Shown in pieces: positions 1 to 37,969 of a stretch of DNA of 37,969 bases. Made by a program: the position numbers and the translations under genes. Source of the DNA: a virus. Where the stretch lies: the IMG/VR virus record IMGVR_UViG_3300021139_000051, positions 1 through 37,969 of that record; one strand, given 5' to 3'. Position 1 is the first letter of the stretch; each line of letters begins with the position of its first letter. A model generated the notes under the pieces. The model saw nothing but the letters and a program-made list of their open reading frames with translations. It had not been told where the DNA came from and did not search any database.

Positions 1-1
1 G

Positions 2-1834
2 TGTATTGCGTTCGGCACCCAACCTGACGATGTGTTAGTAACCGACAAAGTTAATAACCCACACTACGGGCATTTTTTATCTAAATTATTAGACCATGTT
101 GCCAACGGTGGCAAAATCCAAGCATGGAACGCCATGTTTGAGTACGCCATCTGGAACTGCGTCTGCGTACCTAAGTACGGCTGGCCACCACTAAAGCTGA
201 CCCAAGTGATAGATACCATGGCGGTAGCTGCAGCAAACAACGCACCACAGGGTTTGGAAGATGCCGCCCTGTTTATGAATTCAGAACACCTTAAAGATAC
301 CACTGGCAGAAAGCTAATCCAAAAGCTATGCAAGCCCCAGAAAGACGGAACCTTTAACGAAGACCCAGAGTTGATGAAAGAGCTGTTTGATTATTGCGCT
401 CAGGACGTCCGTACAGAAATGGCTCTAGGACGTGATTTAAGGCCCCTTAGCGACGTCGAACAGTCCATCTGGGAGCTCACCCAGCGGATCAATCTCAGAG
501 GCGTTCCTGTGGACCCTATAGAGCTCCAGAATGCCGTCAAGGCTGTAGATGAGGCCCAGACCCTTTTAGACGTAGAATGCTTCGCCTTGACCGGTTGTAA
601 GCCTTCTGAAAGGCAAAAGCTGCTAGACTGGTTAAATAGCCGGGGTGCAGATATGGCCGACATGACCGAGAAGACCGTTTCAGCTATGTTAGTAAACACT
701 AACTTAGATAGGGATATTAAACGTGCTTTGGAGTTACGCCAAGAAGGAAGCCAAACTAGCGTGGCTAAGTACGCTAAGATGATGGAGATACAACGTGAAG
801 GAAAGATTAGGAATACACTGGTATATCATGGCGCTAGTACTGGTCGCTGGGCATCAAGGGGTGGACTTAATTTACAGAACATTGCGAGGCCCACGCTCAG
901 TGATGAACAAATTGAACAGGCAATACCTGAAGTCTTTGGAAGGGGATCTGGAACGATGCTACAACTTTCCTCTTTGGTACGATCATCAATCAAAGCTCCG
1001 GACTCCAAGACCTTCGTTGATGTGGATTTTAGCTCAATTGAAAACAGAGTTGGCGTCTATCTTGCCGGGCAAAAAGATAAAGTAGAACTATTTAGAAAGG
1101 GATTAGATGAATATAAAGTGTTTGCTTCAGAGAGTCTTTATCACGTACCATACGATGAGGTCACAAAAGATCAGAGACAAATTAGTAAGTCTGCAGTCCT
1201 CGGTGCAATGTTTGGGCAAGGAGCTAAAGGTCTTGTCAAATATGCTGAAGGCATGGGAGTCGCAATAACAGAAGGACAAGCTAAGAATGCAGTAGATAAC
1301 TACCGCACTGCTTACTCACGGGTTAAAGCATTGTGGGGGATGTGCGAAACCTCTGCCATACAAGCGGTAGAGAATCCAGGTGTGCCGTATATGGCTGGTG
1401 GGAAGATTGTAATTAAGTGCGCTAAGGATGCGCTATGGATGCAGTTACCTAGCCGCAGATTGATCTGCTGGCAAAGGCCACAACTCGAGTTGCTCACCAC
1501 TCCGTGGGGCAGTCAGAAGGTTGGAGTCACTGTTCACAGTCAGAACACTTACACTCGTCAGTGGAGTAGAAACCCCCTGATTGGCAGTTCCATTTTCCAA
1601 AGTGCTGTTCAAGGCACGGCTCGCGATTTCTTGGCGTTTGCTATGATAGCTCTCGAGGGAGCTGGCTATAACATTATCAACTCTATCCATGATGAGGTGC
1701 TACTCCTAGTTGATGAGGATGGTGCAGACAAGGCACTGGAGGATGTAACGAAGATTATGGTTACTCCCCCAGCTTGGGCCCCAGACTTTCCATTAGCAGC
1801 GGAAGGCTGGGTTTCTAAACGCTACAGAAAGTAA
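2..1834 (+). CDS. polA: Family A DNA polymerase with 3'-5' exonuclease domain (5' end cut by window edge)
   Basis: Replicative phage DNA polymerase of the Pol I/T7 type. The frame is open to base 2, so the GTG at 32 is not the true start and the N-terminus, including exonuclease motif I, lies outside the window. Counting from that GTG codon, exonuclease motifs II (NAMFE, 33-37) and III (YCAQD, 121-125) are visible. The polymerase domain has STGRW (269-273), motif A (DFSSIE, catalytic D332), motif B (R382, K386) and motif C (HDE, 553-555). Aligning the O-helix as R-x3-K-x3-X-G puts Leu390 where E. coli Pol I has Phe762 and T7 has Tyr526. It is the only plus-strand gene here and probably the end of a replication module to the left. 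It meets the virion block tail to tail. The family is certain; the full length is unknown. Confidence 0.96.
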   Translation, partial: CIAFGTQPDDVLVTDKVNNPHYGHFLSKLLDHVANGGKIQAWNAMFEYAIWNCVCVPKYGWPPLKLTQVIDTMAVAAANNAPQGLEDAALFMNSEHLKDTTGRKLIQKLCKPQKDGTFNEDPELMKELFDYCAQDVRTEMALGRDLRPLSDVEQSIWELTQRINLRGVPVDPIELQNAVKAVDEAQTLLDVECFALTGCKPSERQKLLDWLNSRGADMADMTEKTVSAMLVNTNLDRDIKRALELRQEGSQTSVAKYAKMMEIQREGKIRNTLVYHGASTGRWASRGGLNLQNIARPTLSDEQIEQAIPEVFGRGSGTMLQLSSLVRSSIKAPDSKTFVDVDFSSIENRVGVYLAGQKDKVELFRKGLDEYKVFASESLYHVPYDEVTKDQRQISKSAVLGAMFGQGAKGLVKYAEGMGVAITEGQAKNAVDNYRTAYSRVKALWGMCETSAIQAVENPGVPYMAGGKIVIKCAKDALWMQLPSRRLICWQRPQLELLTTPWGSQKVGVTVHSQNTYTRQWSRNPLIGSSIFQSAVQGTARDFLAFAMIALEGAGYNIINSIHDEVLLLVDEDGADKALEDVTKIMVTPPAWAPDFPLAAEGWVSKRYRK

Positions 1835-4012
1835 TTAAGGCAGATTGCCTTTATTTGGTTTCTTACGTGTTGATTCGTAGTTTTCAACAGCAGACAACGC
1901 TCCTAACGGGGCGTTTTCTTTTAGTGCTTGACCAGCTTGTTTCATCCACTCTGGGCGCTCTGCAGTAGCAGCTTTCTTAAGCAACGTTTGCATAGGGCGG
2001 TTGTATAGAAGATTAGTACCAGCTATTGTTGCACCACCGAGCATGGCAGGCAGTAAAGGATTTATACCAAAGAGTAAATTAGCCGTTGCGCCGCCACCGG
2101 TAACAGCACCAACACCAGCCAAATTATAAGTAGCTCGTTTTTCTGCGTAGTTACCAACAGGATGAGATTCTACGTCTTTTGCAGTTTGGTTAAGAATATC
2201 TTTTTGAACATCGGTTTTACCTTTAAGAGCATCTTGACGCAACTTAATGTTACGTTGTGCCAGGTCGTTAGATTGTTTTAATAAATCATAGTCCTTAGCT
2301 TTGGCTTCTTCAAATGCTTTTAGATTAGTCTTAATGTAATCTTTCAAACCTTGGCGTTTATCCATTACAGATTTATAGCCTTCTTGTGCCAATTTTTGAA
2401 GTTCACTTTCACCACCAGCTAATCGTGTAGTAGAGGTTTCAGAACTAATAGCACGAAGCAAAGCGTCAGGATTAAACTCACCCTCATTCTTAAGACTAGA
2501 TAAATAAGACCCAGCTTTTTCCGGAATCTTAAATTCAGAGTAGGCTTGGTTAGCTTTTTTAAATAAATCACTGCCAGCCTGACCTTCAATTAAATCCATC
2601 CACTTGTCTTTTAAATCGCCAAGAGCTTTACCGTAGTTGGTATCTAATACGCCACCACTGGTTTTAGCTTTATAAGACTCTTTGCTTAAGTCGCTAAGCA
2701 TGCCTTGCCAGTTTTCTGGAGTCAGCCATCTGTTTTTATTTGTTGTAGCTAACAAGTCATCTACCTTACTTTTAAGTAAAGTATGTAATTGAGAGTCTTC
2801 ACCACCTAAAGAAGATTTGTATTTATCAGCAAAATTTTGCAGATCAGCAATTCTATCTTTGGTCAAACGTAAGTTACCAATTTTATCTAACGCAGTTTTA
2901 TAAGCACCAGATATAGCTTCTTGGGCAGCAGCTAAGGCTTTGTTCCCTGTAACTCCGTCTTCAATTTTTGTACCAATATGTGATAAAGCTCTATTGATAA
3001 ACGGTAGATGGAAACCAGACTCTTCTTCTTTCAAAGCAGCAGCTTTATCAGCATGGTGTGCTTCTATATTAGCCAAAGACTGAGCATGTTGCTGTTCCAA
3101 AGCCTTTGCAGCTTCGTCTTTTGTCTTTTGAGCAGCTAAGTTTAGTGCGTCAATGCCTGTATTCTTTTGCGCTTCTAAAGCAGCAAGTTTGGCGTTAGTC
3201 ATATTTTTTATAGACTTAACACCAGCATTAATTTTGGAAGCAACTCCACCAAATGGTACAGAGTTTAAGAAGTTCTCAACCTTCTGCATACCACCACCAA
3301 GCAGTTGACCTAGTGTGCTGTCTCTTATGATCTGCGCTTTGTCGTAGCCTAACTTCTCTAACTCTTTTAAACGGGCCAGTGCAGGGTCAGCAGCAGCTCC
3401 CAATCCTTTAATGAGTCCGTGTGTACCAGCGCTTAAAGCCGCGCCAATAGCGCCTTCTGTAACTGCTGAACCAGCGTTTGGATCTGCGCCCAAAACACCA
3501 ACACCTGTACCACCCAAAACAGATTGAACCAATGGTCTGTTTGCTACCCAATTAGCAGCAGTTCTAACCGCTGGAACAGCTGATTCAATAGGAGCAGCCA
3601 ACTTACCAGCAACAGTTCCAAAACTTTTTAATCCATACAAATCACCAGCTAGACTGGAGATAGTAGATAAGGGGCTTTGAACACCCATAAATTCTGGGCC
3701 TTGTTGTTTGATACCAACGTCAGCTTGTTTAAGTGCCTGTGCAGGTTGTCCGTAGCCAGCCCACTTAACAACATCAGCAAATGGCTTAGCGATTGCCAAA
3801 CCGGCACGAACAGGAGCGCCAGTTATGTCAGTCATTATTTTAGCCGCAGTCTCACCACCCGCTGGTGCTTGCATGCTGCTAGGAGCAACTAATGGAATTC
3901 CTTCAGGACTGTAAACAGTATCTTGATCAGGTGTAAACTTTTCTGGTGGTGGAGTACCAGCATACTCACGAATACTAGATGGTGCTGCTTCTGTTGCGTA
4001 TTCTCTAGCCAT
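1835..4012 (-). CDS. Candidate ejected internal virion protein (725 aa)
   Basis: No family is recognised with certainty. The protein has two long Gly/Ala-rich hydrophobic stretches, at about residues 159-207 and 629-671, which could insert in or cross a membrane. Between them is a long charged helical region rich in Ala, Lys, Glu and Gln (about 270-620). This build, and its place last in a block of four large proteins of odd composition, fit internal or DNA-ejection proteins of short-tailed phages (the role of P22 gp7/gp16/gp20 or T7 gp14-gp16). The start overlaps the previous stop by one base (TAATG), indicating translational coupling. It is the last gene of its transcription unit and ends directly against the polymerase gene. 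The role is an inference from composition and position. Confidence 0.55.
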   Translation of the reverse strand: MAREYATEAAPSSIREYAGTPPPEKFTPDQDTVYSPEGIPLVAPSSMQAPAGGETAAKIMTDITGAPVRAGLAIAKPFADVVKWAGYGQPAQALKQADVGIKQQGPEFMGVQSPLSTISSLAGDLYGLKSFGTVAGKLAAPIESAVPAVRTAANWVANRPLVQSVLGGTGVGVLGADPNAGSAVTEGAIGAALSAGTHGLIKGLGAAADPALARLKELEKLGYDKAQIIRDSTLGQLLGGGMQKVENFLNSVPFGGVASKINAGVKSIKNMTNAKLAALEAQKNTGIDALNLAAQKTKDEAAKALEQQHAQSLANIEAHHADKAAALKEEESGFHLPFINRALSHIGTKIEDGVTGNKALAAAQEAISGAYKTALDKIGNLRLTKDRIADLQNFADKYKSSLGGEDSQLHTLLKSKVDDLLATTNKNRWLTPENWQGMLSDLSKESYKAKTSGGVLDTNYGKALGDLKDKWMDLIEGQAGSDLFKKANQAYSEFKIPEKAGSYLSSLKNEGEFNPDALLRAISSETSTTRLAGGESELQKLAQEGYKSVMDKRQGLKDYIKTNLKAFEEAKAKDYDLLKQSNDLAQRNIKLRQDALKGKTDVQKDILNQTAKDVESHPVGNYAEKRATYNLAGVGAVTGGGATANLLFGINPLLPAMLGGATIAGTNLLYNRPMQTLLKKAATAERPEWMKQAGQALKENAPLGALSAVENYESTRKKPNKGNLP
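1837..1851. terminator. Short hairpin between convergent genes, possible bidirectional terminator
   Basis: A perfect 6-bp stem (AAGGCA/TGCCTT) with a 3-base loop lies inside the last codons of the minus-strand gene, directly after the polymerase stop. On the plus strand it is followed by TATTTGGTTTCTT, on the minus strand by AATTACTTTC, so the T tract is weak both ways. Its place between two converging genes supports a terminator role, but the stem is short. Confidence 0.45.
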
Positions 4013-5808
4013 TATTTAGGTTCCCGGTAAAAGCCTTTATCATCTATTCCGTATGTGTATTTATTTGGTTCGTATACACCAAAGCGTTTTATAGCTTGGG
4101 ATTCAATACTTGTATTGCTTTTAGGTGTTTCAGCTTTTGAAGTTTTCTTAAAAGCATCTACAGTATTACGGAATATCTTTTCACGCTCGCCAGAGTTTTC
4201 CCAAGCTGTTTCAGCGCCAATCATATCATCTGGGCGAGCACGTAAGAATTTTTCATGAGCCAAATCAACTAATGCTTTAGCTTTTCTGATTTGGTATGTT
4301 GTCTTAATAAACTCATTAGGGTCGCTAATACCAGCAAGAGTCTTTTCAAAGTTTTCAGATTCTTTACCAGTGTATTGTGAGCCCATAGCAGCCTTAGCAC
4401 CAAGAGCAACAGCTTGTTTCTTAACTTGCTCGATATCCAAGTTGCTCATGTAGAATGCTTCTTCTTCTGGACTTAATGGTAAGCCAGCAGCCATTTTGGC
4501 AGCGATAGCACCTTGCTTAATAGTTGATCCTGGACCGCGCTCACCACCTTTAGTAATAGCTTGAAGAACACGGTTTGAAGAATCCACTTCGTCTTGATTG
4601 GTTTTATTATTTGTGACCAAAGTCTTATAAACACTTTCATTAAACGCAGTATTGGCCTGTTTAATGTTTTCGTATCTTTGAGCCACACCTTGAGTAGATG
4701 TGTCTGCAGCAGGAGCAGCTGCAACAGGGGCAGTTCTAGCACCAGCGCTTTGGCGATATTCCCAATGACCAGGATGAACCTCAACCGCACCAGCATCAAT
4801 CAATGCCTGTCTTTGAACTTCAGTTGGTACAAAGTCTTTCTTATAATCAAAAGCAGCGCCTGGGATTTGATGTGCGCTTCTACCAGGTAATGCAACAGGG
4901 TTGCCTTCCTTAGTTAAGTAGTGACCAGGATTGTTTGGGTCTTCATGGTGTATTAAAGACAACTGTTTTGTAGGGTCACGGTCTTCACTAATAATTGCGC
5001 TGCTTGGAAAACCAACATTTCTTGCAACTTGACCCAATGGTGGTCTTTCACCAGCTTTTGGAATCTCGTCAATAGGGTTGTACTCTTGTGTTGCACCGCC
5101 AGGTAGGATACGCTTAGCAGGAGTGTACAAGTTAGGATATAGCTGACGACGTAATAAATCAGCTTTTGCTGGCTCTAATGTATCAATGTACTCCAAGTTC
5201 TTCATCTCATTGGTAGCACCTTTGATAGAATAGTCGGACATTATTTGGTTTAACTTTGCCCAGTCTTGGCTAGCGTAGGCAGCTAAAGCACCGGCTTGCA
5301 TTCTTTTTGGTAGGCTTGCAATATCACGTTGAATGCTACTAGCTCCAAACCCACTTACGCCACCAGCGCCGCCAGTGTTAGTACCAGCACCAGCACCGCC
5401 GTAAATCTTTGCTAATTCTTCATTACGGGCTAAAGAAGTTCTAAGACTTCCGATAGTGCCTAGTGTGTTAATTACTTCTTTGTCTTGTGTATCGTATTGT
5501 GCTTGAGCACGTTGTGCGGCGTCTGGACCGTATGTAGTAGCATACGCCATGTTTAAACCACGCATTAATGGATTTAAAAAGCCTTTGTTCGCATCACGCT
5601 CATCTGCATATTGCTGTAATCGCTCAATAATCTTTTTGGTGGACTCTGCATCCATTGCATTAGCACCGGGTACAGTAATTCCAATACCTTTTGTTGCAGC
5701 AACGTTAGCTGTAGCACCAGGAAGCGAACCAGCTGCAGAAGGAGTTGCTGCTGAGGTATCTGCTTGATCCAACTCTTCTGTTGGTAAATTGCCTTTTGGG
5801 TCTGCCAT
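4012..5808 (-). CDS. Virion/ejection protein with a possible M15-like peptidase segment (598 aa)
   Basis: Member of the four-gene block behind the promoter at 10205-10239, coupled to both neighbours by TAATG overlaps. Most of the protein is unrecognised: a Pro/Ala-rich N-terminus, helical regions, and a Gly-rich linker near 136-157. The segment from about 266 to 351 resembles the core of zinc D,D-peptidases of family M15. It has a Ser-Glu-Asp-Arg stretch followed by Gln (274-281), then SAHQIPGAAFD (311-321), close to the SxHxxGxAxD signature but with one extra residue before Gly. HWEY (348-351) follows, close to the family's terminal HFEY. Candidate zinc ligands are H313, D321 and H348. If real, it would be a virion-carried peptidoglycan hydrolase used at entry. 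The motif spacing is unusually short, so the domain call is tentative; that the gene codes is not in doubt. Confidence 0.6.
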   Translation of the reverse strand: MADPKGNLPTEELDQADTSAATPSAAGSLPGATANVAATKGIGITVPGANAMDAESTKKIIERLQQYADERDANKGFLNPLMRGLNMAYATTYGPDAAQRAQAQYDTQDKEVINTLGTIGSLRTSLARNEELAKIYGGAGAGTNTGGAGGVSGFGASSIQRDIASLPKRMQAGALAAYASQDWAKLNQIMSDYSIKGATNEMKNLEYIDTLEPAKADLLRRQLYPNLYTPAKRILPGGATQEYNPIDEIPKAGERPPLGQVARNVGFPSSAIISEDRDPTKQLSLIHHEDPNNPGHYLTKEGNPVALPGRSAHQIPGAAFDYKKDFVPTEVQRQALIDAGAVEVHPGHWEYRQSAGARTAPVAAAPAADTSTQGVAQRYENIKQANTAFNESVYKTLVTNNKTNQDEVDSSNRVLQAITKGGERGPGSTIKQGAIAAKMAAGLPLSPEEEAFYMSNLDIEQVKKQAVALGAKAAMGSQYTGKESENFEKTLAGISDPNEFIKTTYQIRKAKALVDLAHEKFLRARPDDMIGAETAWENSGEREKIFRNTVDAFKKTSKAETPKSNTSIESQAIKRFGVYEPNKYTYGIDDKGFYREPK

Positions 5809-6932
5809 TATTCTAGTCCTGTAGTTCCAACGCCATAATTTGTGTTAGATGTATCTATTGGTGTAGCTCCAACATTTGTGCTAGCTTGTTGTTGTACATC
5901 TTGATTTGCCATTTGATCTTGTAACTGTTGTGCATTCGCTCCAGATCCAGGGTTCATTGTAATCTGATTGCCAGAAGCATCATAGTTTGTTGCGTTACCG
6001 CTAGCATCATAAATGGTTTGTGTTCCATCAGAATTCATAACAACTGAACCACCGCCGTCTAATGGATAAGTTGTTGCACCAGTTGTTGGATCTGTTGTTC
6101 CGGTATTACCGCTAGTTGATATATTTGCTCCGTTAGCGGCAGTTGTTTTAGCACTTCCAGGAACCAAACCACTAAGTCCTAAAGTAGTTAATAAACTCTT
6201 ACCTGCCGCAGTATTGTTTAAGGCCGATAATCCACCAGTTAGCACATTACCAAGAGATGTTACTTGACCTAGAGGTGCAAGTTGTTTTTGACTTGTAACT
6301 GTTGTTGGTGCTTGCAATGTGCCTAACAAACTGGCCAAGTTACCAACTGTTTGGAATGGTGCATTTTGTTGAGCCAAACCAACGTTCATTGCGGAGTTAA
6401 TACCTTGTGAACCAACGTTGCCTAAGTTAGCAGCTGCAGCCTGACCTGTTTGTTGGTTTTGCAGCGCAGCAGCCATTTGCTGGGATGTAAGATTGGAGAA
6501 CGCATCGGCTTTAGCTTTATCTACAGCAGTCTGACCACGTAAGCTACCAAAATTACCAGAACCAATAGCGCTAGCATTTGCACCAGCGGTGTAGTTAGGA
6601 AGCAGTTGGTTTAATTGTTGATTCTCAGCTTGGAACAAACCGCCCATAGCTGTTTGAGTGTTTGGTGTTACATTACCAGAAGCGTCAGTAATCCAAGGAT
6701 TAGCTGCGCCGCTAGAGATTTGCTGCAGAGTTCCTTGGGCTTGGGTAAAAGGATTGCTAGGGCCTTGCAGTGTATTAATAGCCTGCTGCGAAGTTGTATT
6801 CGCCATTGTAGGCGCCGCAACAGCTGCTTGAGTCCCTTGATTAACGATTGCCTGTTGTGCTTGGTCATACCAAGCCGGCATCGTAGTGGTTGTTTGTTGG
6901 GAATCGGATAATAAATTATTTAATCCAGCCAT
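5808..6932 (-). CDS. Ala/Gln/Asn-rich candidate internal virion protein (374 aa)
   Basis: A low-charge protein rich in Ala, Gln, Asn, Thr and Gly, without a recognised catalytic motif. The N-terminal half has Gln-rich helical stretches (about 20-90 and 150-200). The C-terminal part is Gly/Thr/Asn-rich with short repeats of the type YDASGN (two copies, separated by four residues), suggesting an extended or beta-rich tail. The start ATG lies two bases after the stop of the upstream 1085-aa gene, and the end overlaps the next start by one base, so it sits inside a tightly coupled four-gene unit. Composition and context suggest it is packed in the head or tail lumen and ejected. No homologue is named. 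Confidence 0.55.
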   Translation of the reverse strand: MAGLNNLLSDSQQTTTTMPAWYDQAQQAIVNQGTQAAVAAPTMANTTSQQAINTLQGPSNPFTQAQGTLQQISSGAANPWITDASGNVTPNTQTAMGGLFQAENQQLNQLLPNYTAGANASAIGSGNFGSLRGQTAVDKAKADAFSNLTSQQMAAALQNQQTGQAAAANLGNVGSQGINSAMNVGLAQQNAPFQTVGNLASLLGTLQAPTTVTSQKQLAPLGQVTSLGNVLTGGLSALNNTAAGKSLLTTLGLSGLVPGSAKTTAANGANISTSGNTGTTDPTTGATTYPLDGGGSVVMNSDGTQTIYDASGNATNYDASGNQITMNPGSGANAQQLQDQMANQDVQQQASTNVGATPIDTSNTNYGVGTTGLE

Positions 6933-6934
6933 GA

Positions 6935-9900
6935 TTAGCCTACCTTACGTTTTGCGTCTAATAAATATGCGAGGGCGCCCTTACTATCGGGCGGTAAATT
7001 TTTTGCATCCGCAGCACGTTTGTGCTCACGAATTGTTTTTAAGAACTCATCTAATACTTCTGCGCCAGCGTCATTGCTGCCGTTACCTAAATCGGATACT
7101 ACATCAGCTGGAATTACAAACTCACCTTTAGCCAACATAGCAGCTACGCTATCGCTAGTGCCGTCACCGTCACCTTTGACATAGGTATTTTCTAAAGAGT
7201 TTAAACCACCAACACTAAAAAACTGTGGGTTGTGACCGTCTGGCATTCCTTCTGGTTGTCCACCAACAGCAAAACGTTGAGGCTGATATCCAGGAAGTTG
7301 AGCGCTACCAAAATGTCCAAATGGTTGAAAACTATGTCCTTTAACTACACTAGCACGTAGATAGGGAGATGGTTCGTCAGGCATTTGAACAGTTTGACCC
7401 GCAGCGTAACCTGGTACGGAACCACCAGTTGCTGCAGCTAAAATGCTTTGTGAAGTGGCAGAAGGGGTTGCCATAATAGGAGCTATGACATTTGATGCAA
7501 AAGTAGGATTGCTGGAAAAAGTAAACTTTTTGCCTGCAGTTGTGGTTGTAGGCTTTAAATCAGCTATATCTGTACTTGCTGTATTTGTAGAACCGCCTGT
7601 AGAAGCACTCATAATTTCAGTCGCATAGTCTGGTTGATTAGTTATTTGTTGTGGTGCCGGTGTTAATTGAGCAGTAAACGTCGGCTCATTAGCAAACTTA
7701 AATTGTGAACCTTTAGTTAATCCAGGTGTTAAATCTTTAATATCACTTGATACTGCTGCAGTAGTAGGAACTGTTGTAGCTAAAGCAGGAATTATACTAC
7801 TAGTTGTACTACCTGGTGTAGTCGTTGTTTTTGTGGTAGTTGTTTTTATTCCTGTACCACCAGTTACGCTACTTGAACCACCTGTGCCTGTGCCTGTGCC
7901 ATCTGTACCGGTTCCAGGACCATTTAAATAGTTAGTACCAGCTAGTGTGCTTAAAGAGTATGTCGGGTTTGTTCCTCCAGAACCCTTTAATCCTGTCATA
8001 TAATCTTGCCACAATTTATCTAATTGAGCTTGATTAGAATCTACTGGTGCAGCTAAAGGATTTCCTTCGGCATCAAATTGTTTAACGGTACCGTCTGCGT
8101 ATGTGTTTGTTACGTTGCCAGTAGTTGGGTCTGTAACTTGGGACTTTAACGTAGGCGTTGTAACAGGAACCAATGTACCACCAGCTCCCACATCAGTTGT
8201 AGTAGATGGCGCTCCTGTTACTGTTACACTTTGTGCAGTTGGATAATACTGCGGTAAGTCTTTAGCACCAGCTGTTGCAATAAAATTATTAATCTGGTCC
8301 GGAGTAATAGTAGCACCAGTTGACTGCGCAAATTGCTGAACAATCTGGTTAAAACCATCATTAACTAACTGCGCATTCTTTTGAGCATCTGTTTTTTCAG
8401 CGGGGGTTAGTGTATTGTCATTCTTAATTGCATCTTTAACAGCAGTAACACCTGGCTGAATTAAATTCTGTGATACCAAGTTACCAATAATTTGACCCAT
8501 GCTATTAGTAATAGCTTGTTGTGGATCTTTATTGTTTAATGCAGCAGTTGTACCAACACGTGCAATTGTTGAAACAGAACCCGCAACTTTGTTTAATATG
8601 TCCGAATTTAAATTATTTAATACGTTTCCTGTATAATTTCCAACAGCTGTGGATGCTAAGTTATTAGCAATTAATGTTGCAATATCACCTTTACCAGATG
8701 CCGCTGCGGATACACCGGTTGATACTGAGTTAGTAATTAAATTAGCTACTTGAGCTTGCGTCATTTTTGTAGCTTCTGCAATTGTATTTAAAGTGCTTTC
8801 GCCCACTAAACCTTTTGCAATATCTACTGAGTTGGCACCAACTGCACCGCCTATAGCACCCATCAAGGCTGCTTTACCAACATCTCCACCACTAATACCA
8901 GCCATCAAAGCAGATGTGGCGGACCCAAGCAAAGTTGAACCCAGTGTAGCTGCTCCCGTTGTAGCAGCTGTACCACCTAAAATAGCGCCACCTAATTCCG
9001 CCGCTAATGGAGCCATAGTGCCAGCACTTAATGCTGAGGCTGCAATCATACCTAGTGTAGTCCAACCACCAGGCACTGCAGAGCTTACGCTCTTGTCTAA
9101 GTTGGCTAAGTTGTTTGTTACAAAACCTAATGGGCCTTGACTGCCTTGTGGGCCTGGGTCATATACTGTAGGTATACCAGATGTACTCTGAACTACTTTA
9201 CCAGCAGTTGGGTCATACTGCAATGTTGGTGTTTCAACTTTAACTAACTGACCATTAAACATTGTGTAGCCAGGGTTATCTGCTACAGCCATAGAACCTT
9301 GTGACTGCCTGTAATTGCTCACAGGAGGCGTTACATGGTCGACAGAGCCGTCTTTGTTCACCAATGCGGTAGAGCCATCAGAGAAGTAATAAACAGCCTG
9401 TGTGCCCTGTGCGTTGGCCATTTTAGTGCCAATCACTTTACCATTTGGTGTAAACGAATTTGTAGTAGCACTATTTACTGTACTCGCAACATCTGTTGGA
9501 ACAGTAGTGCCACTATTTAATGCGTTTGCTACTTGATTGGCGTCTACTTTGTAGGCACCAAAAATGTTATCATTTAACGTGCCATCTGCAGCAGCTTTTA
9601 AAACCGCTGGGTTTGTAATACCAGCTTTTATTAACTGAGTTGGTGTTACACCACTCCAGTCACCTGCAGCAGTATTAACTGCTGTAGAACCAGTTTGACC
9701 GTAGCTGTTTGCTATAGCTGCAGCCATGGATTGTTCTTGAGAAGCTGGTATGTTATTTGCTTTAGCTTCTGGAGAACTAGCAAAACTTGCAGCTAATTGC
9801 TGCGGAGTAACAACACCGCTATTAAGCGCGTTTAAATTAGTTTGAAACCCTGCTGCGTCTGGAGCCCTACCTAAAACTGCTCGGTATAAAGCAGTTACGT

Positions 9901-10192
9901 AATCTCGGTTTATGCTACTTGTCTGGTCTGTTTGTCCAGAATCAGAACTAGGAGCAGAAGCAACACTTGGAGGAGCTGCTTGAAAAACCTGCTGTGCAGC
10001 CGCCTGTTCTTGGGCAGCTGGAATGTTATTACTTTGCGCTTCAGCACTATTGGCAAAATCTGCAGCCAAGGTGGACGCGTCAACAGCCCCAGACTGAAGG
10101 GCTGCTAAATTATCAGCAAAACCTTGAGGATCTGGAGCTCGACCTAATACGCTTGTGTATAGGTCATAGACGTATTGTTCTTGATCTGTCAT
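6935..10192 (-). CDS. Large virion protein with two DUF4214 repeats and a phage C-terminal motif (1085 aa)
   Basis: First gene of the last block. The N-terminus carries two copies of a DUF4214-type repeat (about 7-60 and 98-151). Each contains VLGRAPD, a following Gly-Phe and an SG turn, and ends NNIPA(A/S)QEQ; the copies are exactly 91 residues apart. The middle has a Gly/Ala-rich hydrophobic region (roughly 375-470), then a Thr/Gly-rich linker. The last 79 residues begin GDGDGTSDS and contain GEFVIPADVVSDLGNGS. I recognise this motif as recurring at the C-terminus of phage tail or ejection proteins; its function is unknown. The ATG is only about a dozen bases after the promoter's TATA box and has no visible Shine-Dalgarno sequence. 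A tail-lumen or ejected protein is likely but unproven. Confidence 0.65.
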   Translation of the reverse strand: MTDQEQYVYDLYTSVLGRAPDPQGFADNLAALQSGAVDASTLAADFANSAEAQSNNIPAAQEQAAAQQVFQAAPPSVASAPSSDSGQTDQTSSINRDYVTALYRAVLGRAPDAAGFQTNLNALNSGVVTPQQLAASFASSPEAKANNIPASQEQSMAAAIANSYGQTGSTAVNTAAGDWSGVTPTQLIKAGITNPAVLKAAADGTLNDNIFGAYKVDANQVANALNSGTTVPTDVASTVNSATTNSFTPNGKVIGTKMANAQGTQAVYYFSDGSTALVNKDGSVDHVTPPVSNYRQSQGSMAVADNPGYTMFNGQLVKVETPTLQYDPTAGKVVQSTSGIPTVYDPGPQGSQGPLGFVTNNLANLDKSVSSAVPGGWTTLGMIAASALSAGTMAPLAAELGGAILGGTAATTGAATLGSTLLGSATSALMAGISGGDVGKAALMGAIGGAVGANSVDIAKGLVGESTLNTIAEATKMTQAQVANLITNSVSTGVSAAASGKGDIATLIANNLASTAVGNYTGNVLNNLNSDILNKVAGSVSTIARVGTTAALNNKDPQQAITNSMGQIIGNLVSQNLIQPGVTAVKDAIKNDNTLTPAEKTDAQKNAQLVNDGFNQIVQQFAQSTGATITPDQINNFIATAGAKDLPQYYPTAQSVTVTGAPSTTTDVGAGGTLVPVTTPTLKSQVTDPTTGNVTNTYADGTVKQFDAEGNPLAAPVDSNQAQLDKLWQDYMTGLKGSGGTNPTYSLSTLAGTNYLNGPGTGTDGTGTGTGGSSSVTGGTGIKTTTTKTTTTPGSTTSSIIPALATTVPTTAAVSSDIKDLTPGLTKGSQFKFANEPTFTAQLTPAPQQITNQPDYATEIMSASTGGSTNTASTDIADLKPTTTTAGKKFTFSSNPTFASNVIAPIMATPSATSQSILAAATGGSVPGYAAGQTVQMPDEPSPYLRASVVKGHSFQPFGHFGSAQLPGYQPQRFAVGGQPEGMPDGHNPQFFSVGGLNSLENTYVKGDGDGTSDSVAAMLAKGEFVIPADVVSDLGNGSNDAGAEVLDEFLKTIREHKRAADAKNLPPDSKGALAYLLDAKRKVG

Positions 10193-10204
10193 AGATTGTT
10201 TCTA

Positions 10205-10239
10205 CCTATACTAATGCAAAAATAGGACCTTTTTCGCCC
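10205..10239 (-). promoter_or_regulatory. Phage promoter-like element, copy 1 (ejection-protein block)
   Basis: Read on the minus strand: GGGCGAAAA, then exactly 20 bases ending TGCATTAG, then TATAGG. It shares the invariant 12 bases TGCATTAGTATA and the 20-base spacing with four other intergenic copies. It sits immediately upstream of the 1085-aa gene, leaving a very short leader. The call is by repetition, strand and position; no polymerase or sigma factor for it is in the window. Confidence 0.75.
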
Positions 10240-10243
10240 TAAA

Positions 10244-10507
10244 TCAACGACTTGGGCCATTAATTATTTCTGTAAAATCTTTAGCCCATTCTTGCCAAGT
10301 ATCGTATGTTGCAGGGGACGGAACCGGATATGTGCCAAAAGTCTCGGATAAAACGATGTTCATGGCGCCGTATTTCCAGTCTTCCTCTGGAGAAAACTCG
10401 ATGTTCTTTTGACCATAATAAATAGCCAAATTACCGTTCCAGTTTTCCCATGTCATATAGTCTGGCAAACATGGAAAAAACTGCTGAAAATTCTTAGGGG
10501 CGCTCAT
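10244..10507 (-). CDS. Small conserved-looking phage protein, unknown (87 aa)
   Basis: A small acidic, aromatic-rich protein (many Trp, Tyr and Phe) with no recognised motif. The chosen start is the ATG at 10507, which overlaps the end of the tail hub gene by 14 bases. A TTG two codons upstream (10513) would add two residues, but ATG is preferred. The tight overlap with the upstream structural gene and the promoter just downstream make it the last gene of the neck/hub block. It may be a minor tail component or assembly factor; nothing in the sequence decides. Confidence 0.7.
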   Translation of the reverse strand: MSAPKNFQQFFPCLPDYMTWENWNGNLAIYYGQKNIEFSPEEDWKYGAMNIVLSETFGTYPVPSPATYDTWQEWAKDFTEIINGPSR

Positions 10508-12659
10508 CGCCAAACTCAGCCGTAATCATATTACGACCCATTTCAAAGTTACCATCAATTTCATTAGAAATAAATTGTAGGCGGACTAAACGGTATTCTA
10601 CACGAAGGTCAATTTTACCTGTGTCTTGGTTAAAATAATATGGACCGGAAACTTCTTGCATAGGGCTACCAGCAAACTTACGACCCAAAATATTCATACT
10701 CATAGTACCGGTTTGTAAAAAGTTAGGCTCAACTCGGCGTATGTGCATACGACGGTTAACACCAACTAAACCATCTTGGCTTGGGGTGCCAGTTAACCAA
10801 CCAATATCACTGGTAGTAATGCTAGAATATATTGCGGTTTCACCAAGCAAACTTATTTCGTTTTGACCGTACTCATGCTGCCAAATATTAAATCCACCAG
10901 CCACGCTAAATACAGACTGCCCAACAGTAGGACTTGGAACAAAATTTTTAGCAACAGTTATTAGAGTAACACCTGGTGGGACTACAGTGGTATTATAAAT
11001 GTTTGTGCTATTTGTAATAACGTATGTTTTATTAAAGCTATTTGTATTAGTAAATGATACTGAGTCACCAGGACTAAAACCAACAGTTTGGTCTCCTGCT
11101 AAATAAAACTGATTAGCATTTGGAGCCGGCAAACTTGCTGGGTGTGCAATGACATTAAATGTTTTGCTAAATACAGGATTGTAATTCCAATCAGCCCAAA
11201 TAGGCGTTGGAAAAATTTCTGTTGTATAACCGCAAGAGCGTTGTGCTCCAATTGCTTGTCCAGCATCATACCAAAGTTTATCTTTGACGTTATAAATAAT
11301 TGCGTCAGTACATTCAGTAGCAGTACCACGTGGGTAAAAGAACCAAATCTCGTTGTATCTAGGGATTTTAGTAGCCCAAACTTTTTGGCGCTGCTCGTAA
11401 TTAAGGTTGTTAAACAACCAGTTTACGTTCTTGTCGTTTGGCAATACTTGCACTGAGCCGTTGTATAGATAGAAACGGTCAACACCCATCCAGAAATAAA
11501 TACCATCCATCTCCGCAACAGCGTTGGAAGACATGATAGAGATTTGGCTAGAAATAATATCGTATGTCCAGTAGATTCCAGTTGCTTGGGAGTTAAAGGA
11601 AGCACGAATAAGGGAGTCAGTAGCCCAAAATAAACCAGATGGTGAGTTAGTACCACCACGCATTGGCATACCTTTTACAATCTTGGACGATGCTACGTTT
11701 ACCTGGTTAGCAAATGTACCGTTCCAATCGTAAGGGCTTTGGTTAGCGTAAGTGCTGTCTACGTTGTTATTAGCAATAAATCCGCTTGAGCCGTAAACAA
11801 ATATGAAAGGGTAAAGAACGCAAACACCACCATCAACACTAATTGGTTTGTATGTTGGATTTTGACCAGCACTATCAGATAGGCCAGTAAAGTTCCAAGT
11901 ATCTGTAGAGTCAGGCGTAATATTGCCAATAAGAACCTGGCTTACAACACCGTTATCAATGTTTGCTAAGTTGTATCCGGGATGTGCTAATACTTGAAGG
12001 TTGCCACCAGATGGGCTAAAGATTGAATCAAACTGCCAAGTAACACGGTAGTTACCAATAGATGGGTCTGTTTGAGTGCTTGAATCAGGAATAAATACAG
12101 GAGTGTTGTCAATCCATACTTTAGTTGGTGTACCAGGGATAGATCCGCCAGTGACGTTAACTGTAGTGTTTGGTGTGGAGAATGTAGACGTGCTTACTGT
12201 AAAAACAGTAGGTGTGCCCGTTTGGGTAAAGATAACTTTAGTGCCTGTAGGGAATAAAGCTGTCCGGTTTCCAGCTACAACAAAAGATGATGTTGTATTA
12301 GAAACCAATGGTAGGTATGTGGTTCCAGGAAGGATATTGGCTTTAAACGGACCACTACCAACAGCGTATGTGGTACCGGTAGTAAATACATCGAGCTCTT
12401 GGTAGTTACCAGCAAAAATGTAGTTCACTCCGTTAAACGGCTGAGCAATCATTCCACGGTAAATACCTACAAGACTTTGAAACAGTGTGCGGTAGCCACC
12501 TATCTTTTTAGGATCGCCACGCTGAAAACGACACCACACACCATCGGTATACTGGTCGTTTTGAAACTGAGTACCATCACGCTTGATACCCGCTGGAATA
12601 GCCAGTGAGTAAATTGAGGTATATTGTGATGTGTCCTGTTGCTGATTATCAGCCGCCAT
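10494..12659 (-). CDS. Tail hub / DNA-stabilisation-type structural protein (721 aa)
   Basis: A large beta-rich protein full of Thr, Asn, Gly and aromatic residues. The N-terminal region reads as an IP.GIKRDGT stretch followed by GVWCRFQRG and KIGGYR (about 22-56). I associate this with phage stabilisation or tubular-tail-B-like proteins (P22 gp10 type), which bind below the neck and seal packaged DNA. Further along are repeated short loops with Trp, Tyr and Asn, as expected for a propeller or beta-rich tail hub. It abuts the fibre-like 422-aa gene (stop directly followed by ATG) and lies just after the adaptor genes, the expected location for a hub. The exact family is uncertain; a structural tail role is likely. 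Confidence 0.6.
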   Translation of the reverse strand: MAADNQQQDTSQYTSIYSLAIPAGIKRDGTQFQNDQYTDGVWCRFQRGDPKKIGGYRTLFQSLVGIYRGMIAQPFNGVNYIFAGNYQELDVFTTGTTYAVGSGPFKANILPGTTYLPLVSNTTSSFVVAGNRTALFPTGTKVIFTQTGTPTVFTVSTSTFSTPNTTVNVTGGSIPGTPTKVWIDNTPVFIPDSSTQTDPSIGNYRVTWQFDSIFSPSGGNLQVLAHPGYNLANIDNGVVSQVLIGNITPDSTDTWNFTGLSDSAGQNPTYKPISVDGGVCVLYPFIFVYGSSGFIANNNVDSTYANQSPYDWNGTFANQVNVASSKIVKGMPMRGGTNSPSGLFWATDSLIRASFNSQATGIYWTYDIISSQISIMSSNAVAEMDGIYFWMGVDRFYLYNGSVQVLPNDKNVNWLFNNLNYEQRQKVWATKIPRYNEIWFFYPRGTATECTDAIIYNVKDKLWYDAGQAIGAQRSCGYTTEIFPTPIWADWNYNPVFSKTFNVIAHPASLPAPNANQFYLAGDQTVGFSPGDSVSFTNTNSFNKTYVITNSTNIYNTTVVPPGVTLITVAKNFVPSPTVGQSVFSVAGGFNIWQHEYGQNEISLLGETAIYSSITTSDIGWLTGTPSQDGLVGVNRRMHIRRVEPNFLQTGTMSMNILGRKFAGSPMQEVSGPYYFNQDTGKIDLRVEYRLVRLQFISNEIDGNFEMGRNMITAEFGDERP

Positions 12660-13928
12660 TTAGAACGTCCCACCAGGAATTAATTTAGCGTTTAGGGTTG
12701 CGCTTACTGTTACAAGTGGTGCGGATAAGTTTGAATTATCCATTTGTACAATTTGGTTTCCATTGGCTGCCAAACCAAGAATAGAAGAACCAACAAGATA
12801 CATACCAGTAGTTGTATCATTATTAAACGAATAAGACGGGAGAGCCGCTGTTCCATTTGCCGCATAAAACAATCCTGTAGATGCAGTTGTTAACGGGAAT
12901 AAATTTAAACCATCGCTAAGAACAGTTAATACGTTACCAGCAGACAACACCAAAGGAGGTTGTGAGCTACCTTGGTTTTGGAACGTAATGTTGTAGCCAG
13001 TTTGGTTTGTGTTATTAACCAAAATGTAAATCTGGGTAATAGCTGGTAATGTCACTGCCAAAGTCTGCGTACGAGTTCCGGTCTGCGCAATGTATGTTTG
13101 AATAATTGGAGCAAACGATGTTAAACTAAATGTATTGCCAGGAATAGTATCAACGTCGTATGTTGCAGCTGTAAATGTTACGTTGTTAGCTGGAGCTAAC
13201 CCAACGGTAATAAAACCGCCGCTATTAGTATCAAGAATAATAAAACCAGAATCACCAGGGTTTGCTGTAATGGTTGTTAGACCATTAATTGTATTTGGAG
13301 ATGTTGGATTAATTACCAACGAACCAGTTCCGTTGTTGCGGAAACCAATATACCAACCAGTAGATAAACTAGAAATTGATGGTAGAGTAAATGTACCCGC
13401 GCCGCCGTTCCAAACGAATGTAGCTGCACGGCTAAGGTCGTTGATAACTGGGCTGGTCGTTAAATCGATTGGGTTTTGTGTTGTAGCTAATTTGCCAGAT
13501 ACAGTGATTAAACCAGCGCCAGCTAATGTAGCTGCATCAGCATAAGATGTACCAGCTGCAAATGTTACGTTGTTCCAAACGCCAGCAGTAGTTGTATTGT
13601 CTACTAAATATACATACTTAGATATACCAACTGGAACTGTAAATGAAGCACCGCCGTTGTAATCGGTAACTGTAAATGACTGAGCACCTAAGTTACGAAA
13701 TAGGATGTCTGCGCCTAGCGTCCCTTGATTGCCTTGAGGAAGAATAACAGATAGGCCAGTAGTAGAAGCGACGCAATCAATGATGCGAGCTGCGGGTGTT
13801 TGGCTACCATTAACTGTGCTGGGCCAAAAAAGTTGTGTATTTGCGCTAAAAGCCAGAGCATAATAAGATACATCCGTTGGAGTAACAACGGTTCCTGTAA
13901 ATGGGGATACGTAGACTGGTGTTGTCAT
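12660..13928 (-). CDS. Tail appendage or fibre-like protein (422 aa)
   Basis: A Thr/Asn/Gly/Ser-rich, beta-strand-rich protein without catalytic motifs. Near the C-terminus is a stretch of the type SYSFNNDTTTGMY followed by a strand and Asn-Gly turn, a pattern common in distal parts of phage tail fibres. It ends in GGTF, the same four residues as the 854-aa fibre elsewhere in the window. The N-terminal 25 residues (strand, then PTDVSYYAL) may be the attachment part. It lies between the adaptor gene and the hub gene rather than in the main fibre cluster, so it could decorate the tail hub. The function is inferred. Confidence 0.6.
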   Translation of the reverse strand: MTTPVYVSPFTGTVVTPTDVSYYALAFSANTQLFWPSTVNGSQTPAARIIDCVASTTGLSVILPQGNQGTLGADILFRNLGAQSFTVTDYNGGASFTVPVGISKYVYLVDNTTTAGVWNNVTFAAGTSYADAATLAGAGLITVSGKLATTQNPIDLTTSPVINDLSRAATFVWNGGAGTFTLPSISSLSTGWYIGFRNNGTGSLVINPTSPNTINGLTTITANPGDSGFIILDTNSGGFITVGLAPANNVTFTAATYDVDTIPGNTFSLTSFAPIIQTYIAQTGTRTQTLAVTLPAITQIYILVNNTNQTGYNITFQNQGSSQPPLVLSAGNVLTVLSDGLNLFPLTTASTGLFYAANGTAALPSYSFNNDTTTGMYLVGSSILGLAANGNQIVQMDNSNLSAPLVTVSATLNAKLIPGGTF

Positions 13929-13931
13929 ATT

Positions 13932-14546
13932 TTAGGGTTCCTGTACCGAAGTGTTACGATCCACGCGGCGAGAATTATCTTCGTTTTTAAGAGCGGAAAT
14001 TGCGTCTGTATAGTAGCCTTTCCAAACAGGCAACTTATCCAACGCTTTTAAATATCCTTGTGCTTGCAATAGCGCACCGTACAACATAGCTTGTGGTGCA
14101 ATAGCTGTCCACAAATTTTGTTGGTTAGACGCATCTAACGGCTGAACTTCAGCGTAGTAAATGATTTCCACTGGATATGATTTGTCCGGGGCTGGAGCAA
14201 AATTCCAGTTATTAAAATCATATTCAGAATAGTAAGCTGGTTGACCATTAGAAGATTCTGATAAGTATTGTGCTACGTAATCTTGGCTACGAAGCAAAAT
14301 AGGTTTACCATTGACTTTCATAGACACAGTCTTACGCCAACGAGATGGTTTATTAAGCACCGTCTGGTTGGTAGCTAGACTTGTTTCTACTACGATAAGC
14401 TGGAGGTATGTCTTTAACTCCGCGGCAATGGATGATTCAGCCAACGCAATAAGGTTAGGAATCTGCGCAACGAAGTCTGCGTCATCACGCTCCATGTATT
14501 GCTGGATGTTTAACACCAGCGAATCGTAGGTCATTATTACGCTCAT
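13932..14546 (-). CDS. Head-tail adaptor-like protein (204 aa)
   Basis: A mainly helical protein whose start overlaps the stop of the upstream neck gene as ATGA. The N-terminal part is helical and acidic with a pattern of the kind IALAESSIAAELKT. A central strand-rich region includes YPVEIIYYAEV. The C-terminal helical part (AIAPQAMLYGALLQAQGYL and following) resembles phage adaptor/connector proteins of the SU10/gp6-like kind that bridge portal and tail. Its place next to another neck protein supports this. An alternative ATG four codons in (MTYDSL) exists, but the overlap favours the first. The family assignment is moderate. Confidence 0.6.
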   Translation of the reverse strand: MSVIMTYDSLVLNIQQYMERDDADFVAQIPNLIALAESSIAAELKTYLQLIVVETSLATNQTVLNKPSRWRKTVSMKVNGKPILLRSQDYVAQYLSESSNGQPAYYSEYDFNNWNFAPAPDKSYPVEIIYYAEVQPLDASNQQNLWTAIAPQAMLYGALLQAQGYLKALDKLPVWKGYYTDAISALKNEDNSRRVDRNTSVQEP

Positions 14547-15598
14547 CGTGTGTAATAGCTATAGTTAGGTTGGAAGTAGATAGGTGATTTATCACGCTCT
14601 TCGTTGTTAGCTTGCATAAAGTATTTCTCTGCTAAGCCTTCTAAATACTGAATACGTGTCTGGTCAACGCCAGGAATCTGCATAGCCAAACGATGAGATA
14701 ACGAGGCTTGTACCGAATTAATCCAGCGATCTGGTACGTAAATTTGGTTTGTCAATGAACCAACATCTTCCATTTGTTTTTCAACAAGAAGCTGGAACAT
14801 TTGAAAATCGTTGTTTGGTACAGGCCACAAGTACATTGAAGGCTCAATAGTACGGTCATACCAATACTGTAGCGAACGAACCGATGGGAACTGTTTGTTT
14901 GGTAAATTCCAGTAATCATCACGATTAAGTCGTGCTAATGGAATAACCTGTTGTGATGTAGAGAATACAATCTGGCGAACAGAAAATGTTGTAGCAACAG
15001 TCTCACGCAGACGGTAGTAAACGTAGTTTGGTGTAGTGGAGATATTAAAGTATACCCACTGACGGTCTGTTAACGTGGTTGTTGGGAACTGCTGAATAGT
15101 TGTCCAAGTAACACCGTCGTTACTAACCTCATAGGCTAGGTTGTATGTTTGTGTACCATTACTATTCCAGCCAACGTAGAACACTGGCTGACCTTGACCA
15201 TAGGCAAGACCTAACCAGTTTTCACCGGTTGTAGATGTTGCTGTAGTATTGAGGTTTAAATCAAACGCATTTGCTGCTTGTGAGTTGTCAGCTGGCAGAT
15301 AGCCAGATGCCTGGGAATTAACAATATAAACCCAGTTAGCTTCACGAACATCAATGGTAGTTTTTGGAAGAACAATTTGTTGCTGTGCATTTAACGCACC
15401 ATACAATTGGTTTTCCAAAAGCCAAAGGTTTACACCAAGGTTGGAAAGGTTTTGGAGGTTGTAGAAAAGCGCCTGCTTGCCGGCATTAACCAGCTCAGGC
15501 GTCATTTCTTCAGCGGCTTTACCGGAGTCACGAAATGCGTATGAGATTAGCTGGTCAACATTAATTGTTGTTTGACCAGTTGTATTGCTATACGCCAT
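14543..15598 (-). CDS. Neck/tail adaptor protein with an inserted discoidin (F5/8 type C)-like domain (351 aa)
   Basis: The N-terminal ~90 and C-terminal ~135 residues are helical, with patterns seen in P22 gp4 or tubular-tail-A-like adaptors: an opening helix pair ('AFRDSGKAAEEMTPELV') and a closing segment with PDRWINSVQASLSHRLA. Between them, about residues 96-212, is a beta-sandwich-like insert. It has an AFD...NTTAT stretch, a V-x-W strand, the hallmark SNDGVTWTTI (159-168), then Q-W-V-Y-F and a YYRLRET strand. This is the layout of a discoidin/galactose-binding domain. In F5/8C proteins such domains bind carbohydrates or lipids. The core probably docks below the portal, with the insert exposed on the neck surface. 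The domain is recognised by motif only. Confidence 0.7.
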   Translation of the reverse strand: MAYSNTTGQTTINVDQLISYAFRDSGKAAEEMTPELVNAGKQALFYNLQNLSNLGVNLWLLENQLYGALNAQQQIVLPKTTIDVREANWVYIVNSQASGYLPADNSQAANAFDLNLNTTATSTTGENWLGLAYGQGQPVFYVGWNSNGTQTYNLAYEVSNDGVTWTTIQQFPTTTLTDRQWVYFNISTTPNYVYYRLRETVATTFSVRQIVFSTSQQVIPLARLNRDDYWNLPNKQFPSVRSLQYWYDRTIEPSMYLWPVPNNDFQMFQLLVEKQMEDVGSLTNQIYVPDRWINSVQASLSHRLAMQIPGVDQTRIQYLEGLAEKYFMQANNEERDKSPIYFQPNYSYYTR

Positions 15599-15769
15599 TT
15601 AGCGCCCCCTGCCAGATACCCGCTTTGGTAATGATTTAAGTTTTACACCAGTGTCGGCTTTGTTAAACTCTTTGGCAACTTTAGTGGGCACACCAACTTT
15701 TTTAGCAAACTTAGGGTTGTGTGCAGCAGCAGCCATCAAGCGCTCTTGTGCTTGAGATTTGCTTGGCAT
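15599..15769 (-). CDS. Small basic phage protein of the MPSKS-AQ-RLM type (56 aa)
   Basis: A short, strongly basic protein (Lys-rich, ending in SGRGR). I chose the ATG at 15769, so the protein begins MPSKSQAQERLM. This opening recurs in small phage proteins, and the start lies one base after the upstream stop. A start ten codons earlier (15799) is possible but would overlap the previous gene by 29 bases. AAAGG lies about 11 bases upstream. The family has no known function that I can name; the charge suggests nucleic acid or virion binding. Confidence 0.7.
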   Translation of the reverse strand: MPSKSQAQERLMAAAAHNPKFAKKVGVPTKVAKEFNKADTGVKLKSLPKRVSGRGR

Positions 15770-15770
15770 A

Positions 15771-16568
15771 TTAGCATTTACCTTTAACTTTACCGCCACG
15801 TTTTTGAGCAGGCATACCTGTTGGAGAACCCATTACGTCTTGTGGAGGAGCAGCCATTTGAGCAGCTGGACTTGGCGGTTGAGCAGCAGTTGCTTGAGCT
15901 TGTTGCGAAGCAAGTTGAGCTTGTTGTGCTGGGCCAAGGTATTTAGCAATACGCTTTTTACGCTCTTGGTCTTGAACCATACCAGCCAAGCCACTACCCA
16001 AAGCACCACCAACCAAAGCGCCAGATAAACGACCATCAGCCATTTTCTTTACTTTACCACCGCGTTTGTATGCGTCTGGGCCCTTAGCACCAGATGGAGC
16101 AGCTGCTTTTTTACCAGATTCTTTGCTCTTGATGTACGGGTCTTTATGGCCAGATGGACCAACAGTCTTAGCACCAAAGTCTTTTGCTTTTACAGCTGCC
16201 TTAGAAGGAGCCTCAGCTTTTGCTGGTTTGATTAATTTGGTTTTGCGGATGTTGTCTTTGTCGCCAGAAGATTTCTTAGCTTCGTAAACGTTAGTTACAG
16301 AACCACCGGTCTTGTACTTACGTACAGTGCCGCATTCTTTTTTAGCACGACCACCATGTTTGAGCTTAGAAAGATCAGTCTTTTCACCATGATGCTCTTG
16401 TTTATCGTGCATAGCAAATGCTTTTTTAACAACAGCTTTATCTTGTTTAATATCAGCAGCATCTACTTCGCCGCCTTTTTTCATTTTGCCACCGTAGCAC
16501 TTAGCTACAGCCTTAGATACGCTTCCGCCTATCTTCATTTTAACTATTTTTTTGAATCCGTCTAACAT
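15771..16568 (-). CDS. Cationic Gly/Lys-rich protein with repeated GG motifs (265 aa)
   Basis: A very basic, low-complexity protein. Short cationic double-glycine motifs recur: KIGGSV, GGKMKKGGEV, HGGRAKK, KTGGSV and KRGGKVK (twice, once at the very C-terminus). A Gly-zipper-like hydrophobic stretch (GALVGGALGSGLAGMV) lies near residues 185-200 and a Gln/Ala/Pro-rich segment follows. The ATG at 16568 has GAGG seven bases upstream, supporting this start over the internal Met11. It is the first gene after promoter copy 2. Possible roles are DNA condensation in the head, virion binding or membrane interaction; none is shown by a catalytic motif. The coding status is well supported by codon bias and context. 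Confidence 0.65.
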   Translation of the reverse strand: MLDGFKKIVKMKIGGSVSKAVAKCYGGKMKKGGEVDAADIKQDKAVVKKAFAMHDKQEHHGEKTDLSKLKHGGRAKKECGTVRKYKTGGSVTNVYEAKKSSGDKDNIRKTKLIKPAKAEAPSKAAVKAKDFGAKTVGPSGHKDPYIKSKESGKKAAAPSGAKGPDAYKRGGKVKKMADGRLSGALVGGALGSGLAGMVQDQERKKRIAKYLGPAQQAQLASQQAQATAAQPPSPAAQMAAPPQDVMGSPTGMPAQKRGGKVKGKC

Positions 16569-16606
16569 GGTAATCCTCGAGGTTATGGTTTAAAAGGATG
16601 ATCAGT

Positions 16607-16645
16607 CCTACTTATACTAATGCAAAAAACAGGGTGTTTACGCCC
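16607..16645 (-). promoter_or_regulatory. Phage promoter-like element, copy 2 (neck/hub block)
   Basis: Minus-strand reading: GGGCGTAAA, 20 bases ending TGCATTAG, then TATAAGTAGG. The upstream box overlaps the stop codon of the lysozyme gene. It precedes the 265-aa cationic protein gene with a leader of about 35-40 bases. Sequence and spacing match the other copies. Confidence 0.78.
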
Positions 16646-17156
16646 CTAAAAACAGTGCTCTTTCACGTTTTCTTCGGTTTACCAAGACTTCTGGCTTGTT
16701 CCACATAAGGATCGCATCCGCGGCTCCTTGTAGGTCATTTTCATTGATCTTTTTGACCACGGTAGACTTAGCAAAATTAGTGCCTCCAATATTGAAGCAG
16801 AGGCTGTATAAGGCGTCAAATTGATGCTGGGCTAGGGGTACCTTCACCGAGCTCTCAACGGCCTCGCTACACCATTTTAAATCCTTCCTAAGCAGCTCTT
16901 CTACCTCTTCGTCTGTCAGGGTTGCGGTAATGAGGTGTTGCTCATCGGCTTTGATCAGGTGACCCACGCCAATGGTCCATAGTCCTTTGGAGTCCTTGTA
17001 TGCCTTATTACGGGCGCCTTCTTCTTTGGTAATGAAGTCTAGGGTTGATTTTGCGATTGCCATGATATTTTCTTCAATTTGGGTAAATCGGTCTGTGAAG
17101 TGGATAGCGGCTGCAATGCCTAATACCCACATCAGTACTACAAATAGCTTTTTCAT
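16638..17156 (-). CDS. Endolysin, GH24-type lysozyme with N-terminal membrane/SAR segment
   Basis: Peptidoglycan muramidase for host lysis. The catalytic triad of the T4/P22/lambda-type lysozyme family is intact: Glu46, Asp55 and Thr61 in the order E-x8-D-x5-T, followed by IGVGH. The length (172 aa) is usual. Residues 5-20 form an Ala/Gly-containing hydrophobic stretch after two Lys, as in signal-arrest-release endolysins, so export by the host secretion system and release on membrane depolarisation is plausible. An internal ATG at Met32 would give the soluble form, but AAGGAG six bases before the first ATG supports the longer product. It lies right after the spanin pair and has a degenerate copy of the promoter-like element upstream. 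Confidence 0.92.
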   Translation of the reverse strand: MKKLFVVLMWVLGIAAAIHFTDRFTQIEENIMAIAKSTLDFITKEEGARNKAYKDSKGLWTIGVGHLIKADEQHLITATLTDEEVEELLRKDLKWCSEAVESSVKVPLAQHQFDALYSLCFNIGGTNFAKSTVVKKINENDLQGAADAILMWNKPEVLVNRRKRERALFLGA

Positions 17157-17169
17157 CTTTACTCCTTAC

Positions 17170-17189
17170 TTTGCATATAATAATGCAAA
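17170..17189 (-). promoter_or_regulatory. Degenerate promoter-like element / inverted repeat upstream of lysozyme
   Basis: On the minus strand, TTTGCATTATTATATGCAAA keeps TTTGCATTA and a TATA core. It lacks the GGGCG box 20 bases upstream, which here is AT-rich. The same 20 bases form a 7-bp inverted repeat (TTTGCAT/ATGCAAA, 6-base loop). It may be a weak promoter, a decayed copy or an operator. Confidence 0.4.
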
Positions 17190-17197
17190 TTGGGGGT

Positions 17198-17608
17198 TTA
17201 TTTGTTTAGCGAGTCGTATTGACTGTAGCAGGCTTCGAGGCCGGTTCTGAGGATGTCTGCTCTGGCAGCTTCCCGCTCAAGAAATTCTGCATCCTCGGCA
17301 GAAAGGGTTGCCCCAGTTCCGCACGATCCATTTGAGGCGCTTTGGGTGCGATTGGGACGGCTACGCAGCTGGCTAACAGCATCGAGCAGCTGATTGTTAA
17401 TAGAAGCGATTTTAGCATCTTTGTCTTTCCTTATTTCGTCTGCGGCTGTTTGATGTAGCTCTTGAGCTTTTTGAGTTGCTGCCGCCTGTTCCATTTTGTA
17501 ACGCTCAAAACGCCCAGCTTCAATGCTATACCCAGTATAACCAGCGATAAGAACAGCCAGAGCAAAAAGTCCAATTTTGACATAAGTGATTATTCCTAGC
17601 GGAAACAT
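17198..17608 (-). CDS. Rz: Inner-membrane spanin (Rz-like)
   Basis: Inner-membrane subunit of the spanin complex that fuses or disrupts the outer membrane in the last step of lysis of Gram-negative hosts. A single N-terminal transmembrane segment (about 9-28) is followed by a charged periplasmic coiled coil rich in Ala, Glu, Lys and Gln (about 30-80), then a linker and a short helical C-terminus. The length of 136 aa fits Rz proteins. A lipoprotein gene (17206-17418) lies entirely inside it in another frame, the classical Rz/Rz1 nested arrangement. The start overlaps the stop of the holin-like gene by one base (TAATG). Confidence 0.85.
   Translation of the reverse strand: MFPLGIITYVKIGLFALAVLIAGYTGYSIEAGRFERYKMEQAAATQKAQELHQTAADEIRKDKDAKIASINNQLLDAVSQLRSRPNRTQSASNGSCGTGATLSAEDAEFLEREAARADILRTGLEACYSQYDSLNK
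17206..17418 (-). CDS. Rz1: Outer-membrane spanin lipoprotein nested in Rz (Rz1-like)
   Basis: A 70-aa protein encoded wholly within the Rz gene in a different frame. It starts with Lys3 and a hydrophobic signal segment ending in the lipobox LLASC, with Cys18 the expected lipidated residue. The mature 53 residues are rich in Pro, as in Rz1 proteins. It would be anchored in the outer membrane and pair with the C-terminus of the Rz protein across the periplasm. The lipobox at the right distance, the nested position and the neighbouring lysis genes together make this a real gene and not a shadow frame. Confidence 0.85.
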   Translation of the reverse strand: MLKSLLLTISCSMLLASCVAVPIAPKAPQMDRAELGQPFLPRMQNFLSGKLPEQTSSEPASKPATVNTTR

Positions 17609-17838
17609 TATTGTGGTTCCGCACCAGACATTTGTTTACCGGCAACAGAGGCGGCACCAGAGCCAGAGACGATGCCTAGGGCACCGGCTAGCTCGGTTAG
17701 GCTAATCTCTTTGCCAGCATAGATTAAATAGATAGCAGAAGCACCAATAAGAATAAAACCACCAAGCCATGCCCAACGAGCAATGTCATGGGTCTTGTTA
17801 TCTTTGCCAGTTAATATATGAGTAAATATTTCGTTCAT
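17608..17838 (-). CDS. Holin-like small membrane protein (76 aa)
   Basis: A short protein with a charged N-terminus (about 1-22), a strong hydrophobic segment (about 23-41) and a second Gly/Ala/Ser-rich moderately hydrophobic segment (about 48-66), ending in a polar tail. The size, two possible membrane spans and position directly upstream of the spanin and endolysin genes fit a holin, which opens the inner membrane at the timed start of lysis. It abuts the upstream gene (TAA followed directly by ATG) and overlaps Rz by one base. Another small membrane protein function cannot be excluded. Confidence 0.6.
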   Translation of the reverse strand: MNEIFTHILTGKDNKTHDIARWAWLGGFILIGASAIYLIYAGKEISLTELAGALGIVSGSGAASVAGKQMSGAEPQ

Positions 17839-18288
17839 TTATTTAATACCCCACGTAAGATACCACGCAATGAGCGCAGCAAGTGCAAAACAGTAGAACT
17901 GCACTTTTCTAACCTCTCTAAGGTCATGTTGAAATTCTTCGTTATTCTTTCGTTCAAGATTTTCTATGTCCAGTTTTATTTTGAGTAGCGCCTCCCACTC
18001 CTTGGCTCCGTACTTTTTGACAAAGTCAATTTTGAGTTTGGCCTCTTCGTCGGAGATGTGTTTTTTGTGCTTCCACTCATCTAGCGCCTTGATGAGTGCG
18101 TGTTCTTTTTTAAATTCAGCCTCACGACGAGCACGTGTGCGCTCTTGGGCTCTTTGGTTTGCCAGATCGACGGCATCTTTTTGGACACCCTCGATTGACT
18201 TGCTTAGTTGTTTAGATCCTTGCCGGGCAGAGTCTATGCTCTGTGCAAGGGCTTTGGTGCCCTCTGTTATTCCGAATGGGTCTGTCAT
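17839..18288 (-). CDS. Coiled-coil protein with C-terminal membrane anchor (149 aa), lysis cassette
   Basis: The protein is mostly a charged helix with heptad-like Lys/Glu/Ala spacing (about 10-125) and ends with one hydrophobic segment (about 130-146), so it is probably tail-anchored with the coil in the cytoplasm. It lies six bases after the neighbouring 77-aa membrane protein and directly before the holin-like gene. A role as a lysis regulator (antiholin or holin partner) or membrane-tethered assembly factor is possible; no family is recognised. Confidence 0.65.
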   Translation of the reverse strand: MTDPFGITEGTKALAQSIDSARQGSKQLSKSIEGVQKDAVDLANQRAQERTRARREAEFKKEHALIKALDEWKHKKHISDEEAKLKIDFVKKYGAKEWEALLKIKLDIENLERKNNEEFQHDLREVRKVQFYCFALAALIAWYLTWGIK

Positions 18289-18294
18289 TACGCA

Positions 18295-18528
18295 TTACTT
18301 ATCCCGCATTGCGTCCAGCTTGTCCTCAATACGATGGACAGCTTTGAGAACTTCTTCCCAACGACTGGAGAAATCATCTTTGCGCATGTAATTATCTGCT
18401 AGGTGATTTCGTAGCTCAGACACATCTTCTTTAAGAGACTGGACCGCAGTCCAGAGCTCTTTACAGAACCACCCAATAACAACACAGATCAGTGGCAGTA
18501 TGGTGTTAATTAGAAATTGCAAGTCCAC
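18295..18528 (-). CDS. Small protein with N-terminal membrane segment and coiled coil (77 aa)
   Basis: GTG start at 18528, as no earlier ATG exists after the upstream stop. The N-terminal hydrophobic segment (about 5-22) is followed by a charged coil (about 28-75). This layout is the mirror image of the downstream 149-aa protein, which has its anchor at the C-terminus. Similar small proteins sit beside phage holins, and XhlA-like proteins have a comparable size but the opposite order. The function is unknown, but membership of the lysis cassette is likely. Confidence 0.6.
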   Translation of the reverse strand: MDLQFLINTILPLICVVIGWFCKELWTAVQSLKEDVSELRNHLADNYMRKDDFSSRWEEVLKAVHRIEDKLDAMRDK

Positions 18529-18541
18529 GGATTAATCTTTC

Positions 18542-18916
18542 TTAGGCTGGAGTTGGTTCAGTTACAGCATCCCACGCCTTGGTCTCTTCGTTCCAAGTAT
18601 ATTGCTTGCCGTCTGTTGGGTAGGCGACTGGTGCCTCCCAAATGTAGCTAGTTTGATTCAAAGTCCAAGAAGCATATGGTTGTGGAGCATGGAAACCTGT
18701 TCCATCCCATGTATAACCAATACCAGCATAGTTTTTGTTTAAGGCTTCACCGCCATCTGGCTGACCATCAGCACCATAGTGAACTCCACCACGGGTGTTG
18801 TATGAGGTCTGTACCCAGCTTGCTGGGTCACCAAGAGCCCCAGTAGCGATGAACTCTGGCTCAGCGACGATGACTTGGGTTACGAGGTTGTTTTCAACTT
18901 TAGCAAAGTGTGCCAT
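18542..18916 (-). CDS. Conserved phage tail-associated protein of the MAHFAK type (124 aa)
   Basis: The sequence follows a pattern I recognise from many environmental and T4-like/cyanophage genomes. It opens MAHFAKVENN, followed by an acidic loop, WVQTSYNTRGG, NYAGIGYTWDG, PQPYASWTLN, W-E-A-P-V and a final Trp-containing strand. In those genomes it lies among tail fibre or baseplate genes; its biochemical role is not established. Here it follows the HNH endonuclease gene, with AAGGA next to the upstream stop as ribosome binding site. The many aromatic residues in short strands suggest a small beta-rich binding module. Confidence 0.7.
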   Translation of the reverse strand: MAHFAKVENNLVTQVIVAEPEFIATGALGDPASWVQTSYNTRGGVHYGADGQPDGGEALNKNYAGIGYTWDGTGFHAPQPYASWTLNQTSYIWEAPVAYPTDGKQYTWNEETKAWDAVTEPTPA

Positions 18917-18926
18917 TATTTTTCCT

Positions 18927-19391
18927 TTATATATGTTTCCAAGACTGTTTTGCCCAAATACGATACACCGTAGATGGAACTAAATCAAACTCATTGCAAA
19001 GCACTTTATAGCTTTCATTGGCTCTTGCTCTTATTTGTTCTATTTGTTCATTTGTTAGCTTGTGATGACCTTGTGATTCACCTTTAGCTTGACGATTTTT
19101 ACCTACTTTATCAGCAATATTTTGTTTGTGTGTGCCGTAAAACAGGTGTTTTGGGTTAACGCACAATGGATTATCGCAAGTATGACAAACACACATTCCT
19201 TTGGGAGAATTGCCTAAATGAATTTTTGCTGAGAATTGATGCGCTCTTGTCATTAACTGAATATCACCATCCCAAAATTGACCATATCCATCTTTATCTG
19301 TTGCGCCTAAAAAATTCCAGCAAGCATCATCAGACTGCTTATCAGTCTTTGACCAAAATTTTTGTTTGCTGTCTATTCTAGGTCTTCCCAT
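18927..19391 (-). CDS. HNH homing endonuclease with C-terminal DNA-binding segment (154 aa)
   Basis: A mobile DNA endonuclease. The HNH core spans about residues 45-88: R49-A-H51 at the start, then [15 protein letters not shown] with H70, Cys residues for a metal-binding knuckle, N79 and H82. The N-terminus has the W-N-F-x-G stretch common ahead of such cores. The last 45 residues ([13 protein letters not shown] to the end) look like a helix-turn-helix that would give target specificity. It sits between the last tail fibre gene and the conserved 124-aa protein with only 3-10 base gaps. GAGGTGAG overlaps the upstream stop as ribosome site. This is a free-standing homing gene, not inside an intron as far as the reading frames show. 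Confidence 0.9.
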
Positions 19392-19394
19392 ATC

Positions 19395-20417
19395 TCACCT
19401 CGCATTAGCGAATTTCGTTGGATTCTCGGCAAATGCCATGTAGATATATGTACCACCAGATGCGTTTATATTTGAACCAGATGATCTAATTTTAAATCCG
19501 TTTGATAAAAAATCAAATCCGTTATCAGAAGATTCAGCTAATGAATCATTTGGATAAAGTGCTAAGTCAACTAAATTATAAGTATTTCTAGTGCTATCCA
19601 TTGTTACCCAATAGCTAGTTGTATCAGTTCTTTTTCTTAATACAAACTTAGGTCTAAACCCTGTGTATACAAATGGACCGTCAGCAGAACCATTACCTGT
19701 ATAGCTACCAAACTGTGAGAAGCCAGCTACGGGTGCCCAGCAGTATGCTACCATTGTTGCACTAGCATCATAATTACTACCAAGACCAGCAAAACTCATA
19801 ACTGTACTTGTCGGTGCTGTGTTATTAAAAATAGTTCTTGATGCGGATGCGCCAGTTGATTGAAGAAAAACTGAGTTAGTTGCACCTAAACTTTGATGAT
19901 ATACAGCCCATCCTGATGTTGCACTTCTTTGTTTAGTAATAATCATTGCTGGCGCAACACCAAGCCCATGACCTACTGTCCAAGAAGAGCCTGAAGCTGG
20001 GTTTGTATAAGTAACAATACTAAATCCAGCGGTTGCATTTACACTTACTGTGGATGTAACAGATCCATTGTTGTTGGTTGATGTTGATCCTTGTCCAGCT
20101 TGCCATTGCCAAGCAACCATAGATGCTCCATTGCTATTACCGCCAGCATCAGATCCAACAGTAAATCCACTAGAGTCAAATGATGTAACACCAGAATAAG
20201 TAGCTTCGGCATCAGATAAATTTGATGCTAAAAATTTAGTTGTTCCACGAACAGAGTCAAAAAGACCATTATTGTAGGTATTTGAACGACCTTTATACCA
20301 AACAAAATCAGGTTTAAAGCTACCAGCATTGGTTACTGATAGAGATGATCCATTACCAGTATAGGTAGTAGCATCCATTACTGTCCGACCGTTGGGGATT
20401 GCGTATGTTGTTGGCAT
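19395..20417 (-). CDS. Tail fibre protein with repeated beta modules (340 aa)
   Basis: I set the start at the ATG at 20417 (protein MPTTYAIPNG...), four bases after the stop of the upstream adhesin. The longer frame to 20540 would overlap that gene by 119 bases. Three related blocks can be seen: FKPDFVWYK (near residue 34), GLGVAPAMIITKQR and FRPKFVLRKR. Each has a short hydrophobic strand with Pro and a following Lys or Arg, and the first and third are preceded by a TGNG turn. These resemble domains found in fibre proteins of uncultured phages alongside LamG and SPRY modules. It is probably a receptor-binding or fibre-tip protein partnered with the 1188-aa protein. Confidence 0.65.
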   Translation of the reverse strand: MPTTYAIPNGRTVMDATTYTGNGSSLSVTNAGSFKPDFVWYKGRSNTYNNGLFDSVRGTTKFLASNLSDAEATYSGVTSFDSSGFTVGSDAGGNSNGASMVAWQWQAGQGSTSTNNNGSVTSTVSVNATAGFSIVTYTNPASGSSWTVGHGLGVAPAMIITKQRSATSGWAVYHQSLGATNSVFLQSTGASASRTIFNNTAPTSTVMSFAGLGSNYDASATMVAYCWAPVAGFSQFGSYTGNGSADGPFVYTGFRPKFVLRKRTDTTSYWVTMDSTRNTYNLVDLALYPNDSLAESSDNGFDFLSNGFKIRSSGSNINASGGTYIYMAFAENPTKFANAR

Positions 20418-20421
20418 AGTC

Positions 20422-23400
20422 TTATAGGTTGTAAGTGTTAAGTCCAACATACCCTGCTGGTGGCGTATACGCCCAAGGTTGTTGACCAAAGTTAACAGAG
20501 AATCCTTCTCCGCCTGATGAGTTATATGCTCCACCAGCAAAGAAGAAGCTACCAGTAATACCTGTTGCGGCTACGCCTTGGCTTGTTCCATTTTTATAGA
20601 ATGTAATTGTGCCAGCACCAGCATCAAATGCTACTCCAATAACATCATTTACTGTATAGGATGTTCCGTATGCAGAGTTTGTGTTGTTGTAGTAAAGACC
20701 ACTGGAATTGTAATACGCATAAGATGGCGTAAAAATCCAAAAACGAGAATCGGCCACATTCGCATTAAACGTACTTCCAACTATTCCATACATAGCATTT
20801 GAACCAGATTGGAAAGTAAATTCAGCATAGAATTTACCTGTTCCATTCATCGCCATAGTGGAGCAAATTGATTTCCAAGTTGCGTTTGCAGAGCTATTAA
20901 ATGTTAAGTTTCCGTTATATGAAGTTGAACTACTTGGAATATCCAATGGGTTCAATACTGCATAGTTTGCCTGTGTTGTGCTGGTCAGCGTTGGGACGTC
21001 GGTCATGGTGTCAAGTGTATAGCCTGTTGTCTGACCGATGTTGTTAGCTGTCCAGTTGTTGCCAGCTGGGCCAAAGTCTGTAACTGTATTGGCAAGGATG
21101 GCAAATGGGTATGTTGCTGCAGTTGACACAGAACCGTTGTTGGTGATTGAGAACGCATTTGATGAATTATCAACAATAGTAGCGTTTTGCAATGTCAACA
21201 AAGATGTTCCGCTTACATTGGTCAACGGTGTTGTAGAAGGTGTAAAGCTGTTTGTATATAAGCCAGTACCTTTTACAATACGCACGTTGGAGATGTAGCC
21301 CGGTGTGTATTGGGCACCATTATTCTCTCCACCGATTGACTGAATCTGTGTTCCTGTTAAATTGGTTGAATCTGTGTTAGTGGATTGCAATACCCCGTTA
21401 ATAAACATCTTTAACGATGAGCCTGTTCTGGAAACAGCCAAGTGATACCAGTTGTTTGCACTAACTGTTCCGCCTGTCCAAGTGCCACCAGCGGTAATGA
21501 AACGGAATGTACCACCAGCGAGAATCTGGAATGTATAAACCTGACCACCAGAACCACCCCAACGAGCAATTAATGTTGGGTTATAGCCGGGGCTAACGTT
21601 AGTAACGTATGCCCAACATTCAATCGTAAAGTCGCCGGGTAAGTCAAATGCTGAGTTGTAAGCAGCAGTTAAATACTGGCTAGAACCATTAAACGAGCCA
21701 GCATAAGACTGAGTTGCAGTCATCGGCAAATAAAAGCCATTTGTGCCGTAGCTGCCGCCGTAGTTAATTGGTTGCCATACACCGTAGCTGTTAAATGTGC
21801 CAAATGCAGTAGGGGCTAGTGCTTGACCGTCGATGAACTGAACATTAGCCATGTAGCCGTCAAAGTAGAAATTATAACTTCCTGTATAGTTTTCATAACC
21901 AATTTTTATTAATTTACCTGCTGTGTTGTATAGCCAATTTCCTGTCACTGCAGAACTTGATGCAAATGATGTTACTTGAACGCCATTTACATACAATTTA
22001 GGCACTGAAGAAGCTGAACAAGCAACAACAATGTGATACCAAGCTGCTGGGTCACGATAAACAGCATTTGTAATAATTCCTTGTTCCCCGCCACCAGCAT
22101 AATTATTAATAATTCGAATTTGGTCTGAACTTGTAAAATCTAAAACACTATAATTTGAAGTATCAGTAAAGGAATTAAATAAACCTTGGTAAGCCCCAAA
22201 CTGACCTCTTTTTACCCACGCACTCCAAGTCCAAGTAGTTTGGTTACTTGTTACTGTTGGTGTGCGTGATAAGTATGCAGAGTTGCTTGAACGAAAACGC
22301 AATGAGTTGCCGACATAGGTCAACGGTGTTAAGTATCCGCTTGATGTAAACGTGTGGATTACATTGCCACCAGTGATCGTAACTGTACCGCCAGCCATTT
22401 GTTGAGTAGTGCCTGCGTAGCTAATGATTACGATGCCTGAGCCGCCAGCGCCGCCCGAGTCAGGTGGGACGTTGAAGTTACCGCCACCGCCACCGCCGGT
22501 GTTAGCTGTACCAGAGTTTGGTGTGCCGCTTTGTACACCAGAGCCGCCGCCTCCGTTACCACCAGTTCCTTGCGTTCCGCTATATGCACAACCGCCGCCG
22601 CCGCCAGCGTAATATTTAGATGTGCCAGATATAGTGGATGCTACACCAACACCACCATTACCGCCAACAGAAGTACCTGATGCGTTACCGCCAGCAGCAC
22701 CGGCACCGCCGCCACCACCTCCCGGCGAACCGCCTACGCCGTTGTTAAAGCCACTACCACCAGAGTAACCTTGACCAGAAGTAGCGGAACCGCCTGTGCC
22801 TTGACCAGCGCCTGATCTAGCACCGCCACCGCCGCCTGAACCGCCAGAAAGACCGTTCCACACGGCACTTGAAGCGCCGTATCCGCCCGCACCGCCGCCA
22901 CCGACAGCTGCTGTGGAAACTACTGCAAAGGAAGAATTTGCACCGCTAGTGCCTTGACCATCGGTAGTAGCACCTGCACCACCAGCACCAACGGTTACTA
23001 AGTATGTGGAGTTAGTGTCAATGGTTGTACCAGAGCCTGATAATAGACCACCAGCACCGCCACCACCTACTGCACCGCCACCACCACCAGCTACAATTAA
23101 ATAGCTTGCAGTTAAAGAATTTAATGGGGTGAGTGTGCCCGATGTGTTAAATGTGTGGATAGTATTTCCACCCACGGATGTGACGATACCGCCACCAAAT
23201 TGTTGTGCGCCAGCATAAGAGATGATGACTACACCTGAGCCACCTTGTCTACCAAGGTTTGCTCCGTTGCCATAACCACCGCCACCACCACCACCGCCTA
23301 AATTAGCAGTTCCTGCAGTTGCATTGTTATTTTGATTTGAACAACCAGTACCTCCACCGCCCGTACCTCCAGTGCCACCAGTGTATCCAGAAGCGCCACC

Positions 23401-23988
23401 AGTACCACCACCGCCGCCGCCAGCGTAAGTTACTGAAGAACCAGTGATTGATGATGAAGCGCCATTACCGCCAGTACCGCCATTGTTGCCAGAACCGTTA
23501 GAGCCTATTGCACCAGCTCCTCCACCGCCGCCGCCTCCTCCACCAACGCTACTATAATCTCCAGCTCCCCCATTGTATCCTTGTCCCGATGTTGCTGTAC
23601 CTGCGGTTGTTGCTGAAGAATACCAACCGCCAGAACCACCGCCAGAACCACCATTACCACCATTGGCTTGATATTTTGCACCATAACCACCTCCAACTGA
23701 AGCAGTTAATGCACCAAATTGAGAGTTTCCACCTTGTGAGCCATTAGTTCCCACTCCAGTAGGAGCAGCGCCACCAGCGCCCACAATAACTGCATAAGAT
23801 AAAGTAGGATTTAAGGATGTTGTGCCTGTTAAAAATCCACCGCCCGCACCACCACCAGCGTTGTCAGAACCTCCGCCGCCACCACCAGCTACTTGAAGAT
23901 AAGTTGCAGTAACGACAGACGCACCGCCGCCACTCGTCCAACCAAAGGCGGCTAGGGCTGCTGCTCCAATTTTAGATAAACGTGGCAT
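20422..23988 (-). CDS. Multidomain tail adhesin: two glycine-rich domains, two LamG-like domains, SPRY-like C-terminus (1188 aa)
   Basis: A modular receptor-binding protein. Residues about 26-265 and 292-530 are two copies of a Gly-rich domain with runs of up to nine Gly. Each opens (T/A)-S/T-Y-L-x-VAGGGGG and closes GGSG(V/I)VIISYAG. The copies are joined by nearly repeated linkers containing GG(I/T)VT, IHTF and LTPL. Such Gly-rich blocks form packed polyglycine-II helices in known phage adhesins. Residues ~565-735 and ~765-905 look like concanavalin/LamG-like domains: opening strands, AWYHI or NWYHL, then LYVNGV or MFINGV. Residues ~1050-1170 look SPRY-like (GKFYAEF, IGVAFDAGAGTITFYKNG). 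The N-terminus (MPRLSKIGAAALAAFGW) may attach to the tail. Domain names are by motif; an adhesin role is very likely. Confidence 0.82.
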   Translation of the reverse strand: MPRLSKIGAAALAAFGWTSGGGASVVTATYLQVAGGGGGGSDNAGGGAGGGFLTGTTSLNPTLSYAVIVGAGGAAPTGVGTNGSQGGNSQFGALTASVGGGYGAKYQANGGNGGSGGGSGGWYSSATTAGTATSGQGYNGGAGDYSSVGGGGGGGGGAGAIGSNGSGNNGGTGGNGASSSITGSSVTYAGGGGGGTGGASGYTGGTGGTGGGGTGCSNQNNNATAGTANLGGGGGGGGYGNGANLGRQGGSGVVIISYAGAQQFGGGIVTSVGGNTIHTFNTSGTLTPLNSLTASYLIVAGGGGGAVGGGGAGGLLSGSGTTIDTNSTYLVTVGAGGAGATTDGQGTSGANSSFAVVSTAAVGGGGAGGYGASSAVWNGLSGGSGGGGGARSGAGQGTGGSATSGQGYSGGSGFNNGVGGSPGGGGGGAGAAGGNASGTSVGGNGGVGVASTISGTSKYYAGGGGGCAYSGTQGTGGNGGGGSGVQSGTPNSGTANTGGGGGGNFNVPPDSGGAGGSGIVIISYAGTTQQMAGGTVTITGGNVIHTFTSSGYLTPLTYVGNSLRFRSSNSAYLSRTPTVTSNQTTWTWSAWVKRGQFGAYQGLFNSFTDTSNYSVLDFTSSDQIRIINNYAGGGEQGIITNAVYRDPAAWYHIVVACSASSVPKLYVNGVQVTSFASSSAVTGNWLYNTAGKLIKIGYENYTGSYNFYFDGYMANVQFIDGQALAPTAFGTFNSYGVWQPINYGGSYGTNGFYLPMTATQSYAGSFNGSSQYLTAAYNSAFDLPGDFTIECWAYVTNVSPGYNPTLIARWGGSGGQVYTFQILAGGTFRFITAGGTWTGGTVSANNWYHLAVSRTGSSLKMFINGVLQSTNTDSTNLTGTQIQSIGGENNGAQYTPGYISNVRIVKGTGLYTNSFTPSTTPLTNVSGTSLLTLQNATIVDNSSNAFSITNNGSVSTAATYPFAILANTVTDFGPAGNNWTANNIGQTTGYTLDTMTDVPTLTSTTQANYAVLNPLDIPSSSTSYNGNLTFNSSANATWKSICSTMAMNGTGKFYAEFTFQSGSNAMYGIVGSTFNANVADSRFWIFTPSYAYYNSSGLYYNNTNSAYGTSYTVNDVIGVAFDAGAGTITFYKNGTSQGVAATGITGSFFFAGGAYNSSGGEGFSVNFGQQPWAYTPPAGYVGLNTYNL
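22321..23241 (-). repeat. Internal duplication of glycine-rich domain and its linker in the adhesin gene
   Basis: Linker copies at 23119-23241 and 22321-22440 encode the same pattern (GGSG[VI]VIISYAG, then IHTF and LTPL), about 800 bases apart. The Gly-rich domain between them duplicates the one before. The copies differ in Gly-run length and loop residues, so the duplication is not recent. Confidence 0.75.
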
Positions 23989-23998
23989 CTATAAGACC

Positions 23999-24961
23999 TT
24001 AAGCGAATTTAGTTACTGAGGCGAGTACTGTGTAGGTAGCGGATGCTGTCTTGATGATAACAAAAGTGTAGGAGTCAAGCGCTGAAGCATCACCGCTAGT
24101 TGGGGCAGTACCACCCTGCCATTTAGGAGTGACGGATGTACCGTCAATGGTAAACGCACTTGGGTAGTACGCCGTTGTGCTGTTAGTCACAACCAGTGTG
24201 CATGAGATTGAGTCACCCACGGCCATCGCAGTGTTCAGTGTAGTACCAGAGCTAAACGAGAAGTTTATCGTCCAGTTGTTTGCGTTGTTGGCTGTGTAGT
24301 ACTGAACAGCACCGCTGTTGACATAGAAGTTAGTAGTCGCTGTCGGTGCAGTACCAACAATGTTAGCGACCTCAGTGATGTTGTTTGTCTTGATTGACGC
24401 AGTGGCAGTTGTGCCGCTAAATGTCTGAGTTGCTGTAAATGTATTGGTTGCGTTGGTAACGGCAATATTAGCGCCAGCCAATGTTGTAGCGCCAGTACCA
24501 CCAGAAGCAATTGGCAGTGTGCCTGTTGTTAACGCAGAGGTAGATGTTGCGTAAACAGCACCACCAGATGTGAACGATGTTAGGTTTGTACCACCAGCTG
24601 TTGTTGGCAATGTGCCAGTTGTCAGCACAGAGGTAGATGTTGCATAAACAGCACCACCAGATGTGAATGATGTTAGCCCTGTACCGCCGTTAGTAGTGGC
24701 CAATGTACCCGCAAGGGTAATTGCTCCGCTAGTTGACGTACTAGGTGTAAATCCAGTTGTTCCGGCAGAAAAGCTAGTTACTGGGGAGGCAGACGCAGAA
24801 TTTGCCAACAAAGTAACAACACCAGAGTTGTTCTTGTAGTAGAGCTTACCATCAGTAATGTTGATCGCCAACTCACCGTTGACAAGATTAGTATTTACAG
24901 GAACCGCAGAGGCAGTCGTGCTGTAATATAATGAGATGGGTGTGTAGCCTGTAGCTGCCAT
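23999..24961 (-). CDS. Tail fibre-type protein (320 aa)
   Basis: A Thr/Ser/Ala/Gly-rich beta protein. The N-terminal motif (YYSTTASAVPVNTNLVNGELAIN, split here as YYST..., then NGELAINI and DGKLYYKN) is a recurrent beginning of phage fibre proteins. The middle carries a 31-residue repeat (GGAVYATSTS... to the next copy) and SGGT turns typical of fibre shafts. The C-terminal 100 residues are a more regular beta domain, ending in VTKFA. It lies 13 bases after the 854-aa fibre gene and 10 bases before the adhesin gene, so the fibre parts are made together. The partner or receptor is unknown. Confidence 0.7.
   Translation of the reverse strand: MAATGYTPISLYYSTTASAVPVNTNLVNGELAINITDGKLYYKNNSGVVTLLANSASASPVTSFSAGTTGFTPSTSTSGAITLAGTLATTNGGTGLTSFTSGGAVYATSTSVLTTGTLPTTAGGTNLTSFTSGGAVYATSTSALTTGTLPIASGGTGATTLAGANIAVTNATNTFTATQTFSGTTATASIKTNNITEVANIVGTAPTATTNFYVNSGAVQYYTANNANNWTINFSFSSGTTLNTAMAVGDSISCTLVVTNSTTAYYPSAFTIDGTSVTPKWQGGTAPTSGDASALDSYTFVIIKTASATYTVLASVTKFA
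24538..24723 (-). repeat. Two near-identical 93-bp tandem units in a fibre gene
   Basis: Two neighbouring units 93 bases (31 codons) apart share long identical blocks such as the codons for GGAVYATSTS and LTSFTSGG, with only scattered, mostly synonymous changes. The in-frame period means copy-number change would lengthen or shorten the fibre shaft without a frameshift. Confidence 0.8.
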
Positions 24962-24974
24962 GTTTATTTCCTAG

Positions 24975-27539
24975 TTAAAATGTACCGCCAGATACGCCTG
25001 ACCATGTGGGTGCACTGGCACCATTTGATAATAATACTTGCCCTGCTGTTCCAGCTGCAGTTAATGCTAATGCAGATGATGTTGAGTATGGTACTGCGCC
25101 AGCAACCGCTGTTAAGTTAGCGTTTGTACCACCATAACCTAAACCTATTACGTTTCCATTCCATGTGCCGTTTGTGTATGAGCCAGCCCATGAAAGTGTG
25201 TTGGTTGACCAACTTGCGTTTGATGGTGCATAAGTATGCGTATCCCATGAACCAGCCGCTGGGGAGTTAGCCAGCAAAATAACTTCAACAAACGCACCAG
25301 ATTGAACTGTTGCGACAGTAGTACCAGAGTTATTTTTAACAACAATTGTACCACTAGATTGGTTATTGTTAAATGTAAAGTTGGTACCACTTGGTAAAGT
25401 AGTTGCATCTGGTAGCTGATATGTCTGACCGCCAGATCCAGTAACAACATAGTTTGGTACAGAGGCTGCTGTTAATACAGTAGTTGTACCTGCCGCCGCA
25501 ACATTTAAAAAACCTTCAGCTATAGAGTTTGCAATAATATTAGAATTAGCATCACGCAACACTACACTGTTTGCACCGCTTGAAGCTGTTACACCAGTAC
25601 CGCCGTTAGCTACAGCCAATGTACCAGCTAGAGTAATTGCACCAGCGGTTGCTGTGTTAGGTGTTAAACCAGTTGTGCCACCACTAAAGGTTGACACTCC
25701 AACAGTTGACAAGTTTGCCCAAGTTGGAGCACTTGATCCGTTTGAAACTAATATTTGGTTACTTGTGCCAGCCGCTGTATAAGCATGAGCTGTACCAGTA
25801 CCATATCCAACGCCACCCGCTGTCGGTGTAGCTGTGCTGTTAGTACCGCCGTTAGCAATAGATACTGGAGCAGATAAACTAAACTGAGTACCAGTTAATG
25901 TTAATCCGTTACCAGCTGTGTATGTACCAGCACCAGAGAACTGAACCCAAGTAACTGGTGTTGTGCCTAGTGTGCCACCCGGATCAACCGTACATACCCA
26001 ACCAGTGTCACCGTTAATTGTACCTTCTTCAACAAACACATAAGCAGAAACTAATTGGTTCCAAGTGTTTGCATCAGTTGTACGAGTCCACGCACCAGAG
26101 CCAGATAAATAAATACCGTTGTTTTGCGATAATGATTGGTTCTTAACCAACACACGACTTGATGATGTTGTTACACCGTCAATTGTTTGCTCGCCAGATA
26201 AAGTAATGTTTGCCGTTGTGGCGACCAATACTGGAGCTTTGGTATTTAAACCTTGTGCAACATTATCTACATATTGTTTAGTAGCAAGTTGTAATGCAGA
26301 TACTGGATCTTGTGTTACAGTAACGCTTGTCAAACCACCTAATGTAAGGCTAGTTGCGCCCAATGCAATTGCTGTAGTACCAATAGTAACAGAACTATTT
26401 GTTAATGAGCCGTTACCAATATTTGTTAGGGTATTGCTTGCCCCACTAATTGTTTTGTTAGTTAATGTTTGGCTACCAGTTAAAGTTGCGACAGTGCTAT
26501 CAATACTAATTGTTCTTGCTGCAGAACCATCAAAGGTTGTACCAGTGTTTAACTGTAATCCAGTGCTAACAGTTAACGCATTTGTTGTGTTAGCTGTAAT
26601 CGTGCCACTTGCACCTAGTGCAACAGTTACACCATTATAGGTAACAGAGCTATTTGTTAACCCACTATTTGGAATCGTAGCGTTAATTTGACTTGGTGCA
26701 ATACTGATTGTTGTATTGCTTGCAGAAGTAATTTGACCTTGAGCGTTTACTGCAATAGTTGGTACTGAAGTTGCAGTACCATAAGATGCTGCTGTTACGC
26801 CAGTGTTACTAATTGATAATGTACCAGCGGATGTAATTGGGTTTGTTGTACTGGAAGATAAACCAGTACCAGCACCAATCGATGTTACTGTACCTGTACC
26901 AACAACGCTAATCCATTGTGTGTTGTAATCAACACCAGAGGCTTTTGCTAATACTTGACCTGTTACACCGCCTGTTGGAACACCGGGACCTGCGGGACCT
27001 ACTGCACCTTGTGGGCCAGTAGCACCATTTTGACCAGCTGGAATAGTAAAGTTTAAAACAGCCGCAGTTGATGTGCCAGAGTTATTTACGTTTACGTTAG
27101 AACCGGGAGCGCCTGTATTAACAGTGCCTACAGCGATTGTAGCGGCTGTTCCGGGCGCGCCTGTGGCTCCGGTAGCGCCTGTAGCTCCAGTCGCTCCTGT
27201 AGGGCCTGTAGGGCCTGTAGGGCCTGTTGCTCCAACTACTTGTCCAACGTCTGTTGTATAACCAAGTGAGTTAGTTAATAATAAATGACCAGAACCATTA
27301 ATAGACGCAGATACATAACCCGGAATTGGACCAACTGATTGGTTTGTTCCGTCTGTGTAATAAAATACTAAGTTGCTACCAACAAATGATACTGACGCAA
27401 TCAATTTACCCGGCGCAACAGCGTTAGCAAGGTACCCTACTAATGTTTGTTTTGTAACGCCACCTTGAACAATAACCGCCAGGTCATTAGACGAGACGGT
27501 TGTTGCTACTGGTAATTGTGATATCGACTGGTCAGCCAT
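24975..27539 (-). CDS. Long tail fibre with collagen-like segment (854 aa)
   Basis: First and largest fibre gene of the cluster. The N-terminus (about 1-100) begins MADQSISQLP and is probably the attachment domain. Residues 103-130 are nine Gly-X-Y triplets, mostly GAT and GPT, and a shorter interrupted run lies at 169-190; collagen-like triple helices of this kind trimerise fibres. The middle contains ATKQYVDN and a module with LVKNQS, NGIY and a closing WVQFSGAG strand, which recurs in many phage fibres. Several SNG-S-APTW and NGGTG repeats follow, and the protein ends SGGTF. It starts three bases after the stop of the zinc-ribbon-like gene. A trimeric receptor-binding side fibre is the natural reading. 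Confidence 0.82.
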   Translation of the reverse strand: MADQSISQLPVATTVSSNDLAVIVQGGVTKQTLVGYLANAVAPGKLIASVSFVGSNLVFYYTDGTNQSVGPIPGYVSASINGSGHLLLTNSLGYTTDVGQVVGATGPTGPTGPTGATGATGATGATGAPGTAATIAVGTVNTGAPGSNVNVNNSGTSTAAVLNFTIPAGQNGATGPQGAVGPAGPGVPTGGVTGQVLAKASGVDYNTQWISVVGTGTVTSIGAGTGLSSSTTNPITSAGTLSISNTGVTAASYGTATSVPTIAVNAQGQITSASNTTISIAPSQINATIPNSGLTNSSVTYNGVTVALGASGTITANTTNALTVSTGLQLNTGTTFDGSAARTISIDSTVATLTGSQTLTNKTISGASNTLTNIGNGSLTNSSVTIGTTAIALGATSLTLGGLTSVTVTQDPVSALQLATKQYVDNVAQGLNTKAPVLVATTANITLSGEQTIDGVTTSSSRVLVKNQSLSQNNGIYLSGSGAWTRTTDANTWNQLVSAYVFVEEGTINGDTGWVCTVDPGGTLGTTPVTWVQFSGAGTYTAGNGLTLTGTQFSLSAPVSIANGGTNSTATPTAGGVGYGTGTAHAYTAAGTSNQILVSNGSSAPTWANLSTVGVSTFSGGTTGLTPNTATAGAITLAGTLAVANGGTGVTASSGANSVVLRDANSNIIANSIAEGFLNVAAAGTTTVLTAASVPNYVVTGSGGQTYQLPDATTLPSGTNFTFNNNQSSGTIVVKNNSGTTVATVQSGAFVEVILLANSPAAGSWDTHTYAPSNASWSTNTLSWAGSYTNGTWNGNVIGLGYGGTNANLTAVAGAVPYSTSSALALTAAGTAGQVLLSNGASAPTWSGVSGGTF

Positions 27540-27542
27540 TTT

Positions 27543-27938
27543 TTAATCCGTTAAATCGCCAGACTTGCCGGCGGTGGTGGAATCTTGTTTTGATTGCGTA
27601 ATAAAGATAGAGTTCCGGCTTGGGTTGTTTGGCTTTCTTGTGCCATTTACAGGACTATCAATTGGGCCAGCTGGAGCTACTCCAGTTGTCAATTGTTGTC
27701 CACCAATCGGGCCAGTTGCCACTGAGACATCTGGTCTTGGGAAACGCAATGCTATATTTTCTGTTTGTAATGCTGGTAAGCGCCAAGGATCGAAGTTATC
27801 TCGATCTTCCTTACATACGCGCATACCTGGAAAGTTTGGGTCGGGCATTAAATCTACATACGCGAACTTCCTGCTGCAGCGATCGCAGATCGCCACAGAC
27901 AGGACAGAATTGCCTCGCGTGTCGATGTAGACAGGCAC
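27543..27938 (-). CDS. Small virion-associated protein with partial zinc-ribbon motif (131 aa)
   Basis: The N-terminal 55 residues follow a phage pattern: CDRC (Cys18, Cys21), a Y-x-x-L segment, NFPGMRVC (Cys42) and DPWRLP. Related proteins as I remember them have a second CxxC here; in this one Asp45 stands where the last Cys would be, so metal binding may be lost or use Asp. The remaining part is Pro/Gly/Asn/Ser-rich and probably disordered. It lies two bases after the 102-aa gene and directly ahead of the first fibre, so it may help attach or assemble fibres. The function is unknown. Confidence 0.65.
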   Translation of the reverse strand: MPVYIDTRGNSVLSVAICDRCSRKFAYVDLMPDPNFPGMRVCKEDRDNFDPWRLPALQTENIALRFPRPDVSVATGPIGGQQLTTGVAPAGPIDSPVNGTRKPNNPSRNSIFITQSKQDSTTAGKSGDLTD

Positions 27939-27940
27939 TA

Positions 27941-28249
27941 TTAGCCCTTAACGCCAGACTGGATAACTGTTAGTGTATCTCCGGCTGTTCCACCATTAAT
28001 ACGAATTGCGCGGTACGGTTGTGCTAAAAAGCCAGCTGCGTTAGGCGCAGTTGTTGGTGCAGTAACCCAAGTAAAGTTTGCAGTCGTGAAGTTGCCGTTA
28101 ACCACAGGGTATGGATCTGTTGCAGAAACTTGAACAGTGCCAGATCCTGAGTTAACATAAGTAACTTGAAATGGGGCTTGGTACTGGTCTAAAATAACCG
28201 GGGCGGTTGTTGTTCCAGCTGTTGGGATTGTTACTACTACTTGACGCAT
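27941..28249 (-). CDS. Small beta-rich virion protein (102 aa)
   Basis: A compact, low-charge protein with alternating strands (VVVTIP, VILDQYQAPFQVTYV, VQVSATDP, FLAQPYRAIRING) and Gly/Thr turns, ending TLTVIQSGVKG. It looks like a single beta-sandwich domain, as in head decoration, fibre-base or head-tail interface proteins. AGGAG lies seven bases upstream of the ATG. A strong GAGA-loop hairpin sits between it and the upstream gene and may change the dose between the two. No family is recognised. Confidence 0.6.
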   Translation of the reverse strand: MRQVVVTIPTAGTTTAPVILDQYQAPFQVTYVNSGSGTVQVSATDPYPVVNGNFTTANFTWVTAPTTAPNAAGFLAQPYRAIRINGGTAGDTLTVIQSGVKG

Positions 28250-28272
28250 GATTTCTCCTAAGCGGTGAAAGA

Positions 28273-28288
28273 GGCGGGTCTCCCCGCC
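28273..28288 (-). terminator. GC-rich GAGA-loop hairpin between two virion genes
   Basis: On the minus strand, GGCGGG-GAGA-CCCGCC forms a perfect 6-bp GC stem with a GNRA-type loop, in the gap between the 190-aa and 102-aa genes. It is followed by TCTTTC, a weak T tract. It could be a partial terminator that lowers downstream expression, or an mRNA stabiliser. A full stop is unlikely, since fibre genes without another visible promoter follow. Confidence 0.5.
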
Positions 28289-28295
28289 GTTTTAA

Positions 28296-28868
28296 TTAGT
28301 TATTTGTATAACCAGAACCGTAGGCAGAGATAGAACCGTCAACGTTACGGGCTGTGTAAGATACATCGAATGTACCACCCAAAGAACCGCTTGACAATGT
28401 TGTTACAGAAGCCGCAGAGAAAGTAAATGTAGCGTCAAGTGTACCAATGTTGTTAAGGATTGCTGCAACAGCTGCAGTAGCTGTAAAGGCGATAGAAATA
28501 ACACCACCAGCTGCTGTTGGGGTAATTGTACCGATAGCAGTAGTTGTTACGTTACCAGTTGTTGGGTTAGTTTGGGCGATTGATACAGTGATAACACCAC
28601 CAACCAAGCCACCAGCGGCAACAGTTTGGAATAAACGAATGTTGGAAATTTGTGCGCCAGCTGGCAATACAAATGGAGTAACAGTTGTAGAACCTACGTC
28701 AGCTGTTGTAAGGGTTGTAGCAGTACCAGTTGTAGTGGTAATTGGGTTTGTGATGTAGCTTTGCTGTGTGCAAACTACTGCGCCAGTGTTGTCTGGAGCG
28801 ATTACGCCGTTGTTTGTTGGGTTGTTGCGCTTGAATACGCGAATTGGGCCTGTAAATGTACTAGACAT
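28296..28868 (-). CDS. Beta-rich head or tail structural protein (190 aa)
   Basis: First gene after promoter copy 3. It has a short N-terminal arm (STFTGPIRVFKRNN) and then a Thr/Ala/Val-rich beta domain with regular short strands and few charges, ending with SAYGSGYTNN. The composition fits an abundant virion protein such as a head decoration or vertex protein. The location immediately downstream of the capsid terminator allows it to be made at its own level. AAGGA lies about eight bases upstream of the start. No family name can be given. Confidence 0.6.
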   Translation of the reverse strand: MSSTFTGPIRVFKRNNPTNNGVIAPDNTGAVVCTQQSYITNPITTTTGTATTLTTADVGSTTVTPFVLPAGAQISNIRLFQTVAAGGLVGGVITVSIAQTNPTTGNVTTTAIGTITPTAAGGVISIAFTATAAVAAILNNIGTLDATFTFSAASVTTLSSGSLGGTFDVSYTARNVDGSISAYGSGYTNN

Positions 28869-28956
28869 GGTATTTCCTTAATCTCAGTGGGTATCCCAAG
28901 CTGTCTCTGAGTCGTCACTGCCGGGAAGGATCGGCGGTCAGAATGGGATTAATCTT
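28869..28956 (-). promoter_or_regulatory. Unusually long structured 5' leader downstream of promoter copy 3
   Basis: The roughly 85-base leader between the promoter and the 190-aa gene is much longer than those behind the other copies. It holds two possible stems on the minus strand: GCCG...CGGC, and CTCAG...CTGAG enclosing GGGATACCC. AAGGA lies after them. Translation control or mRNA protection is possible; there is no direct evidence. Confidence 0.3.
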
Positions 28957-28995
28957 CCTATTTATACTAATGCAAAATCCAAGGTATTTCCGCCC
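28957..28995 (-). promoter_or_regulatory. Phage promoter-like element, copy 3 (fibre/lysis block)
   Basis: Minus-strand reading: GGGCGGAAA, 20 bases ending TTTTGCATTAG, then TATAAATAGG. This is one of the two best matches to the consensus. It lies just downstream of the terminator behind the capsid gene, so it re-starts transcription for the small virion proteins and tail fibres. Confidence 0.82.
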
Positions 28996-29003
28996 CAAAA
29001 AGC

Positions 29004-29032
29004 AAAAAAGCCACCTTGTGGGTGGCTTTTTT
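29004..29032. terminator. Strong bidirectional intrinsic terminator behind the capsid gene
   Basis: AAAAAAGCCACC, a 5-base loop (TTGTG) and GGTGGCTTTTTT form a perfect 12-bp hairpin with six T on either strand. It starts 22 bases after the capsid gene on the minus strand and directly precedes promoter copy 3. This is the clearest terminator in the window. Confidence 0.93.
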
Positions 29033-29053
29033 GTTACTGCGGAGAGGTTTGGA

Positions 29054-29971
29054 TTACAAACCAGCTGTACCGTAAACGTTACGCGCATCGTGCCAACCTG
29101 TAGCATAACGCTCAGTAGCCTTATAACGCATGCTGTCTGTCTCGAAATCGCCTTCCATGGATTTCTCCATTGGACGACGCATAACGAGCATCAAGCCGTT
29201 TTCTGCATCAGTCTGAACCCACCAGGCTTTGCTAGAGGACAAACGTGTTACCACGTGTGTACCCTTAGGCAACATACCTGTTGATTTGATTGGGTTCAAA
29301 TCGTTGTCAGCTGTACCAGAACGGAGAACAGACTTCAGAATTACTTCTGCCTGGAACTCGAGTGCTGGAGGTACTACCAATTGCTCAGCTTTCAAACGAA
29401 TACGCTTACCATTGTTGTCGATAGCGCCACGGATTTGAATTAACATCTGTTCAACAGAAGTTTGGCTCAAAGAAGCAGCTGTAGACAATTGGTTAGAGTA
29501 AGTCTGACCGTTTGCAATTGGGTGTGCTGTGTTGATCAATGTAACGCCATCGCCACCAACGTAGCCAGTTGTGAACGCGAAGTTCAACAAGTTAGCGCAG
29601 AGGGTTTCTTTGGTTTCAATCATAGACTGAGCCAAATGTTTAGCAAAAGTGCTACCGATACGGATGTGATCGCCGTCTTCCATCAAAACTTTGGTCAAAG
29701 CGTATGCTAAGCCATAGATTTGGTAGATGAAACGGGTGATGTACAAAGTACCACCTTGATCGTAGCTAACTGGAGTGCCGTCAGGCATCGCAGGAGCTGC
29801 GTTCATACCGAAGAGCATTACTTCTTCATGGTAGTTACGTGGAATACCTTGGATCTGTTCAACAAATCCCTTCCATTCGTCAGCGCGTTGTTCATAAACG
29901 CCATCAAAGACTTCGTTGATAATCGGTTCGACTACCGCACGAAAGTCGGTACTACGCATTGGGGTTGCCAT
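29054..29971 (-). CDS. Major capsid protein, HK97-fold type (305 aa)
   Basis: The shell-forming protein. The N-terminal arm begins with a helix (FRAVVEPIINEVFDGVYEQ). The segment NFAFTTGYVGGDGVTLINTAHP (written here in parts: FAFTTGYVGGDG, then LINTAHP; about residues 131-154) is the P-domain/E-loop region typical of Mu-like or HK97-like capsid proteins. VVPPALEFQAEVILKS follows, and a C-terminal A-domain contains RRPMEKSMEGDFETDS. The length is normal for the family, and no protease domain is fused. It is the last gene before the strong terminator and follows the scaffold and a second structural protein. AAGGA lies seven bases upstream. It should be the most abundant protein of the virion. 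Confidence 0.88.
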   Translation of the reverse strand: MATPMRSTDFRAVVEPIINEVFDGVYEQRADEWKGFVEQIQGIPRNYHEEVMLFGMNAAPAMPDGTPVSYDQGGTLYITRFIYQIYGLAYALTKVLMEDGDHIRIGSTFAKHLAQSMIETKETLCANLLNFAFTTGYVGGDGVTLINTAHPIANGQTYSNQLSTAASLSQTSVEQMLIQIRGAIDNNGKRIRLKAEQLVVPPALEFQAEVILKSVLRSGTADNDLNPIKSTGMLPKGTHVVTRLSSSKAWWVQTDAENGLMLVMRRPMEKSMEGDFETDSMRYKATERYATGWHDARNVYGTAGL

Positions 29972-29988
29972 TGCTTATTCCTTTCGTA

Positions 29989-30657
29989 TTAGATCGATAC
30001 CGCTGGGGCAGCGAATGTATTGTTAGCGATGATAACTTGAACGATTGTGTAAGCGTCACCCCAAGTGTTTGTCACACCTGCTGGATATGCTACTTCACGA
30101 CCGAGACCAACTACGCGAACTTGACCTTGAGCACCAGAAGCAACAGGAGTTGCTAAAAGAGCTGTAGTAGAGAAGCCTGCGCCGCCGTTACCGATTGTGT
30201 AACCGTCAGTTACTAATGAACCTGTTGTAGTGTCAAAGTTATACTCTGTACCAATAGCGGCTGTTGTTACAGAACCGTTACATTGGATTTCGTATACCAA
30301 AGCTGGATCTTGGAAAATCCAGAATACTACTTGGGTTGCAGCTGCTAAAGAAGTAGCAGTGATTGACTTACCAAGTGTACGACGACCTTCAGCGGTTGTA
30401 TATTCTACACCGTCGAAAGAACCGTAAACTTTACCGCTAGCTGCGGTTTGGTTAGCAATTGTTAATTGGCCAGAAGAAGTCAGCGCTACTGGAGTGTACT
30501 GGTAAAATGCCACTTGGGCACCAGTCAAAGAGTAAGGCGCTGTGTAGGTACCAGAACCAGGGGTATAGCTGTTTGTTCCAACGAATGGAACAGAACGATC
30601 TAAACCGCTTGGGTGGTACGCAGGCTTCAGACCAAAGGGTTGAAATACTGTAGACAT
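29989..30657 (-). CDS. Head structural/decoration-type protein (222 aa)
   Basis: A Gly/Thr/Ala-rich beta protein beginning MSTVFQPFGLKPAYHPSG, an opening I know from structural proteins next to capsid genes in environmental phages. Central features are KVYGSFDGVEY, RRTLGKSI and VVFWIFQDPALVYEIQ, followed by strand-rich repeats to the C-terminus. It lies between the unknown 188-aa gene and the capsid gene, with 17 bases to the capsid start, so it is co-transcribed with the shell protein. A head decoration or minor capsid role is inferred from position and composition. Confidence 0.7.
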   Translation of the reverse strand: MSTVFQPFGLKPAYHPSGLDRSVPFVGTNSYTPGSGTYTAPYSLTGAQVAFYQYTPVALTSSGQLTIANQTAASGKVYGSFDGVEYTTAEGRRTLGKSITATSLAAATQVVFWIFQDPALVYEIQCNGSVTTAAIGTEYNFDTTTGSLVTDGYTIGNGGAGFSTTALLATPVASGAQGQVRVVGLGREVAYPAGVTNTWGDAYTIVQVIIANNTFAAPAVSI

Positions 30658-30687
30658 AGTCTAATTTCCTTTGTTTTTTGAAGAATG

Positions 30688-31254
30688 TTATTGGAAACGA
30701 ATGTTTTTATTATTCGCTTTTGCAGTATCCTTTTCCATTTCCAAAAGACCACCCTCAAGAACTGAACGACCACCTTTATTACCTTGCGCTGTGTCGCGAA
30801 CCTGCGCTGTAATATTACGTTGGTGTTCAAGCGGATCCTCCAAGTGGAGCATACGCATTACTTCTTGATAGATGTCCTCAGGTAACTTGAAGAGCACCAT
30901 TTCGTTACAACTAACACAGCCTTCAAACTTGCCCGAGCTCATCTTGCCTAGTCCTTCAAAGCCCTTACCTAATTCTGAGGCTTTAACTGGCTCATAACCC
31001 AATGCCATACGTTTGTCGATACTGTCGTAAGTGTTGGTTGTTGACAACCAGCACAAGTGCATCCCCGGAATAATCCCCGCAGGAAGATCGGGCAATGCAC
31101 TATTTGCCCACTTGTCTCTAAACGCATCAAGGCGTTCACGACGTGCAATGTCATCTGGGTTGGCGCCATTTGAGCGCTCAACCACTTCTTGTACTCGATC
31201 CGCAATGCGGTCATCTAAGTCACGTGATTCTCTTTTAATTCTTGGATTTGCCAT
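30688..31254 (-). CDS. Unknown head-module protein with CxxC (188 aa)
   Basis: No family is recognised. The N-terminal 55 residues are highly charged (Arg/Asp/Glu) and helical. The central part has GMHLCWLSTTN and a CxxC pair (Cys113, Cys116) in EGCVSCNEMVLFKLPEDIYQ. The C-terminal part is helical and Lys/Glu-rich, with QVRDTAQGNKGGRS. It starts five bases after the scaffold stop and is placed between scaffold and structural head genes. It could be an assembly factor, portal accessory or minor head protein. The CxxC alone is not enough to propose metal binding. Confidence 0.65.
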   Translation of the reverse strand: MANPRIKRESRDLDDRIADRVQEVVERSNGANPDDIARRERLDAFRDKWANSALPDLPAGIIPGMHLCWLSTTNTYDSIDKRMALGYEPVKASELGKGFEGLGKMSSGKFEGCVSCNEMVLFKLPEDIYQEVMRMLHLEDPLEHQRNITAQVRDTAQGNKGGRSVLEGGLLEMEKDTAKANNKNIRFQ

Positions 31255-31259
31255 TTTAA

Positions 31260-32279
31260 TTAACCTTTATTCTGTCTGTCGTACGCTTGATAAGCGCGGA
31301 TCATTTTGTTTCGTTTAGCTACGTCGTCCCATGCACCAGCATCTTTAATTGCTTGAACTCTATCACGACTTAACATGACGGTTCCTGGTTTCGCTACCTG
31401 AGAGCTACTCGACCGGTTGGAGGATGTTGGTCCTGCCTTTTTGTTGGACGAGTTACCCTTTGAGGAGTAACGATGGGGTAAACGTGCCTGTAAACGATTA
31501 TCTAACTCTTCCCAGTATTCTGGATCTGCTGCATCCCAGCCTTCACCGGCGAGTTCTTGGTCAATTACCTTGGCAATTCTACTATCTGTGTCTCGAGCCT
31601 GCGGATCATACCAAGAGTTCTTTTTAAGCCACTTGGTAGCATTTAGTTGCACTTCCGTATTTACCGGATTTGGAACATTTTGCTTTGGAGATTTTGCAAC
31701 CTCGAGTTGTTGTTTTTTATACGCTTGGACTTGAGCTAAACGTTGCTTAGCGTCTGTTAGCTGTTCCAAGTATTCCATTTGAGCAGCAACGTCGTTATCT
31801 TGAGCTGCTTGTACCATACGCATCTTAGCATACTCGACACGGGTGGCTTCATCTTCCACGGCCTTGTCAAGTTGTGCAATCTGATACGAGGTAGCGGTGC
31901 TTTCTACTGCTGCTAACCGCTTAGCTAGCTCTTCGTTGCGGCGCTCAAGCGCTTGAATCTTGTTTTTAGCAGAAATTTCACGCTGGCGTTTTAGATCTTT
32001 CTTAAGACGGCGCTCTTCGCGTCGTGCTTCTCTAATTGCCTCACGCTCTTCGGGAGTTTCGCCTTCATTAGGCTCTTCTTCACCTTCTTCGTCGTGATCT
32101 TCGTTTTCTGCTGAAGGCTCATCGTCCTTCTTCTTTTCTTTCTTTTTCTTTTTGCCCTCTTTGTCGGCTTCTTCGCCTTCTTCGAGAACTAAAAGATCTT
32201 CTGGTACTGTTTCTAGGGCTACTAGAGCACTACCATCTTCCTGTTCTTTTACAGGGATATCATTTTCATTTTCCGCCAT
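31260..32279 (-). CDS. Putative capsid scaffolding protein (339 aa)
   Basis: The internal scaffold that guides shell assembly and leaves before or during DNA filling. The protein is extremely charged: an acidic N-terminus, a Lys run (about 41-52), then a Glu-rich stretch (55-80). A long predicted coiled coil follows (about 80-200, with EERRLKKDLKRQRE and ERRNEELAKRLAAVES). The C-terminal 80 residues are Ser-rich and basic, as is typical for the coat-binding end of scaffolds. The position between the co-chaperonin and the capsid genes fits. No protease motif is visible. The call rests on composition and gene order, which are characteristic but not specific. Confidence 0.75.
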   Translation of the reverse strand: MAENENDIPVKEQEDGSALVALETVPEDLLVLEEGEEADKEGKKKKKEKKKDDEPSAENEDHDEEGEEEPNEGETPEEREAIREARREERRLKKDLKRQREISAKNKIQALERRNEELAKRLAAVESTATSYQIAQLDKAVEDEATRVEYAKMRMVQAAQDNDVAAQMEYLEQLTDAKQRLAQVQAYKKQQLEVAKSPKQNVPNPVNTEVQLNATKWLKKNSWYDPQARDTDSRIAKVIDQELAGEGWDAADPEYWEELDNRLQARLPHRYSSKGNSSNKKAGPTSSNRSSSSQVAKPGTVMLSRDRVQAIKDAGAWDDVAKRNKMIRAYQAYDRQNKG

Positions 32280-32295
32280 ACTTTTCTTTCAAAAG

Positions 32296-32736
32296 TTAAT
32301 CTACAAACGCCTTCATCTTCTGCGCATACTCAAACGACTTAATGCAAGAGATGATTTCACGTGCCTGTAACGTAATAAACACCACTGGGGCGCCTTCGTC
32401 TTCGGGCTGAACAACAAAACGGTCACCGCCGTACTTGATAGTACGTACTAGATCACCTTCTTTACACCAAGGGCCTTCTGGCCATGGAGATAATTCTGCG
32501 TCTAGGTTACGGTATGCCAGCGGTCCAATTTGGATCACTTTAGCTACAGTTTCATTGAAACGTATCGTCTGTCTGGTTTCATCTACTAGGATGATTCCAC
32601 CTTTGCTGGTATTCTTTTCCCTGCGTAACTGCACAAGTACTCGGTCTCCAGCCACTTCAACGCCAGTATCGATTACAGGAAAACATTCTTCCTCTGATCG
32701 TGTATCCGGCTCTTCATTTCCTTTTAAATCAAACAC
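32296..32736 (-). CDS. Phage co-chaperonin, GroES/Cpn10-like (146 aa)
   Basis: The core matches Cpn10: GDRVLVQLR (30-38), a mobile-loop-like stretch with SKGGIIL (44-50, compare SAGGIVL in GroES), then a VAKVIQIGPLAYR strand, EGDLVRTIKYGG (93-104) and a C-terminal strand. A roughly 28-residue acidic N-terminal extension precedes the core, and an insert of about 18 residues (74-92, Pro/Trp-rich) is where GroES has its roof loop. By analogy with T4 gp31, it would cap host GroEL to fold the capsid protein. Its place in the head module between portal and scaffold supports this. The start is a GTG with AGGAG nine bases upstream. Confidence 0.88.
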   Translation of the reverse strand: MFDLKGNEEPDTRSEEECFPVIDTGVEVAGDRVLVQLRREKNTSKGGIILVDETRQTIRFNETVAKVIQIGPLAYRNLDAELSPWPEGPWCKEGDLVRTIKYGGDRFVVQPEDEGAPVVFITLQAREIISCIKSFEYAQKMKAFVD

Positions 32737-32755
32737 TATTCAGTGCTCCTATAGG

Positions 32756-32947
32756 CTATTCAGCCTCGCTATCCTCCGTTAAGAGGTTGTTGATAATATC
32801 AAGAGCTTCCATTAAGCCCTCATGCCTACCCACCATTTTCTTATACTCGTCAAATGAGTGGATATTGATGCCAGCTGTAATAGCCTGACTCAATTCGTCG
32901 CCAGCTTCTTTCAAGCGGCCAATTAATTCTGAGATTGGGTCCTTCAT
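32756..32947 (-). CDS. Small helical protein whose start codon is fused to a promoter (63 aa)
   Basis: A short, acidic, helical protein with no recognised family; it looks like one or two amphipathic helices. The only plausible start is the ATG at 32945-32947. This ATG directly follows TATAAAT of promoter copy 4 (TATAAATATG), so a transcript from that promoter would have almost no leader. No Shine-Dalgarno sequence precedes it. AAGGA lies inside the first codons instead. It is the first gene of the unit that continues with the co-chaperonin, scaffold and capsid genes. It may be a small assembly or regulatory protein. Confidence 0.65.
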   Translation of the reverse strand: MKDPISELIGRLKEAGDELSQAITAGINIHSFDEYKKMVGRHEGLMEALDIINNLLTEDSEAE

Positions 32948-32983
32948 ATTTATACTAATGCAAAAATGTGCAAAAACCCGCCC
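32945..32983 (-). promoter_or_regulatory. Phage promoter-like element, copy 4 (head-assembly block)
   Basis: Minus-strand reading: GGGCGGGTT, 20 bases ending TTTTTGCATTAG, then TATAAATATG. The last three bases are the ATG of the next gene, in place of the AGG seen in the best other copies. It drives the small protein, co-chaperonin, scaffold, head and capsid genes up to the terminator at 29004-29032. Confidence 0.8.
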
Positions 32984-32989
32984 CAGATT

Positions 32990-33214
32990 TTAATAAAAGT
33001 TACCGCCGTCGATATCTTTAAGATTCTTACCTGGGCCTACTTTGCTGTCTTTAGCCATTTTGTTGCCGTTAAGCACAGCATTGTTAGCGCGCTTGCTACC
33101 GGATGGGCCTTGCTCTACCTTTTGATCAGGACCACCAGCGTAGCCAGGGGTACCGGTCATCTTGTAGGCTTTTTTGAAGCCTAATTCGCCGCCGTCTTGT
33201 TTTTTAGTTGCCAT
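32990..33214 (-). CDS. Small basic Gly/Lys/Asn-rich protein after portal (74 aa)
   Basis: A polar, disordered-looking protein rich in Gly, Lys and Asn with few hydrophobic residues. It has GGELGFKKAYK near the start, TPGYAGGPDQK in the middle and DIDGGNFY at the end. Its ATG overlaps the portal stop by one base (TAATG), so it is translated with the portal. Its end lies only a few bases before the upstream box of promoter copy 4. It may be a small portal or virion accessory. No family is known to me. Confidence 0.65.
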   Translation of the reverse strand: MATKKQDGGELGFKKAYKMTGTPGYAGGPDQKVEQGPSGSKRANNAVLNGNKMAKDSKVGPGKNLKDIDGGNFY

Positions 33215-36129
33215 TATTGTCCTTCAGTGGGTGGTTGTTGCTCTGGTTGTGCTGCTTGTTGCTCTTGCATCTGCTGCATCTGTTGTTGATGCTGCTGGTC
33301 TGCTTGAGTTAACTGTTGTTGATGTTGTTGATCAGCCTGTTGTAGTCCTTGTTGATGCTCTTGGGCTGCTTGGGCTTGTTGCTGTGCTGCCATTGTGGCT
33401 TGATGCTGTGCCTCAATATTGTTTTGAACCTGGGCTGCTTGCTGCTCGAATGCTTGCTGCTGAACTTCTAATCCATGTTGACGGATATCTTGTTCTGCCG
33501 CCATAGTAGCTTCCATTGCAGACATGTTTTGCTCATGTTCTAACTTAGCTTGTTGCTGGTCCATCTGTGCGCCAGCGCTAATCATCGCAACACGCTCTTT
33601 TGCAGCGTTGTTGATGTTAGCCATTGCAATATCTGTAGCATTACGTTGGCTGTCGATGTTAGATTGTGTGCTGTACTTAGCTGCCAACTCTTGAACTTGC
33701 TGTTGCAACTGAGCAACTTTAAGCTGGTAGTCTTGCTGGGCTTTTTGCAGATCGAGCTGCATCTTAGCCTGAGCTTCTTGTTGTTTGCGCTGTGTCTCAG
33801 CCATCTGGGTCTTGAGAATTACCGCAGCTGTTGGATCAGCCATCATAGCAGACTGCTGCTGAGACTGTTGAGCTTGCTGTACCTTCTGTGCCAGTTGTTG
33901 GATCTGCTGGATGTATGGTCCAAGATCTTGCTGTGACTCTTCGTTAACCAATTGTGACGCTAGTGCAATAGCTTGCTGCGCTTGCTGAGTCATTGGTTTC
34001 TCTTGATGCAGATCAAACACATCTTTTCCATTGTCTGAAGCCTGAGCTACATAACCGCGAACAGACTGCAGATAGTGCAATGTCAAGTGCTGCTTGATAT
34101 GCTGCAATGCTTGTGGAGCAAACGTTGGTCCAATGACGGGATTCCCACCATAAGCAGGATTCATCGCATACTCTAAGTGAATCTTAATATGCGCCAAGTG
34201 ATCTTGGTCGGGGTACGCCGCTGCGGGGCGACCCATCGTCATCGAAACGTTTTCAAGTGCTGGATTAGACTCTTTTGCACCTAATGGGTTCGGAAGTACC
34301 TCATCCACAGACGGAACTTTAAGCTGACCTAATACACGACGATACACAGCACGGATGTCAAACATTCCGGGGGGCGCAGAGGTAGCCATTTGTAGCAGGG
34401 CTTGGTTCTGTGCAAGACGCTGTGTCTCAGAGAAGATGTTAGGGTCTGAAACTGGACGAACGTCGTTGTTATACGAGAAGTCACGTACCTTAACTTCAGT
34501 ACCGGACTCGTTGTCCATCTCATCTAAATACCAATGATTTAAACGAGAAATAATTGCTAGGGATTTAGCCTGTGAGCGGTGTAAACGGGCATGGATTGAG
34601 GAGAAAACTTTAGCGCCTTGCTCAATCAGAGCTTGTGTTGTACCAACTGGAGCATTGGAGTTAATTTCTCCAATCTTTTCTTCAGCTGTTGTAACAACAC
34701 CTTTAGCTGCAGTAGTTAACCAACCAAGTAAGTCAAACAATGTGGATGACGGTGGGTTAAACGGCATTGGCATAGCAATCTGACGGATGTCAGTAATGCC
34801 GGGGCCAGATTCTACTTCGATTACTTGTGTTGGTTCAATTCTGTCAGACTGGCCAGAAACTCGTCCAGTTTTGAGTTTAAGCATTGTCTGACTGTTGTTG
34901 ATATGAGCAGCATCAAGCAGAGCACGTAAAGAACCAGTAAGAGCAGCAGAGAGGCCACCAATAAGATGGGGGAGGCCAATAGCATAAGCACCGCGCCAAG
35001 GAATGAATTTGAACTCAACATACCAATCCAGTTTTTCAAGCTTCTCATCATTAGCTTCCCAGTTACGACGAAGAGCCAATACGTCACCGCTTGACTCATC
35101 AATTGTTAAAATGTAAGGCGCACGACGGCCTTCTGTAAGCGGGTCTTCCTCTAAACGCAGATAGCAAGTGATTTCATACACACGACGCAATCCGTCGATG
35201 TTTTTAGATGGCTCACGTTTGCCTTCAATCTTGTTGTTTGCAGCTTCAGAACGAGTCTGGTCTGTTAGAGGTGCGTCTGATGTGTACTCAAAGTTTTCCA
35301 GGTCACGGTATGTGCCGTCATCAATACGCTTTTGGTATGTGTCTTCTGTAATGTCTTGCTGCTCTGCAACACGTTGCGCTGTGTAGAAGTTTGTTGCAGC
35401 ATAAGGGAGAATGATGTTGTCAATTGGAACCCATTCGCACAGTGGACGTTTTTGTTCGTCGTCAAATCTCCATTTGAGATACTGTGAACCACCTAGGGGT
35501 AGCTGGGTTAACAGCTGCTCCATCTCATCGCGGTACTCAGGTACCTGCTCGGAGAGCTGCCAGTTAAGAAATGATACTTTACGGTTTGCTGTCTCTTCTT
35601 TGATGCGGTCTGCATCACCTTTGATATTGGATTTAACAATACCATCTGGTGGGAGAAGTTCTTTAGCAGCGGAAGCAGCAAAGTCAACGCATGCTTCTGC
35701 CATAACAGGGTGAACGACTTTAGAGGCTCCGTCAAACGTGGCTCCTCCGGGCGCGTCCTTACCCAGACCGGTACGGCGTAAACCTTCTTCGTACTGCTTA
35801 TCTCTTTCGCTACGTGCTTCTTTGTCTACATCAATGTAGTCAAGGTATTCGTTTGCTAAATTAGCTAATACGTCTTCATCAAAGATCTCTGCCAGGTTCT
35901 CGTAGAACTCTGGATCTTGTGTTGGACTTTTTTTGTCCTGGTAGTTAATTACAACTGAGCCATCTTCTAGCTCAATGACTTCTTGTTCTGCTTCGTCTGA
36001 ATCCAAACCTAACTCTTCTTCAAGCTGTGAGACTTCTTCGTCTTGATCAATAGCTTGTTGAAGGTCTTCCTCGCGATCTAAGGCTGGAAGCGCTGCACCG
36101 GTTTGAATTGGAATTTGGGGATTTGCCAT
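33214..36129 (-). CDS. Portal protein with long Gln-rich coiled-coil C-terminus (971 aa)
   Basis: The dodecameric portal that forms the DNA entry vertex. The central region (about 130-690) has the pattern of large portals of P22-like and environmental podoviruses: a GATFDGASKVVHPV segment near the beginning of the core, a PW-R-G-A-Y stretch, and TTAAKGVVTTAEEKIGE before a helical region. The N-terminal ~100 residues are acidic. The last ~265 residues are almost pure Gln/Ala coiled coil with short repeats (ADQQHQQQ), suggesting a long barrel or crown extending into the head, as in P22. At 971 residues it is larger than typical portals (400-750). It follows promoter copy 5 and the terminase gene. 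No Shine-Dalgarno sequence is visible before its ATG. Confidence 0.85.
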   Translation of the reverse strand: MANPQIPIQTGAALPALDREEDLQQAIDQDEEVSQLEEELGLDSDEAEQEVIELEDGSVVINYQDKKSPTQDPEFYENLAEIFDEDVLANLANEYLDYIDVDKEARSERDKQYEEGLRRTGLGKDAPGGATFDGASKVVHPVMAEACVDFAASAAKELLPPDGIVKSNIKGDADRIKEETANRKVSFLNWQLSEQVPEYRDEMEQLLTQLPLGGSQYLKWRFDDEQKRPLCEWVPIDNIILPYAATNFYTAQRVAEQQDITEDTYQKRIDDGTYRDLENFEYTSDAPLTDQTRSEAANNKIEGKREPSKNIDGLRRVYEITCYLRLEEDPLTEGRRAPYILTIDESSGDVLALRRNWEANDEKLEKLDWYVEFKFIPWRGAYAIGLPHLIGGLSAALTGSLRALLDAAHINNSQTMLKLKTGRVSGQSDRIEPTQVIEVESGPGITDIRQIAMPMPFNPPSSTLFDLLGWLTTAAKGVVTTAEEKIGEINSNAPVGTTQALIEQGAKVFSSIHARLHRSQAKSLAIISRLNHWYLDEMDNESGTEVKVRDFSYNNDVRPVSDPNIFSETQRLAQNQALLQMATSAPPGMFDIRAVYRRVLGQLKVPSVDEVLPNPLGAKESNPALENVSMTMGRPAAAYPDQDHLAHIKIHLEYAMNPAYGGNPVIGPTFAPQALQHIKQHLTLHYLQSVRGYVAQASDNGKDVFDLHQEKPMTQQAQQAIALASQLVNEESQQDLGPYIQQIQQLAQKVQQAQQSQQQSAMMADPTAAVILKTQMAETQRKQQEAQAKMQLDLQKAQQDYQLKVAQLQQQVQELAAKYSTQSNIDSQRNATDIAMANINNAAKERVAMISAGAQMDQQQAKLEHEQNMSAMEATMAAEQDIRQHGLEVQQQAFEQQAAQVQNNIEAQHQATMAAQQQAQAAQEHQQGLQQADQQHQQQLTQADQQHQQQMQQMQEQQAAQPEQQPPTEGQ

Positions 36130-36155
36130 AGATTGGGTATTTGTTGGATAATGTT

Positions 36156-36194
36156 CCTATTTATACTAATGCACAAATTAGGCTGTTTCCGCCC
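36156..36194 (-). promoter_or_regulatory. Phage promoter-like element, copy 5 (portal block)
   Basis: Minus-strand reading: GGGCGGAAA, 20 bases ending TGCATTAG, then TATAAATAGG. It is identical to copy 3 in both boxes. The upstream box overlaps the end of the terminase gene (TAGGGCGG includes its stop). It precedes the portal gene with a leader of about 20-25 bases. Confidence 0.82.
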
Positions 36195-37639
36195 TATTGA
36201 GCATAAGGATTTGCAGTACGTTTGGATGGGTCGTAATCAGCATAATCATAATCCCTGGCTGGTAGGGGGTCCAAATTGACCCATCCGGAGTCACGCAGCA
36301 CTCGTAGCGCCTGTGAGAGGGAATCAACGTAGTCATCATGACCGCCTGCTTCTGGGAATGAACACACTTGGCGGATAAACCGCTTAGACCAGTCGGCAAA
36401 GTCACCTTTTTTGACAGGATCTTCTGGAATGTAGACTTTTCCCTTAGCAATCAATGGCGCTACTATGTTTAAACGCTGCACTTTGTCAGCGCGCCCTGGA
36501 TTGTAACCTTGCACATAGATTCCAGAGCCCTGGAGTTCTTGGATCAGTGAAATACCCGCAGATTTATCCTCCATCAGCACCATGTCTGCTTTTTTGCCCT
36601 TACCAAAGTCATTATCTGCTCCGTACACAACCTCTTTGTAGTCATCGATTACTTTACGGCGCAATTCTGGATAGTTAAGGTGGTGGTCCCATGCGTCTAA
36701 CATCATTACACAGGTTCCAGCGTCCGGCTTTTCAAAAATACCCCACGCTGTACATGCCGTTGGGTCGTTAGTTGTTTTTTCGGAGGTAGCTGGGTCATAG
36801 GAAACAATGACATACTCCAGGTCTGGGGTTGGCATATTGGCTGGCCACATGCGAAACCATTTTCTTTTGACAATACCAGCGGCTTCTGGGTCCAAGATTT
36901 CACCATAGATCTCTTGACGGCCCATGTCTGTGCCTTCATACGTTTCTAATTGCTTGAAGAAGGTTTCAGATAGGTTTGAACGGTTGTCAAAGGACGATGC
37001 GTTGACTACGTATACATCGCCACCAATTTTTCCCTCGTTAAGGTCAACAATTAGTTCTTTTGGCTTGGGGGTTGTGGTGATGATTTGCTGGACTCGCGGT
37101 ATGCGCGGGTCTTTAAGACGCAACGTAAACTGGACGCCGTCGTAGGCTTCGTCGAGGTAGTCGAACGCACACAACTCGTCGAACCACGCACCGTGGTATT
37201 GCTTACCGCGGTACCGTTCTGGCTCTGAGGCTGGGATTCCTTGGATGATTGAGCCGTTAATGAGGGTAATTTCAAAGAGGGACTTGTTGTAGTCTCTGAT
37301 AAGGCTAGGTGGGATAATATTAAGGAGTCCGGAATCTCCTTCGAAACAAGTTGCTCGTATGTCGTTAGAGGTTGGAGCGGTAACCAACCAGCGTGTGTTG
37401 TCGTACTTCCAAGCCCTAATACCAATCCAATGGCTAGCGGTGTGAGTTTTGCCAGATCCGCGACCGGCAAGCATAAGAAACGTATCATATTCGCCATCTT
37501 CGGGCTCCCTTTGGTGTTGTAATGCTTGAATCTGCCATTTGACCTGCCACATCGCGGCTTCTAGCTGCGCTTTGGGCCAGTGTTTGTTAGATTCTGCAAA
37601 TTTTTTGAGAACTAGCTCTTGTTTTTGTGTTAAAGACAT
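36194..37639 (-). CDS. terL: Terminase large subunit (481 aa)
   Basis: The DNA-packaging motor and nuclease. ATPase motifs: Walker A GRGSGKT (59-65), Walker B AWFDE (151-155, D154/E155) and coupling motif TTTPKP (188-193). The RNase H-like nuclease motifs are Asp282 (SYDPATS), Glu357 or Asp358 (MEDKS) and Asp435/Asp436 (GGHDDYVDS). The length is standard. It starts inside the end of the upstream gene (10-base overlap) and ends at the upstream box of promoter copy 5, after which the portal follows, the usual terminase-portal order. No small terminase gene is visible in the window; it may lie to the right. The packaging mode cannot be told from the sequence. Confidence 0.95.
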   Translation of the reverse strand: MSLTQKQELVLKKFAESNKHWPKAQLEAAMWQVKWQIQALQHQREPEDGEYDTFLMLAGRGSGKTHTASHWIGIRAWKYDNTRWLVTAPTSNDIRATCFEGDSGLLNIIPPSLIRDYNKSLFEITLINGSIIQGIPASEPERYRGKQYHGAWFDELCAFDYLDEAYDGVQFTLRLKDPRIPRVQQIITTTPKPKELIVDLNEGKIGGDVYVVNASSFDNRSNLSETFFKQLETYEGTDMGRQEIYGEILDPEAAGIVKRKWFRMWPANMPTPDLEYVIVSYDPATSEKTTNDPTACTAWGIFEKPDAGTCVMMLDAWDHHLNYPELRRKVIDDYKEVVYGADNDFGKGKKADMVLMEDKSAGISLIQELQGSGIYVQGYNPGRADKVQRLNIVAPLIAKGKVYIPEDPVKKGDFADWSKRFIRQVCSFPEAGGHDDYVDSLSQALRVLRDSGWVNLDPLPARDYDYADYDPSKRTANPYAQ

Positions 37640-37969
37640 GAAATAAATCCTTCCCCTACCAAAAAAGTACCCTGATAGCCGTCTGTTTCAATATGAACGC
37701 AGGGTTGGCTTTGGATTTCGTATATCTCCCTGATGTATCTGCGGCTTAGTATACGCTTTTTGGTTGGGGGTGTTTGGTTTGGTATAAGATGCAAGCGTGA
37801 TTTGAATGTTAATGTATGGTTTTTTAGTAAAGGATGCGAAAAAATGGTTGTTTTATGGCCCAAAGACTCTACTAACCATTGAATTTGCTTTAATAACCCT
37901 TCATTTAGTAGGGTTATTCGAAACGTCTTGGTGCGTGGATTGTATTGTCTATGCTTTGCTTGTAGTAGG
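37630..37969 (-). CDS. 3' part of an unidentified gene, possibly homing-endonuclease/intein-like (5' end outside window)
   Basis: The minus-strand frame is open from the window edge for 112 codons and ends 10 bases inside the terminase gene. An apparent TTG start at 37863 is therefore only one internal option; the frame upstream also looks coding (for example TLLNEGLLKQIQWLVESLG). This stretch resembles the region in intein or LAGLIDADG-type proteins with a conserved SLG. The C-terminal 25 residues (CVHIETD, then TFLVGEGFI) resemble the terminal strand pair of Hint/intein folds, but the protein ends SCL without the His-Asn needed for splicing. A free-standing homing enzyme or a decayed intein-like gene is possible. 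That it codes is likely; the function is a weak inference. Confidence 0.55.
   Translation of the reverse strand, partial: LLQAKHRQYNPRTKTFRITLLNEGLLKQIQWLVESLGHKTTIFSHPLLKNHTLTFKSRLHLIPNQTPPTKKRILSRRYIREIYEIQSQPCVHIETDGYQGTFLVGEGFISCL

Follow-up and report, generated by a model that had tools for sequence, protein, structure and literature searches.

The described systems closest to the segment analysed here are the M15B-type enzymes VanY, VanXY, and LdcB (Pfam PF02557), the M15 phage endolysins Ply500 and LysB4, and the wall hydrolase domains of phage ejection proteins. In M15 enzymes, the spacing from the first His ligand to the Asp ligand is usually 7 (HxxGxAxD), and in VanX-type enzymes an acidic residue is found three positions before the third ligand. 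Ply500 and LysB4 are lysis enzymes acting on L-Ala-D-Glu. T7 gp16 is an ejection protein with wall-degrading (transglycosylase) activity, and the ejection protein of K1E bears a lysozyme. Large proteins of Pseudomonas phages Lu11 and HRDY3 and of Campylobacter phage CPX (CDS spans of about 1168, 843, and 871 aa) contain a short M15 domain, with 30-31 residues from the Asp to the third His and a normal ExxH in which the acid base is kept. These phages, at 133-314 kb, are much larger than the one described below. In the accessible part of a study on ejection proteins, both the presence of wall hydrolase domains and the swapping of domains between ejection proteins are described (PMC8954989). According to the part of the source that was available, the clan MD protein VldE (Spr1875) has a zinc site formed by H301, D308, and H375, accompanied by an Arg, and an HxH motif with Asp372 at position -3 (PMC11667670).

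The window, i.e., the whole stretch of 37,969 nucleotides that was analysed, is the uncultured virus record IMGVR_UViG_3300021139_000051. Its genes for an SU10-type adaptor, portal, terminase, and family A DNA polymerase, together with the gene order, fit a short-tailed phage. The gene under study encodes a 598-aa protein and belongs to a series of large late genes that comes after the adaptor and stabilization genes, an arrangement that is syntenic in relatives (Table 1). Among bacterial genomes, the only match of the 721-aa virion protein was L193, a contig of 4088 bases from a beta-proteobacterial MAG, with 63% identity; it is a weak hint of a beta-proteobacterial host, too weak for a host assignment.

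Table 1. Features of the window and of the 598-aa protein. L-numbers denote loci of relatives.
Feature	Position	Strand	Basis or remark
725-aa downstream neighbour, candidate third ejection protein	1835..4012	(-)	homologues after the slot gene in L002, L004, L019, L020, and L074
Slot protein, 598 aa, candidate ejection protein	4012..5808	(-)	ORF; syntenic large ORF in relatives
C-terminal part, residues 375-598	4015..4686	(-)	mostly predicted helical
Low-confidence linkers on either side of the M15-like module, residues 229-253 and 354-378			full-length model
M15-like module, residues ~255-352	4753..5046	(-)	five-relative profile 5e-12; model pLDDT 86.3; 60% identity with that of L181
His348, candidate third zinc ligand	4765..4767	(-)	13/13 modules
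His345, position -3 from the third ligand	4774..4776	(-)	Asp/Glu in 11/13 modules; L181 shares the His
Asp321, candidate second zinc ligand	4846..4848	(-)	13/13 modules
His313, candidate first zinc ligand	4870..4872	(-)	13/13 modules
Arg277	4978..4980	(-)	counterpart of the M15 S-x-x-R arginine; 13/13 modules
N-terminal part, residues 1-230	5119..5808	(-)	mostly predicted helical past residue 53 (full-length model)
374-aa upstream neighbour, slot marker gene	5808..6932	(-)	homologues in 139/188 loci
1085-aa protein with two DUF4214 stretches	6935..10192	(-)	Pfam 1.5e-22; directly upstream of the candidate ejection genes
721-aa virion protein, "stabilization protein" in relatives	10494..12659	(-)	PHROG 3287, 6e-25
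SU10-type adaptor	13932..14546	(-)	Pfam SU10_adaptor 3.9e-20; points to a short-tailed virion
Phage lysozyme (GH24-type), 172 aa, separate endolysin candidate	16638..17156	(-)	Pfam Phage_lysozyme 5.6e-36
HNH endonuclease with resolvase-type helix-turn-helix, 154 aa	18927..19391	(-)	flanked by virion genes
381-aa protein	19395..20540	(-)	DUF7483 match across almost the entire length, 9.2e-113
GroES-like co-chaperonin	32296..32736	(-)	head gene region; PHROG 3188, 7.1e-10

In the original prediction, residues 266-351 of this protein were proposed to contain an M15-like zinc D,D-peptidase segment. The mapping to nt 5013-4756 of the minus strand agrees with the ORF, and all the named residues are in place (I272-I273-S274, R277, Q282, S311, H313, G317, D321, E343, H348, W349, and E350). 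Taken alone, the 598-aa protein matched no family in Pfam, PHROGs, or NCBIfam and nothing in viral contigs or phage records, and its search against PDB chains returned only two aldolase sequences with an E of 0.74. The module searched against phage records gave no clear match (best E 0.4). The segment alone reaches VanY with an E of 0.081 and 13.2 bits, below the curated cut-off of 25. Among 20,000 shuffled versions of the protein, none matched a loose pattern for the full residue series and 11 matched the core S-x-H..G..D..H-aromatic pattern alone. Because the pattern was composed after the sequence had been seen, these counts are only a rough guide, and it is homology that carries the case.

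Since direct searches were empty, relatives were reached via the neighbouring 721-aa and 374-aa genes. The 721-aa protein search provided loci from the best 80 of 157 relatives, the 374-aa gene provided 19 loci and its alignment the best 80 of 191 relatives, these sets overlapping, and nine further loci came from an alignment of the slot proteins. The window's own copy (L001) was left out. A homologue of the 374-aa gene is present in 139 of the 188 loci gathered, and it is followed by a large ORF of 532-760 aa in 123 of these 139; the other 16, several of which end near there, have none. The 123 ORFs represent 76 distinct proteins, a number that includes overlapping loci of one contig and near-identical pairs such as L184/L185; with the window, 77 slot proteins were compared.

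At an E of 0.01, Pfam assigns SLT (lytic transglycosylase) to 19 of these 77 proteins, VanY to 7, GH108 to 2, and M23 to 2. The SLT domain of L026 occupies residues 264-362, matching the place of the window segment. M23 was recognised by pattern in L127 and L133 and GH108 by reading in L164 and L177, consistent with the Pfam counts. The M15-like module occurs in 13 of the 77 (12 of 76 relatives plus the window). These modules were initially recognised through an H..D..H-aromatic pattern, and a module profile run against 12,547 translated ORFs recovered the same genes and no others, the profile having been built from those same 13. An M15-type fold had been expected to be unusual in such a position; this stands in part, although the module recurs in the slot of this phage group. 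The proposed ejection role is backed by the gene order and by these other wall hydrolases at the same place. Relatives also match one PHROG annotated as tail injection transglycosylase and one annotated as internal virion protein with endolysin domain, matches whose source may be the SLT domain alone.

Another recurring mid-protein module could be told apart by reading; its motifs are NPGN and W-(S/A)-P..EN/ES-T (NPGN / RWAPPNENDT). It is found in L004 (L004:14853-15164), L024, L027, L019, L050, L072, L089, L090, L092, L136, L142, and others; the members scanned matched no Pfam family, and it is possibly another wall-active domain. Further slot proteins showed on reading a Pro/Ala-rich stretch or other sequence and no recognisable hydrolase (L011, L015, L017, L036, L041, L043, L120, L132, L138, L141, L143, L152, L163, L178, L182, and L186). 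In L017, L036, and L041, the slot protein is followed by an extra gene of about 310-325 aa.

The homology of the window segment to M15 domains is established through the relatives. The Pfam VanY cut-off of 25 is passed by L098 (25.4), L179 (30.7), and L184 (32.4). In shuffle comparisons, the window module scores a Z of 20.5 against the L002 module and of 8.5 against the Pfam-positive L098 module, and six non-M15 modules used as controls give values of -0.7 to 0.3. When a profile is built from L098, L116, L124, L179, and L184 only, it detects the window ORF, which was left out of it, at 5e-12; the runner-up among 170 window ORFs has an E of 0.86. The link to M15 profiles is made by way of the relatives, while the segment by itself stays under the curated cut-off. 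The Z to L098 and the profile match indicate common descent with sequences that pass that cut-off. Against the PDB, a 7-sequence profile matches VanXY at 2.1e-6, and M15 enzymes are the best 12 of its 15 matches; a 3-sequence profile (window, L002, L020) retrieved no M15 structure from the PDB, so this link rests on the remaining relatives. L031, in which only 5 residues separate His and Asp, shows no pairwise match to the window (Z -0.5) and is joined solely via L002, L098, L074, and the profile; it is the least certain of the 13 modules.

The structure model of the module is consistent with these comparisons. M15 enzymes fill rows 1-18 of the 37 in the structural list, with Z values of 6.1-4.5, which are modest, all being below 8; Ply500 and LysB4 (6.1 and 5.8) are tied for the best match. 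Row 19 is an unrelated PulM domain (3.9), followed by VldE (3.3) and by Hedgehog domains from 3.0 down. Although these Z values are modest, the model points to a Hedgehog/D,D-peptidase fold; the best Foldseek match is weak (VanXYc, 5.4e-3, TM 0.45). The full-length model is poor (pLDDT 59.7), and the module is its best-modelled part, lying between the linkers and the helical arms. The structural list for this model contains helical rows only and no M15, an absence given no weight because single domains can be missed at 598 residues. Regarding a resemblance to the ejection proteins T7 gp14-16 or P22 gp7/16/20, the many helical rows include one chain of the cyanophage A4 pre-ejectosome (Z 6.4, from this same low-confidence model). 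Weak matches in a viral structure library include an LT_GEWL protein of 664 aa (4.6e-8) and one of 608 aa labelled "Peptidase M15B" (0.033). It might be supposed that the likeness to M15 is accidental and that the segment serves as a structural linker, given that the window protein alone lacks a database family match and its spacing deviates. However, the shuffle scores with flat controls, the match from a window-excluding profile, and the M15 folds at the top of the structural list already disfavour such an origin, which is to be regarded as very unlikely.

The upstream S-x-x-R followed by His, Asp, and His in M15 order corresponds to R277, H313, D321, and H348, and the three His/Asp positions are candidate zinc ligands supported by relatives, profiles, and the predicted structure. 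Loss of these residues in homologues, which would have counted against the proposal, was not seen: H, D, and H are kept in 13 of 13 modules, a conservation that is partly by construction because the modules were recognised by the H..D..H-aromatic pattern. Two spacings had called for caution, namely, 8 residues from H313 to D321, one more than usual, and 27 from D321 to H348. This concern is largely answered by the relatives, in which the first distance is 7 in 8 of 13 modules and 5-10 overall and the second is 25-30. The missing acid at position -3 matters more than these deviations. An Asp or Glu stands three residues ahead of the third ligand in 11 of the 13 modules, and in the window and L181 this position is a His. 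Neither Glu343 nor Glu350, suggested earlier as the possible base, lies at this position, which is His345. The assignment of D,D specificity is likewise unsupported, as nothing separates the segment from L-Ala-D-Glu or other M15 specificities.

Compared with VanY, VanXY, and LdcB, the module has the same order of R, H, D, and H, its best profile matches, and the fold in common; it differs by a much shorter third part, an H-D distance longer by one residue, the His in place of the acid, and its embedding in a large phage protein. The L098 module matches the large proteins of Lu11 (2e-7), HRDY3 (7e-8), and CPX (1e-6). VldE has a similar zinc site with Arg and, going by the available part of its description, an H-D spacing of 7 (301/308); its HxH motif, in contrast to the H-P-G-H of the window, is accompanied by the acid at -3. 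Because the window shares M15 descent and fold but lacks the canonical spacing, the acid, and the curated score, the module is named M15-like rather than a proven M15 peptidase.

The absence of the acid raises the question of activity. The window and L181 modules could be M15-derived but catalytically dead, with a zinc site kept for stability or stem peptides bound, while either the host or a different protein opens the wall. This would fit the replacement of the acid by His in these two modules only and the apparently module-free slot proteins, which imply that the slot enzyme may be dispensable. On the other hand, all three ligands and the Arg are retained, and the window and L181 modules differ far less at nonsynonymous than at synonymous sites (dN 0.29 versus dS 1.57 over 95 codons, with dS near saturation), which suggests that the sequence is constrained. 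In addition, the other modules of the slot belong to wall-hydrolase families, and the lysozyme is the sole other wall hydrolase recognised among the window proteins scanned. Overall, loss of catalysis appears rather unlikely.

The slot protein is built as a mosaic. Over nt 1-788 and nt 1162-1863, the L002 and L004 genes are 87% identical in DNA, with no identity in between. The counterparts in L024 and L027 are 79% and 75% identical to the inner stretch of L004, and nothing else in those two genes aligned. Comparison with six relatives divides the window protein, too, into three parts of different affinity, and the DNA matches agree. Its N-terminal part is closest to L002 and L004 (52-53% identity, versus 28-29% for L020, L074, L181, and L019), its module to L181 (60%), and its C-terminal part to L020 (56%, followed by L074 with 46% and by L002, L004, L019, and L181 with 24-33%). 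The other hydrolases at the same place, the 87% identical flanks around unrelated inner sequences, and the mosaic together indicate that the segment is an exchangeable wall-hydrolase module. A broader and still tentative reading, which we consider possible though doubtful, is that in short-tailed phages of this group the slot of the likely ejection protein is fixed and that at least four unrelated wall-enzyme folds (SLT, M15, M23, and GH108) are exchanged in it by recombination, and that the window and L181 belong to an M15 branch where the role of the catalytic acid has passed to a His (H-x-G-H).

Since relatives carry unrelated wall-cutting enzymes at this place, the segment most likely helps the phage to open the host wall. 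We consider it probable that it represents a zinc peptidase domain of divergent, M15-like type (clan MD), an exchangeable module of a likely ejection protein that opens the wall at infection. The module would sit between two mostly helical arms of an internal virion protein, which would be packaged in the virion and leave with the DNA at infection. With zinc presumably bound by the three candidate ligands, the module would cut peptidoglycan stem peptides so that a conduit could cross the wall, and catalysis may proceed via His345 or another residue in place of the usual acid. From wall chemistry, it can be reasoned that an endopeptidase cut would be needed for the mesh to open and that a pure carboxypeptidase would be insufficient. 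Final lysis would fall to the lysozyme, whose separate gene makes a lysis role for the module less needed.

It is also conceivable, if distinctly improbable, that the protein is not ejected and that the module works from the tail or as a second lysin at lysis. Indeed, the ejection role is deduced from gene order and the hydrolase slot, and M15 enzymes are frequent among phage endolysins, as reported in the portions of two sources that were available (PMC12031403, PMC10589892). However, the gene lies in the run of large genes past the adaptor and stabilization genes, the lysozyme gene is apart, and the relatives match injection and internal virion PHROGs, possibly through the SLT domain alone. 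Ply500 and LysB4 differ in the same respect, as they are lysis enzymes whereas the window phage has its own lysozyme gene. With a wall hydrolase domain inside a probable ejection protein, the preferred reading resembles T7 gp16 and K1E; those proteins bear a transglycosylase or lysozyme, while the module described here is M15 peptidase-like and located mid-protein, and other families take its place in relatives.

It is already known that ejection proteins can carry wall hydrolase domains and that these are swapped (PMC8954989), and the 608-aa viral "Peptidase M15B" is present in a public library. No description of an M15 domain in an ejection protein was found in the literature, which was covered in part; as far as that coverage shows, it is new that an M15-like module recurs in this slot, that it is exchanged with three further Pfam families, and that it has an H-x-G-H branch. 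The modules are small, and the His-for-acid M15 branch, if true, would be a new active-site variant. The slot bears on why phages switch their wall-opening enzyme: constant flanks around a changing enzyme constitute a natural experiment in which the type of enzyme can be set against the chemistry of the host wall.
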